Source of the DNA: Scolanthus callimorphus
Lineage: Eukaryota; Cnidaria; Anthozoa; Actiniaria; Edwardsiidae
NCBI GenBank assembly: GCA_033964015.1
Contig: JAWWUD010000101.1
Coordinates: forward strand, 372,001 to 436,000
Direction of reading: 5' to 3'
DNA length: 64,000 bases
Below the pieces are notes generated by a model. It was not told the DNA's origin. It made no database searches and saw only the letters and a program-made list of their open reading frames with translations. Both the position numbers and the translations under genes were made by a program. Shown here one piece after another: positions 1-64,000 of the stretch (the first letter of the stretch is position 1; every line of letters starts with the position of its first letter).

Positions 1-607
1 TGTGGTCGATAACTGCTCATGTGCCTGCAGTCAAAACTGAAGAGTGCTTGCTGCTCATAGTTAGCAAAATCATCTGTGCTTGAATCGCGCCTGTCGCCTA
101 TGCTCGCACTAATAAACCATACCCCTTGTGTGTATTACTGGCGTGACAGGCACGTGCGTGGCGTCTACACAAATCCATGCACGTAACACAATTATTAAAA
201 TCATCGAAACGCTCAGAATTCCTGTGCTCCTTCAAACCACATAATAATGGGAAAAAGCGCGGGAATATGAAGGAAATTCAGGTGGATTTTTTTTTGTGTG
301 TGGGGGGGGGGGGGCGAGAAGGGGCTGCTCGATCAATTCATTCATTCATTCATTGGGATTATTTTTATTGCCTGGGTGTTGGGGGGGGGGGGGGGATGTG
401 GCGGTTGGAGGATCGCTCTCTATTATTGAGAAAGCGATCATTTGTACTTTTTTCGGAAGTCTAGTCTACTCAACTTGATACGTTAAATTGCGCGAAGTCT
501 TAGTCACTGCAGGTCAAAAGAAATAACTGTTATCGAGGTATTCGAGTGCTCGGCGGAAGCCCCTATACAGGGACCGACCTAAAGCTGGTAAATATATATA
601 TATATTT
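1..607. other. non-coding stretch with G-runs
   Basis: No supported gene. It holds a short TTCA microsatellite near 337-356, two poly-G runs (302-314 and 381-395) and an alternating TA run near 593-605. The small open frames here exist only because G-runs are read as poly-glycine. Confidence 0.5.
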
Positions 608-723
608 AACCATTATCCTGCGAGATTGCGCAGAATATCGTCTGATACTTAGCCGACGAGGGACGAAGTCCCGAGTTGGCTAAAATCAGACGATATTCTG
701 CAAAATCGAGCAGGATAATGGTT
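608..723. repeat. palindromic foldback/MITE
   Basis: Both ends carry the same 13-base arm in opposite orientation (AACCATTATCCTG at 608 and its complement ending at 723). The complementarity continues inward through the matching arms around 630-645 and 690-705 to a small loop near 660-675. This is a non-autonomous foldback element with no coding capacity. Confidence 0.75.
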
Positions 724-2279
724 TTATTATTCAGCACATCGATAGCACAAAAAAAAACGAAAAAAAGTGACTTTTGTGTATTATTTACGAGCTCAAAACA
801 TCACATTTTCCTCAGAGACGGATATCGCAGGATAGCTGTCATGTACAGAAGACAGCTATTGGCGTTCCAATGACCATATTTGGGCAGTGCATCGATGTGC
901 TGAATAATAATCCCCTATATTCCCCTAGTGCCCGCGGGAACTTTCGATTTACTCACCCCTAATATAAAAGGTACCAAAAATGGCGTCGCTTTGATAAAAG
1001 GTAAAACAAGACGTATTTTTTAAGAGAATATCCAGTTTCTCGACCCCCTACCCTTCGTTATACCTATTTTAGAGCAGAAAAGGTACCCTTTCTTATACCA
1101 AAGCCGAGAAAAGGTACCCCTTTGACTTTGAATCGGCTTTGTACATACATACATACATACATCTTTATTTAGGCACGCTGGCCACAACAACTGTCTATTT
1201 ACAAAAGTTAAAACAAAACAGACGCTGATTTCCATGTGGGGCGTGTAACTAATATGAATATATGGTTTGCAAATTTTAACCTAGCATAGCCCAGCAGCGA
1301 CATTCCTATTTATCAGACGCTTAAAAGCAGATAGCGATTTAGCCATGAAATTGACAATTGTGTGGTTTTTTTTTAAAGAAACGGTTTGCTCCCCGTCGCG
1401 TTGCGCGGTTGAAAAACCGGTGAAATACAGGCCCTTTTTATTCCAAAATTGCAATTTTCCCTACCCTTCTTTATGACCCAGTCCAGCCTGAAAACCCTAC
1501 CCCTTTCGGGCCGTATAGTCCAATATAGGGAATGCGCCCCCCCCCCCCCCCCCGCATCTTTGCGCGCCCAGGATCCTCTCACCTCCTCCCCCCCGGGAAA
1601 CATGAAATAGGGAGTACCCCCAGCCCTATCCTCGCGCGCCCCCACCTCCCCCCCGGGGAAACATGCAATAGGGAGTACCCCCGCAACTTGATACGCACAG
1701 GTCGGCGGGTCAAATAACCCCTCTATTAGCGTAAAATCTACCGAATTCGTCCTTCAGTTTTAGGGCGCTCAAGGAATAGCCAAAGAAATGTTTATATATT
1801 CTTAAAATACTACCTCTCCTTGTTCTAATTCTAGAATTTGGCTGATTTGAAGAATGGCCCCGTACCTAAATTCGGCATTTAGTTTAGCCAGTAAAATACT
1901 GTGTTGTCAAGTGGCTTCGAAAGAATGGTGTTAATCGAGGACATAAATATGATCTTAATCCGGAATTACCCACTGGATCAATTGTTTATTATCTATTGAT
2001 CGAAAATTAAGTGCTAAATCCACTGCAAATATCGTTATAAAAACTATGCGAGGCAATTTGTGGCCCCTTGAATTTCGCTTAAATAACTGGCCTCAGACGG
2101 GCGAAAACGTAAATCTCGAAAAATCGAAAAAATCCCCCGGACTGCGAAAAAAAACCCTATAACGGTCTTAATCTCACTAAAATCTTCCTACAAACTTAAA
2201 ATGAGGATAAAACAATTTTGAGCTCTGGCCGCATTTTCCCGAATTTGCTCGATTTTTGTGTGCATTCGCTCTTAAGATA
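724..2279. other. non-coding, simple-repeat rich
   Basis: No credible gene. Notable content is a CATA microsatellite (1142-1163), a C17 run (1537-1553) and two nearly identical C-rich pieces around 1560-1690. Repeated 'aaaggtacc'-type words at about 965-1130 recall the interiors of the MITEs near 35.9 and 38.9 kb. Confidence 0.4.
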
Positions 2280-2640
2280 TCGGCCTCAAATTTTCTGTGT
2301 CGTCAGAAAATGATCACAACTAAAACCGTATGAGGGAATTTTTATTTTTACTTGAAAAAGATTTTATTATAAATTTTGCGGCCACAAACTGTAAAAAAGA
2401 AAACTTCCAACTTCGCGACCCAATATTTTCGTAAATATGCAAAATATCGAAAATCGCTGAGACGTTTTTGCAGTTCATTTCTCCGAGATTAAAGTCTAAC
2501 AAAGTGTGAAATTGTGCAACAAACCGCTAGTGGTCTGGAGCTTCTCAAGTAAACAAGGTATTTTTAGTTCGGAGTCTTAAAAATACAAAAAAATGTAAAC
2601 TTCGATAAATTAAACAACTTTATAAGATAGAGCATTATTA
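2280..2640 (+). repeat. interspersed repeat A, copy 1
   Basis: This stretch is closely similar in the same order to 25630-25860, sharing words such as TTTTTACTTGAAAAAGATT, AAATATGCAAAATATCGAAA and GAGCTTCTCAAGTAAACAAG. A third partial match covers its left end at about 19030-19145. No protein is evident. It is probably an internal piece of a non-autonomous DNA element. Confidence 0.6.
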
Positions 2641-2724
2641 TATAGACACGAGTGTTTTACTGGGAAATACGCCACTCGTAGATCTCATACGAAGCTACAT
2701 CCGGTCCTCAGTGACATATATTCC

Positions 2725-2746
2725 ATATCCTCACTAGTGAGGATAT
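2725..2746. repeat. 22-bp perfect palindrome
   Basis: A perfect dyad with the SpeI-like core CACTAGTG. It lies immediately upstream of the foldback at 2818-2954. No function can be assigned. Confidence 0.6.
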
Positions 2747-2817
2747 CGGTCAAAACAAAAGTGCTTGGAAATCAATTTGGAATATTTTTTCTGGTTTTTC
2801 TATATAATAAAACGAAA

Positions 2818-2954
2818 ATTACACGGTGGCTTGAAGATATGAGTTTTATTTTCTCGTGTCAAAAACAATATTTTACTCATTCGCTGCGCTCATTCGTAAA
2901 ATATTGTTCTTGCCACTCGAACATAAAACTCATATCTTCGCGCCACCGTGTAAT
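2818..2954. repeat. foldback/MITE family F1, copy 1
   Basis: The termini ATTACACGGTGG (2818) and CCACCGTGTAAT (ending 2954) are exact complements, and pairing continues inward through the AAGATATGAGTTTTAT arms. The loop carries the word CATTCGCTGCGCTCA. A second member with the same architecture and loop word is at 9556-9668, so this is a real family. Confidence 0.75.
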
Positions 2955-3208
2955 ATCCTCTATATATTTTAGCTTTAAAATAATAACACCACAAGAGAAA
3001 TTTTGAAATCATGACTCCACCAATATTTCAACTGTACAAGACAGCCTTCATCAGGGTGAATGGCTGATGACGCGTTACGCGTGATAATATGAAACATAGT
3101 TGAAACTGCGCGAGCTACAAGTGAGTTAACGAACTAACTAGCGCGCGCTAATAAACAAGAAACAACACATTACGTGATACGTGCGCGACGACGATTCTGA
3201 CTATAAGC

Positions 3209-3348
3209 AATTATTGGATGAGGTTTTTGTGATTTCCAGAATAAACAATGTCGAGACAGGTGGATCAGGCGAGGCCGTGAGGCCGAGTCTGATTCCATTG
3301 GCGAGACATTGTTTATTCTGGAAATAACAAAAAACGAATTCAATAATG
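3209..3348. repeat. foldback/MITE
   Basis: Arms around CCAGAATAAACAATGTC (3235 onward) and GACATTGTTTATTCTGG (ending about 3322) are perfect complements. Weaker pairing extends to ATTATTGG/CAATAAT at the ends. The loop is GC-richer and contains the short repeat GAGGCCGTGAGGCCGA. Confidence 0.7.
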
Positions 3349-3480
3349 TTTTATTATACATTGATTCAGTAAAAATACTTTTTTTTTTTTCTGTCAAGCA
3401 ATTTCTTTTACACAAGCGCCTTGTTAGATAGGAAAACATTCAAGTGCTCTAGTCCCATTATGCATTGCGCGCGTAGGATC

Positions 3481-3525
3481 AAGAATCAGCTAGCTGATTC
3501 TTCAAGAATCAGCATGCTGATTCTT
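3481..3525. repeat. two adjacent 22-bp perfect palindromes
   Basis: AAGAATCAGCTAGCTGATTC plus TT and AAGAATCAGCATGCTGATTC plus TT stand side by side with a single C between them. Each is a perfect dyad, and they differ only at the centre (TAGC versus ATGC). Confidence 0.7.
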
Positions 3526-3591
3526 GGAGACCCTCAAAGTGCGTGATTCCCAAAGTAAAGCGCGCGCTTTTAGCCAATCAGAATCGAGATA

Positions 3592-4490
3592 GTGAGTACA
3601 ATGTATAATAATAAAAAAGTCATTGTCATTAAGTCCTTAAGGAATAAGAGTTTTAAGCCGGTATGCCCATTGGCCTTCCCTATCCCTAATATTATAACTC
3701 TGCCCTACTTTATCTATAATTGTGACAGTCACATCCTTCAAACCATGGTGATCCTCCATAAAAAAGAGCTTATAAATCGCATCATCATTCTTCTCTCTTC
3801 TTCACTCATCCTTTCGTGGACGCGTATTCGACTTTTGTGGTTGTTGAACCTCATACGAAACTTAGTTGTTGTCGACATATTGTTTCCCACACGTTTTACA
3901 AGTTATAATATAAACAACATTCCGACTATTGCAGTCCATGGAAAATTGATAGTGTATGTCTTCCCTGTAGAGTAGCTCTTGAACGTGTCCCCAATATCCA
4001 GGTATTTCTTCTTCTTACATATCTCACATCTATTCGACGAGCACTCGTGACACCCCTTGTCACTACCATAACTATTGGTAGATTGACTTTAGCTCGGACT
4101 AGGTGCTCCTTTAGGCTTTTAGGCCGTCTAAAGGCTATCATAGGTATCTCCTGGATAGCCTTCTTACACCGGTCAGAGAGTTGTAACAAAGGGTGAAGCT
4201 CCCGTAGAATACCCCCAATATTCGGTAATCCAGGATGGTACGTAATCACGAAAGGAGTCCTTTCATTCTTCTTCCTTGGGCGGGGTGTCAAGGCTTGTTC
4301 CCTCGATATACGCCTTGCTCTATTTACCTGTTCTCTGACAAACCTTCTATCATAGCCACGTGCAGCTAAAAATCCAACCAGATCATTAGCTCTTCAATTA
4401 AACAATTACTCGGTTGAGCATATCCTACGAAGTCTAAGTGCCTGTGCATATGGAATTCCTTCCTTGCAACCTCTAGGGTGGCACGATTTA
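3592..4490 (-). pseudogene. Penelope-like retroelement C-terminal relic (GIY-YIG region)
   Basis: Minus-strand translation shows, in family order, a segment like GIPYAQALRLRRICSTE (about 4470-4410) and FVITYHPGLPNIGGILREL with downstream PMIAFRRPKSLKEHLVRAK (about 4255-4080). Next come a Cys-rich stretch and a GIY-YIG-like segment NVVYIITCKTCGKQYVDNN (about 3925-3880), then HHGLKDVTVTIIDKV and EGQWAYRLKTL near the end. This layout is typical of the region after the reverse transcriptase in Penelope-like elements, where the GIY-YIG domain acts as the integration endonuclease. I see several frameshifts and stops, and no reverse transcriptase core, so this is a 5'-truncated dead copy. The family name rests on recognition; the GIY-YIG part is the firmest. 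Confidence 0.7.
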
Positions 4491-4554
4491 AAGTTCAAAT
4501 ATTGATGTTTATCCGTTGGTTAATGTACAGATCTGTGGTGTTTGTTCCCTTATC

Positions 4555-4665
4555 AACTTTAAAATAATATATAGCTGATTATCATAGCATAAATGGCGAC
4601 GCGACGGGAATTTTTTTCCGCAGACACCCCTCACGGGTTTACAGAGACCTTAACTCGCAGTAGAG
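4555..4665 (+). repeat. interspersed repeat A, right-end fragment
   Basis: About 100 bases match 25874-25971 almost base for base, including TAGCTGATTATCATAGCATA and GACACCCCTCAC. This looks like the right end of the same repeat family seen at 2280-2640 and 25630-25980. Confidence 0.6.
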
Positions 4666-6362
4666 TATTGGTACGTGTGAATAACCAGTGGGAAGGTCGT
4701 GGTTTCTTTTACACGCTTGTCAATGATCTTTATGAAATAACTGCGATAGTACGCGTGCTCTGATTGGTCAAAAACCAATCACCATAACGCTATGGTAAAT
4801 CTTATGGTAAATGGCTTTGACCGGAAATGTGTTTCCACTCGCCAAATGACAAAACTTCAGCAGTTTCTATCATTTCTCCATCTAAATCTTTAAAAAAACA
4901 GCATCTACAAAATGATGGAACCTTCAGAAAATGGTCTCAGTAAAGAGAAAACACAAAATAATTGGGCCGCCCAATTAATCGGCGAATTGAGTCACACTGG
5001 GCGATCAAAACTCTGCATAAAGTTGTTCTTTTATGGCGTGTTTTGTTGTTATTTTATAAAAGAAATAGAGCACATTTTATCCTATGTACCATAGCCTGAT
5101 GGTAGAGGGGCTCGTGTTCCCACAGCCTTTCACGCGTGCAGTCGAATTATTGGTTCATATTGTGGGTTGAACGTTGTTCTACTGTGTTTCAATCTATAAT
5201 CTATAAAATTGCCTCATTGAATCTCATTAAATAACAAAAGAATATAATTGAAAAACAAAAATCGGCCCAAAAAGTGGCCGTGGGACACTTTTTGAGCATT
5301 GGGACATCTAAAACCAGTGTCTTGATATCCTAAGGGTTCCAAAAAAGTATGCCTCGTTACTAGTTCCGGGGGGTGCACGTGAACCCCCTCTGGCGACTAG
5401 ACTATTCCATTCTATGATGTCCGATTATTGTCAATTATAGCGTAGCTCCTTAGCGGCCGAAGGCCGCAGAGCGGAGCACCATAGGTATCGCAGGAAGAAT
5501 ACAATAGCTCAAAAGTATCGACTTCATTTTTCAACGTTCAGCGGTATTCCCATTCGGATATCGCGGCGCGTCCGTGCGTGCCCCACCACAGGTAAACCAA
5601 GACTCTTTTCCGTTCATTAATCATATCGCAGGAAGGGATGACGGTCAGACAACCAAACTTGTGTGGGGGAGGGGGGAAGTCGTGTTAGTGGCAAGGGGGT
5701 GCAACCGCATGATAACGTCATCGATGACGTCATCATAGGAGAAAAAGACTATCTCGGGAAGGGATGAACCTCAGACAACCAAACTTGGCTGAAGTTGTCT
5801 AAGGGACGGACCATTTGATATTTGATGGGGGGAGTGGCTAATTTTTTTGGGCTGGATATCTTTTTCACGTCCAGTTTTGCTGCTCGAATTTGTTCCTCTA
5901 GAACGTGACTGTGCTCGATATTTTTTTCCCGATATTCTTTTTTTGGTTCGAGACATCACTTAAATGATTAATTCGCCCACAAAACGACAATTGATCACTT
6001 CAATAAGTTTGATTTCATGCTTTCCTGTTATGTTAGCAGCGCCAAACGAACGAGGGCTGACAACTGAGAAGTTTGCTTGTATTTTTCTTAATACACGCGA
6101 AGCGCGCCGCGATTTATAAAATTTACGAGGTTAATGATATTCATATTTCATGATAATCACGCTGAAAAAATGTAGTCACTGAATGAAAACATCTTTTTCT
6201 TCCAAAACTTAATCATGCCTAGTACGATGTTATAGAAATTACTACACCACAGCATACGCTTTTTATGAGCGCGACACTGCTGCAATTTTGGACATATCAG
6301 TTGAAAGTAAGTAAACCTTTACTTATCGTTTTCTAAAATTATTTGAATTTTAAAAGGAATAT
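4666..6362. other. non-coding, small repeats
   Basis: No gene is supported. A 60-codon frame at 4912-5094 starts in a reasonable context but has no recognisable features. Contents include a possible tRNA-like (SINE-type) stretch near 5090-5170 with a weak A-box-like TAGCCTGATGG, and a GC-rich hairpin at 5447-5479. Two copies of AAGGGATGA...CAGACAACCAAACTTG lie at about 5633 and 5760, and a perfect TGACGTCA dyad is at 5725-5732. Confidence 0.35.
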
Positions 6363-6370
6363 GTAAGCGT

Positions 6371-6691
6371 CAGGGGCTCATAAGTAGGGGCGTCCCTCTC
6401 TGGTATCGCCCTATTGATAAGACATATTGGCAGACCTATTTATTTTTAGAATGTTTTTACCGCTATAAAATTGTAATTAAGCTTTTGTTTTACTAGCCAA
6501 TCAAATTCGTTCTATCAGATGCACGTGCAAACACTGACTTCTTGTTGTTCTCTGCATTGTTATTCTAAATAAACGTGACTGTAGCGGCATAGAAACAAGA
6601 GTAAATACCAATCTAAAAATACCTAGGTCTGTCAAAACGCCTTATCAAGAATATATATCAGAGCCGGAACGCCCCTACTTATGAGCCCCTG
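6371..6691. mobile_element. hAT-like MITE with target duplication
   Basis: The ends CAGGGGCTCATAAGTAGGGG (6371) and its complement (ending 6691) form a terminal inverted repeat. Looser complementarity continues for about 80-90 bases, with matching GGTATC/TTGATAAG and CAGACCTA words at both ends. The flanks carry TAAGCGT on both sides (6364-6370 and 6692-6698). If the last G is shared, the repeat is 8 bp (GTAAGCGT). CAGGG termini with an 8-bp duplication fit the hAT superfamily. There is no coding capacity. Confidence 0.75.
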
Positions 6692-6904
6692 TAAGCGTTT
6701 ACTTGATTTAGATGGCGAGCGCGCAGCGCGAGCCGACCAAAAAATCCCTCTATTTATAAAGACATCAGGTTCCCTAAAAATGTTAATTCACTAGAGAGTT
6801 TTGAAGTGAGTTTGCTCGATTATTTTTCGCCACCAGTTTTGCTTGCGCGATATGTTGTTTCTAGGTCAGAGGCTTGCTCGAATTTTTTATGGGAATCAAC
6901 CCCT

Positions 6905-7430
6905 CCCCCCATCAAGAACAATGGGAGACAATTTCAGAACAGATCTCAGACTGACTCTGCGACTTTTTGACAGCCTCATAAAGCCAATTTTGCTATACGG
7001 GAGCGAAATCTGGGGGGTTGACGAGCTGACAAAATAACGAGACCCTATTGAGGACGTCCTTTCCAAATTCTGTAAATTTGTTCTTGGAGTTGCATGGCAA
7101 AACAGCAACAAATAATGCATGCAGAGCCGAGCTAGGAAGATATCCTCTATCGGTTGACGCCCAATGTAGAGCGTTTAACTTCCTAACTAAATTAAAAGAG
7201 CCTAGAAGTGGCTTCATTTCATATGAAGTTTTTATAGATTGTCTGAAAACTAATAATAAAACAGATTGGACGGTTAAAATAGGAGAAAAGATTTATACTC
7301 TGGGCCTCGGAGCTATGGACTAACCTGATGGGGGCCGAGGGTACAAATCTACAATATGCAAAAACTGCTTTCAAACAAAGGCTACAAGACATCCAATTCC
7401 AGATATGGTTAAGCGAAGTTTCGGATGAAT
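6905..7430 (+). pseudogene. LINE reverse-transcriptase C-terminal relic
   Basis: The plus-strand frame shows LTLRLFDSLIKPILLYGSEI followed by WG, the hallmark just after the catalytic part of many non-LTR reverse transcriptases. After a frameshift near 7040-7110 it continues with NNACRAELGRYPLSVDAQCR and a downstream tail. The fragment lacks the endonuclease and catalytic RT core and ends where the palindrome cluster begins. It is a dead 5'-truncated LINE of uncertain clade. Confidence 0.7.
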
Positions 7431-7433
7431 CTT

Positions 7434-7770
7434 CGCTCGCCTTTTCGCACAAATTTGTGCAGCTCGTTTGTGCTCGCCTTTTCGCACAAATTTGTGCAGC
7501 TTTTCTTCGCTCGCCTTTTCGCACAAATTTGTGTGAACCCGCAGCATAGCGCACAAATTGTGCAGCTCGCTTCGCTCGCCTTTTCGCACAAATTTGTGCA
7601 GCTCATCTGTGCTCGCTTTTTAGCACAATTTTTTTGTAAAGCTGACAGAGTGCACAAATTTGTGTGGAGAGGCGATAAAGGTAGAACAGCACAATTTGTG
7701 CTGGTCCTCCTACACGCCTCTCTACACAAACTTGTCCGAACCTGACAGAGCGCAAAAATTTGCGTCTGCT
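7434..7770. repeat. cluster of GCACAAATTTGTGC palindromes
   Basis: The 14-bp dyad GCACAAATTTGTGC, or a one-base variant, recurs at 7447, 7484, 7521, 7550, 7586, 7650 and about 7694. The first three are spaced exactly 37 bp apart within the unit CGCTCGCCTTTTCGCACAAA plus TTTGTGCAGCT. The copies decay rightwards. Because each unit is palindromic, all frames on both strands show repetitive peptide; none looks like a protein. Confidence 0.75.
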
Positions 7771-7799
7771 CATCCTTGTTTGTCTTTTCGGCAAATTTT

Positions 7800-8234
7800 G
7801 TGGAATTACTTGGAACGTCGAATGGCCCCCTTTTCAAGGTTTCAGGTAAAGTATGATATAAATGTTAATTGCCCCTTTTTCAGTAATGGTTTTCGATATT
7901 TGATAGCCAGGATACGTCCCATTTAATAAAAACAATACTAATTCAGTGATGTCTCGTTTTCGGACTATTTCCTGCAAGAACGACCACTGAATTTCAGTAA
8001 AATGACCAGAAAAAGTAAAACACTGAATGATTTTCCTGGAAAATGCCCAATTTTAGAACAATTATGGAAAGTGCAAAAGTGCAAAAATTTTAGGTTGTTA
8101 TTTCTCGTATTGCCCACTGGCTATATTTTCCGTATTTAGCCCAGTGTCCCGGAGAAAGATTTGCTTTACGTTTTGCGTAGTTCTTTGTTCTCTCCGCTAA
8201 AATTTATACTCAAACCAAATTTACTACTTACTAA
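7800..8234. other. non-coding
   Basis: I see no gene, long repeat or structured element here. Confidence 0.4.
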
Positions 8235-8430
8235 CCGATGGTGAGGTCATTTCTGATATTCAGGCCTTTATTTTCCTCTTGTCACAAGTTTAAGATTTGT
8301 ATTACAAGAGACAAATACTGTGTCAAGTATTCTTTGTTGTGAATTTCGCTGAAAATCTTATTTTGAATTTCATTTGAAGGAGATTCGAATTTTTGCCAGT
8401 CGTGAACTGCAAGGTCATTACGAGACTTGT
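8235..8430 (-). repeat. interspersed repeat B, copy 1
   Basis: Read on the minus strand, this matches 23050-23225 on the plus strand over roughly 180 bases. Shared words include CAGTTCACGAC, ATTTTCAGCGAAAT and GAATATCAGA.ATGACCT. The two copies are diverged and in opposite orientation. No function is visible. Confidence 0.6.
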
Positions 8431-8639
8431 AACAGCCAATCAGATCGCGCGTACTATCGTTGCCACACAAATATATGTAATTAATTATTTCAGAGGACAA
8501 ATAAAGTATTTTGTATCAGGGCCGGACATTGCGACCATAGGTTGCCAATGGCGACTGCTCAGAAGGTTTAAGGCAAGGCACTCGCTAGGATGGTCACAAA
8601 ACTTAGGGGGTGGTCTATATTCGATACGTTTGAAGATAT

Positions 8640-9345
8640 CATTACGGTAAATATTTCAGCTTGTAGGGAATATAAAAATTAGCATATTTACATTAACGTT
8701 TCTATGACAACGTCAAATATGACCTTTGAACTCACAGTTTAAACATTTTCACAAACTGCCACTGTAGACAAGGAAAATGCATAGCTAGTGAACATTTCTC
8801 TATTGCGAATAAAGGGACTTACCTAAGGGTTCATTAAGCTAATTGGAAATTGTGCACAGCATTTATAATTACAAAGTTATTAAAAGGATATCAAATTTCA
8901 CTTGTCCTAAAATAGGGTTCCTATTGAGAAAGTCAACATATCCAATTAGATCAATGATGCCTGCCACAACCTGAATCACTTCACGTTTCAAAATTCTCAG
9001 CAATTTTAGCCTTTCCTTGTCCACAAAGGCAGTTTTTAAAAACCGTTGAAATGCAGAGTTCAAAGGTCACATTATATGTTGCCATAGAAACGTTACTACT
9101 TGAAAAACAGTTCTTTTTACCCTTTTAACTGAATGTAGCTATCGTGGTTTGAACAATAAAGTTTAAACTCTTTTTGCGCGCGAAGCGCACCGAAAATTTA
9201 GAGTCTAGCTTGTGAAATTACCGCATGTTTTGGCGAACTTTGATGTACAGGGTGCAAAATGGGGAGTTAAAAATAAAAATAACGCGTGGCGCGCGCGTGA
9301 ACGGAAGAAAAGGCACCAAAGGCAGGCACCAAAGTTTAAATGAGC
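8640..9345. other. non-coding
   Basis: No supported gene. The 64-codon frame at 8869-9063 (minus) has no family features. Confidence 0.4.
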
Positions 9346-9363
9346 CATATAATAAACAAATTT

Positions 9364-9545
9364 TATTATATAAACACCAATGAAATACCAGGTGATCTCT
9401 CGCGCGAAAACTTTATATCTTCACACGTGAAAATATCATGTTATTTTCACATGTGAAAATATCACACTTGCCTTTGCTGGATGCTCGATTTTTAAGCTTA
9501 ACTCAAATAAAATTTGAATTTGGTATTTCATTGATGTTTATATAA
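9364..9545. repeat. foldback/MITE with CACGTG-type dyads
   Basis: Inverted arms TATAAACACCAATGAAATAC (from 9369) and GGTATTTCATTGATGTTTAT (from 9522) bound the element, with TATAATAAAC outside each. The interior holds the nested dyads TTCACACGTGAA and TTTTCACATGTGAAAAT. One arm plus the dyad recurs at 20082-20152. Confidence 0.7.
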
Positions 9546-9555
9546 TAAACAGAAC

Positions 9556-9668
9556 ATTACATGACCGCTTGGAGATACAAATTTTATCTTCTCGTGTTAA
9601 AAATTTATCTCACTCGTTCGCTGCGCTCAATCGAAGATAAAATTCGTATCTCCGCGCGGCCATGTAAT
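9556..9668. repeat. foldback/MITE family F1, copy 2
   Basis: The termini ATTACATG...CATGTAAT and the paired arms GGAGATACAAATTTTATCTT / AAGATAAAATTCGTATCTCC surround a loop with CACTCGTTCGCTGCGCTCA. That matches the loop of the element at 2818-2954. It abuts the foldback elements on both sides. Confidence 0.75.
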
Positions 9669-9676
9669 ATCCTCTA

Positions 9677-10045
9677 TCAAGAGTGGATTAACAAGAGTTA
9701 GAATCTTTCCCTACTGTATTTGTCCACATCACAGTCAGAAAAGTGTCTATTTTTAGATTTGAGTTTCGCGCGCTAAAGTATTCGAATGCTCAGGCTCGAA
9801 TGCTCGTATACCCAATACACGACGAAATAGAGAATATCCTACCTTATCTTTGCGATTTTAACCGTTTTTCCATTGATCTGCGATTTAATTTTAGGCTGGA
9901 TCTCACAACTGTTCGCGTGGCGAGAAAGTGGGAACCCTGTGGATGACGAATTTTCTCGGCATCCTAGTTCTAAAAATAGACACTTTTCTGACTGTGATTC
10001 GGGCGTACATAGTAAATATGGAAACTCTTGGTAATCCACTCTTGC
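9677..10045. repeat. foldback element with long arms
   Basis: The left arm contains AAGAGTGGATTAACAAGAGT (9679) and CACAGTCAGAAAAGTGTCTA (about 9730). The same two words occur, complemented and in mirrored order, at 10026-10044 and about 9975-9995. The arms are about 80 bases and the loop about 200. No coding capacity is credible. Confidence 0.7.
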
Positions 10046-10065
10046 CTCTATATATTAACCCCACT

Positions 10066-10158
10066 TGCTCGGTCTGTACGGGAAATATCAGACCTCGGTC
10101 TTTTTGTACGGACGGAGCGCGATATTGACCTCGGTCTGATATTTCTCGTACAGACCCG
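10066..10158. repeat. foldback/MITE
   Basis: The arms GGTCTGTACGGGAAATATCA (from about 10070) and TGATATTTCTCGTACAGACC (ending about 10155) are nearly perfect complements. GACCTCGGTC occurs in both halves around a loop containing GTACGGACGGAGCGCG. Confidence 0.7.
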
Positions 10159-10765
10159 GAGTTTGCAAAGCACTGCTAGTTGTTTGTTGTCGTGTCGACC
10201 GAGTTAATTTCTCCATTTTTATGCGGAAATAAGTAATGTAAACCACAAACGGAGTTCAACAGAAACAATATTTGTACTTGGGGAATGAATTTTGAGCAGT
10301 TTGAGCTTGAGATTCTACGCTATACGCTTCGGCAAAGCAGCTCTATTCAAGGATTTCGATTTAATATGGCGGATGTCTGTGATCTGTGGTGGAATTCCCA
10401 AGTTAACTTTCTGCCAGCAGCTGAAAGGTGAAGTGTCAAATTATCCGCCAAGGTAAGCTTTTAATTACTGTTCGCTTATGTAGGTCTCTCTTTGAGATAG
10501 GGGTTTGTGGAATCTTTCGTTGAGCTTCCTTGCTGTAATGCAAAAAGCCGATTTCTTATCGTCTTGCCAGAATGTGCTTTCAAAATCTAGTCGTTGTACC
10601 ACAGAGTTGTCAGTGAAAAATGGAAGTACTATCATTTTGAAATTCGTTTATCTAACGGGGATGAAACAGAAAATGGGGGAAGTTATGTGTTTTTGGTTCG
10701 ACAGTTACGCACATGAGTTTCAGTGGTTGTTGTTCTTGGACTCCCACTTTCCTCACGGGGAATAT
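10159..10765. other. non-coding
   Basis: No supported gene. The open frame at 10505-10768 lacks recognisable features and runs into the MITE that follows. Confidence 0.4.
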
Positions 10766-10768
10766 TAA

Positions 10769-10994
10769 GCCCCATTTACACGACAGGGATTTTTGGCACG
10801 GCTCGGATAAAAAGTGGTACGGGTACCAAATTTAATGGCACGGCTCGGGTATATTTGCGCTGTGTAAATGGCCTTGCCGTACTACATTTTGTCAGAGCCC
10901 GACCGAAATTTTATCCGAGCCGGGACTACGTGGCGAGGTAGTCCAAGAACCATTTTTATCCGAGCCGTGCCAAAAATTTCCGTCGTGTAAATCT
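10769..10994. mobile_element. TIR-bearing MITE
   Basis: The left end CATTTACACGACAGGGATTT and the right end's complement ATTTACACGACGGAAATTTT align for about 45 bases, including GGCACGGCTCGGATAAAAA in both. A TTAA lies at 10765-10768 on the left, but no matching TTAA is visible on the right. A piggyBac-type origin is therefore only suggested. Confidence 0.65.
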
Positions 10995-13795
10995 GGAAAT
11001 AAGTCACACGCAGTTTCTAGGACTCAGTTTAAATGAAACCATTTGATTTCCTTGAGATCGGCAGCAAAATCGGGTCTTCACTCGATTTCTAAAATCTGCT
11101 TGAAAATGTTGTCTCATGAATATTAATTAATTGAACATTTTTCGAAAACTGCTCGTTGTGCCACTGAAGTATCTCTCGAAAAGAAAACTACATTCTATAT
11201 GTCTTCATTGTGTGGTGCTAATTTTTTGGAAATAATGGGGGAAGTTAAGGAATTGTTGGTGTGTTCACCTACAGGACACCTATGCTTGGGCATGCTCCTT
11301 AGAAATATTTTCACTGAAATAGCTGTTGCAAGAACTGAATTGCTCAGTTTGTTTGACCAGAAAGTAAAATAAATTGAGATCTGAGCTGGTATAAAAAAGC
11401 ACTGCTAGTTGTGTATACTTATTGAATTTAAAAATAAATTTGGTGAGAAATTGGATTTTTTGATAAACCATTTGACTTGTGAGTGGAAATTGTAGATCAT
11501 GTTACAGTGAAACGAGATGTTATCTTCCCTACAATTTTGCAATATTGCCTAGCAACATTGATGGACAACTTGCTTGAATCAAATTCCAAAAAATCTTTTG
11601 TATCTGTCTTCACGATATTGTACCAGAACTTGAAATATTTTGTTTCCAAAATCGTTCAATTATGGTCTGCCCCTCCAGTGCTCAGACATGTGGCGAATTA
11701 AAGTTGCTCACGAGAAATTGCAATTTGAAACCAAAGTTGTCCATCAGTGTTGTCCATCATTGTTAAGAGCAAAGAGAACAACCTGTGTGACTGTAATAAT
11801 ACAAATTTAATTACATTTCTCCTAGCTACTATGCATTAAAAAGTTTTTTAGAAGCACCTGATAAAAGATATAATTGAGGGTAGGACATTCAGAAGTAACT
11901 TGTTGTGCATTGTTTGTTGCAGGTTCCGAAGGTGTAGGTGTACATGTATATGCCTAATTCACAAAAGGAACATAATGCCATTCTTGTCTGGATGACACAA
12001 AACAACTGCATCCTGCAACCAAATAGCACTTTCTAGCACAAGTTCTGGTGGTTCAGGGATGCATTATGTTAGATGTTACAGTATTACGAGAGCATTTCAT
12101 CGATTGATTTTCAGAAGTAGAACTATAGCAGGGGCTACTTTTAAGAGTTTTCACTACAGATAGTTTACTGCTCCGAAGAACATCACAGTGCTGTATCAAA
12201 ATCCTCTTTGATTCAATTTTTCTTGTGAAAATTATGTTGCCACCTCAAAACCCAATGTTGTCAACAGGTGTAATTTTGTCAACTGCCCAGGTTCCACTAT
12301 TACAGAACTTGTCAGAATACTCTGTTAGTTATAAATAGCACAATAAAAGCTCACCAATTGGGAGTCTCATCCTTTTCATGGACATAATCCACCATTTAAT
12401 CCCAGGGAAGGGTGGTGAAAACCGAGCTTGTATTTCCAGGGTGTGTACCCTTCAGTCTGGATATTTACACATTGTTTGACAAAATCCCAGCATGGTTAGA
12501 TACAAAATCTGGGGTTGTAAATCATCAGTAGTCAAATCGATTGAATTCCAGGATAGGTTATGGTGAAACTTGTCCAGACATTTTCTAATAAGGTTATCAC
12601 ACAAACTAATCAACATGTTTGTTTGGTCACCATGACATTTTTTTTTTCATTATACTAAAACAGTGTGGCCAGGTTTTTCAAGCAACATTTTTCTATCTGC
12701 AAGGTGCAGAACTTTTATTTCTCAACCCAAAACTATGACATCTTTCCACTTGATCTAATTCCTCTGGAAGGCCCCGAAATATCACGGTAAACTGATAGGA
12801 TGAAAAAGGAAATCGTTACGATTGCTAAACAAAAACGTCATTTTTCTTGCACTTGCAGTCTGAATTTCAGTCTGACCCAGTTTAAACAGTCGCAGATGAA
12901 GGTCCACAGATCCTAAAATCAAACAATTTTGATTTGCAATATACAGGCAGCTGAATAAACGTTTTATTTTATCCTTCCCGCTTTCAGAATAAAAAAAAAC
13001 AAGCGAGAAATAGAGCGCTATTTGATTACAAATTCGTGATACTCAACAGTGCTTTTCCCTGAGTTGAGTCTGCAATGTAAACTTGGAGAGCAGCGGTTAT
13101 AGCGCATGGCATAAACAAAAAGTCCCCTGTTGGCTACTTTACGAGAAAAACAATAACTTTGAACAATTTCGAGAAACGGCGAGAGTTGAAATAAAAAAGA
13201 GAGCTTGGGTCACCTGTGGTCAGCGACGACGCCTTGCATCATGGGTAATGTCGTATATGCTTCTTGAGAGAGGGAGAGAGGGATGATTGCTTGTATTCTT
13301 TTGCATGCGAAAACTAAAGGTTTTTCGTCTTTTCTCGATTTCCTGTGTCTATGTAACATGCTGAAACTGAGGATAAGTTGAAGGGGGGACATTTTACCTG
13401 CCTTAGAAATACCAATAAGAGCTATATAACCAAGGGAAGTGGTATCGATCTGTGACCTCGTCTCGTGCAATTTGGCATTTGCTGGAAGCTGCAACGTCCT
13501 TCAAATCTACATCGTTGCACTCGAGGAATCCATTTAAAATACAGGTAAGCGAATTCCTCTACCTCACTAATTTGAATATGAATAGATCCTTTTGTTCTTT
13601 AACGTTAACTTTAATTTAAATAATTGCACTTAGCATGATACTAATATTGCAATGGGGTCAGCGTGACCCACTACCTTGCTGCTCTAAAGGCGGCTAAACT
13701 GTCGGCTTCCGCCGCCTCCGCTGGGAGGTCATTCCAATGCGGAACTGTTCTTACAAAGAACGTGTACTTGAAGGCATAAATATATTAGCGCCAAT
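10995..13795. other. 2.8 kb without identifiable features
   Basis: AT-rich sequence with no frame I can support as a gene and no obvious long repeat. CAG|GTAAGC near 13540 would be a good splice donor, but no coding frame leads into it. The 94-codon minus-strand frame at 13210-13494 is unsupported. Confidence 0.4.
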
Positions 13796-13988
13796 AGCTC
13801 TGTTCTATGCTGCCACGTTCTGAGAGAGGTGCAGGATTGCATTTATCATTATATCAAGGCTAATTATCAAAATGTGATATATCATGATATTTCTTATATG
13901 TTTTTTGTATACTAGGCACATAATATCATGATATATCACTGGTCTGATAAGGGGTTGATTTTTTGATATTCAGTAAAGGGTTTTTATC

Positions 13989-14700
13989 ATATAATCACCT
14001 GCTTATCATGATATTATCAGAATAATGAATTAAGGAAGAATTTCTCCTAAGGTCCATGATATAGTGATAAATCATGATATTATCAGAATATTTAATTATC
14101 TAACAATTTCTTCTAATGCCCATGATATAGTGATAAATCATGATATTATCAGAATATTTAATTAGCTAAGAATTTCTTCTAATGCCCATGATATAGTGAT
14201 AAATCATGATATTATCAGAATATTTAATTATCTAACAATTTCTTCTAATGCCCATGATATAGTGATAAATCATGATATTATCAGAATATTTAATTAGCTA
14301 AGAATTTCTTCTAATGCCCATGATATAGTGATAAATCATGATATTATCAGAATATTTAATGAAGTCAATTTTCTTCCAAGGGCCTTGAGAGAGTGATATA
14401 TCATGATATTATCGGAATATTTAATGAGGTCACTTTTTCTTCCTAGGGCTTTGATATAGTGATATATCATGATATTATCAGAATATTTAATGAGGTCACT
14501 TTTTCTTCCTAGGGCTTTGAGAGAGTGATATATCATGATATTATCAGAATATTTAATGAGGGCAATTTTCTTCCTAGAGCCTTGAGAGGGTGATATATCA
14601 TGATATTATCAGAATATTTAATGAGGGCAATTTTCTTCCTAGAGCCTTGAGAGGGTGATATATCATGATATTATCAAAATGTTTAATGAGGTTAATTTTC
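13989..14700 (+). repeat. 66-bp AT-rich tandem array
   Basis: The word CATGATATAGTGATAAATCA recurs at 14055, 14121, 14187, 14253 and 14319, exactly 66 bp apart. Later units read TGATATATCATGATATTATC at 14394, 14460, 14526, 14591 and 14656 (66 then 65 bp). Four middle units alternate AATTATCTAACAATTT and AATTAGCTAAGAATTT, giving a 132-bp dimeric higher-order repeat. Each unit contains a long dyad around TCATGA. Confidence 0.85.
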
Positions 14701-14879
14701 TTCATATTTAATGAGAACTAGATAAATAAATAAATACGGTACCTTGGTTATAAGGCTTCGCATTCTGACTTCCATTAGCCAAGGATATGAGCACGGTAAT
14801 TAATACCCTGGTTATAAGGCTTCATATTCTGACTCCAATTTACCCAGAAGAAACAGACAACTATTTTTCTCCTGCGGAT

Positions 14880-17215
14880 TTGTAGAAAAATGCTATGAGC
14901 ATAGAGGTTCTTTCCTGCGCATTTGTAGAACGAGGCAATGTGCAATAGTAAGCTTTTTTTTTCCTATAGTTCTCTCCTGCGCATTTGTAGAATGAGGCTA
15001 TATGTATAGTGAACTAATTCTTTCCGGCACATTTTGTAGAACGAGGCTATGTGTATAGAGAACTGAGAACTAGTTCTTTCCTGTGCATTTGTAGGAGGCT
15101 ATGTGTGTAGAGAACTAGTGCTTGCCTGCACACTTGTAGAACGAGACTGTGTGTATAGAGAACTAGTTCTTTCCTGCGCATTTGTAGAACAAGGCTATGT
15201 GTGTTCTTTCGTGCGCATTGTAGAACAAGGCTATGTGTATAGAGAACTAGTTCTTTCCTGCGCATTTGTAGCAGTAGGTTATGTGTGTAGAGAACTAGTT
15301 CTGTCAAGCGCATTTATAGAACGAGGCTATGTGTATAGTGAACTAGTTCTTTCCTGCGCATTTGTAGAACGAGACTATGTGTATAGAGAACTAGTTCTTT
15401 CAAGCGCATTTATAGAACGAGGCTATGTGTATAGTGAACTAGTTCTTTCCTGCGCATTTGTAGAATGCGGGTGTGTATAGAGAACTAGTTCTTTCCTGCG
15501 CATTTGTAGAACGAGACTATGTGTATAGAGAACTATGTTCTGTCAAGCGCATTTATAAAACGAGACTGTGTGTGTAGAGAACTAGTTTCTTCCTGCGCAT
15601 TTGTAGAACGAGGCTATGTGTGTAAATAACTAGTTCTTTCCTGCGCATTTGTAGAACGAGACTGTGTATAGAGAACTAGTTCTTTCCTGCGCATTTGTAG
15701 AATGAGGCTATGTGTGTAGAGGACTAGTTCTTGCCTGCGCATTTGTAGAACGAGAGTATGTGTGTTCTTTCATGCGCATTTGTAGAACGAGGCTATGTGT
15801 ATAGAGAACTAGTTCTTTCCTGCGCATTTGTAGAATGCGGGTATGTTTGTAGAGAACTAGTTCTTTCCTGCGCCTTTGTAGAACAAGGCTATGTGTGTTC
15901 TTTCATGCGCATTTGCAGAACGAGGCTATGTGTATAGAGAACTAGTTCTTTCAAGCGCATTTATAGAACGAGGCTATGTGTATAGTGAACTAGTTCTTTC
16001 CTGCGCATTTGTAGAATGCGGGTATGTGTATAGAGAACCAGTTGTTTCCCGCGCATTTGTAGAACGAGGCTATGTGTATAGAGAACTAGTTCTGTCAAGC
16101 GCATTTATAGAACGAGGCTATGTGTATAGTGAACTAGTTCTTCCCTGCGCATTTGTAGAATGCGGGTATGTGTATAGAGAACTAGTTCTTTCAAGCGCAT
16201 TTATAGAACGAGGCTATGTGTATAGAGAACTAGTTCTGTCAAGCGCATTTATAGAACGAGGCTATGTGTAGTTCACTATTAGTGAACTAGTTCTTTCCTG
16301 CGCATTTGTAGAATGCGGGTATGTGTGTAGAGAACTAGTTCTTGCCTGCGCATTTGTAGAACGAGACTGTGTATAGAGAACTAGTTCTTTCTAGCGCATT
16401 TATAGAACAAGGCTATGTGTATAGAGAACTAGTTCTTTCAAGCGCATTTATAGAACGAGGCTACGTGTATAGAGAACTATTTAAGCGCATTTATAGAACG
16501 AGGCTATGTGTATAGTGAACTAGTTCTTTCCTGCGCATTTGTAGAATGCGGGTATGTGTGTAGAGAACTAGTTCTTGCCTGCGCATTTGTAGAACGAGAC
16601 TATGTGTATAGAGAATTAGTTCTGTCAAGCGCATTTATAGAAAGAGGCCATGTGTATAGAGAACTAGTTCTTTCCTGCGCATTTGTAGAACGAGACTATG
16701 TGTATAGAGAACTAGTTCTTTCCTGCGCATTTGTAGAACGAGAATATGTGCATAGAGAACTAGTCCTTTCAAGCGCATTTATAGAACGAGGCTATGTGTA
16801 TAGAGAACTAGTTCTGTCAAGCGCATTTATAGAACGAGGCTATGTGTATAGTGAACTAGTTCTTTCCTGCGCATTTGTAGAATGCGGGTATGTGTGTAGA
16901 GAACTAGTTCTTGCTTGCGCATTTGTAGAACGAGACTGTGTACAGAGAACTAGTTCTTTCAAGCGCATTTGTAGAACGAGACTGTGTACAGAGAACTAGT
17001 TCTTTCAAGCGCATTTATAGAACGAGGCTATGTGTATAGAGAACTAGTTCTTTCCTGCGCATTTGTAGAATGAGGTTATGTGTATAAAGAACTAGTTCTT
17101 TCCTGTGCATTTGTAGAACGAGGCTATGTGTATAGTGAACTATTTCTTTTCGGCGCATTTGTACAACAAGACTATGGTATAGTGAACTGAGTTCTTTCCT
17201 GCGCATTTAAAGAAC
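14880..17215 (+). repeat. 48-bp minisatellite, about 48 copies
   Basis: The unit reads roughly GCATTTGTAGAACGAGGCTA, then TGTGTATAGAGAACTAGTTC, then TTTCCTGC, 48 bp in all. The GAACTAGTTC dyad is present in most copies. Two common variants alternate irregularly: CCTGCGCATTTGTAGAAC and CAAGCGCATTTATAGAAC. Some copies are shortened or carry AATGCGGGTATG. Since 48 is divisible by three, frames stay open for up to 163 codons with a 16-residue period; I read these as by-products, not genes. Confidence 0.9.
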
Positions 17216-17469
17216 GGGTTTTGTGAATGACTGTTTCAACTCTGACCTTGAGAATGAACTAGAGGCATTTGTGTGGAACATGTTCACTTGTAAACCCGAA
17301 AGAAATAGTGAGCCGAAGCTTATCTGTTTCTTTGATTATTTTATTGCACCTTTTTGCCAAATGGTTGCTAACCCTAGGCCTGCTGGACTTCTATAGGACT
17401 TGTCAAGAACGTGCCTGGCTATGATAACTTTATGATAATAAAATACTAACTGAGAGGACTGAAAATGGA
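17216..17469. other. spacer inside satellite composite
   Basis: Unique-looking sequence between the minisatellite and the right AT-rich array. No gene. Confidence 0.4.
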
Positions 17470-18000
17470 GAATGCGGTTATTTGATATTATCGTGATATA
17501 TCACACAAGTTCGTGATTATCTGATAAATCATGATATTCTCAGAACTAAAATTGAGATATTTACATAATATAGGGCAGTTTGATAATCTCATGATATATC
17601 ACAATATCACTCTGGCTTCAACACATCTTGGCTGTTTCATCACTTGACTGAGATTTGATAATGATAATTTGCTATTAGTTTTTGATAATGATAATTTGAG
17701 ACATGGGGAAAAACATCACTTTATGATAATGATATTTTGAAAATGCTTAGTTGAGATTTTCCAACTCATTTGTTAAATAATGATAGTGACATATCATGAG
17801 ATTATCAGAATATGATAGTGATATGATATCGGATAATTTGAGATCTGCAATAAAAAAATATACAACAGTAATCATGATAATATCATTGATAATGATATTT
17901 TGATATGCAAAATGCAAATCGTTGAAATTTGAGATTATCACCAAATTATCACTCAAATTTCATAATATCATTTATCAATTTGATGATATACAATCATGAT
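17470..18000. repeat. degenerate AT-rich palindromic array (right arm)
   Basis: Irregular copies of GATATATCA, ATAAATCATGATATTCTCAG and TGATAATGATAATTTGA. They share the dyads of the left 66-bp array but show no clean period. It looks like the decayed or inverted counterpart of the left array. Confidence 0.6.
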
Positions 18001-18264
18001 ATTTTGAGAAACCGCAATCCTGCACCTTAGTGCACGTTCTATAATAAGAGCTTGGGAGAGATGCATCGGGGTATGCTGTAGTTGCTGATCCACACATTTC
18101 CTGTGACTGTACAGGCTTCTTCAAACCGAGATGTGGTTTGGAGAATTCTTGAGCAGATTCGAATTCTCCCAATGTCTTGGTTTGCATTTAAGCAATAAAA
18201 CTAATTTCGGCTTGTGACTTTCAAGGTTTTATCAGTTCTCCCAACATCCTCCTTGTGTTTGTAA

Positions 18265-18585
18265 GGCTAGTTTTAGACGTCGAACTTAATTCTGTCGCAC
18301 TAAATTGACTGGGTTTATTAGCCAGGGAAAACAAGTTATTTCGATATGAGTGATTTTATGAGGTTAAAATAATCGGTCTGGCCAATGGAGAAGATCTCAT
18401 CCCTGATTTTATGAGCGCTGGAAGGATTCAAAATTTTAATTTAGCACGGCAGTAGCGCGGCGTTGGCACGGCAGATAGTGCCATTCCTAATGCAAATGAG
18501 CTCAAGACAATAGCTCTAACTAAGTAAACAATGGGAAATTGACATTTAGTGCGACAAGAATTACGTTCGACGTCTAAAACTGGCC
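18265..18585. mobile_element. Harbinger-like MITE with TAA target duplication
   Basis: The termini GGCTAGTTTTAGACGTCGAA (18265) and TTCGACGTCTAAAACTGGCC (ending 18585) are inverted repeats. Complementarity extends for about 40 bases (TTCTGTCGCACTAAATT / ATTTAGTGCGACAAGAAT). TAA flanks both ends (18262-18264 and 18586-18588). A 3-bp TWA duplication with GG...CC termini fits PIF/Harbinger. No coding capacity. Confidence 0.75.
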
Positions 18586-18619
18586 TAAGAGAAAACCCTG
18601 CACTGGAAAAACATATAAT

Positions 18620-18665
18620 AACCAGCCTAGTCCCTGGCATTCTGGGTGGGCTTCCTATGGTTGGT
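18620..18665 (+). repeat. short interspersed repeat C, copy 1
   Basis: AGCCTAGTCCCTGGCATTCT followed by GGGTGGGCTTCC also occurs, complemented, at about 38042-38075 with one or two differences. It is a piece of an interspersed repeat that I cannot name. Confidence 0.5.
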
Positions 18666-20081
18666 AAGACATATGCGTGACGTGATGTCACAGGAAACTC
18701 TCTCCCCTAAGGCCCAGTGAAATTTGCCAAACCACGATGGTACATGCCACCAAAACCTTTCACAAATAGCAAACAACAGCGAATGGAGTACATTTAAGGT
18801 CTTGTGAAAGGTAAACATGTTAAAATCCATATAATGCCTTTTTTCCCTAAATTCATTATACAGTCCTAAAGTATATTTCTAAAACCTCACATGTCAACTG
18901 TTTTCCTAGGCTTTAATTGCCAAATCTTTTGTAATTTTCTGTAATATTTAATTAACTTTACACACTTTTTCTAGCGCTTAAATTTTAGGTCAAATTTTCA
19001 CATTCGAGAAGCTCCTGACCTCGCATGATTAAAGATAACGGCATCAAATTTTCTATGTCGTTAGAAAATGAAAACAACTAAAATCAAAGGCATGCCATAG
19101 GCCAACTCGTGGGTGTTTTCCTTTGAAAAAGTTTTAGAAGTTAGATGTTAAAGAAGACTCTATCAATTTGGTTGAAGGCTCCTATATTTTGGGCATGGCC
19201 TGCTCAATGAGAAAAACAATTTGAATCCTAACTGATACCAACATGAGTGTGTAGCTCCTAAAATATACCATTAAGAAAAAATTCAAGGAAAAATGTCACA
19301 AGTTTGTTGTTGAAGCTCTTGGTCACCTGGATTTGTGGCATACAAACTATCTCTTCCTTTTAGTCAACAAATGCATTGCAGTATTTGACACATTTTATTA
19401 GCTTGAGTTAACTATGTGAATGTTTTCATTGTTGCTATTAGAATGGTGAACTACAAAAATAGCCTACAGCAGATTTCAGATGACTGTCATAATTTGCAAT
19501 TACTTTGTAATTACTCGGATAGGTTGTATTCAGAATTTGTGTACAGATTACCTTTGTGATTGGTTTCACTACCATCATACGGAAACTGCCTTATACTGTA
19601 ATTTATTGTCATGTGTTGCAATTTCGCAACTTATTTTTGGTCAAAAGTACACTGTATACCTTGAAACAGTTTGACATTATGATGACACGCACTATCGAGG
19701 CCCTATCAGTACTGTATGTCGATTAGTTTTGCACACAAACCATCAATATTGCCTTCTGCTTTACAATGCTTTGTTGTTTTTGACACAAGTTTTTTAGGAA
19801 TATAAACTAATTTGGTTGTTGCTTTACAGTTTATTTTTCAGACAGTTGCATAAGTCATAGTAGAGTAAGCCATGTGTAGTAGTCAACCATACAGCAGAAT
19901 TTGGAGCTGTATTGGGTTTTCCTCCTCTAGCATTTGTGTATTCTTTTTAGAGTTGTCACCTCAAGCAAAGAATGTTGTGCTCTGCCCCTCAGTTGTTGTG
20001 TTGACCACTTCACAGGAATGGATGAGCCTTCTATTCAATTAGGAAGAGAAATGAGTCAAATTTTTTGCTTGCTGGATTGCC
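18666..20081. other. non-coding; partial repeat A
   Basis: No supported gene. Positions 19030-19145 resemble the left end of repeat A (CAAATTTTCTATGTCGTTAG, then GAAAATGAAAACAACTAAAA). The remainder is unremarkable AT-rich DNA. Confidence 0.4.
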
Positions 20082-20152
20082 AGAAAATAACATGTTATTT
20101 CACGTGTGAAGGGGGAGATCACATGGTATTCATTGGTGTTTATGAAACTTAA
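20082..20152. repeat. half-copy of the 9364-9545 foldback
   Basis: AACATGTTATTTCACGTGTG and CATTGGTGTTTATGA match the central dyad and right arm of the element at 9364-9545. The other arm is absent or unrecognisable. Confidence 0.5.
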
Positions 20153-20315
20153 AGTATGCCACTTGTGTCCAAGATGTAGCTTTGCATGAGCTGTACAGAT
20201 GCCGTATTTCCCAGTTACACACTCATGTCTTAATCAAAATACTATATTGAGCAAATAAAAGAAGTTTGAAAACACAATGACACACAAAGTGCCTTACGGG
20301 TGACTCAGTCAAAAT

Positions 20316-21450
20316 TCAAATTGCTGTGATCAAAGCCAGACTTTGTAGTTTTTTCTTGATACTTTTTGCCATATGCCAGCAGTCAAAGTAGTGTGTGACT
20401 GTTGGAAGGTTTTCCCTTGCCCATTTGGCTACCTGTTTGTGCCTATCAGTAACAAGAGCTTTTACTGCAATATTGAATCTGGCAAAAAGATTGAACATTT
20501 TTTGCAAGCCCTTGAGTTCCATGTTATTTGATGACCGTGTTTGGTTGCTTTGAACTAGCTCAACAGTTAAAACTTTATTTTTTGTGAGCTGAGCATCTGT
20601 GTATGAGCCATACTTTGCAGAATGGCCCATACTGTCACACCGTCCATCACCACCAACAATAAGCTGTGCTCCCTGTAGACTTGTAAACAATACATTCCTT
20701 TGTCTGACCCACACATTATTAACAACATTGTGCAGGTACTTTTTTGGTGTCTAAAAAAGGTATGTGGACTCATAGTAGCAATGTTAATAGCCTTCAGTGC
20801 ATTTAGAAAGCGATTTGGCAGCTGACCAGAAAACAGAATTGTACTGCTCAAAAGTATATTACCAGCTGCCATACCCCTGATTTCTGGCTGGCTTTTCCAC
20901 TCGTGCAGGGTTTTGCAGCACAAACACTTGATGTAGACAATCAGCATTGTGCTACTTTGCATATAAAACAGGGCCACATTGTCTGAGAAACAAGTTAAAC
21001 AGATAGACAATAAAAGTAACAGTTGATTGTGGAAAACAATGTACTTTGGTTGTTTTTGTGGGTGGATCTTCTGACTCTGAATCACTATTATCCTCTGGAT
21101 TATAGTCAATAGTAGTCAATATCATTAATAATATCATCCTCACTCTCAGATTTACTTGAAGACAACTCAACATCCTCACACTCGCTTACATGTACCTCTT
21201 GCCTAGGCTCTGCCCGCTGCCTTTTGGGGGTTTATTATCTATTGGGTCTGTTTGAGTCCCAACAGATCTTCTCTTTGGTTTTGGTGGCTTCCATTTTTTA
21301 GAGTTTTGATAGATCTTTGTTTTGTTGAAACTATTTCTTTAGCTGGAGGGCAGCACTTATTGCCATTATCAGGTGATGTGGACGGAGTTAGTTCCAGCTC
21401 CTCGTTTTCCGTAGGCACGGCAATGTCTTTATTCAACAAGAGCCTGCACA
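20316..21450 (-). pseudogene. transposase-like gene relic
   Basis: Minus-strand frames, read in order, give an acidic, low-complexity N-terminal part (about 21450-21060). Next is a Cys-containing region with KYIVFHNQLLLLL, CLCCKTLHEWKSQPEIRGMA and AGNILLSSTILFSG (about 21060-20830). The last part contains GGDGRCDSMGHSAKYGSYT, LVTDRHKQVAKWARENLP and HYFDCWHMAKSIKKKL (20660-20330). The DGR..S, TDRH and DxWH motifs are the repeated acidic signature of a widespread metazoan DDE-type transposase-like family; my impression is Kolobok/IS4EU-type, unconfirmed. At least two single-base frameshifts separate the parts, one in an A-run near 20740. No start, terminal repeats or C-terminus are recognised. 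Confidence 0.6.
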
Positions 21451-22828
21451 TTATATTACTTTACGAACCAGATAAACTCACGTTTCCTTAATAAAGCATC
21501 AAAACATTTAGCTTAATTAATTGGTGAACATATGAGCGGCACACTGACACTGAGTGAAGTGGCTTTTATAAGCTTTCATGTTGGGTGGTCGGTAGTTGTA
21601 TTGAGATCGCAGACAAGGCATGAATACAGTCGAAATAATAAATGGTTATTTTATTTCATGTATTGCAATTACATACCTTCTGGCGAAGCCTGCTCTATAT
21701 TGCAAACGATTCCTCCTTGAAATGCTTGCTACATAGCACCGAACAAGCAGTTAGTTCTCTCTTCTTCCGAACAAATTGGGTCCATTTCCAAGCCAAACTC
21801 GACTTTTCAGGCCATTCATGTAACTGCCGGTCAGTCTGATCACAGTTTGCTGCAACACAGCGACTTGGCATTGCAAAACGAACACAAAATCACGATAAAT
21901 ACGAGATAAAATGTTAGCTAAACATCGCGCAATTTTTGACATGCAAAAACACACGCTCGACTGAACACGATGATGGATTTTTTCGCATAAAATGCTACAC
22001 TAAATGAAACACAAGCTACATGTATTATTTAAAAGTACCTTTAATCCTTAGCTCTGACATGAAGTTTCAGCTCTCCAAGTCTACATTCAAGGAAAATATG
22101 GCGCTTTGAACTTTGAATCGACTGCACAGTAAAACAATGCAAAACCCTATCGCTCGGGATACCTGTGGTAAGCGAATGACATTTCATAGCGCTCTCACCC
22201 TGTATTGACAGATTAGACAAAAGATTTATATAAGTCTTTTTGCCCTGCAACAATTAAAAGCAAAAGCATCCTCAGTTGCTTGCTTTTTATGTCTAAAACA
22301 CAGATTCCTAAGAACTCTGTGCTCAGGCAAAAAGATTCCACTAGAGAGGGGCCAGAGTTTCTTTGACCAATATTTTTCAACAGCTCTCAGAAGAACAGTG
22401 GAAAAAGTCAATGAAACCCCTCAGCCATACTTCTTACTTGAAGCACAGCACAAATGCATTGTCCATAATAGACTTAATGATGTCCTATGGCCTCTTCTGA
22501 GTGGAATTTTGGTTAAATTTTAAGCAAAGTTATCAGATGTCTAATCTGTGCGATAGCTTCCCGCCACTGGAAAGCAACGAATGGGTCAGCGGTAAAGCTC
22601 TACAGAAAGCCCCAGCCTCCTTCTCAATAAAAGACAGGAATACCAGAAACTCGGCACTGTTATGCAAAAATGGGCAGGGGTGTTTCTGTTATCTCTCATA
22701 AAATAAGGAAATTAGGGAAAATGCTATAGGGCTGAAAGGGTTAATGAAGGCAAATTCAAAAGACATGAACAAAATAATATAGGTTTGTTTAACAGCCTTT
22801 CAACTGCTAGCTAATTTGGATTATATTC
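21451..22828. other. non-coding
   Basis: No supported gene or clear repeat. Several short frames exist on both strands without family features. Confidence 0.4.
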
Positions 22829-23049
22829 ATGTGTTTAGAGCGGATTGAATTGGATTACGAAAAGGCATTTTGGATTTCTTACCAGGCTAAACAGTTTTCA
22901 AACCAGCGAAAGCTAATATATAGATTTAGGCAATGCCTAAAAGCGGAACTCCAATCATACACAACCACACGTCTTTACTCACAGGAAGCTCACCTTTACA
23001 GTTTAAATCAAGAAAATTCATGTTACCATTATATGGCAATGATAGTATT

Positions 23050-23225
23050 AGCACGTTCTAACAAGTCACAGTTCACGACCGACAAAAGATATAATCTCCT
23101 TGAAATAAAAATGAAAAATAAAATTTTCAGCGAAATCCACAACATAGTATTTCCCTCGTTGTACTAAATCTAACATGTGACAAAGGAAAATCAAGGCTAG
23201 AATATCAGACATGACCTGTTTACAC
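23050..23225 (+). repeat. interspersed repeat B, copy 2
   Basis: The plus strand matches the minus strand of 8235-8430, with CAGTTCACGACCGACAAAAG, AAAATTTTCAGCGAAATCC and AGAATATCAGACATGACCT. The 112-codon frame over 22829-23167 partly overlaps this repeat and is therefore not accepted as a gene. Confidence 0.6.
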
Positions 23226-24810
23226 AAGGCAAAGCAGGGCCAAAAAGTCAAGCTTACTCAAAACTATAATTCGAGTTTAGCCGGAGAAAAAGAAACCTTG
23301 AGGGAGCCAACTAAAGCAGCAAAACGTAAAAGTTACATTAAAGTCAGAATTTTCTCATCAGGAATGCAGTAAACTTGGAAGCTAAAAATATAAATAGCAT
23401 AAGAAGCAATTTCAAGCTTTGTGCTTACCGATAACTGATAGTGAAGTCGTTTCTTTCCTCCGAAAGTCTCCGTCGTGTTGAGTTGAATTCATTCTTACTC
23501 GGCAAGCTTTTGCACAAAGCCAATTTTCCTAAATATATTATTCGGCTAAAACCATTGCAATTTTCTGTTATTGTCAATCCAGTTCTGTGGCTCCCTGATC
23601 GTAGATCTCATATGAGTATTCGAAGAACACGTCGTTTGCAGCTTTTACGAAAGAAACTGTTGTTTTTCTTCAGAAGAACGCCGAAGTCTTGCTTCGCCGT
23701 GGGCCGGGTATTCTGCAAAATGTTTCTCCAAAATGAAATATGAAATATCGGCGAAGGAATCGAGTCCGAAGTATTTTGACAATCATTAGAGAATTCTTTT
23801 GAGCAAATTTGGCGTGGTTCGCACCCACGAGTTCGTCTCAGTTGGACTCAACAAAAATTTCGTCTGATAATGAACTCAAGTGAGCCGACGCGGGCGCGTG
23901 TTTTGTGAGTTTTTTCGGCGGGAAAATGAAGGAGCGACTTCCGGTCCGTGTCCTCTGCCAAGCACCGCGTCAAAGCACCGCGGCGCTGTGCTGGAGGACA
24001 AAATGACCCGCGCGCTCAGTGATCCAAGACGGACTGTGATTGGTTGTGTACACGGGTCGCCAAAAACGCAAGTGCGCATGCGTAAATATGAGCCCGCGAT
24101 GTTTTCGTAAGCCGCTGAACGTATCGTTTTGGCTTGGATGGGGTGCTTTCTCATGTGACGTTGAATGATACGTATGGGGCTGCACTCCGTGCCTTCGGCA
24201 CGGGGAGTTCCGCTATAAAATCTTACGTACGAATGCCTTTATAATGTAAGTTTCAATTCCTTTTTTCTTTTTAACACTCAATAATAATATAATGTGGGAT
24301 TCTGAGTTGTTTTTGTGGATCACTGGTCCTATTTTATAACATTTTGTTGAAACAACCGTGTGACATAGCCCCTTTATAAACTTACCTGTAAACACGATTC
24401 AGATCCGCTTGACAATATCGCGAGTTCACGAGTGTGGACTTGGTTATTCCTTCTTTGGACATTAACAACCATTATTCAGTCGAATTTCCGCAAAAAGAAG
24501 CAACAGGTGATGAAAATCCCTCACTAAATGACCGAACCATCGACATCAGTCATCGCCTGCATCGAAATATTGGTTGTGATTGTAACATTCTCGAACCCAG
24601 ATCTTCTCCGCTATTTATTACTAGATTTGGGTTCCCTGTGGTATAGACGGGAAAGCCGGGGGAAAGGGGGGGGGGGGGCAGGACGATTGTTTGTCCTTGT
24701 TTTTACCACGAATTTGTGCCCCCACACAGAAGCCCCGCGCATTTGTATTGTCTTCTTGCTGTTGAGATGCCTCTGGGGAATGAGATTTCTATTTTCGGCC
24801 GATTAGTATA
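23226..24810. other. non-coding, one GC-rich patch
   Basis: No gene is supported. Positions 23880-24110 are notably GC-richer, with CpG-rich words and a TGCGCATGCG dyad. Open frames exist on both strands there, but none is recognisable. A G run at about 24666-24678 lies in the next part. Confidence 0.4.
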
Positions 24811-24819
24811 TATAATAGT

Positions 24820-24897
24820 TGGATGATTCAGAGGAACTCCAACATTGGACGAGGCCGCAGGCCGAGTCCAATTTGGAGTTCCGAGGAATCATCCATT
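24820..24897. repeat. foldback hairpin
   Basis: TGGATGATTCAGAGGAACTC at the left and GAGTTCCGAGGAATCATCCA at the right pair around the GC-rich GAGGCCGCAGGCCGAG centre. This resembles the other small palindromic elements of the window. Confidence 0.65.
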
Positions 24898-25629
24898 TTT
24901 TTCTTAATTGGACAAGCATGGAGTCCTGTTATTTATTAATTATATAACATCCATGTTCAAACCCAAACTGTCCAATTTTAGCGCGAACTGTCCAATTAGA
25001 GCGCGCGCGATCCAATTAAAAAATAATTGGACGATTCAAGAAAAATCGATCTGCCGGCACAATGGGATTTCAAGCTGGCTATATAATTATGCACTAAAAT
25101 GGGACTGGGATTTCTGGGAAATGGGAATTAGACACCCCCTGCATTGATAACCCTGTAATTGGTTAACTTGGCTTTGCTTGTTGTAGTTACTCGTTAAGTG
25201 TAGGTTTTAAAAATAACTAAAAAGTAACGTTTTAAAGCAATTAGGTTTTTGCGCATGCGCTAATGACGTCATTGGTAGTGTACTTTTCATTTTCCCATGT
25301 TTTGTAACCTCCTACACTTGAGATGACTAAAAAAGTACCGAATTGAAACAAACCTGTTTTTTGGTAGAAATAGGTAGCACCCCACATGGAGAAGTTAAGT
25401 GCCAATTTGACCTATGTATACTTTGGCGGAGGTATAGAGGTAACAGAGAGATGCCAGTAGTTTTAGACACGCTAAGTCCCGCAGATAGCTCGAGAGGGGG
25501 AGGGAAAGGATAAATAATCAACATAAATTATGCTAATGTAGAGTTTACACCGGAGTGAGTTACACCGGAGTGAGTGACATCGGGTCCCCACTACAACTCG
25601 GGGTTACCATAGTAACCCACGAGTTAAAA
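24898..25629. other. non-coding
   Basis: No gene. TTGGAC/GTCCAA words recur around 24906-25030. TACACCGGAGTGAG is repeated at about 25546 and 25560, and GGGTTACCATAGTAACCC (about 25601) is a near-perfect dyad. Confidence 0.4.
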
Positions 25630-25980
25630 ACCGTTTGCGGGAATTTTTATTTTTTACTTGAAAAAGATTGTAAAAAATAGTTTTGTAAATATGCAAAATA
25701 TCGAAAATCGCTCACACGGTTTTGCAGTTCATTTATCTGAGAATAAAATCCGACAAAGTGCGAAATTGTGCAACAAACGGCTAGTGGTACGTCTGGAGCT
25801 TCTCAAGTAAACAAGGTAGTTTTTAGTAAACTTCGATAAACTAAAGAACTTCATAAGATAGAGCAATCTTTTAGCTTTAAAATGATATATAGCTGATTAT
25901 CATAGCATAAATTGCGACGAGACGAGAATTTGTTTCTGAAGACACCCCTCACAGGTTTGCAGATGCATTTAAGATGCTTG
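25630..25980 (+). repeat. interspersed repeat A, copy 2
   Basis: The first 230 bases match 2330-2640, and the last 100 match 4555-4665. The two partial copies elsewhere are therefore explained as pieces of this longer repeat. No coding content. Confidence 0.65.
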
Positions 25981-26398
25981 TGTTGCTTTTAAGGATCACT
26001 TGGCTCGCTTAGCTACAAAGATGCAAATTTTCGACGTTCGTTCCAGCTCGAGAGCTACACCAGTTTATTATACTCAAAACCATAGGAGATGGTTCTATCG
26101 GTGATTCAACGCTCATTAGCGGCACAGTACAGGACAGACATCTAGAGCTTCATCTAAGATGTGTGCCCTAGCATTAGCCTCAAACGAAGACTACTAGATT
26201 TTGGTGAATGTAGGGGCTTGAGACTCAGAGTTCCGGCCATAATAACCGAAAACAAAATTAACAATGTGTAGAGGACTTTCTATTTTCTCTAGAAACATGT
26301 TCAAAATCATCAAAAGGCAATTACCTGAGCCACAAGCAAAATGCAAATTGGGGTTGATTTTCGCAATTTGGGGTTAATTTTGGCGAATTTCACGAGGC

Positions 26399-26407
26399 AT
26401 TCTGCAG
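26399..26407. other. 9-bp target-site duplication, left
   Basis: ATTCTGCAG directly abuts the outer end of the left inverted repeat. The same nine bases abut the outer end of the right inverted repeat at 37983-37991. Confidence 0.75.
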
Positions 26408-26601
26408 TAGACTGCTTGCAGCCCCTTCTCCGGCGAACGTCCGTAAATCGAGAGAAGCGAACGTCGAGAGAAATCCCGCGGCGGCGCGCTTCGGTTTGTT
26501 TACAAGTGTCGAGTTACCAGGAGAGAGAGAGAGACGCGCCACGGGGGGAAAACGCCGAAAGAAGGGACTGCGGACACACCATTCATAAAACTTGACTTTT
26601 T
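26408..26601 (+). repeat. left terminal inverted repeat
   Basis: The sequence from TAGACTGCTTGCAGCCCC through GGTTTGTTTACAAGTGTCGA to ACTTGACTTTTT matches the complement of 37982-37756 with almost no mismatches. It holds one full and one partial copy of the unit CGAACGTCCGTAAATCGAGA plus GAAG. A run of AGAGAGAGAG lies in the middle. Confidence 0.8.
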
Positions 26602-26788
26602 CAAAGGAATTTCACTTGAAAGATCTGATTGGCTAGAGTGTAACGATCTATCAGCGCCGAGCCAATAACCTCTTGAGGTGTTGATGGACGTAGACCGTGA
26701 CGTGCTTTCGCTGTAATAGCTAACCAAGCGACCTTTGCCTTGGTTCGTAGCGCGTGACAAAACATGACAGATTTTGACCTTAGTAAGG

Positions 26789-26922
26789 GTTAGAGAATGG
26801 ACGCGAGTGTTCTATGGGATATAGACCACTAATGAACAAAAATCTGCGAGCGCGTTAGCGCGAGCAGATTTTTGTTCATTAGTGGTCTATTTCCCATAGG
26901 ACACGAGCGTCCATTCTCTAAC
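26789..26922. repeat. 134-bp near-perfect palindrome (foldback)
   Basis: GTTAGAGAATGGACGC at the left mirrors GCGTCCATTCTCTAAC at the right. The inner arms TAATGAACAAAAATCTGC / GCAGATTTTTGTTCATTA are perfect. The loop is GAGCGCGTTAGCGCGA. It is nested just inside the left TIR of the large element. Confidence 0.85.
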
Positions 26923-28158
26923 TTTTTTAGAACATGATCAATGCCACGAAGAAAGTCTTTTGAACGTTTTTGTGCTAGCTTGTCATTGAAATGTCAACAT
27001 CATTACAGAGCATTGTTCAGAGCCATACTTCATCCAAGGCTTTTTACAATAGTAGTGTCAATCAAAGCCTTGTGAATGAAACGATCTACCGACAAAGCGG
27101 TTTGTTTTGAGTGCATGCATTGTTCTAATTAATTTCCAAGTGTTTGTTTTGAGACGATAGCAGTTGAAACTGGCCATATACTGGAGTTGCTGACAGGTTT
27201 CGTTCCCGAAGTCAGGTAAGAAATGAAAATATTCTATCGCAAGCTTTTGTAATGGATTGCTCGACTCCTATGGCCCAAGGAAAAGGGAGAAACAGGAAAG
27301 CGTACATAAAATCTCGGTCTCGTTATCAGAATTCGTAAATCCGTAAAGTTTGGATCGAACACCGGAAATTGAACTCAGAAGTCGCATTACAGCGGAACAT
27401 TTGGTAAAACATACTTTTGAATTGACAATCTGTTTCTTCCCGGGGCTTTCTTATGAGAATTGCAAGAGCGCTGATGTTCGAGGCTGGCAAAATTCGAAGT
27501 TTGTTTTAGCAGTTTGAGACTCAAATGTTCTTCAAATGCCTCGAGACAGCCAAGAGTTGAGTGAATCAGACAATAAACTGATGCGCGAAAGGTAGAAGTT
27601 TTTCCCTTAAAAATACAGTACGTTATACATGAAAAGGGAACATCAAAATGCAAAATGTTCGTGGAGAAACTTTTAGGTATTTGCTATGCTTAACTACAGT
27701 ACAAAAAGCCATGCTCTTAGGGGGCTCTCGCACGCTTGCTGGCCACTTCTCTGACAAGAAAATAGCTCAAATCGCAATCCAATTCCATCGTCTTGATAAC
27801 TTGTCAAAACAACCTAGAATTGCATTTGTCCAACACTTGAAAGGTTTTTCTATAAATCTGGAGGACTATTTTGATTACTACGGGAAAATATGCATGTGTT
27901 TTTGCGGTTACTATTTCACTTAACTTAAGGTTCTTAATTTCTTGCCTAACAAAACTTCGAATTCTTATAAACGTGGCTATTATAAACAAATTGCAATGTT
28001 GATAATGTACTAATTTTGATTTGTTTATTTTGTTATAGAAAGATGTTGGAGAGAGACTTGTAATAAAGGGCTATTTTGCAAAAGATGACAATGAAGTCAA
28101 TGTTTTCCTTTATTTTGTAGAGTTGGTTGTGTCAAGCGGCGAGGGAAGAACAGGGTGT
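26923..28158. other. 5' region of the helicase gene, no frame supported
   Basis: No coding frame is recognised. A consensus-like splice donor (GTCAG|GTAAGA) near 27215 and an acceptor-like TTTTGTTATAG near 28040 could bound a 5' UTR intron, which is speculative. The short frames at 27387-27653 (minus) and 27648-27923 (plus) lack family features. Confidence 0.35.
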
Positions 28159-28320
28159 GGTTTGTACATAGTCATTAGTATTCATGCCCATAGTCATTAG
28201 TATTCTCTATGTTGCACCTTGGTTTTCTTTGTTCTTCTTCAGGAGAACAATGAAAATGCAAGGTGCAACCAGAGAATATTAATGACTATGAGCATGAATA
28301 CTAATGACTATGTACAAACC
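28159..28320. repeat. 162-bp foldback just upstream of the helicase
   Basis: GGTTTGTACATAGTCATTAG at the left pairs with CTAATGACTATGTACAAACC at the right. The middle arms AGGTGCAAC / GTTGCACCT also pair. Each arm carries two copies of CATAGTCATTAGTATTC or a close variant. It ends about 70 bases before the first helicase ATG and might affect its promoter. Confidence 0.8.
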
Positions 28321-28391
28321 CCTAATTTTCCCTATTGTTCAATGCCCTCGCCGCTTGACGCTTTAGTTTCTATGGGATATAGGGGACGCAA

Positions 28392-28882
28392 ATGCCGGTT
28401 GCTGATTGGCTGAGTGGCATTGGTCATGTTCTAATTCTTGATAAGTGTTGTAGTGATTTCGCGCTTCCGTCTCCGAGAAGAGAACAACATTCTGCAGTAA
28501 CATCTCTACTCAAAGGGATCGACGTTCTTGCAGTACTTCCAACAGGTTTTGGAAAAAGTTTTGTTTATCAACTCTATTTCTGCGCGGCCAGAGGGCTAGC
28601 GCTCGCTGCTGGCAAGGAAAGACCTTTAGTGTTTGTTGTGTCTCCATTAAAATCGATCATAATCGACCAAGTTAAAGACCTAGATGACCTTCAAGCGAAA
28701 GGAATATCGCTTCCTAGCCACGACGCGATCGAAAAAATCGCAAACAACGAAGTGGACGTTGTGTTTGGATCTGCTGAGGAGTTTCTAAAGCAAAGTTTCT
28801 TGCAAGGAGTCCGCAGATCCCAGGAAACTCGAAAGAGATTGTCACTGGTGGTTGTAGACGAATGCCATACCGTAGAAACATG
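28392..28882 (+). CDS. helicase exon 1
   Basis: Opens with an ATG and ends at ACATG|GTAAGT in phase 2. It carries helicase motifs 0, I, Ia and II. The first 15 or so residues look unlike other RecQ N-termini, so the start could lie downstream or in an upstream exon. Confidence 0.75.
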
Positions 28883-30834
28883 GTAAGTTAAGCTTACATT
28901 TATCGTACATGCTTCTTCTGGATAATCACAATTTTATAGTATATACATTGTTTGTTTGCTTCGTGCTACTAACGCTGGGTGAGTGCCATATTTTATCACG
29001 TACGTGATTACGAATTATTCTGATTTTGTTTTTAGGGGCAAAGGGAAAAAGAAAGGAAAGAGGCGTCCAGAAGCCTTCCGAAGTGCATTTGCAAACTTAT
29101 CTACACTCAGGTCATTCAGCGAAGGTAAGAAGTGCGAGAAATATTATTAATCTCTGTTGAATTATAACGCAAAGTTGCGTACGTGGTATTTACCCTGGCC
29201 GGACGGCGCTTTAAAACAAGTAAAGACTTTATAGCTAAAGTTTAACTTACAGGTTTTTGCAGAATGATAAAAAGTTTTGCAATAAAGGAATATTCCGTAG
29301 AAATTGACCAAATGTAATTTCACATTTTATGAATTGACAGGTTTAACTTATAAGCTTAACAATATTCAGGGGATTTTTCTCAGGAAATTATAGGGCTCTC
29401 CAGTATTTGGTGCAGAGTGGTATTTGTTGAACCAGATTTTGCTTATAGCTTAGATTTTGTTCTGCGGTTTTTGTAAGAATATAAGCTTAATATTATAATT
29501 TTCACCATGGTTAAAAAATTTCATTGCATTATTCAAACAGTTGCAGTGAGAATAGCAGGCAAAAACATAAAATCGTCTTGAATGGTTAAATAGCAGCAAC
29601 TCTGTGCCTAAAATGTGTACCTTTTTTTCACCAGGTGTTCCTGTTTTGGCATTGACTGGAACAGCAAATGATGCAATGGTAAAGGCTATAAAGCAAACCC
29701 TTGCCCTAAAGGACTGTACTACAATTCGACTAAGCCCTGAGAGGAGAAATCTTCGATATTCTGTGAGGAAATGCAGTCGACAAGCTGAGCTTACAAACCT
29801 GAGCTGGCTTGTGGAAAGCATCAAAGAAAATGGAATCCAAACACCAAAGACTATTATTTTTTGTACAACCATGACTGATATTGCAAATGTGCTAGGTTAT
29901 TTGCTTAGCAAATTAGAACATCATGCATATGCGAGCCACCTTCCCTTGTCTGTATCAAGCAGACTCATTGGAATGTATCATTCTATGACATTATCCAAGA
30001 ACAAGGACAAGATTTACGACTCCTTTAAGTCAGACAAAGGTGTGGTTCGTGTAATAATTGCCTCGTCTGCATTAAGTATGGGCGTCAACTTCAAGGATGT
30101 GAGGTATATAATTCACATTGGGCCTGCAAGGTCGTTGGTTGACCATGTTCAGGAGTCAGGGAGAGCTGGTCGTGATGGCCAGCTGGCCCACAACATTATT
30201 GTGTACCGTGGACAAAGGCTGTCTCTCTGTGAGCAACCTGTAAAGGACTTTGTTAAAGCGTCTGGGTGCCTGCGGCAAGCTCTTTTTACCTTTTTTGACA
30301 TGTGGATTCTGTAAGTCCACAACACAACTGTTGTATAAATTGTGCTTTGGAATGCAAGTGTGATGGGGATTCATGTACTCAAGAAAAACTCCCTTTTGAA
30401 GATGAAGAGAAAACGGAAGCGTCAATGAAAAAAATAGCCGTGAGGTAAATGATGATGACAAGGCTGTTTTGAGAGAAGCACTGCATGAATACAGAGCTAG
30501 TTTAGAAAGGGGAACCTCCTCATTGTTTGACACAACAAGCTGTCATGGACTGTCTGATGAACTTATCGGTGACATTGTGGATAGTGCACATGAACTTTTT
30601 ACCTTGGATGATATGCTAGCAAACATCCCCTTTTTTTCTGTCAAACAAGCATTGTCAGTGTTAGAACTGTTACATGAGATTTTTGAGGATATTCCATCAT
30701 CAAAGGGTGTTTTGTTATCTATGCAAGAAAGGGAAGTACCAAATCCAGCCAGTGAACTGCATGACTATTTTGATGATTCTGACAGTGACATCGAGGTAGA
30801 TCTTGTGAATGATGGAGAACTTGAAAATTTGTGA
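28392..30834 (+). CDS. RecQ-family DNA helicase gene, three exons, lightly damaged
   Basis: The family is ATP-dependent 3'-5' DNA helicases. Exon 1 (28392-28882) has motif 0 (REQ, Q32), the Walker A motif LPTGFGKS (residues 49-56) and the DECH box VVDECHTVETW at its end. Exon 2 (29036-29124) supplies WG and basic residues. Exon 3 (from 29635) has motif III LALTGTA, motif V SALSMGVNFKDV and motif VI QESGRAGRDG. Junctions are GT-AG and frame-preserving (phase 2, then phase 1). The main frame stops at 30314. A Cys-rich tail resembling the RecQ zinc-binding region continues in another frame (30299-30448), and a third frame runs to 30834. A TG duplication (30301-30304) and a seven-A run (30428-30434) explain the two shifts. 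It is convergent with the DUF6589-like gene. The true 5' start is uncertain. Confidence 0.75.
29036..29124 (+). CDS. helicase exon 2
   Basis: An 89-nt exon between TTTTTAG and GAAG|GTAAGA. It completes the Trp of the DECH-box segment and encodes a Lys/Arg-rich stretch followed by AFRSAFANLSTLRSF, as expected between motifs II and III. Confidence 0.75.
29635..30834 (+). CDS. helicase exon 3 with two frameshifts
   Basis: Starts after TTTTTTTCACCAG in phase 1. The continuous frame covers motifs III-VI and stops at 30314. The Cys-rich segment HNCCINCALECKCDGDSC follows in another frame, and the acidic C-terminal tail ending at TGA 30834 in a third. Confidence 0.7.
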
Positions 30835-30869
30835 AAGTGGAGATAATTTTCTTTCAAGTTGAACTTCCC

Positions 30870-31035
30870 CGCTCCTCAAAACCCATGAGGGAGGCTCTGG
30901 TAACATCCATTTGTGGCTCTTTGCTGATTGGCTGATTTTGAATCTTGCTGCAAGTGCAAAGTTCTTTCTCTCAATGACTCTGTATGCATCAGTGGCTGTT
31001 ACCATAGCCTCCCTGGCAGGTTTAGAATAGATTGG
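30870..31035. repeat. small TIR element at the helicase 3' end
   Basis: ATGAGGGAGGCTCTGGTAAC (about 30885) and GTTACCATAGCCTCCCTGGC (about 30998) are near-perfect inverted repeats, with weaker pairing outside. It lies in the intergenic gap between the two convergent genes. Confidence 0.6.
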
Positions 31036-31453
31036 GTTTACACCAAAGCTAGACCAGCATAATGCCTTCATTGCATCCTGTTAACTCAGAAACCGCCTAA
31101 AGGCACAACTCATCTCCATAAAACATTAGAGTAATCGAGACCTGTACTATTGTTCTCCAGTTTATTAAATATATACAAGTTAATTGTTCTTAAATTTTTA
31201 AATGTTTGTACATAATTTCATTATTGCATACATGCAATAAAGTGTTTTAAATTGTGAAAGGCTTGTATTACTACTTTGCATTGGTCATTTGCAAAATACA
31301 TTACAGCTCTTTCTCATATCAGAATTTATTGATGTTAATAACTGAAAATTGACTTTTCAGCCTTCTTTCTGGAGCTTCTGGATCTATCCAACCCTATACC
31401 CCTGGATGATTTAATCCTAGATCTGAGACAGAGAATAACCCTCCTATAAAAAA
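31036..31453. promoter_or_regulatory. shared 3' intergenic region with poly(A) signals
   Basis: AATAAA on plus at 31236-31241 could end the helicase transcript. TTTATT at 31325-31330 and 31161-31166 gives AATAAA on minus for the opposing gene. No coding frame. Confidence 0.4.
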
Positions 31454-34400
31454 TCAAACCTCATAAATGCCTTTCCAGGTTTGGTGCAATGACTTAATCC
31501 AGTCATAGAGGGCTCTGTAATCTAACTGGCCAAGAATATTTGCCCTTATTTTAGGGAAAGAATTGTAGCCAGCCCTGCCAGGAGTATATGCAAACACATT
31601 ATTTGCTATCAAATCTGACACTATTACTTTAACACTTTCCTCCTTAGCTTTAGGGTTATGACGTAACATCAGACATTTCACAATCTGCATCACACGTCGC
31701 CAAAATGGCTTCTGTTGATGCTAAGAAGCGTGCAATTCTGTTAGCTGAGGCCTCACTGAGGTCTGCCCCTAGCACTTTCAAGCATCCTTTAAGGAGGTTG
31801 TTTAGCTGTTCAAGACGGAGGTCAAGTGGTATATTGCAGCCAGCTCTGCCATGTGTGTTACAAAAGCGGTTAGAAATAAGGCTTTCTGCCTTTTTAGCAG
31901 ACAAGAGCGATGTTACTTTGGTTAACAACAATAAAGTTGTATAGGCATACTTGGTACGACCATAACTCTTATAGATTAAAAGAGCAAACTTGTACAGGTT
32001 AATGAGCCTGTGACCATCTCCTTCTTTGATAGCATCGTTGATGTCATGCAGAAGAAGACCAAATCGTAATTTTGCAACATGATAGTTACGCTTGTAGTCT
32101 TCCTTGTCTGGTTCTGGTTTCTTGTTGGGAGCAGGCTGCTCGGTTGGTAGTTGCAGGCTTGGGTGTTTCTGCTTTTCATGTCTAAGAACAAAGTGTTGAT
32201 AATAATTTCTGTGAGATTCCATTAAATATCCATATCCCCTCCCCCCGTGCAGGGTACTATTTTTTGAGACCCCCTCCCATCATTTGGAGGGGGTGGCAAT
32301 CATACCCACCACCCCCCCATGAATTTACAAAAGACCCATTGACAAAGAGTATCCAAGCAAAAGTAAAATAAATGATTTCTGAGTGAATTACTATTTAGGA
32401 CTAATGTTCTAAAGTTATTGAAGTGTACCCCTAAGAAATTTTATTCTCTCAGACCCCGGGCCTGTGCGTTAAAGGGGGGCCCCCTTTGAGTGAGTTAGAT
32501 GGGGGGTCCCTTTTTAGTGAGGGGGGGGGGGGGGGGTGTTGCCTTGTGATGTTCCTACCTCGTTCGTGTAGCTTTTGTTTTATAAACCAGTCTACAGGTT
32601 GGGTCTCTGCACTTGAAGCAGCCAGAACTGTCCCTCTCATCAGTGTCTGGTGTATTTGGAGTTCTGAGATCTGGGTGCACACTAACCTCATGCCTACAAA
32701 AGTCCATTCAAAGAAACAGTAAGTTACAATATAGACAAAATCTTGAGATTTTAGTAGAAATACAAGAATTATTATAAATATGAGGACATAAAAAAGTATC
32801 TGGGAGGAGTCTCTTGTAAAGTTTTGGAGAGTTGGCATGTATGTGATACATACTGCGTGCTCATGTTGACAATGTCATGTCTGATCACAGACTACTCTGC
32901 ATAAAACCTTACCTTACACGTCCTGACTGAAATTTGTATCTGCGTTCACATCCCTCGGCTCTGCAAACAAAGCCTCCTGCTTCCACTTCAGCAAGTTCTA
33001 GCACTCCATCTGTGATTCTAGTCACATCTGTGTCCATCACATACTAAGTAAAGATAATGAGTTTAAGACATTTATTACCGTACAAAAACTCTAACAGAAA
33101 TCATGCCAACTATAGCTGCTATTGTAGCTTACACAAGAAATGAATCCATCTATTAACTGATAGAGCCATGCTCGCTTATTCTCTTGGGCTTCCCATTCCT
33201 CTGGTTCATTCAGCTCAGAGTTGATGTCACCTGAAAGATTGAAGTGTGTTGTAACTATATTGTATGTCATGTCATAATATTCAATTTTCATACCCCCCCC
33301 CCCCCCACACATACACACCATTATGTCATGCCATCATGATACATCTTCATACACACTCTCTATAACCTATGACCTCATCCCCCCACACACCATTATGTCA
33401 TGCCATCATGATACATCTTCATACACTCTCTCTATAACCTATGACCTCATCCCCCCCCCCCTCACCTTCTCTTGATCACTTATGTAAAAGTATTTTCTGG
33501 AACTACACAATGCCAAAACAATTTACAAACCACTAATTGAAGACATTTTGCAGTAATTCATGAACGCTGCAACCACATGAGCTTCCAACTCTCTGTCATG
33601 GAATTCACGATATGCATTGTAATCTTTTTCAACTCCTCTTTTGGCATTAGTTTTCCCAGTTCGGTTTATGGAAGCTGTTGTTGTTCCTATTTCACTAGCT
33701 GATTCTGCCTTCAGAAAGATCTTATTTTCAACCTATAAAACAAAAATTATAACACATTTGAGAAAGTGTATAATCAGCCTAGTCACTCCCTATATATGAT
33801 TTGTTGAATTTCATTCCTTAAGGGGACAATCACTTATAATATTATCACTTATGCAGGGTACCCTAAATGGGCCAAGTGGCACAAAATGGTCTTTCTACTA
33901 GTATTATAGATATTTTAGACCTACACTGTATAGATTGACTTTAGCATGCCAGTCTGCATGTAGTGGGTCCAGCCCTTCTATCCGATCATATGGGTTATCT
34001 CCATCCTTGAATATCCACTGGATGTTCCTTGCCCTCTCCTCGGTGAGCTGGTCACCATCCAAGAAGACAGAATCTAGGATGTTACTTTCAGCTAATGGCA
34101 CATATGACTCCTGATTCTTCATCAGCAGCTGCGCCATTTCCCCGCCAATATTGGGGTTTACGAATTCTAAGCCCAGGCAGCACTGCATGTACAAATGACA
34201 GACATTTTCATCATTAATAAATAGCTAGCAATGCATGAAAGGGGGATTTCTTATATCCCAAGAATTACTGATTTCACACAATGAATACTCATATGGAGGC
34301 ATAGAATATTATTAGTGTAAAAAGAAGCTACAAAAAAACTACTTGAAAGGATTTGTTAATTTTCCTGTGAATTAAAAATCCAATTTCTATCCAATTATAG

Positions 34401-35360
34401 ACAAGATTGTGGGGCTATAAAAATCTAAACCCCCTTAGTAGACACTTTTAAGTAGACCTCCTCAGCTAGGTCATAATCTTCCCATTTCAGATCACATGGC
34501 ATTCATACAAATATTATTTCTTTCGTCTTCTGCTACGTACCAAAGGATATATGAATATGGAAGCATTACGAACTAAGAAATATATTCAAATGAATGACAC
34601 ATTATCTGGGAAAACAATTACACCCAAAGCCGAGGAGGTATATTTACAGAATGCAGTTTCAAGTACCACTTGAAATAATTACAAATTCTGAATTACAAAC
34701 TCTCCTGGGGAGGGGGTGCTCTTATGCATGTAAGTTAAAGTGAAAGTGAAAGTGTAAGTTAAAGTGAAAGTGCTGGAAAAAATACCACAACAGCAAACAA
34801 ACAAAACATATCTATATATAAACTGTATTGCATCACTCACAAAAAAAATCAAAAATTAATAAAAATAATAAATTGTCTTACCACATCTGATTTCTTTGCC
34901 ATTTCCACAGTATATCTGTGTGGAATATGATGCACCACCAGCTTTCTGTAACAGGAAAACCTTGGGATGTACTGTGTAATAATTCTTGAAATCAAAACAA
35001 AAATCTTGTCTCAAGGCCACATTTGCTTGAGCTGTAGGTAGCAGCTCTTCCATGTTGATATCGGCGATTGATTTCTGCGGTTTCTGGTCACTTTTGTGGC
35101 TGCATGCCACTGGCACTCGATCAGCAATCGCATATTGATGAGTCCAGTGGAGGGATTGGTTTCCTGCAGCTGTGGACTGAATCCGTGCCTTAACAGAAAA
35201 GTCCAGGTTGTCTGCAACAATTCTGTCAACGAAAATTAACAATGGTCACAAAGAGGTTGAGGGAGATCATAAGGGTTAATCAAAAAAGCCTAACAATATA
35301 TTGCTCCAGGGGGAGTACTCAGGAAAAGACACAGCCGCGTAGCCAGGAATTTCTGAAGGT

Positions 35361-35404
<44 letters not shown>

Positions 35405-37551
35405 GAAAATGTTCAAATTTCCTTCAGCAAATACAGTAAATGTATGGGAAAATCTCCCGAGAAAGGGAGGGGGGGCCTGGCCCCCTCTGGCTGAAAAGAC
35501 ATGATGACAAGGGGAAAGGCCATGGAGCTTTATATTGGCAACCCCCCTTCCCCATGGCAAGGATTAATGACACTCACTTCTCCTTGAGGGAATGATGCTA
35601 AAGCTGTCAAAACAAGCAAGTATATATACAAGTAACTAAAAAAACATGATGCTTATAGCGGTGTACATGAAATTTTGTATTGCTTATGGCAGACATGTAC
35701 TACTTTTATAGATATTATTAGTGTTCTTAACATGTTGACCTGATAGGGGTGCTCGTCATATTCTTTAAGGGTCAAAATTGACTCTCAGGTATTTTTTAGG
35801 GTGCATCGGAGAAACATTGTGCCTTTCACTAATAAATGGTATTTCTTTAGGGGTACGCAAATGAATAAAAGGGTCACAAACCAAGTAAAACGTTTTCTTT
35901 CTTTCTTTGTTCATTTATAGCTCTAAAATGAAAAACATAAGCAATAACAAAAAAAGGTTTATTGTTGGTATTTTTTAGGGGTCATTTTGTTTGATAAGGT
36001 ATTTTTTAGGGGTTGGATTTTTTGTGTCCTGGTATTTTTGGGGTATATTTTCGGATGTCCCGACAAGCACCCCTATCACTCTTATAACATGGGAGAACAC
36101 CCCCCCCCCCCCCCCCCCCCCCCCACCACACACACACACACCGGGATTGGAGAATTTCAATGTCTTTTAAATCCGATAAGACTGCAATACACGTATTCGT
36201 AAGCTTACCTGTACGTTTTCCCTGAGGTTGTGAGTAGCTGATTTCGAACCTCGTCTACACTGGAAGTGCTAACGCCTTCTGGAGCTGCCTTGACAATTTT
36301 CTCTAGAGTCTTTTCAGTGTATGCAGGGCAGGTCTCTGCGTCTTTTTTGCTAAGACTTAGCTCCACATCGACCTCCATATCGTCCTCGCTGTACTTCGGG
36401 GTTTGACTTTCTTTTATTTCGTCAAGAAGCTTTACACTCTGAAGTACTTCTTTTCGTGACGCTTTCCATTCTTGAACTTTACTATCAAAGTTCTCTCCCA
36501 TCGCAGTTTGAAAGCGAATGCTTTCCTTGTGTGAAACACACAGACCCAATTTGTTGAGTCGTTCGAAGTCGCGAGACTTGGCACCGCTGTGTAGCAAAAT
36601 GAGAGACACCCTTTTCGCTAGTGCTGACATTTTAATGTTTCTTTTCCGCGCTACAACAGCAGTAGCAAGTGCCACGGTGTTATCACTCGCCTCCATATTC
36701 TTGCCTCCTATTGCCGCAGAAATTGCAGAGTACCAAGTGGGGAACATCGTCTTGGCCTCGTGCGCCACAAGCCGGTTCTGAAGAGTGGCTACTTCTTCAG
36801 GGGTAGAATGCTGAAGCATGGACGTTTTGTTTTTAAACAAGTCCCGGAATTCAGAGGAGATTTGTGCAGCAAATGAGCATTGTAAATGCTTCTTTAAGCC
36901 TTGGTGCCGTAATATGGCTCTACTAGCCGCCTTGTACCTGTTGTTTACGAGATACTTCACAACGGCAGCAGTACGGGTATCTTTGATGCGCCTTTTCTTT
37001 CCGGAAAGGGAAACTAGAATGCCATCGGCGGGAAGACCTCGTCTTTGCTTTGGCTTCTCGCATGCATTAACAGGCAAAATATTTCCAAGATCAGTTGCCT
37101 GGTCAGGTTGCTTGTTTTCCTTTTCAGGATCGTCCAAAAAGCTAATCGATCGTCTGGCCAAGGAGCTCGATCTCTCTTCAGCACTTGGTGCTTTTTTCTT
37201 GTGGCCTAAGCCGGGCGAGTTATGTAGACGCTTGAAGCGACTTGGGGAATTTCCCTGGCTAGTTGAAGTCGGCAAGTTTTCCCGCAAGAAGGCTACGCTT
37301 GTATGAGCACCGCGAATCTTAGTAGCGCATTTCGAGCAGCATTTTTTCCCCGAGCTCACGTTGAGGCCAAGATCCTTTAGAAGTGATAACAGTGGTTTCT
37401 TCTCGCCGTAGCTTTTGATCAATTCTACTTGTGGCTGGATATAAGGGCCACTTTTGCCATAAACTAAGAAGCTATTCTTGCAGATACTGCACTTTGAATC
37501 TTGTGGGAGATGTACCTTCCTAACCGGCTTTGTTGGTGTATTCAAGAGCAT
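31454..37551 (-). CDS. eight-exon DUF6589-like gene with C2H2 zinc fingers
   Basis: Exons run 37551-36209, 35222-34882, 34166-33925, 33732-33531, 33230-33133, 33043-32913, 32693-32559 and 32208-31656. All seven junctions are GT-AG and keep frame, giving about 1,014 residues. The N-terminus has a paired-Cys module (C21, C24, C71/72, C75) that may bind zinc. The middle has IGGEMAQLLM, GDQLTEERARN, DPLHADWH and a downstream EAHVVAAFM, which I associate with the DUF6589 family of unknown function. Two C2H2-type fingers follow (CRAEGC..H..H and CRDPTC..H..H). The end has NTHGRAGCNIPLDLRLEQLN. The frame stops at 31656, but a further conserved-looking tail (31693-31454) continues in another frame, probably after a small deletion. 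The start lies about 200 bp inside the right TIR. A role in transposition is inferred. Confidence 0.7.
31656..32208 (-). CDS. DUF6589-like gene, exon 8
   Basis: Begins after TCTCACAG. The first residues include the histidines of finger 2 (HFVLRH). It continues through a helical region to NTHGRAGCNIPLDLRLEQLN and stops at 31656. An overlapping frame (31693-31454) with YTPGRAGYNSFPKI looks like the displaced C-terminus. Confidence 0.75.
32559..32693 (-). CDS. DUF6589-like gene, exon 7
   Basis: A 135-nt exon after CTTTTGTAG. It begins with the two histidines that complete finger 1 (HEVSVH), which confirms the junction, and then gives the cysteines of finger 2 (CRDPTC). Phase 2 in, phase 2 out. 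Confidence 0.7.
32913..33043 (-). CDS. DUF6589-like gene, exon 6
   Basis: A 131-nt exon between TTTACTTAG and GTAAG|GTAAGG. It encodes TDGVLELAEVEAGG and the two cysteines of the first zinc finger (CRAEGC). Phase 0 in, phase 2 out. Confidence 0.7.
33133..33230 (-). CDS. DUF6589-like gene, exon 5
   Basis: A 98-nt exon between CTTTCAG and TCTTGT|GTAAGC, encoding an acidic, Trp-containing segment (NEPEEWEAQ, WLYQLIDGFI). Phase 1 in, phase 0 out. Confidence 0.7.
33316..33459. repeat. 72-bp tandem duplication in an intron
   Basis: Two near-identical copies starting CACCATTATGTCATGCCATC at 33316 and 33388, each ending in a C-run. They lie in the intron between exons 4 and 5 of the DUF6589-like gene. 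Confidence 0.8.
33531..33732 (-). CDS. DUF6589-like gene, exon 4
   Basis: A 202-nt exon after TTTTGTTTTATAG, open throughout, encoding KAESASEIGTTTASINRTGK and a downstream ELEAHVVAAFMNYCKM. Phase 0 in, phase 1 out. Confidence 0.7.
33925..34166 (-). CDS. DUF6589-like gene, exon 3
   Basis: The acceptor is GGGCTTAG, the only nearby AG that keeps the frame; the donor is ACAGT|GTAGGT. It contains the signature GDQLTEERARN and GLDPLHADWHAK, the firmest link to DUF6589. Confidence 0.7.
34167..34881. other. intron 2 of the DUF6589-like gene
   Basis: 715 bases of AT-rich intronic sequence. The only notable content is a short imperfect repeat of AAGTGAAAGTG/AAGTTAAAG near 34732-34772. Confidence 0.5.
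34882..35222 (-). CDS. DUF6589-like gene, exon 2
   Basis: Acceptor TTCGTTGACAG, donor TGTG|GTAAGA; phase 2 in and phase 1 out. Encodes IVADNLDFSVKAR, HWTHQYAIADRV and NYYTVHPKVFLLQKAGGAS. Confidence 0.75.
35330..35550 (+). repeat. poly-G interspersed repeat (G42)
   Basis: CGCGTAGCCAGGAATTTCTG is followed by an uninterrupted run of 42 G (35361-35402), then by GGGAGGGGGGGCCTGGCCCC downstream. It sits in intron 1 of the DUF6589-like gene. The run length may be limited by sequencing or assembly. Confidence 0.65.
35741..36078. mobile_element. TIR-bearing MITE in intron 1
   Basis: TGATAGGGGTGCTCGTCA (35741) and CGACAAGCACCCCTATCA (ending 36078) are inverted repeats with one or two mismatches. The interior has repeated GGTATTTTTTAGGGG words, also seen complemented in the MITE at 38861-39307. 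A 25-C run (36100-36124) follows directly. Confidence 0.7.
36100..36124. repeat. C25 homopolymer
   Basis: An uninterrupted C-run followed by a short CA repeat, inside intron 1 about 85 bases from the exon 1 donor. Confidence 0.9.
36209..37551 (-). CDS. DUF6589-like gene, exon 1
   Basis: A 447-codon exon from the ATG to ACAG|GTAAGC (phase 2). It encodes the paired-Cys module near the N-terminus, then a Ser/Lys-rich linker with basic clusters (possible nuclear localisation, such as KKRRIK), and a helical region. Confidence 0.8.
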
Positions 37552-37755
37552 TGCATGACTTTCATTTGCGAATTCATGAAAGCGATGAAAGACAAGACGT
37601 GGACAACAACGTGAAATGTGATAGTCTATGTTAATAACAAACCTACACGCATCCGGTTCTCATCAATAAATTGATTGGCATGCTTGACATTTAGTTGTCA
37701 TCGATTTCATTCAGGGATTATTCACATGCAGGGTGAGAATGATATATTTGACAGA

Positions 37756-37982
37756 AAAAAAGTCAAGTTTTATGAATGGTGTGTCCGCAGTCCCTTCTTT
37801 CGGCGTTTTCCCCCCGTGGCGCGTCTCTCTCTCTCTCCTGGTAACTCGACACTTGTAAACAAACCGAAGCGCGCCGCCGCGGGATTTCTCTCGATTTACG
37901 GACGTTCGCTTCTCTCGATTTACGGACGTTCGCTTCTCTCGATTTACGGACGTTCGCCGGAGAAGGGGCTGCAAGCAGTCTA
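37756..37982 (-). repeat. right terminal inverted repeat
   Basis: The complement of the left TIR, with three copies of the 24-bp unit TTCTCTCGATTTACGGACGT plus TCGC where the left end has about one and a half. It ends GCAGTCTA at 37982 next to ATTCTGCAG. Confidence 0.8.
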
Positions 37983-37991
37983 ATTCTGCAG
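37983..37991. other. 9-bp target-site duplication, right
   Basis: ATTCTGCAG, identical to 26399-26407. Confidence 0.75.
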
Positions 37992-37994
37992 GTG

Positions 37995-38085
37995 AGCTCG
38001 GTCCAGTGCTCGCGCATCCTAAGGGTTCAACTCCGAGCACAGGAAGCCCGCCCAGAATGCCAGGGACTAGGCTGTATAATGATAG
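37995..38085 (-). repeat. short interspersed repeat C, copy 2
   Basis: Flanks the right end of the large element. On plus it contains GGGTTCAACTCCGAGCAC and GAAGCCCGCCCAGAATGCCA; the latter matches the complement of 18620-18665. GGTTCAACTCC fits a tRNA B-box consensus, so a tRNA-derived SINE is possible but unproven. Confidence 0.45.
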
Positions 38086-38860
38086 ATTTTGTAACAGTGA
38101 TTTTCTAACAATCACCAAACGATCCCAGTCAGTACAACTAATGGTCACAAAGTTAATGAGGAGTTAATGCAAATGCTTTGCCGAACAACTTCGATTCCTC
38201 TCTAACAACCCAGTTCCATTAATTTATACAAAGCGTTTGATCAAATGGCGTAATTTTGAAGTCCACAGCAAGTTCGGTCAGCATCTAAACTTCTGTCATC
38301 AACTGAAAAAATGACTTGAGTCCCAGCACTGCATCTTTGTTTCAAAGATAAACCCTTATTTCTTTTCAGTGAAGTCTAGTCTCTTTAGTGGCTTTTGATG
38401 TCTGTTTTTTTTCCAATGATTGACAGCTAATTTGGGATTTCAGTATGTTTTCTTCAGCTGGTTTCGAGTTCACTTACAGTGAAATGACATCAACTTGGAT
38501 ACCCCCGAGGTTTCTAGCCAACCAGAAAGCAGCACTCGAACAAATAATCAGAGGGTTTTTAGAATGTCTCAGAAAGATCGAGGTTTCTTTTTAATCGATT
38601 TTGATACATGTCAAATACAACACTTATAAATTTGTTTCCCTGAAAAAGAGCGCCGCTTCGACAGCTTGCCTTGTGGTATAATAAAGCGAACACAACACAG
38701 CAATTTGAAAACACAATAACATTAGATCTTTGTTGATCCAAACTTGAAGAACACAAGAGCTTTCAGTGTAGCTCTGTAAATAGTATCAACAACAAATATC
38801 AATATCAACCAGTAGAACAGTTACAGCTGTAAAGAAATCGGAGCAGAGCCGAAGAACACA
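38086..38860. other. non-coding
   Basis: No gene or clear repeat seen. Confidence 0.4.
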
Positions 38861-39307
38861 GGGGGGGGGACTCCTATATTTTTTGGTCGGGATGATCGCT
38901 GGAAACTATCAGTTACACCCCTAAAAGATACCAAACATAGAGTGGCTGAAATAATTTCTTACCCTAAAAGATACCCTAAAAGATGGAGGCCGTGTGTGCC
39001 AGGTAGGAGCGAAGGAGACAGGTAACAGGTAAAAGATACCCATCAAGAATTTCCTTGTTTGACTAAAATCTGCCTTTAATGTTGTCTATTTTATCTTCTT
39101 CTCATCGAGTAATCTCTCTTTCTTACACAGCTTGAAGGACCACCATCATGAGACAAAACAATTTGGATATATTTCGGCCCTAAAAAATACCAATGTCCCT
39201 TATTTTATTGAAGATTAAGATCACCCCTAAAAGAGACCAAGGCCCCGTGATTTAACCCCGAAAAGATGCGATGATCATCCCTGACCCAAAAATATCCCCC
39301 CCCCCCC
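38861..39307. mobile_element. TIR-bearing MITE with G/C-run ends
   Basis: The left end reads a G-run, then TCCTATATTTTTTGGTCGGG and ATGATCGC. The right end is the matching GCGATGATCATCCCTGACCC then AAAAATATCCC and a C-run. The interior repeats CCTAAAAGATACC. It resembles the interior of the MITE at 35741-36078, so the two may be related. Confidence 0.65.
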
Positions 39308-39322
39308 GAGCCGTGAAAATGT

Positions 39323-39623
39323 CTACGCGTGGTCCAAGTAAAAGTCTGTATACTTTTCGACTTCACAACAAGCAGCAATTTCGGGAGAAATGACTGTTCT
39401 TCCCCTTAAATCTTTCAGAGGGTGAATACCCCAATTCGTTTTATCGTATTGCCTTACAACATTTTGAACAAAATTGTCTACTTGGCCGCAACAGTCGAGC
39501 GATCTCCCTATTAGAACTGCCTTCATGGTAAAGAACCAAGACAGTTTCTAGCATATGTTGAGGAAATTGCTTCCCATGACTCTGTACATCACCTTTTTTG
39601 TTAATTCTCTGTCGCAGAGCCAA
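39323..39623 (-). pseudogene. Tc1/mariner-like transposase N-terminal HTH relic
   Basis: Minus-strand peptides VLYHEGSSNREIARLLRPSR and FVQNVVRQYDKTN look like the paired-type helix-turn-helix DNA-binding region at the N-terminus of Tc1/mariner-type transposases. They are in two frames that overlap at 39441-39526, so there is one frameshift. No catalytic DDE domain is present. Identification rests on one domain. Confidence 0.5.
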
Positions 39624-39810
39624 ATAGATCGATAAGAGGTTTTCTTGCAGTATTATTTTGAGGTCTACTAACTAACTGACTATCGTTGAGCAGAAAATGT
39701 GCGCTAGAATTTTGTAGCAGTGTATTGTTTGAATGCTGCTTTCTGATTGGTTAAAAACCTCGGAGGTGTCCCAGTTGATGTCATTTCACTGTAAGGCTGC
39801 TTTCCATATA

Positions 39811-39908
39811 GTCGTATCAGTCGTCCCAGTCGATCAGTCAACCTGTGAAACAATAGAATAATTACAATTTCTATTGTTTCACGGTCGACTGATATGACTG
39901 ATACGGTC
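39811..39908. repeat. foldback/MITE
   Basis: The arms GTGAAACAATAGAA (ending about 39858) and TTCTATTGTTTCAC (from about 39869) pair perfectly. The outer arms GTATCAGTC...GACTGATAC also pair. Confidence 0.7.
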
Positions 39909-40264
39909 GCACTGACAAACAACACAAGGTGCTCATTGATTTGATGTGACATCACACCTGTTAGTCCAGTCAATCTACGGTTTGACCGGGAACTAATTGC
40001 AACAAAAGCTTTTTCGACGGTTTTGTGCTACATTTAGTCCCCAAATGAACATACTAAAAGTCCCAAAAAGCGGAGTTCAGGAACACGCGAAGAGCCAATT
40101 GAAAATCCCATACAAAGCTTGTATGAAAAACCACAGGGAGCCCAAATCTCGAAAAATGCAGAACATTAAAATAGAGTCATTTGATGAAACTTTCGAACAG
40201 CTGCGCAGTTGCGTGACAGCCTCCCTTTAAACTTATAAAGTTCACCGATTTACTTAAACTTTTT

Positions 40265-40800
40265 ACAGCAACATTTATGTTCAATTCCACAATAATCTTT
40301 TGCCTTCAAGTTTTAGTGACCTCTTTACTCCTGTAAATCAAATTCATTCTTACAACACTAGACTAGCTTCAAAAACATCTTTCTCGCTGCCAAAAACCAA
40401 AACAAATTATGGAATTTTTAACATTCGATATAAAGGGGCAGAAGTATGGAACTCCCTTAATGAAACAATAAAGCAGGCACCTTAATAAAGCAGGCACTTT
40501 ATTGACTCCTACTAAAAACACACACACACATATATATATATAGATGTATTTTCTTAGTAATTTATTCTTTGATACCTTCATTTACACCATTTCATCTCTA
40601 CAGATTTTTTCCTTTTTCCTTCTTTTCGCTTTTTATAATATGAAGTCAATAATATTGTCTTAAATTCAAGCGTGGCTCCCCGGCTGTCTAGCCCTTTGGC
40701 TATTTCAGAGAGCCCACTCCATTTTATCTTTTCTTTCTATTTTCACAAGTTAATAAAAAAATAATCTGTAAATATAAGAAATAATAAAGAAAAAAATGCA
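40265..40800 (+). pseudogene. LINE 3' end relic (CR1-like)
   Basis: The plus-strand peptide LPSSFSDLFTPVNQIHSYNT, followed by RLASKTSFSLPKTKTNYG and FNIRYKGAEVWNSL (40300-40470), is the conserved C-terminal tail of many CR1/Jockey-like reverse transcriptases. A stop follows, then a CA/TA microsatellite (about 40519-40543) and a 3' UTR-like stretch to about 40800. 5'-truncated and dead. Confidence 0.7.
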
Positions 40801-40829
40801 ATAACAAAAATGAGCAAATAAAAAATGTT

Positions 40830-41700
40830 GACTAACAAACTGTTCCCTCAGATATCTGGCTGCAAACCATTAAGAATTTTAAACATTAAGGTGCACCGTG
40901 ACTCCTTTTGTCTAACAGTAATTTTCTTCCAACCCAATTTACTTAATACATCCTTACTGGGTGTGTCAAAAGCTGAATTGGTAGAATGCTCCAATGCCAC
41001 TTGCAACTTTCTTAGAGATGTTGTCAACGTGGGCTTCCCATGACAGGCGCTCGTCAATAACAACTCCAATTAATTTTGATATCCACATTGTCAAAGTTTG
41101 AAAGCCTCTGTGTAGTACCCAATAACATATATTCCGTTCTTGTAACGTTAACCATTGACTGATGCTATTGAGGTCGTAATTTTAGTTAATTTAATGTAAT
41201 TTAGTCTGTATTGGATCAGCAGAAGCAACAGTAAGATTTGTGTCATCTCCATACATCCTTGCTTTAGAATACTTAAGACAATTCGGTAGATCATTCACGT
41301 ATAAGAGGAACAACAAAAGACCGAGTATACATCGCTGAGGGACTCCACAATAGATCGACCTTGGTGCTGACAGTGATCCGTTCACAAAGCACTGTTGACT
41401 ACGACCCGACAGATATGACCAGAGCCAAGCCAACGAAGATTTACCCAAGCCATATCTGTCGAGTTTCTCTAAAAGTATTGAATGATCGACCGGGTCAAAA
41501 GCTTTGGCTAAATCTACGAACACAGTTGCATCAATAAGCCAATGGTCTATATTAAGATACCATTCGTTTTTTGATTCGATTAATGAACTAAGAGTAGAAT
41601 GTATCAGTCGAAAGCCTGACTGACACTTACTCAGGATGTTATTATCCTGTAAGTATTTATACAATTGGTCAAAAACCAGTCTTTGACATTGCAAGTCAAC
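40830..41700 (-). pseudogene. LINE reverse-transcriptase relic (CR1/Jockey-like)
   Basis: The minus-strand frame 41694-41191 begins inside the RT domain: LYKYLQDNNILSKCQSGFR, DATVFVDLAKAFDPVDHSIL (catalytic Asp of motif A), GVPQRCILGLLLFLLYVNDL and the catalytic box YGDDT, where YADDT is usual. Downstream, after frameshifts, are GVVIDERLSWEAHVDNISKK and a final segment with LMFKILNGLQPDI (to about 40848). Endonuclease and N-terminus are missing. It converges on the plus-strand LINE tail at 40265-40800. Confidence 0.75.
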
Positions 41701-41930
41701 TTTAACCTACTAGGCTCGGGCCATGTCCTCTCTTAAATATCATCTTCTTTCGCGCATTTGTCAACAAGGGGATCTTCGAATCAACAGTGCCTATCTGTGA
41801 CATACATACATACATTGTTACTGCCGTGGCCTCGTAAGGACTTAAACCTAGCCCAGATCACACTTCCTGTGCCAATGTGCGTGGACATTGCGCTCCGATG
41901 TGAGTGATTCTGGCCGGGTTTGATCCATGG

Positions 41931-42163
41931 CTTAATGTTTTCCTTTGTTCTGAAATGCAAATATAAATACACATTAATAAAAAGGTTTTTTTTTGGAAAA
42001 TGAAGGTTTACTTGCAAATACTGCTGTGCTGTAAGTGGGTTTTTCGCTTAATGTTTTTCCTTTGTTCTGAAATGCAAATATGAATACACATTGATAAAAA
42101 GGTTTTTTTCTGGAAAATTAAGATTTACTTGCAAATACTGCTGTGCTGTAAGTGGTTTTTTCG
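41931..42163 (+). repeat. 116-bp tandem duplication
   Basis: Two copies begin CTTAATGTTTT.CCTTTGTTCTG at 41931 and 42047 and run through GCAAATACTGCTGTGCTGTA. They differ by a few substitutions. Non-coding. Confidence 0.85.
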
Positions 42164-42759
42164 CATGAGAAAATCAAAAGGCAGCATTTTTTATCACACC
42201 CTAGATGTATGGGTACATTTTGGAATCACAATTAGTACATTACCTTGCTATGGAAAACCCCTCACACTGTAGAATTTTATCCGATGAAAAAAAAGGAGGT
42301 GGAATTTGGTCTATATGCCTTTGGAAGCATCATTTGGTTGTTTCATTGGTTTGTTTACCTTAGCAGCTCTCGTGGTTGGTTCGAGGGGTGGCAGCTCTTG
42401 TAGCTGTAGTTGTGAATTTAGGCAACAAAACACCCAAAAATTAATATTCTGTACGAAGGATTTAACCTACATCATCATCATCATCATTTTCCCCACACTG
42501 GAGTATTTGCTCCTCAGGGTGCACTCATTGTATTAATGAAGTGCAAAAAGTTCTCCTTCTCCATCATCATTCTCCTGTGCTGCTGGACATCTATCCCCAG
42601 CAGTCCCTCCACCCTCTTCCACTTTTTGGATCGTTAAAAAAATAAAATAAAATAAATATAGATATAGCATTACACCGTAGTTTCAATGCTTTACATTTCA
42701 GTGCTTTACATTAACGGATAACTCATCCTATAGAACCAGCTTTATAAACATGAGTGTGT
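42164..42759. other. non-coding
   Basis: No supported gene. An ATC trinucleotide run lies at about 42468-42484. Confidence 0.4.
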
Positions 42760-42779
42760 GTTAGCATTGTGAGTTCTGT

Positions 42780-43340
42780 GACACTGAGGTTGGGCAACTT
42801 CCGACGGTCCTCGTGGTTCTTTAACGTCCCTCTGATTCCGGTTAGTGTAGTGTATGTGAGAGACGGGGCCTACGGTTTAACGTCCTTATCCGAGAAGACG
42901 CGAAGGACTAACCATTTGCAGATGTTCATCAAAGAGAATTTGCTTTCGCATATCCCCGTTACTCATCCGGCAAATACGAGCCACGTATTTCAGCTGCTGT
43001 ATTGTACAGAAAGTCCCTATGGATTCAGTGCTAGTCATACGCCGCAAGTCAGCGTTTGAATACTTGAACTTCCAGCACTCCTGTCTCCCCTCATTTTCAC
43101 TATCAGTCCCCCTCGCTCCTTTGACGCTTGTAACCCCCCCCCCCCCCCCCCCCCCCCCCACCATCTTCCTGAGGAAACTGTTCCAAACCACCTCAATCTT
43201 TGCCATTTCCTTTGTATTTATTTCCCACGTCTGGACACTGTATAGGAGCCTCGATCGTACACAAGCATTTAGGAACTTCATTGTAGTGGACAGATGTATG
43301 CGATGGTCTGTTAAGACATGTTACAACCTATTTCCTCATT
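42780..43340 (-). pseudogene. LINE C-terminal relic (RTE-like) split by a poly-C run
   Basis: The minus-strand frame 43281-42886 reads MKFLNACVRSRLLYSVQTWE, IEVVWNSFLRKMV, then poly-Gly from the C26 run (43134-43159). It continues with NADLRRMTSTESIGTFCTIQ and QLKYVARICRMSN. This is the region after the RT catalytic core in RTE/LINE-type endonuclease-reverse transcriptases. Beyond the frame, GGATAAGGACGTTAAACC (complement, about 42875-42895) looks like its 3' end. The homopolymer has replaced or interrupted the sequence after the RKMV segment. Catalytic residues are absent. Confidence 0.65.
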
Positions 43341-45077
43341 CTTTTTTCCAAGAATAATTGCTCTTATGACTTTTATAATTCAGAATTTTGTTTTTAATGT
43401 CTAGAAGTTTGGTTTTCTGTCCCAAAAACCAGAGTTGGGTATTTTTACTACAAAAGTCACAGGCCAGTTGGTTTGCTTATGCTAGATGTTTTGACTCATC
43501 AGACTCTTACAGGTCTGGTGCGGGTTGTTCAAATGTAGATTAAATTTAAACCAGGTTTAGTTCTGAACAAAACCATCGAGTCACCATGGTAATTAATTAG
43601 TTAGTTAGATTAGTGCTAAACCACTTTCGAGCAACTGGACCCTGGAGTATAGAGTCATTTACACAAAAATACAGACATGCATACCCAGCCTTCCAAATTG
43701 TTATCTATGTATTAATACCGTGTCCGCACTCACTCCGTTTAGCCCTGAAGCTGTGCCGCTAAAAAACGTTCACAAACCTGAAGAGAAGGTGGAAATCTGG
43801 ACAGTTGGCGTGTATTTGTTGAAAAAGATTCACCTTGGGCTAAGTTGTAATTCAAGCGATTTCGTAAGTGAGGAACAAAGCCGCCACCGCCACCATGTTG
43901 AACTCTCCCACAGAAACGAAAAGAACTCAGTTCGCGCAGCTGAAGGCACCATTGACATTCAAACGTTTACATTGACGTTTACAACTTAAATCGCATGGGA
44001 AAAGCTGTCCTGGGCATTTATTTCTCTGAGTTAACCCTTATTACTATGGATGCGTTTTTAGCTGGTAGTAAGATCATTCACGGTTGAATTTTCAAGTTAT
44101 AACAATTATTCTAAAAACACCTAGTTTGGAAAATTTTAAATATCCCAAACAAACGAGCTTAATATATCAAATAAACTACACCATGTGGTAGTACAGAGAT
44201 TGCTTAAGCTCTGCGAGAACAATTATGGAAGCTAGAAGTTGAGGTCTATTTCTGCAAGAAATACTCGGGAGCCACCTTAATAAATAACTGTAATAGTGGC
44301 AAAAGTACAACCAGCAGTAACCTGCTTTTAGCTTATTGATTAACTCCCATATCATCTTTCTATCGAATTTTACCACGAATACGTTTTGTGTATTTCAAAA
44401 CAAAATAAATATAATTTTTTTTATCTTGATTAATGTCTCTCTATATATATTCTATATACATTATACAATTGTTTTCTTTTCTTTTTTTTTTCTTTTTTTT
44501 CCATTTAACAACGCTTTATTGTTGATTTTCCCTTCCATTACGTGAAACATTCATAAAATAAGTAAATAAATTAGTCAGAGTTTTTCAGTATCATTGCTAT
44601 AAATGCAAAAATAAATGCTTACTGCAACATAAAATAACGAAAGAAAACGGCATTAGTCTACGGTTCGGCGACATCGTATCACCATTTTCAAGACAAAGTC
44701 AAAGTTCAGAGTTCAATGTTCTAAGGTAACTAATACAAAGGCAGATGATCGCTCGTAGCAAGGCAAAGGCAGATGAACGCTCGTAGCAAATCGGACTGCT
44801 TATTTAGGCTTGGTTTAAAGTGCCTAATTAACGGCATTTCATTTACAAGTGCGTCAAACATGCCATTGCTATAAATTCATAACATGATTTAAGGCTAGGC
44901 AGTTTTGAAAATGATGTGTGATACTTGCGTGCGGGCAGCTCACTGGAAAACTGCAAGCAGCATGTGCAGAGATTGTTTACGCGCAGGAACTTTTGCTTAT
45001 TTTTTGATAAAGTCTTTCTAACATGTAGCTGTTTTGATTTTATTTTCTCGAATAATCACCAGAGTAATTATACTATA
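43341..45077. other. non-coding
   Basis: No supported gene. CAAAGGCAGATGA.CGCTCGT occurs twice, 28 bp apart, at 44736 and 44764. The rest is AT-rich, with a pyrimidine-rich T/C run near 44470-44510. Confidence 0.4.
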
Positions 45078-45161
45078 ACAATTAGTCGTCTCAGGTTCCG
45101 TGAATATTGGTGAATCATAGACTATTCGCCGATATTCAAGTCGCCTTAGATGACTAATTGT
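45078..45161. repeat. foldback hairpin
   Basis: ACAATTAGTCGTCTCAGGTT pairs with the TTAGATGACTAATTGT end, and GTGAATATTGGTGAAT with ATTCGCCGATATTC, leaving a tiny loop. No coding potential. Confidence 0.7.
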
Positions 45162-45549
45162 TGACCTTGGATAAAATATGGCAGGAACCACAACTGACCA
45201 CTTGAGTTTGTATTAAACGTTACTGTACCTTGAAAGTTAAGGCATGAAGGCGGTGATACTTGGTCCTTGTCTGTTCACAAAATGTAAATAATCATTATTA
45301 ATAATATTCATCTCAAGTCTACTAAAAGAAAATAATCTATATCATAGCACGAGAACTTGTAATGTGTTTCACATTACGATAATGACATCTATCAATCAGC
45401 CAAACTAGACCTTAGGGGATGGAGGTTGAAGGGTTTGATGAAATCCCCCAATCCTAGGAGACACAACAAGAAATGTGTGTCTACAAGTTTTTGTTATCAC
45501 ACCTCTTCTGACAACTTTGTGTACTGGAGATGGAAGATTGCCAACAGTT
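45162..45549. other. non-coding flank of the BEL/Pao insertion
   Basis: No gene or repeat recognised. Confidence 0.4.
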
Positions 45550-45554
45550 GGATC
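45550..45554. other. 5-bp target-site duplication, left
   Basis: GGATC, repeated at 53717-53721. Confidence 0.85.
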
Positions 45555-46429
45555 TGTTGGTTTTGAAATTTGTTTTTTCATGTCAAGAGTGTTAATTTCG
45601 ATAAATTTACCACTGATAAGTAAATAGATTAGTTCACTAGTTATGACAGGTTATCACTTCTAAAATGTCAAGCACGCCTTTGTAGGATTTATATAGCTCA
45701 TATCGTCGACCGTGGTAGACACGCCACAATTTATAGTCACATATATCAACCGTTTGCAAATCTACAATCATCTATCCTACTTGGTGCTGCGTAGACAAAG
45801 TAAGTCAACCTATTCTCATTATTAAACCATCTACAATGACTAGTAAGCAAATCTATAAACTATGTTCTTGTGACAAATTATTACTAGCTCGCGTGATTTC
45901 ATATTCAATTCAAGTGCAACATGGGTAAAGCACTAAGTACAGACTTAATCTCGTTATATTGTACAACATTTGGACGGCATATTATGCATTGATTTGTGGA
46001 TATTGTGTATATGTCCCTTGTTATACAAACTTTGTATGATCATTCTTGCTAGAATTTGTAGCTATCATATTTGTTATCGCACAGTGTATATGCATGCGGC
46101 ACCGCCTACGTGTAGTTTGGCTTAGTTTCCCAGTATTTGCCTACGGAGAGCAAATACCCCTGTGCCGCCTGCAAATACTATTACACTATATGTAACCTTT
46201 CGTGTTTGCTTGATTTGTGATTTGCTATAGTTCGGTTTGTAACATTTATTTCAGTTCGAACCGTCATCATCGTCGTCATTGTCATTTCATCTACTATAAC
46301 TCCATCGTATCAAATCTCTTCAACCGAATGTATCATAATCAACGTAAATAAACTGTATAAAAAATTATCAAGACGAGTTCGATTGCACCATAGCACCAAG
46401 AATCCCGCCTAATGTAATTGGGAATTACA
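45555..46429 (+). repeat. 5' LTR of BEL/Pao element
   Basis: 875 bp, TG...CA bounded. A possible poly(A) signal AATAAA lies at 46347-46352 near its end. It is identical to the 3' LTR as far as I could compare by eye, except for six versus five A at about 46358. Confidence 0.92.
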
Positions 46430-46577
46430 TTAAAGTTCGAATTTTGTCCACGAAACCTATCAAGTCAAAAGAATTCGAAGAATTGAAGCGATTTCCCAAG
46501 ACTCATCTGGCATACATCTGTGTCACTTGATAAAAGCAATTTGGCTCCGCTAATATCCTGTTTAGCCGCTATCGAAA
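46430..46577 (+). other. leader of BEL/Pao element
   Basis: 148 bases between the 5' LTR and the gag-pol ATG. The primer-binding site should lie at its left end, but I do not recognise the tRNA it would match. Confidence 0.5.
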
Positions 46578-49500
46578 ATGGCTTCCGGAGTTGACCTCGA
46601 AAAACTTGATAAGCTTAAGAAAGCACGCATCTACACTAAAGCAACATTCACAAAACGAGTAAAAAAGGTCAGGGAACTTCTAGAATCTCTAGATAATATT
46701 GACACAAAACTTATCGACGAAGCCGCCCATAAAGCAAGAAAAGCTTTCCGTGTTTTCCAAAAGGCACACGATACATACCATAAACAACTAACTGATGAAA
46801 AGGAGATAGAAAATTCTATAAAAAATTATCGATGCGTTGTTGAGAACATCGCGTGCCTAGAGAAAGAACTGAAGTCTCGTGTCACCCAAACATCAGAAAG
46901 TTCAAAGTTGTTGGCAGAGACAAGCACCGAAATTCTAGCGCAGGACTCGGTAACTAATTTAGGCTCGATAATCTCCTCGCGATCTAATAAGAGTTCTTCG
47001 AGCTCGAAAGCGAGAGCAGCAGCAAAACAAGCAGCTCTTGAGGCCACAGCTGCTTCTCTCAAAAGCTTACACGCTCTACAAGCGAAAGAGCTCGAAATAC
47101 AACAAAAAAGGGCGGAGATTAAATTGCAGACAGAAATAAACGCTGCAGAGGCCGAGAAAAGGGCCTACGAAAAGGCGGAGGCCGAAGAGGCCGCCATTAT
47201 TAAGGCACATTTAGCTCAAGTGCCATATATTTCTTCCCTTAACGGCCAAAAGCCTACAGGCCTCACAGCTGTCAACGCAGCCGCTGGCCCTTCCGGGGGT
47301 CACGGCTACAACAACTTTAGTCTTTCTCCTTCTCTGGAGCAATATAGTTCTACTCCTTTGCCCTACAAGGATGTGTCTCCTGGTCCATCGGTCAAACCCG
47401 ACCCAGTCTCCTACAAGCTGGGAAATGGGCCCCCACCAGAATCCCAAAGCTATCCAATCTATGGTATTTCATCAACGGAGCCGTCCCCCCTGGTCAGCAA
47501 TTATAAACCGAACCCACCACAACCCAGTCCTACCGCATGGCAAAAGGTTGAGCCCGCTTTGAACCAAAATGCTAGCACTCTACAAGAGGAGCTTGTGTCA
47601 AGGCTAATGGAAAACCAGGACCGACAGAGCCACGCCCTACAATTGCTCGTGGAACAACAACAACAGAGCGTGACTTCGTTGACTTTACCACAACCTAGTT
47701 TGCAAGTATTTAGTGGCGATCCGGCTGAATACAGTAGCTTCATCAGAGCGTTCGAACTCCTCATCGAAAGGAAAACGCCGAGTGCAAGCGCTCGTCTTTT
47801 CTACTTGATCCAACACACATCGGGCCAAGTACAAGAGCTGATGCGCAGTTGCCTGCCCATGCATGAAGAAGACGGCTATACCCATGCCAGACGTCTGTTG
47901 AAAGAGAGATACGGCCAGAACTACCGGATAGCCACCGCTTTAGTACTGAAATTGACCGAAGGACCCCCGATCAAGGCAGAAGACAACGCTGCCCTACAAG
48001 GGTTCTCTACTAGCCTGACCAGCTGCACAAATACACTAAAGGAACTCAAATGTCTTACGAAATTAGATAGTCAAGATAGTTTACAAAAGATAATAGGTCG
48101 GCTTCCCTATGGCCTCAAGTTAAGGTGGCGCGAGGTGGTAGACAGTATAGTGGAGAAGGAAGACAGAGACGTCACGATCGAAGACGTAACTAAGTTCGTC
48201 AGCCAGAAGGCTCGAGCGGCCAGCCATCCTATCTTTGGAAAAGTAGAAGCTCCTAAGCTCAAACAAGCTCCCAACCAAACTAACAAGCAACCCAACCCAA
48301 GACAACAAAGGTCAGCTGTTAATTACGGAATTAATAGTAATCCTCTACCGGACGGTAATAGGCCAAAACCAGAAGGAGACAGACCAAAGCCTAAATGCCC
48401 GCTGTGCGATAGTGACCACTGGCTAACGCGCTGCGAGAGGTTCCGCAACCAATCTGTCCAGGCTAGGCAAAAGTTTGTTCTAGAGAAAAAATTGTGCAAT
48501 AATTGTTTATATTCTGGTCATTTCGCACACAACTGTCAAAAGGATAGTTTCTGTAAGGTCGATGGCTGCACCTCTAAACACTCGACCTTTCTGCACCCAG
48601 TGTCGACAGCAAGAGCGACTGGTAGTAACCCTTCACAAGCGCGTACAAACGCTACGAACGCAAGTCAACCCGAGTCCAGTGGATTGAACCAAGAAGAAGT
48701 GAGAAATGGGTTTGTTAGTATGTCAACCAGTCGTCCTAGCTCAGTAACTGGCCTCGCCATAGTTCCAGTACGTGTCAGAGTACCGGGAAAACCTAAGACG
48801 GTGGATACTTATGCATTCCTGGACAATGGGTCAAACACTACTTTTTGCACTCAGGATCTAATAAACAAACTAGGCATTCAAGGGAACTTGACCAGCTTAT
48901 CGCTTACTACTTTACACAGCACAAATGCACCTTTAACTTCCTCTGTTGTCAGTTTAGAAGTTTTAGATCTCAAAGAGGAGAACCAAATCTATCTCCCATC
49001 AGTTTTCTCTATCGAAACGCTACCAGTAACCAAAGAAGATGTCGTTACACACGAAGACCTAGAACAATGGCCGCACTTGCAACACATCGAACTGTCACCC
49101 CTTGATGCAGGTGTTGGCCTTCTAATCGGTAGCGATGTTCCTGAGGCTCTCCAACCTCACGACATAAGAGTGGGGGCCAAAGGAAGTCCTTACGCCACTC
49201 GCACCCTACTAGGCTGGACGGTGAACGGACCCCTAGGAAGGCATGCAGAAAGACTGGCTCATACATCGAGTTTCATAAGAGCCGACGCGGAGCTGAGTCA
49301 GCAGTTTGCGCGTTTTTGTGAATTAGAATTTAACGATGTCGCACAAGACGACAGTACGATGTCACGCAACGATAAACAAGCCTTAGACATAATGGAGAAA
49401 ACCGTTACTCTCAAGGACTCACATTATGAAATAGGGCTGCCATGGAAAACCTACCCGCCCCCCTTAGACAACAATAGATCTATGGCTGAGCACCGCTTAC

Positions 49501-52500
49501 GTTATGTAAAGAAAAAACTACAAGGAGACGAAGCGCAGTTCCAGAAGTACAAGGCCTTTATCCAAGATTTAGTGTCAAGGGGTCACGCAAGACAAGTACC
49601 ACTAGAAGATATTGAAGGCACTCCCGCATTCTATCTGCCATACCACAATGTCTGGAATCCAAAGAAGCCAGATAAGTTCCGTCTTGTCTGGGACTGCTCG
49701 GCAAAGTGGCGCGGAACATCTCTTAACGACACGCTGTTACAGGGGCCGGACCTCACTAACTCACTTGTTGGCGTCCTTACTCGCTTCAGAGAGCAGCCAG
49801 TGGCCCTGATGGCAGATATTGAAGCCATGTTCCATCAAGTTCGAGTCCGACCAGACGACTGCAACTACCTACGGTTTCTATGGTGGGATGGCTACGATCT
49901 GGACAGCCCCCCTACCGAGTTTCAGATGTGTGTGCACCTGTTTGGCGCGACATCATCACCCAGCTGTGCGAATTTTGCACTACAGAGAACCGCCAAGGAT
50001 AACGAGCATGAATTTGATCGAGCTACCGTGGAGACAGTGTTGTCGAATTTTTATGTCGATGATTGCTTGAAGTCCGTGGCCACCAAAACAGAAGCAGTTC
50101 AGCTCTCATCTCAACTTCGAGCACTATTGGCTAAAGGTGGCTTCCGCCTAACCAAATGGCTGTCTAATGAACGATCAGTTCTCCAATCTATTCCCGAGTC
50201 CGAGAGAGCGGCTGCGGTAAAAAATCTGGACTTCGACCACAACCTGATAGAGCGCGCTCTCGGAGTGCAGTGGAAGGTGGAGGATGATACATTTGGCTTC
50301 AAAATATCAATCAAAGAAAAACCCGAAACAAGAAGAGGAATCCTTTCAATCATAAGTTCATTGTACGACCCTCTAGGCTTCGTTAGCCCAGTCATCCTAC
50401 CGGCAAAACTGATCTTGCAAGAGCTCAGTCGAAAGAAGTTGAAATGGGACGACCCGATTCCAGAAAGGGAGATGAAGGAGTGGCGAAATTGGCTTACTGA
50501 CTTACCTAAGTTAGAAAACTTCGACATCAAACGCTGTTTTCAACCAGATGGCTTCCAATCGATCAATTCCTGTGAACTCCATCATTTTTCAGATGCATCA
50601 GAGCTCGGATACGGAGCGGTCTCATACCTTCGTCTCGTAAGCCAGTCCGGCCTGATAACATGCGCCCTCGTGATGGCTAAGTCAAGACTTGCCCCTCTCA
50701 AGCATGTAACAATCCCTCGTTTGGAGTTGACAGCTGCCGTCTTAGCAACGAAGCTAGACGCCATGATAAAGAAGGAAATCACCCTTCCACTTGAGCAATC
50801 GACCTTTTGGACGGATAGCACGTGCGTCCTCCGTTATATCAGAAACAGGGACAGACGCTACCAAGTCTTTGTAGCTAACAGAGTCGCCAAGATACTGAGC
50901 CAATCTGAAGATACTCAGTGGCGTTACATCAACACAGCATTGAATCCAGCTGATGAAGCGTCAAGAGGAATGTCAGTCGATGTTTTCATTCTCAACCCCC
51001 GTTGGACGAGTGGTCCTGCTTTTCTCTACCAGCAACCACACGCATGGCCAGCACAACCGGAAAACCTCGGATCGGTTGCAGATAACGACCCAGAGGTAAA
51101 GAAAGAGATAATAGTCTGCGTAACTGACGTGACAACCGACCCCATCACAGAGATGATAGAGCGTTTTTCGTCATGGAATAGACTCAGAAAGGCGACTGCT
51201 TGGATATTGCGCTACAAAAGAAAGCTGCAGCAAGCTGTGATGAAGAGAAAGGCTGGTGAACAAGTTAGTCTCCAAGACGCAAGAAGTATCACACCTATAG
51301 AAGTAGACGAGTTGCAAAACGCTGAGGTGGCCCTTCTAATACACGTCCAGAAGCGTTCCTTTAGTGAGGAGTTTCGCCACCTGAAACCAGCCGATCCCCA
51401 GAAAAGCAAGCGAAAGAGAACAGATGTTCGCAAGAGCAGTTCCCTATACAGGCTGGATCCAGTATTAATTGACGGTCTGATACGTGTTGGAGGACGACTC
51501 CACCAAGCCCCCATTGAAACCGAAAAACAACACCCCATAGTGCTACCAAAGAACCACTACATTGTTAAGCTAATCACAAGGCACTACCATCACCTGTCCG
51601 GCCACTCCGGTCTCGAACACACGCTCTCCCTTATGAGAGAGAGATTCTGGGTAATCAATGCGCGATCTACAATACGAGGAATACTCAATGTCTGTGTTAG
51701 CTGCAGAAAACGCCAAGCGCCTGCTGCACAACAAAAGATGGCTAGTCTCCCGATAGATCGAGTGACCCCATCAAAGCCACCGTTTTCGTATGTTGGAGTA
51801 GACTGCTTTGGTCCGTTCGAAGTGCGTCGAGGGAGAGTGAAGGTGAAGAGATATGGCGTACTATTCACCTGCCTTACTATTCGCGCCGTACACATCGAGG
51901 TTGCGCACTCGCTAGACACAGAGTCGTTTATCGACGCCATGCGCCGATTCATCGCAAGGAGAGGGAAACCCCTTGAAATGCGTTCTGATAACGGAGGAAA
52001 CTTTGTAAAAGGCGAGCGAGAGATCAAGGAAGCCATCGAAGAATGGAATCAAGCACAGATCCACGACTACCTCCTACAGCAAAGCATCAAATGGACCTTC
52101 AACCCACCAGCCGGATCCCATCACGGGGGAGTATGGGAGCGCTGTATTCGATCGGCAAGGAAAGTCATGAAGGCGGTAATCCGGGAGCAAACACTAGATG
52201 ACGAAGGCTTGAATACGCTTATGTGTGAGGTGGAGTCTATCTTAAATAGCAGACCAATTACCAAAGTGTCGGACGACCCACGTGACATGGAGCCACTCAC
52301 ACCGAATCACCTGCTCCTACTACACGCAGGTCCTGCAGTTCCCCCGGGAATCTTCAACAAGAGCGATAACTGCATTCAGCGACGTTGGCGACAAGTACAA
52401 TACCTCGCTGACATATTCTGGCGTCGCTGGATTCGAGAATACCTTCCCCTACTTCAAGAACGTCAGAAGTGGATCGGACAACAGAGAAACTTCCAAGTGA

Positions 52501-52700
52501 ACGACGTTGTGTTGATCGTGGACGAGAAGACCCCACGCAGCTCATGGTCTCTTGGGCGCATCGTAGAGGTGTACACCAACCGGAGGGATGGACTGGTGCG
52601 CAGCGTGAAGATGAAAACGAGAGCGTCTACGCTTGTTCGTCCAATCGACAAGATTGTTCTTCTGGAGGCCGCGGATGGATCTGCTACTGACGATAAGTAA
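46578..52700 (+). CDS. BEL/Pao gag-pol polyprotein, intact
   Basis: 2,040 codons without a stop; the ATG follows ATCGAAA. The N-terminal 220 residues are charged and coiled-coil-like, then comes a Pro/Ser linker. A DUF1759-type gag region (about 370-520, from FSGDPAEYSSFIRAFELL) follows, then CPLC...C (about 608) and the zinc knuckle CNNCLYSGHFAHNC (about 638-652). The retropepsin-like site is LDNGSN (about 748). The reverse transcriptase has MADIEAMFHQV and the catalytic YVDD at 1159-1162, followed by RNase H (SDASELGYG, about 1338). The integrase has an HHCC zinc-binding part (about 1668-1710) and the catalytic triad D1742, D1804 and E1854. Order PR-RT-RH-IN fits BEL/Pao. There is no envelope frame. 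All catalytic residues seen are present, so the copy could be active. Confidence 0.93.
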   Translation: MASGVDLEKLDKLKKARIYTKATFTKRVKKVRELLESLDNIDTKLIDEAAHKARKAFRVFQKAHDTYHKQLTDEKEIENSIKNYRCVVENIACLEKELKSRVTQTSESSKLLAETSTEILAQDSVTNLGSIISSRSNKSSSSSKARAAAKQAALEATAASLKSLHALQAKELEIQQKRAEIKLQTEINAAEAEKRAYEKAEAEEAAIIKAHLAQVPYISSLNGQKPTGLTAVNAAAGPSGGHGYNNFSLSPSLEQYSSTPLPYKDVSPGPSVKPDPVSYKLGNGPPPESQSYPIYGISSTEPSPLVSNYKPNPPQPSPTAWQKVEPALNQNASTLQEELVSRLMENQDRQSHALQLLVEQQQQSVTSLTLPQPSLQVFSGDPAEYSSFIRAFELLIERKTPSASARLFYLIQHTSGQVQELMRSCLPMHEEDGYTHARRLLKERYGQNYRIATALVLKLTEGPPIKAEDNAALQGFSTSLTSCTNTLKELKCLTKLDSQDSLQKIIGRLPYGLKLRWREVVDSIVEKEDRDVTIEDVTKFVSQKARAASHPIFGKVEAPKLKQAPNQTNKQPNPRQQRSAVNYGINSNPLPDGNRPKPEGDRPKPKCPLCDSDHWLTRCERFRNQSVQARQKFVLEKKLCNNCLYSGHFAHNCQKDSFCKVDGCTSKHSTFLHPVSTARATGSNPSQARTNATNASQPESSGLNQEEVRNGFVSMSTSRPSSVTGLAIVPVRVRVPGKPKTVDTYAFLDNGSNTTFCTQDLINKLGIQGNLTSLSLTTLHSTNAPLTSSVVSLEVLDLKEENQIYLPSVFSIETLPVTKEDVVTHEDLEQWPHLQHIELSPLDAGVGLLIGSDVPEALQPHDIRVGAKGSPYATRTLLGWTVNGPLGRHAERLAHTSSFIRADAELSQQFARFCELEFNDVAQDDSTMSRNDKQALDIMEKTVTLKDSHYEIGLPWKTYPPPLDNNRSMAEHRLRYVKKKLQGDEAQFQKYKAFIQDLVSRGHARQVPLEDIEGTPAFYLPYHNVWNPKKPDKFRLVWDCSAKWRGTSLNDTLLQGPDLTNSLVGVLTRFREQPVALMADIEAMFHQVRVRPDDCNYLRFLWWDGYDLDSPPTEFQMCVHLFGATSSPSCANFALQRTAKDNEHEFDRATVETVLSNFYVDDCLKSVATKTEAVQLSSQLRALLAKGGFRLTKWLSNERSVLQSIPESERAAAVKNLDFDHNLIERALGVQWKVEDDTFGFKISIKEKPETRRGILSIISSLYDPLGFVSPVILPAKLILQELSRKKLKWDDPIPEREMKEWRNWLTDLPKLENFDIKRCFQPDGFQSINSCELHHFSDASELGYGAVSYLRLVSQSGLITCALVMAKSRLAPLKHVTIPRLELTAAVLATKLDAMIKKEITLPLEQSTFWTDSTCVLRYIRNRDRRYQVFVANRVAKILSQSEDTQWRYINTALNPADEASRGMSVDVFILNPRWTSGPAFLYQQPHAWPAQPENLGSVADNDPEVKKEIIVCVTDVTTDPITEMIERFSSWNRLRKATAWILRYKRKLQQAVMKRKAGEQVSLQDARSITPIEVDELQNAEVALLIHVQKRSFSEEFRHLKPADPQKSKRKRTDVRKSSSLYRLDPVLIDGLIRVGGRLHQAPIETEKQHPIVLPKNHYIVKLITRHYHHLSGHSGLEHTLSLMRERFWVINARSTIRGILNVCVSCRKRQAPAAQQKMASLPIDRVTPSKPPFSYVGVDCFGPFEVRRGRVKVKRYGVLFTCLTIRAVHIEVAHSLDTESFIDAMRRFIARRGKPLEMRSDNGGNFVKGEREIKEAIEEWNQAQIHDYLLQQSIKWTFNPPAGSHHGGVWERCIRSARKVMKAVIREQTLDDEGLNTLMCEVESILNSRPITKVSDDPRDMEPLTPNHLLLLHAGPAVPPGIFNKSDNCIQRRWRQVQYLADIFWRRWIREYLPLLQERQKWIGQQRNFQVNDVVLIVDEKTPRSSWSLGRIVEVYTNRRDGLVRSVKMKTRASTLVRPIDKIVLLEAADGSATDDK

Positions 52701-52830
52701 AACGAACACTGAACACTTTATCATGAACATTTATATAACCATCATCATTATTGTATCTTATATTTAGTCTAAAATTTCAATCCCTAGCCTTATATACATG
52801 ATTATAAATGCTTTCCCTTAGTACGCATTT

Positions 52831-52842
52831 AAGGGGCCGGAA
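52831..52842 (+). promoter_or_regulatory. polypurine tract
   Basis: AAGGGGCCGGAA immediately before the 3' LTR, in the place of the plus-strand primer for reverse transcription. Confidence 0.65.
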
Positions 52843-53716
52843 TGTTGGTTTTGAAATTTGTTTTTTCATGTCAAGAGTGTTAATTTCGATAAATTTACCA
52901 CTGATAAGTAAATAGATTAGTTCACTAGTTATGACAGGTTATCACTTCTAAAATGTCAAGCACGCCTTTGTAGGATTTATATAGCTCATATCGTCGACCG
53001 TGGTAGACACGCCACAATTTATAGTCACATATATCAACCGTTTGCAAATCTACAATCATCTATCCTACTTGGTGCTGCGTAGACAAAGTAAGTCAACCTA
53101 TTCTCATTATTAAACCATCTACAATGACTAGTAAGCAAATCTATAAACTATGTTCTTGTGACAAATTATTACTAGCTCGCGTGATTTCATATTCAATTCA
53201 AGTGCAACATGGGTAAAGCACTAAGTACAGACTTAATCTCGTTATATTGTACAACATTTGGACGGCATATTATGCATTGATTTGTGGATATTGTGTATAT
53301 GTCCCTTGTTATACAAACTTTGTATGATCATTCTTGCTAGAATTTGTAGCTATCATATTTGTTATCGCACAGTGTATATGCATGCGGCACCGCCTACGTG
53401 TAGTTTGGCTTAGTTTCCCAGTATTTGCCTACGGAGAGCAAATACCCCTGTGCCGCCTGCAAATACTATTACACTATATGTAACCTTTCGTGTTTGCTTG
53501 ATTTGTGATTTGCTATAGTTCGGTTTGTAACATTTATTTCAGTTCGAACCGTCATCATCGTCGTCATTGTCATTTCATCTACTATAACTCCATCGTATCA
53601 AATCTCTTCAACCGAATGTATCATAATCAACGTAAATAAACTGTATAAAAATTATCAAGACGAGTTCGATTGCACCATAGCACCAAGAATCCCGCCTAAT
53701 GTAATTGGGAATTACA
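52843..53716 (+). repeat. 3' LTR of BEL/Pao element
   Basis: 874 bp, matching the 5' LTR throughout by eye except for one missing A. Confidence 0.92.
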
Positions 53717-53721
53717 GGATC
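53717..53721. other. 5-bp target-site duplication, right
   Basis: GGATC, as at 45550-45554. Confidence 0.85.
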
Positions 53722-54968
53722 TGCAAGTAGAAACATAGAAATACTATAACTGAGCTATCTTATATATACACGAATACGATAAGGAAACTTTCTGTTCTCT
53801 ACCCTTTTACAGAAACCCCAAACCACACCATTTCGAGAAGTTGCTGGAGAGGATTTAGCGAATTTTTATTTTTATTTTGAAAAAATCAAGTGAACAGAAG
53901 TTGTCATTCAAGCGTTTTTCTAACCGAGGAGAACATGCTAGCAAAGGTGCCAGAAACTAAAAAAGGAACTCCGTTCACACAGCCAAAAGTGCCATATACA
54001 TCCAGACCTAAATGGTTCTGTTACAGATTACTTACAGGCATGTACATCTAATTCGAAAGCTTTGAGATGAGAAAAATTTTCATTCAAATTTGAGCAAACG
54101 TACTGCCTTGGTTCGCAGAGCATGCGCTAAGTCGAAATAAAATATTTTCATTTTACTCCAGTGCTATTAACTCACTATGAGGCTTTGCCATAATAAACTT
54201 AAGATGTGTATGATATGAGCTTTGTAGCGCATGGAGCAGGAGCAAGAGATAAAAGTAGAACTAATCCAAGATTCAACTGGACATACCAGCTGCTTGGAGA
54301 CAGTTTAATACTTCTCTAGCGCAAAAAATAAAATACTGCGCTCTCAAATGGAAAATTCTACTAATTATACACTGCATGTCTGTTGATCAACTAAATTTTT
54401 CCTTTCCCTGCGAGCAGAGGCTACTTTTTATCTCCCTGCATTTTCTTTTACTTTTAATGTTTTTTTGTGTTTATCAACTACGCAAAGAAGTGGCCTCTGC
54501 TAGCAGGGAAACTTTTCCTATGTTGAAGCTAAAATTCTTACCATTAGCATTTTCTTTGTCCACTGGGATGAGCAACACACCGCTATAATATCCTCTGCAA
54601 TTCAGAAATTAAAACTTTCAGTAATCTACATTACAATGCTACCAATAAAAATACTTGGGATATCATCCTCAACAAGCGACACAAAATAACTGGTAACAAC
54701 AACAACAACAAAATACTTTGTTTGTCATCTGAAATAACTAATTGGTAGAGATTTTCAAGCTTCTATGGACATTGTTCTTTCCTACTGTGCACCAAAGTGA
54801 GGCATTTGATGTTACATTCAACTTACTCTTTCTTCTTTTATTACAGTTATAATCTAGTTTCTTTCCTTTGTATTTCAAAGATGTTCTGTATATTGTAGAA
54901 ACTGTGCGCAGAACATTTTTCCTGTCCATTTGTGTAAAGGCTTGCAATGACAATCAAGACCGAATGCA
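53722..54968. other. non-coding between two BEL/Pao elements
   Basis: No gene is supported. A small foldback lies at 54403-54511 (see separate entry). A CAA microsatellite lies at about 54694-54711. Confidence 0.4.
54403..54511. repeat. foldback/MITE
   Basis: TTTCCCTGCGAGCAGAGGCT at the left pairs with GCCTCTGCTAGCAGGGAAA at the right, around an AT-rich loop. Non-coding. Confidence 0.7.
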
Positions 54969-55440
54969 ATGTCAAGACGGGTCACGACAGGCCAGTGAAG
55001 ATTAGGGACTATTTTACTGATACGAGCGATGACAACACCTAGATTTCAGAACGACTCTCACGAACGAACCACGGGAAATCCAATGCTATGGTTAACAATG
55101 ATTTATTCGCAACTCTCGGACTAATAATTCTCAGCGTAGTACTGTCTCGTATCGTAATTGTAAAATATCGGTCCCGAACTGTGCCCAAAGGTTACCAATA
55201 GGTGCCAAGACGATTTTACCAACCTTTCTCCTTTGGATTCACGATTACTACTGACTAAAGACCTAAATGCACAATAGTTATTCCGACTCGGGACGTGAGA
55301 GCGGTAAATTCCTAAGCTATAAAGTAATCACAAAATCAATACTTTTTTGGCTAAGACTAAAAACTAACAAACCACAAAAAGATCATAAGATAAACAAATA
55401 ATACTAGAAGTATCTCAAGGAAGTTGTCGGTTCCTTTACA
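54969..55440 (-). repeat. probable 3' LTR of the second BEL/Pao copy
   Basis: On minus, a purine-rich AGGGGAGCCA is followed by TGTAAAGGAACCGACAAC, a plausible PPT and LTR start. AATAAA on minus occurs near 55105. The outer end at about 54969 is a guess, and no matching second LTR was found, so this is tentative. Confidence 0.35.
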
Positions 55441-55593
55441 TGGCTCCCCTGAAATACAAAGGTATTCACTAATCAATGTTCATAAAATCAAAGTCCATAT
55501 ATCAATGTCCGTATTTCAGCTATATTAATCTATACTAAACTAACTAAAGTTACCGTTGTTGCTCCTCGGCTGGGATGTACCCTGGTCTGCTTA
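55441..55593 (-). other. 3' untranslated part of second BEL/Pao copy
   Basis: Sequence between the pol stop and the presumed LTR. No frame. Confidence 0.35.
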
Positions 55594-55998
55594 TCATCCG
55601 TCAGCTCCAGACATCAGTACTACCAGCTTCTGCACGGGGCGGTCCAGGAATCGCGGCGCGCTGATCCTCTTGCCCTTCTTGTCCAGAGAGCCGTCCGCAA
55701 GGGCTAACTGGACTGTACGAACTCGACCATCCTGACTTTTGTTGACAGTAGACACACGCGCAAGCTCCCATTGGCTGCGTGCTGCGTTGTCGTCCTTGAT
55801 GATGACTATGTCGCCAACGGCAACGTCCCTATGTGGCTTGGTCCACTTCTGACGCTGTTGTAGACTCAACAGGTACTCTTTTCGCCATCGAGACCAAAAT
55901 TCATTGGCCAAGTGCTGCACTCGCCTCCAGCGCGCTCTACAATACATGTCTGCAGACGCGAAAACGCCCGGTGGAGACAACACAATCTTTGACTTCAT
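55594..55998 (-). pseudogene. BEL/Pao integrase C-terminal fragment
   Basis: 134 codons with WRRVQHLANEFWSRWRKEYL, GDIVIIKDDNAARSQWELAR and a final RPVQKLVVL, the typical DUF5641-like tail of BEL/Pao integrases. It is one base out of frame with the preceding 987-codon part. Confidence 0.8.
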
Positions 55999-58958
55999 GG
56001 TAAGAATGTGACTAGGTGTAAGGGAGTGAGAGTGAGAGTGTCGACAGCTAGAGGGCGACTATTGACAATGGCCTCTGCTTCACACATCAGAGTCCTTAGT
56101 GACTCGTCGTCAAGTTGTGTGGCGTTACTTCTAAGGAGTGCATCGAGTACGTTACGCACTGACCTTATTTGGCGTTCCCAAACTCCTCCCATGTGACTCG
56201 CGTGGGGAACATTCATCTTGAAGTTGATCCAGTCACAGTTCAGCTTCAACAATTCTCCCTTAATTTTCTGGTGATCCATTTCATCCAGAGCTTGCTTTAG
56301 CTCACGCCGAGCGCCCACGAAGTTGGTTGCTTGGTCCGACCTCAGCTGCCTGATAGGTCCACGACGACAGATGAAGCGACGGAGCGCGTTGATGAAACTA
56401 TCAGTGTCCAGAGAGGCTGCTGTTTCTAAGTGGATAGCTCTAGAAGCCAAACATGTAAATAGAACGCCATATCTCTTGGCACTACTTCTACCTTGCTTTA
56501 TTAGCCAGGGCCCAAAATAATCTACCGCACAATTTGTGAACGCCGGAGCATCTTCTAACCTATCTTCTGGTAGGTCTGCCATCTTCTGCTCGTGCACAGG
56601 CGCGCGCAATCTGCGACATGTGACGCACTTTGCTAGTAGACTACCTATTGCGCTAGTAGCCCCAACAATCCAATACCCATTTGCGCGAATTTCACCAAGT
56701 GTAATTGCACGACCTTGATGTTTTGTGCTCTCGTGAAAGTGACGAATCAGAAGCACTGTCACGTGACTATCCTTAGGCAGCACTACAGGAAACTTAGCAT
56801 TCTCCGTCAAGTCTGGCGCGCGTCTTAAGCGACCACCAACTCGCAGAACTCCATCGGAACTAAGTATCGGATCTAACTTAGAAAGCGCACTTGTCTTACT
56901 TAGCGCGACTTTCGAGTTCAAAGCAGCGATTTCTTCTTTGAACGATTTGGCTTGAACTGCTTTAATTATGAGGTTTTCAGCTTCCAAAATATCACTGACC
57001 TCCAACTCTGGTTTCACGTCTCTTTTCTTTGCAACTCTGCTGCGAAGAATCTTAACATAACGAATACATAGCGCAACTACTTTCTTTGCGCGATGCCAGT
57101 TTGAAAAGGAGCTTATGCGGCTTACCAGGTCAGCGGGCTGGCTTGCTGCTGCTGTTGCCATAGCAACGACTTTCTTCACCTCTGGATCGTTACCATCTAG
57201 CATTTCCTGGTTCTTGTTACCAGGCGACGCATCGGTAGGCCACTCACTCTCGTCCTTCCACAGGAATGCCGGTCCCGTTAGCCAGTTGGACTTCCTAAGC
57301 TCGTGAGCCTTGAGACCTCGTGACGCGTGATCCGCCGGGTTGTCCTTGGTGTCAACGTAACGCCATGGATGAGTTGCTGTGACGTCATGGATCTGTTGAA
57401 CTCGGTTAGCAACAAATGTGTGAAATCTTCTACTCTCATTGCTTATGTATCCTAACACGACTTTGCTGTCAGTCCAAAACGTCTCCTTAACTTCGGGGTA
57501 CTCGAGCTCTTGTCGCACTTGCTGACTTATCTTAACGCTTGCGGTGGCAGCGGTTAACTCTAATCTCGGGATTGTAATTTGTTTAAGGGGGGTGACTCTT
57601 GACTTACCAAGCACCAGTGAGCAGTGAATCTTTCCTTGCTCGTTGACCAACCTCACATAGCTGCACTGCCCATAGCCTTTGACGCTTGCGTCTGAGAAGT
57701 GGTGTAGCTCTGTTGTTACTGTGGTTCCGAAACTCGGTGGCTTGTAGCAACGAAGGATGGTGATGTTTTGCAACTGTTGCAACTCCAGTCGCCACTTCTC
57801 CCATCGGGCCTTTATCTCTTCTGGTATTGGGTCATCCCAATCCACCTTACCCTTACACAACTCTTGGAGCACGCTCTTACCTTCCAGCAAGAGGGGTGCC
57901 ACGAACCCGAGAGGATCGAAGATTGAACTTACTGTGGAGAGTATCCCTCTTCTAGTGCATGGCTTGTCTTGTAGACGAATGCGAAACTGAAAGGAATCAG
58001 ACTCAACACACCATTCCACACCCAGTGCTCTTTCAACTGGGAGTGAGTCCAAATCTAAGTTGAGATTCTTCCAATCTTCCGCCCTGTCCCTTGGGGGTAT
58101 GTTCTTAATGACATCTTTGTCGTTACTTTTAAACTTATGAAGGTTAAAACCTCCGCGCTTACACATTTCCTTGACTGATATTATAAGATCATTGGCTTCT
58201 TCGACAGTTGCGCAACTCTTTAAACCGTCGTCGACATAAAAATCTTTGCTGATAAATTGCGCTGCCGCAGTTCCTAACTCAGCTTCGTTATCTTCCGCGG
58301 TTTTCTTTAGCGCAAAGTTCGCGCATCCAGGCGAGGATGTTGCGCCAAACAAGTGCACTGTCATGCGATATTCGATCGGGTCTTTACTCGTATCCCCTCC
58401 TTCCCACCAGAGGAAACGTAAATAATCTCTGTGTTCCTCGTTCACCATTACTTGGTAAAACATGGACTCTATGTCACATGTAAATGCTATGGGCTCTTTT
58501 CGAAAACGGCAGAGAACCCCTACAAGGTTGTTTGTCAGATCTGGGCCTTCGAGTAGGTGCTTATTGAGAGATTCCCCTTTGTACTCAAAAGCGCAGTTAA
58601 AAACGCAGCGAATGGTTTGTTTCTTTGGGTGCCTTACTCCGTGGTGGGGAATTCTCCATGCCTTGCTTGACCCCTCCTCCCCCCGCTGCTCACCTGGTGC
58701 GTCGGCTACTGGTTCAGCGTATCCGTGCGCGATCATCTTTTCCATGAAGGCGACGTACTCTTCTTTGTACTTCTTATCTGCTGAAAACTTATGCTTCAAA
58801 CGCATTAGGTGGCGCAAAACAATGTCTCTGTTGTTTGGGAGACTGACATTGGGTTGTTTGAAGGGAAGGGGAAGCTGGTAATGACCATCAGAAAGCCCTT
58901 TGATCCCGTTTTCTGCTATATCAAGAAAGCGTCTATCCTCTCTTGAGAGTCCTAACAA
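55995..58958 (-). CDS. BEL/Pao pol fragment (RT-RNase H-integrase), longest open part
   Basis: 987 codons. The RT has CDIESMFYQV (motif A Asp) and FYVDDGLKS (catalytic). RNase H has FSDASVKGYGQ and FWTDSKV. The integrase has a Cys/His region (HFHESTKHQGR..C..C), AVDYFGPW (Asp), RSDQATNFVG (Asp) and GGVWERQIRS (Glu). It ends prematurely through a frameshift at LTPLHL; the remainder lies in the frame 55998-55594. Catalytic residues are intact although the element is broken. Confidence 0.85.
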   Translation of the reverse strand: MLGLSREDRRFLDIAENGIKGLSDGHYQLPLPFKQPNVSLPNNRDIVLRHLMRLKHKFSADKKYKEEYVAFMEKMIAHGYAEPVADAPGEQRGEEGSSKAWRIPHHGVRHPKKQTIRCVFNCAFEYKGESLNKHLLEGPDLTNNLVGVLCRFRKEPIAFTCDIESMFYQVMVNEEHRDYLRFLWWEGGDTSKDPIEYRMTVHLFGATSSPGCANFALKKTAEDNEAELGTAAAQFISKDFYVDDGLKSCATVEEANDLIISVKEMCKRGGFNLHKFKSNDKDVIKNIPPRDRAEDWKNLNLDLDSLPVERALGVEWCVESDSFQFRIRLQDKPCTRRGILSTVSSIFDPLGFVAPLLLEGKSVLQELCKGKVDWDDPIPEEIKARWEKWRLELQQLQNITILRCYKPPSFGTTVTTELHHFSDASVKGYGQCSYVRLVNEQGKIHCSLVLGKSRVTPLKQITIPRLELTAATASVKISQQVRQELEYPEVKETFWTDSKVVLGYISNESRRFHTFVANRVQQIHDVTATHPWRYVDTKDNPADHASRGLKAHELRKSNWLTGPAFLWKDESEWPTDASPGNKNQEMLDGNDPEVKKVVAMATAAASQPADLVSRISSFSNWHRAKKVVALCIRYVKILRSRVAKKRDVKPELEVSDILEAENLIIKAVQAKSFKEEIAALNSKVALSKTSALSKLDPILSSDGVLRVGGRLRRAPDLTENAKFPVVLPKDSHVTVLLIRHFHESTKHQGRAITLGEIRANGYWIVGATSAIGSLLAKCVTCRRLRAPVHEQKMADLPEDRLEDAPAFTNCAVDYFGPWLIKQGRSSAKRYGVLFTCLASRAIHLETAASLDTDSFINALRRFICRRGPIRQLRSDQATNFVGARRELKQALDEMDHQKIKGELLKLNCDWINFKMNVPHASHMGGVWERQIRSVRNVLDALLRSNATQLDDESLRTLMCEAEAIVNSRPLAVDTLTLTPLHLVTFLP

Positions 58959-59986
58959 GCTTCTTTCTTTCTTTCCGAGAAGTCTTGTTCGAAAAACTTT
59001 CTTATGGTTTCAGGTTGTATAACCTCCTTTGTATTTGATTGCAATACAAAACTTAGAGTATTGCGTGACTCAGGGACAACCTCACGTGCCATGACTCTGT
59101 TGCACGTGATTGGCTCCTGATCACTGTCCTTACTTGTGTCTACTGGGCCTACTATGCCCCAACCGAGAAGGGTGCGTAATGCATAGGGGCCCTCCCCGCT
59201 TCCCAAAATTACCTCCTTTGGCTTCAGTGCGCGGGACAGTTGCATCGTATAAGAAGACCAACCTCTGCGTCCTCTTGTAGTTCTGGTATTCTTTCTTTAT
59301 CCGCTTGAGGCGTGGCCATTTTCCCGCCATTTCTCGAGTGGGAATCTGGTCCCTTCTGGATGGAATACTTTCTCTGGTGTAGGTCTTGGGTAGCTCTATC
59401 CCCACTTGACCATCCAAACGATTGACCACCAAGCCTTCGATTTTCTTGACTGGGATTTCTTCCTTTCCCAGCATGGTACTCAACTGTAGGGTGGTATCTG
59501 GGCCGTCAACACCAAGTTCCTGCTGGACGCTTGTCTTGATGAAGGTTGTGTCACTGGCGTCATCCAGCAGGGCATAGACCTTCAATTGCTTTTCGGGCCT
59601 GTCTCTGTGGTGAAGATAAACTGGGAGTATCATGCAGTTAGTAACAACACCACCTTGGCTAGTACTACTATTGGTAACGGCGACGTTAGGACTAGTTTCG
59701 TCACTTGGTGTGGGCGGGGCAGGCTCATTTGTACTGGGTTGGGGTTTGGTAATGTGAAGAGGGGTGGGTGGCGTTTTCCACACACATCACAGGTCAATCT
59801 TTCTTTACAATTCTTTGAGATATGACCCTTTAGTAAACAACCAAAGCACAATGGACTAGTTTGGATAAAACTCTTCCGTTCTTCTAGAGACTTTTCTCTG
59901 AACTTTCTACATTTTTCCAGAGTGTGTGTGTTGCTTTCACACAAGAGACATGAAAACGAGGCTGGAGTACTGTTTGACCCTTGCAT
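58952..59986 (-). pseudogene. BEL/Pao zinc-knuckle and protease region, frameshifted
   Basis: Three overlapping frames: a CX2CX4HX4C knuckle plus a CDVCGKRHPP motif (59986-59630), a retropepsin-like LLDDASDTTF with surrounding DUF1758-like residues (59783-59130), and GSGEGPYALRTLLGWGIVGP (59245-58952), the protease-to-RT linker. Each switch marks an indel. Confidence 0.75.
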
Positions 59987-60039
59987 GGGCGGTGACTTAG
60001 CTTGCGGTTTGCTTTCACCCAGGGTGGCTAGGCTGGATC

Positions 60040-60652
60040 CTACAGGCTTGGGGGACGCTTGAGGGAGCTTGTCTTATCTAACGCCATTTTTCTCAATCCT
60101 TTCAATTTATCCGGGGAAAAAATGGGATCATTCGCTAGGTCTGACTCTTCCCTGACGAACTTCACAAATTCATGGAAATTTACAACTTTGACAGGGTCTT
60201 TCCTAGCTACGTGCGCCTGGCGGCACCACTTAACCCCCGAATATGAAGGAAGCTTGGCACTCAACTCCTTCAAAATTGAGACGAGTCAAGTTCGTTCATG
60301 GAGTGTGTGACCTTCATGGCTTCCTCGCACCGAACGAGAAAGTCGGCGTAGACGGTGTTTCTGTGACCGGTGTTTCTGAGATCGGTGTTTCGGTGTTCGG
60401 TGTTTCGTCCAGTCGTTCTGCCTCGCGTCGCGCTTTCATACTCTTTAACTCGCCCTTCAAAACTGATACTTCTCCTTCTCTGGACTCAGCTTCCAACTTT
60501 TTCCTCTTGACTTCTTTCAGGGTCTTCTTATATTCATTACTAAGAACGGGAATACGACTCATTCGTCTGATAGTTTTGGCTGATTTCGCTTTCTTCTCCT
60601 CGCTCGCCATGTTTACTCGATGTGTGATTTTTATTTCGCAGTCCTCCCCCAT
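60040..60652 (-). pseudogene. BEL/Pao gag remnant
   Basis: 60652-60314 encodes a 112-residue Lys/Glu-rich start with a coiled-coil character and a Thr/Pro repeat near its end. 60273-60040 gives LPSYSGVKWCRQAHVARKD and FVREESDLANDPIFSP, a late gag segment. The DUF1759-type core expected between them is missing. Confidence 0.7.
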
Positions 60653-62149
60653 GACAATTTTAGGTGTCGACCAAACTTTCCCCAGCCTACCCGGGGTGCA
60701 GTGACAAGTCCCCAGGGGTGAAGTCTCATGTCCATACTAATCGATATATGGCTGGCAACTCCTCATTTGTCTTGCCTCCCCGCCCCCCTTCGTAATTTTT
60801 TGTCGCTAACCCACAGGAAGCTCAATTTCCTGTTTCCTGTTTCCGTTCTTCCTTTTCTAAGCGGAGTTGCCTGCGGAGGAGGCTAAGTTCTGTACGCCAT
60901 AAACTTTTTCTAGCGTACTGCATAGCTCATTCTCATTTCCAAATCCACACTTTCAAACCGGAAATACGGGAAAAACGGTTTAAAAATAGCTAAAACTCCC
61001 CCTTCTTATTCCTTCCTATCCCGATTGTTACAAACCTGCACTACAGTTATTACGTTTCTTGGAAAATGACACCGATATATGGCGATACAACCAAATGCAA
61101 AATGTTCGAACACTTTGCCGAGAGAACACGCTCTCCCTGCCCTCCCTTCAATGTTGTCCAAAATTGTGTCCAGTATTTTTCCGCTCAACATTGGGAGGGG
61201 AAAGAAGGACAAGGTGTTCCAACAACTTATGCATGTGGTTGTAGGTCAGAGGCGCCCTCTGAGAACCAAGAATGCAGGCTTCGTTACCGTGCTCTGGAAA
61301 AAATTAAAAGGTTTTATACAGCAACATTATGGCATATTTAAACTTGTCTTCGGCTTGTTCGGGATACTGACCGGATGCGATTTATGAGCTTTTCCGTCTT
61401 CTTTGGGATATTTCAAAACATTTTGATTGCTTACAAATGTGACGGTGAGGTTGTCGGCCAAACCATACATTTAACGTTCGATTGTTTCGCTTCTTGTCTT
61501 TTCACGCTGTACTGATCACACCGTTGTGTGTGATAGCCATTTGAGACTCCCTTTTTTGTGGTTTCGTCCTCCGTTTGGCCCGATGTGATGTTGCAGCTTT
61601 TCCGTCTTGATTCCAATATTTGAACTTGTGGATCTGTGCTGTGATCTGTGTGTCAGTTTGCTGGTGGCTTGGTACCATATAATTAACTTTCGGCTGAAGT
61701 TTCGCTTCTTACAAGTACTTTCGTCTTTCAATACAATACAACATATTAGCATCAGCGTGGTGGTTCACTAAACGAACAAGATGTTTAGCCCCACATCCAA
61801 CCATGACAGACGCGTTTGTGACTTTATTGAAATGAGCTATGCCCGCCGAATTTATCGTTTATAGAGACAGGCCTAAGGGAGGCCAAACAAGCCAGAAAGC
61901 CTAATCCAGGCCAAACGTGCGGAACAGGCGAATCGGGACAAACTTGCTGAGTCACTGTCTACTCTCTGCGAAGGCCTCTCAAAAGTTTAAGCTTGCCAGG
62001 TGATGTCACAATAGATGTTCAAGCTCCAACAATCAAAATTCGACCTTTTGTCTGCGTATACATAGAGGTCGCTCGCGTCAATCCACTCAGTCAGTCGTTG
62101 ACCTTCGAAGAGTGCAGTTCAAGTCATAAAAGGTCCTCTAGCAGCAAAG
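60653..62149. other. no supported gene; 5' LTR of second BEL/Pao copy not found
   Basis: GGTCGACACC on minus (about 60665-60675), just upstream of the gag ATG, could be part of a primer-binding site. No sequence here repeats the presumed 3' LTR. The overlapping 60-100-codon frames at 61059-61387 have no family features. Confidence 0.4.
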
Positions 62150-62458
62150 ATGACTTTCGCCTGCGATACCTGTGGCCAGCAGTTTACGCAAGAAACAAAT
62201 GTAGTCCATCGAAAGAAGACCGTTCACGGTAACCAGTCTTTCATCTGTGAGCGCTGTCACCAACCATTCTCCCAAAAAGATGCTCTCAAACATTCATAAG
62301 ATATAGAACCTAGGTGTCAGCACTGCAGTTGCAAGATTTACCACAAGGATAAGTTGTGTGAGCACGAGGAAATTTGTGGGTATTTTAAGCAGGATTTCAA
62401 AAGAAAAAGTGAAAACGAAGACGAGGAACAGTCCCTGAAAAAACAGGAGCCAAAGTGA
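62150..62458 (+). pseudogene. three-zinc-finger frame with one in-frame stop
   Basis: From the ATG at 62150: FACDTCGQQF...H.....H (finger 1), FICERCHQPFSQKDALKH (finger 2), a TAA at 62297-62299, then in the same frame PRCQHCSCKIYHKDKLCEHE plus EIC (finger 3, Cys-Cys-His-Cys type). A Lys/Glu-rich tail ends at TGA 62456. The stop replaces the second His region of finger 2. C2H2 arrays usually bind DNA or RNA. It may be a relic of a retroelement-borne zinc-finger frame or of a host gene; I cannot tell which. Confidence 0.6.
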
Positions 62459-63209
62459 ATCAGGTCGGAGATGGAGACACCGTGGTTGATGTGAAAAAAA
62501 TTTCAACGGTACACTGTACTGTGTCTCCAAATGTTAGAGCAGTATGAGGCCAGTGATCTATTCCAGGCGATTGGCATGCTACGTGTTTTGTTTGGCTTTT
62601 AAACAAACATGATTGGAACTTGAAACTGTTTATCAGGCATTTCTTTGAAGGTGGAATTTAAATTTTTCACACATTTTAAAATAGAACTCTGTGTTCGGAA
62701 TTTTATATTACCATAGACAGCCCTGTGAACATGTAGCATTCTTTTCATCCTGAGGTTTTCATCTGAAATTGCTCCTGTCTGTGCTGCGAGAATTTTTTGG
62801 TCAATTTTGAATTTGGCACTTACAAATATTGATCATGCAGCTAGTGTAGTGTAGCCAAACACAAATCCTGGACATTGGTTTCTGTACCTGATTCTTTTTC
62901 AAGTAAGAGAAAGGAAAGCTAGAGGTGCTTGTTTTCTGAAATGTGTGATTTCAGAAATTGTCCATAACTGTACACCTCTCTTTCAAATCAAAACAAATCA
63001 AATGAAATCAATTTACTCATAAGGCTATTATCAGTTGGAGTTATATACAGAGTATAGGTTTGGAGTGAGTTTATATTTTGGTAGAAAAAAAGTGCGAGCA
63101 GGGACCCATTGAACTATCCAATTATCTAGTTAGCCTCCCTAACTATTAAAAGTTTTTTTTGAGCAGATGGAAAAGAACGCTGAACCCTCCCCCCAAAAGA
63201 AAGAAAAAC
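62459..63209. other. non-coding
   Basis: No gene or clear repeat. Confidence 0.4.
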
Positions 63210-63266
63210 ATATATATATAAGAGATAAGCTCTCTGGATAAGCTCTTATATATATATATATAAGAG
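63210..63266. repeat. AT-rich palindrome
   Basis: TATATATATAAGAGATAAGC and AGATAAGCTC-type arms mirror GCTCTTATATATATATATAT around CTCTGGAT. A cruciform-prone simple repeat. Confidence 0.6.
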
Positions 63267-63314
63267 TTTATCCAGGTTATTAGTACAGCAGATGAATAAT
63301 TTATGGTTCTCTAT

Positions 63315-64000
63315 TTAGTCATTGAACAAACAGTAGATGATGCTTAGCAAGTTTTGGAAAAGCAAAGATGCTAGAATCCTTAATCCGAGATGGTAAATCT
63401 TTCCAGATATCAGACGCCATAAAAAAATTGATTGCTTGCCTATATTTGTTCTTACTCTGGGTTTGCAGAGATTTTTATTTGCAGCATATCTTGTGTTGTA
63501 TTTATGCACACTACTAGCATATTGAAAAGTATCGTGAAAAACTTCAGGCAGGATACCTTTGTGCCATGAATAAACAAATTTCAAGGCATGAAGTTGATAA
63601 ACATGATCTATCTAATAAGTGTAACAGGGGTTTTGCTTTCTCAGTTTCTTTCCCATGTGTGCAAGCAAAGAACATTAGTCTTACTATATGATTTTGCTTT
63701 GTTTGAAGTTTGTTTAAATTTGTTTTATAAGTACTCCCCATGCAAGTATTCCATATGAGATATATGGATAAATAAGGTTATAGTATATCTGTTTCAATTG
63801 TTGGATAGAAAGATAGTGCCTTAATGTCGAAATTATTCCTGTATTTCTAGAAATTCGAGAGCGAATAAGGCAATATGATTTTTCCATGTAAGATGTTTAT
63901 CTAACATTATTCCTAGATATTTAATACACTTCTTTCGCTCCAACAATTGTAAAGAGCCATCATAATCCACTAGATGGATATTAAGGGTGATGTCTCTTTT
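63315..64000 (-). pseudogene. LINE C-terminal relic, continues beyond window
   Basis: Minus-strand peptides in order: CIKYLGIMLDKHLTWKNHI (about 63930-63880), IYYNLIYPYISYGILAWG (about 63790-63735), LKFVYSWHKGILPEVFHDTF (about 63590-63530) and VHKYNTRYAANKNL (about 63515-63475). This is the order found after the catalytic core of CR1/Jockey-like reverse transcriptases. Several frameshifts separate them. The RT core would lie beyond position 64000. Confidence 0.7.

Follow-up and report, generated by a model that had tools for sequence, protein, structure and literature searches.

Among the DNA transposons with which the locus described here can be compared, Kolobok elements target TTAA, MULEs typically combine long terminal inverted repeats (TIRs) with 9-bp duplications, and the nuclease of AcademX elements is of the XPG type, while we know of no helicase partner for the P element, hAT (Hermes) or RAG1/Transib. 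Helicase-encoding AcademH transposons are reportedly found in animals and fungi, to go by the title of one article. The sections cited here list a RecQ helicase in Academ (PMC3627910) and describe AcademH as a helicase-encoding lineage with 9- or 10-bp duplications and AcademX as carrying a nuclease in place of the helicase, with 3- or 4-bp duplications; the length of the duplication in Academ is proposed to follow the enzyme carried, helicase versus nuclease (PMC10045372). In the section cited, KolobokH is a DDD/E transposon with RecQ downstream of the transposase, described only from fungi (PMC9587614).

We analyzed a 64,000-nucleotide stretch of DNA (the window), in which positions 26408-37982 are a discrete DNA transposon copy of 11,575 bp. 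Its TIRs contain two blocks that are 100% complementary (58 bp, 26408-26465 versus 37925-37982; 138 bp, 26464-26601 versus 37757-37894), and the arms span approximately 194 bp on the left and 226 bp on the right because the right arm has extra copies of a 24-bp unit. The original prediction, made from the letters of the window, had claimed an 11.6-kb element with near-identical inverted repeats of about 0.2 kb, an exact 9-bp direct repeat outside both ends and two convergent spliced genes inside, and all of this is borne out by the following features:

26399-26407, no strand: target site duplication, left copy ATTCTGCAG, an exact match to 37983-37991 that adjoins the TIR.
26408-26601, plus strand: left TIR, starting TAGACTGCTTGCAG, with the 58- and 138-bp blocks 100% complementary to the right end.
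26789-26922, no strand: subterminal fold-back palindrome with 65-bp arms (91%), no function assigned.
28392-28882, plus strand: RecQ helicase exon 1, DEAD domain with Walker A PTGFGKS and DECH box (PF00270, E 1e-16; BLM and RECQ5 PDB chains; motifs).
29036-29124, plus strand: RecQ helicase exon 2, small, an open frame matching coral homologues (e.g., P0054/P0055), splice sites set by eye.
29635-30834, plus strand: RecQ helicase exon 3, encoding Helicase_C, a CC..C...C.C zinc motif of the RecQ type and the C-terminal region (PF00271, E 4e-15; translations, motifs, relatives).
31454-32181, minus strand: DUF6589 C-terminal exon with KEGDG and with LDLRLEQLN, which holds the candidate catalytic Glu; its frame breaks near 31716 (PF20231, E 4e-19).
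32560-33732, minus strand: four middle DUF6589 exons (33732-33529, 33230-33133, 33043-32913 and 32694-~32560), read from the translations and aligned with homologues.
33925-34182, minus strand: DUF6589 exon with ADWHA and with GDQLTEE, which holds the candidate for the second catalytic Asp; 3' splice border uncertain (PF20231 in the open reading frame 33904-34224).
34882-35222, minus strand: DUF6589 exon whose DNLD motif holds the candidate for the first catalytic Asp; its frame breaks near 35000 (translation, homologue alignment).
36209-37551, minus strand: DUF6589 N-terminal exon with Cys pairs (C..C ... C..C), 447 codons open, 89 related places in the host genome.
37757-37982, minus strand: right TIR with three 24-bp tandem units at 37886-37957.
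37983-37991, no strand: target site duplication, right copy ATTCTGCAG, exact and adjoining the right TIR.

The word ATTCTGCAG alone is weak evidence, since it is also present within the element (28489-28497) and 0.63 chance matches are expected in the window; the weight rests on its exact abutment to both ends, which recurs elsewhere with other 9-mers.

The plus-strand gene is a RecQ helicase, as had been proposed, with Pfam DEAD and Helicase_C domains, BLM, RECQ5 and RECQ1 chains as relatives in the PDB, and the RecQ-type zinc motif. Among approximately 8000 candidates scored, its best match was a protein of the coral Oculina patagonica (48% identity over 87%), and further relatives came from corals, Paramuricea, amphioxus, goby and acorn worm. 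The DUF6589 gene runs on the minus strand from 37551 down to approximately 31454 in eight exons, with a product of about 1080 amino acids and two Cys/His zinc-finger-like motifs within the middle exons (32560-33732). Its relatives, again among approximately 8000 candidates scored, are found in the octocoral Paramuricea, the hydrozoan Clytia, fishes, amphioxus and mussel; none of 57 pattern stretches in viral contigs and none of 168 in prokaryote genome contigs was confirmed as a relative. A 26-bp transposase exon considered at 35603-35578 was dropped because the frame is kept when it is skipped.

The helicase frame of the window copy is broken near 30312 and 30440, and the open frame of the helicase exon is 247 amino acids long versus 423 in related families; for the DUF6589 exon, the corresponding lengths are 207 versus 743. 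To judge from its sequence, the window copy is decayed and probably inactive today. The broken reading frames of both genes were overlooked in the original prediction. Additionally, a second copy on another contig (C2) has the same right flank and an N-terminal transposase exon that is 98% identical, with one stop; it is without the part corresponding to window 20417-33290, left end included, and probably represents either a duplication or the second haplotype.

We then compared the locus with the rest of the host genome (597 Mb), in which a DUF6589 profile search found 103 places and a helicase-exon search at least 150. A RecQ match lay within 10 kb at 83 of the 103 DUF6589 places versus 0.5 expected by chance, and the orientation was convergent in all 83 (median gap, 2443 bp); duplicate contigs raise these counts but not the proportion. 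Taking the N-terminal exon as the start gave RecQ within 25 kb at 55 of 76 loci (53 convergent; 0.9 expected). For the remaining 20 of the 103 places, with no RecQ match within 10 kb among the at least 150 helicase places, helicase matches beyond those listed, decay and insertions can each account for a part. The convergent pairing of DUF6589 with RecQ is fixed, and it is the rule in this genome; both genes belong to the transposon. The majority of DUF6589 places, moreover, are multi-copy with a RecQ partner and not lone host loci, and other TIR-bounded elements carry the same pair.

The left TIR yielded at least 58 matches in the host genome (best 40 of 1449 candidates scored), many of which start at exactly base 26408. 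Twenty loci of the window family (family A) were fetched, 12 of them with both ends, and several of these 12 were short, internally deleted or MITE-like forms. Three further families, delimited by aligning copies against one another, bracket the same gene pair: family B (three copies; measured copy, 11,326 bp), family C (four copies; 11,102 bp) and family D (two copies; 9,410 bp). Their TIRs start with TTGACTGC in family B and TAGCCTGC in families C and D, versus TAGACTGC in the window family. Copies within families B, C and D are about 99% alike, and the similarity ends sharply at the element termini. Recent movement, which the original prediction had read from the near-identity of the TIRs, fits these families, but the window copy is decayed.

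Exact target duplications flank 19 of 22 two-ended insertions, the window copy included, and all 19 are different; 16 are 9 bp and three are 8 bp long, and TTAA is not among them. The other three insertions (L010, L022 and L023) have flanking repeats that agree at 8 of 9 positions. Since L022 and L023 have common flanks, and those of L010 and L011 are almost the same, these are probably the same insertions on duplicate contigs, and the count of 22 probably includes some insertions twice. The search of the assembly with the TIR, which the original prediction had suggested, thus returned copies with a shared end base and other flanking 9-mers.

Pre-insertion sites were searched with the flanks of 13 insertions, joined with one copy of the duplication (best 40 of 1244 and best 40 of 7000 candidates scored; L011, L012, L015, L016, L027 and L028 were left out). 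Uninterrupted sites elsewhere in the same genome were found for six of the 13, mostly because the insertions landed in repeats. For L009, all 40 matches listed span the junction at 96-98% (best 40 of 1244 candidates). The search with nine full-length insertions listed 41 matches, 40 of which span a junction (best 40 of 7000 candidates): 22 for B_C7b, 10 for D_C169, six for B_C12 and one each for B_C7a and C_C10. Among the matches listed (best 40 of 1244 or of 7000), there was none for the window copy (A_win), L013, L026, C_C1a, C_C1b, C_C4 or D_C13, which does not imply absence elsewhere. L016 is inserted in a short tandem repeat, the adjacent units of which are uninterrupted. The empty sites, along with the sharp duplications, establish insertion.

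Which protein moves the element was approached through predicted structures. AlphaFold models made for two DUF6589 relatives look similar to RNase H-fold proteins, the fold for which the original prediction had proposed to look; for the better model (pLDDT 74.4), DDE transposases rank first, and for the poorer one (pLDDT 56.9), SPT6 and glucokinase rank above ISCth4. Foldseek gave no match at E <= 0.001, and its top row was RAG1 at 0.061. D, D and E columns are conserved in the DUF6589 alignment, and a helical insertion precedes the last acidic residue in the predicted fold. Given the RNase H-like models, along with the conserved acidic columns, the DUF6589 protein is very probably the transposase; its nature as an RNase H-fold DDE enzyme is supported but not proven. 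Of the two roles offered originally, recombinase or cofactor, the former is thus the likely one. Pfam PF20231 (DUF6589), a family of unknown function, can now be regarded as probably a DDE transposase, for which candidate catalytic residues are named; this assignment is the useful part of the result. The term DUF6589 was absent from the literature searched; the link between this Pfam family and these transposons may not be in print there, and may exist elsewhere.

Most probably, the DUF6589 transposase binds the long TIRs via its zinc-binding modules and excises the element, which would be inserted at staggered cuts approximately 9 bp apart, giving rise to the 9-bp duplications. Excision, as opposed to copying, is suggested by the predicted fold. 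The RecQ helicase, as the constant partner, may unwind or remodel the ends or the repair intermediates. Since the elements have a RecQ helicase gene and 9-bp duplications, they answer to AcademH by description, and we infer their membership from this helicase content and duplication length. In our judgment, it is highly likely that the window element is a cut-and-paste transposon of the AcademH lineage, with DUF6589 as the transposase and RecQ as its partner.

Alternatively, the elements might form a separate superfamily that resembles AcademH, in which a DUF6589 DDE lineage unrelated to Academ by sequence acquired RecQ independently. This is unlikely, and we would give the same low credence to its fuller form, in which DUF6589 and RecQ are a superfamily of their own, PF20231 is a transposase, and the obligate helicase shapes the 9-bp staggered insertion by a P/hAT/RAG-like enzyme. 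Homology between DUF6589 and the Academ transposases is putative, a point in favor of this reading. The XPG domain was not found in the nine translated window pieces scanned (Pfam, E <= 0.001). Moreover, none of the 29 XPG_I places in the genome has any of the 103 DUF6589 places, or RecQ, within 40 kb, as a separate superfamily would have it; this test is, however, of little power, since L052, the sole XPG locus opened, reads by eye as what we take to be an EXO1-like host gene. KolobokH, in the section cited, offers the precedent of another superfamily that acquired RecQ (PMC9587614), but gene content and 9-bp duplications jointly match AcademH as described in the sections cited (PMC10045372, PMC3627910), which argues for the AcademH assignment. 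Hence, the opinions that the element was probably undescribed and belonged to no nameable superfamily are probably wrong, since RecQ in Academ and the 9- to 10-bp duplications of AcademH are in print and, as far as the cited sections go, that description fits (PMC3627910, PMC10045372). The families reported here are probably new families of a known lineage, and an undescribed kind is improbable.

Two other readings would place the transposase outside DUF6589. The TIR length and the 9-bp duplications would suit a Mutator-like (MuDR) element or a Pack-MULE that captured two genes; yet no MULE or other known transposase domain was found in the nine pieces (Pfam, E <= 0.001), although a weak match might be masked by the broken frames. 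Diverged families, each with TIRs of its own, repeat this gene pair in one and the same orientation, unlike sporadic capture, and DUF6589 is itself transposase-like, which makes this origin extremely improbable. We also regard it as very unlikely that DUF6589 is an accessory DNA-binding protein and that an unseen transposase acts in trans. The fold matches are middling and catalysis by DUF6589 is putative, which this reading accommodates, but a product of about 1080 amino acids with conserved acidic columns argues against it, as do the DDE transposases in the top structural rows of the better model; moreover, no further long gene was seen in the four families.

Beyond the locus itself, a single animal genome is seen to harbor a large radiation of transposons that carry a helicase and were active recently; its copies look identical, and empty sites are numerous. 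It thereby becomes directly testable why a cut-and-paste transposon carries its own RecQ helicase, and whether this enzyme determines the long duplication of 9 bp. The recent copies are an unusually good set for testing the purpose of this enzyme.

Of the known systems, the P element, hAT (Hermes) and RAG1/Transib resemble the DUF6589 models, for which an RNase H-like fold with a helical insertion before the last acidic residue is predicted, but differ in sequence (approximately 8-14% identity in the VIA rows). KolobokH, according to the section cited, likewise has a RecQ helicase alongside a DDD/E transposase, but it is described from fungi only, with RecQ downstream of the transposase, whereas the window element has separate convergent genes and no TTAA. 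AcademX would belong to the same superfamily if the AcademH membership holds; it is described in the cited section with a nuclease and 3-4 bp, unlike the window-type elements, which have RecQ and a length of 8-9 bp for all 19 exact duplications. The closest likeness is to AcademH, compared by description in the sections cited: the helicase gene lies inside the element and 16 of the 19 exact duplications are 9 bp long, while the three of 8 bp set the window-type families apart.

The transposon, probably of AcademH type, carries two fold-back palindromes in the stretch that separates its left TIR from the helicase gene, either of which could form a hairpin, and the window around the transposon holds two tandem arrays and three retroelement stretches:

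Repeats and retroelements in the window
14005-14692, tandem array of 66-bp units
15065-17216, tandem repeat, 48-bp unit, about 46 copies
26789-26922, fold-back palindrome, 65-bp arms
28159-28320, fold-back palindrome, 50-bp arms
41191-41706, LINE-like reverse transcriptase fragment (RVT_1)
45555-53716, BEL/Pao LTR retrotransposon, 2044-aa open frame
55594-60736, minus strand, second BEL/Pao-type element, several open pieces

Since the LTRs of the first BEL/Pao element are 100% identical over both compared blocks (300 and 70 bp), its insertion was probably recent. The right part of the window's transposon insertion was found again on another host contig (locus L048, C2:19486000-19495990), where the portion corresponding to window 20417-33290 is missing, a large deletion either in a haplotype or in a duplicate.

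Elsewhere in the host genome, four related N-terminal exons of DUF6589 proteins lie on one strand at a spacing of about 1.45 kb (C9:2409979-2414856), forming a tandem array. No RecQ match was found within 25 kb of these exons, and the array is possibly a domesticated or decayed derivative. Additionally, some DUF6589 proteins of amphioxus and fish (P0008, P0013, P0033) bear extra precomputed Pfam domains, which may reflect gene-model fusions or host-transposon chimeras.

The search for the XPG_I nuclease domain gave matches at 29 places in the host genome. The single place inspected (L052) looks like EXO1 by eye, and several others fall into equal-score sets. An animal is usually expected to have only a few XPG-family genes, and the count of 29 exceeds this number.
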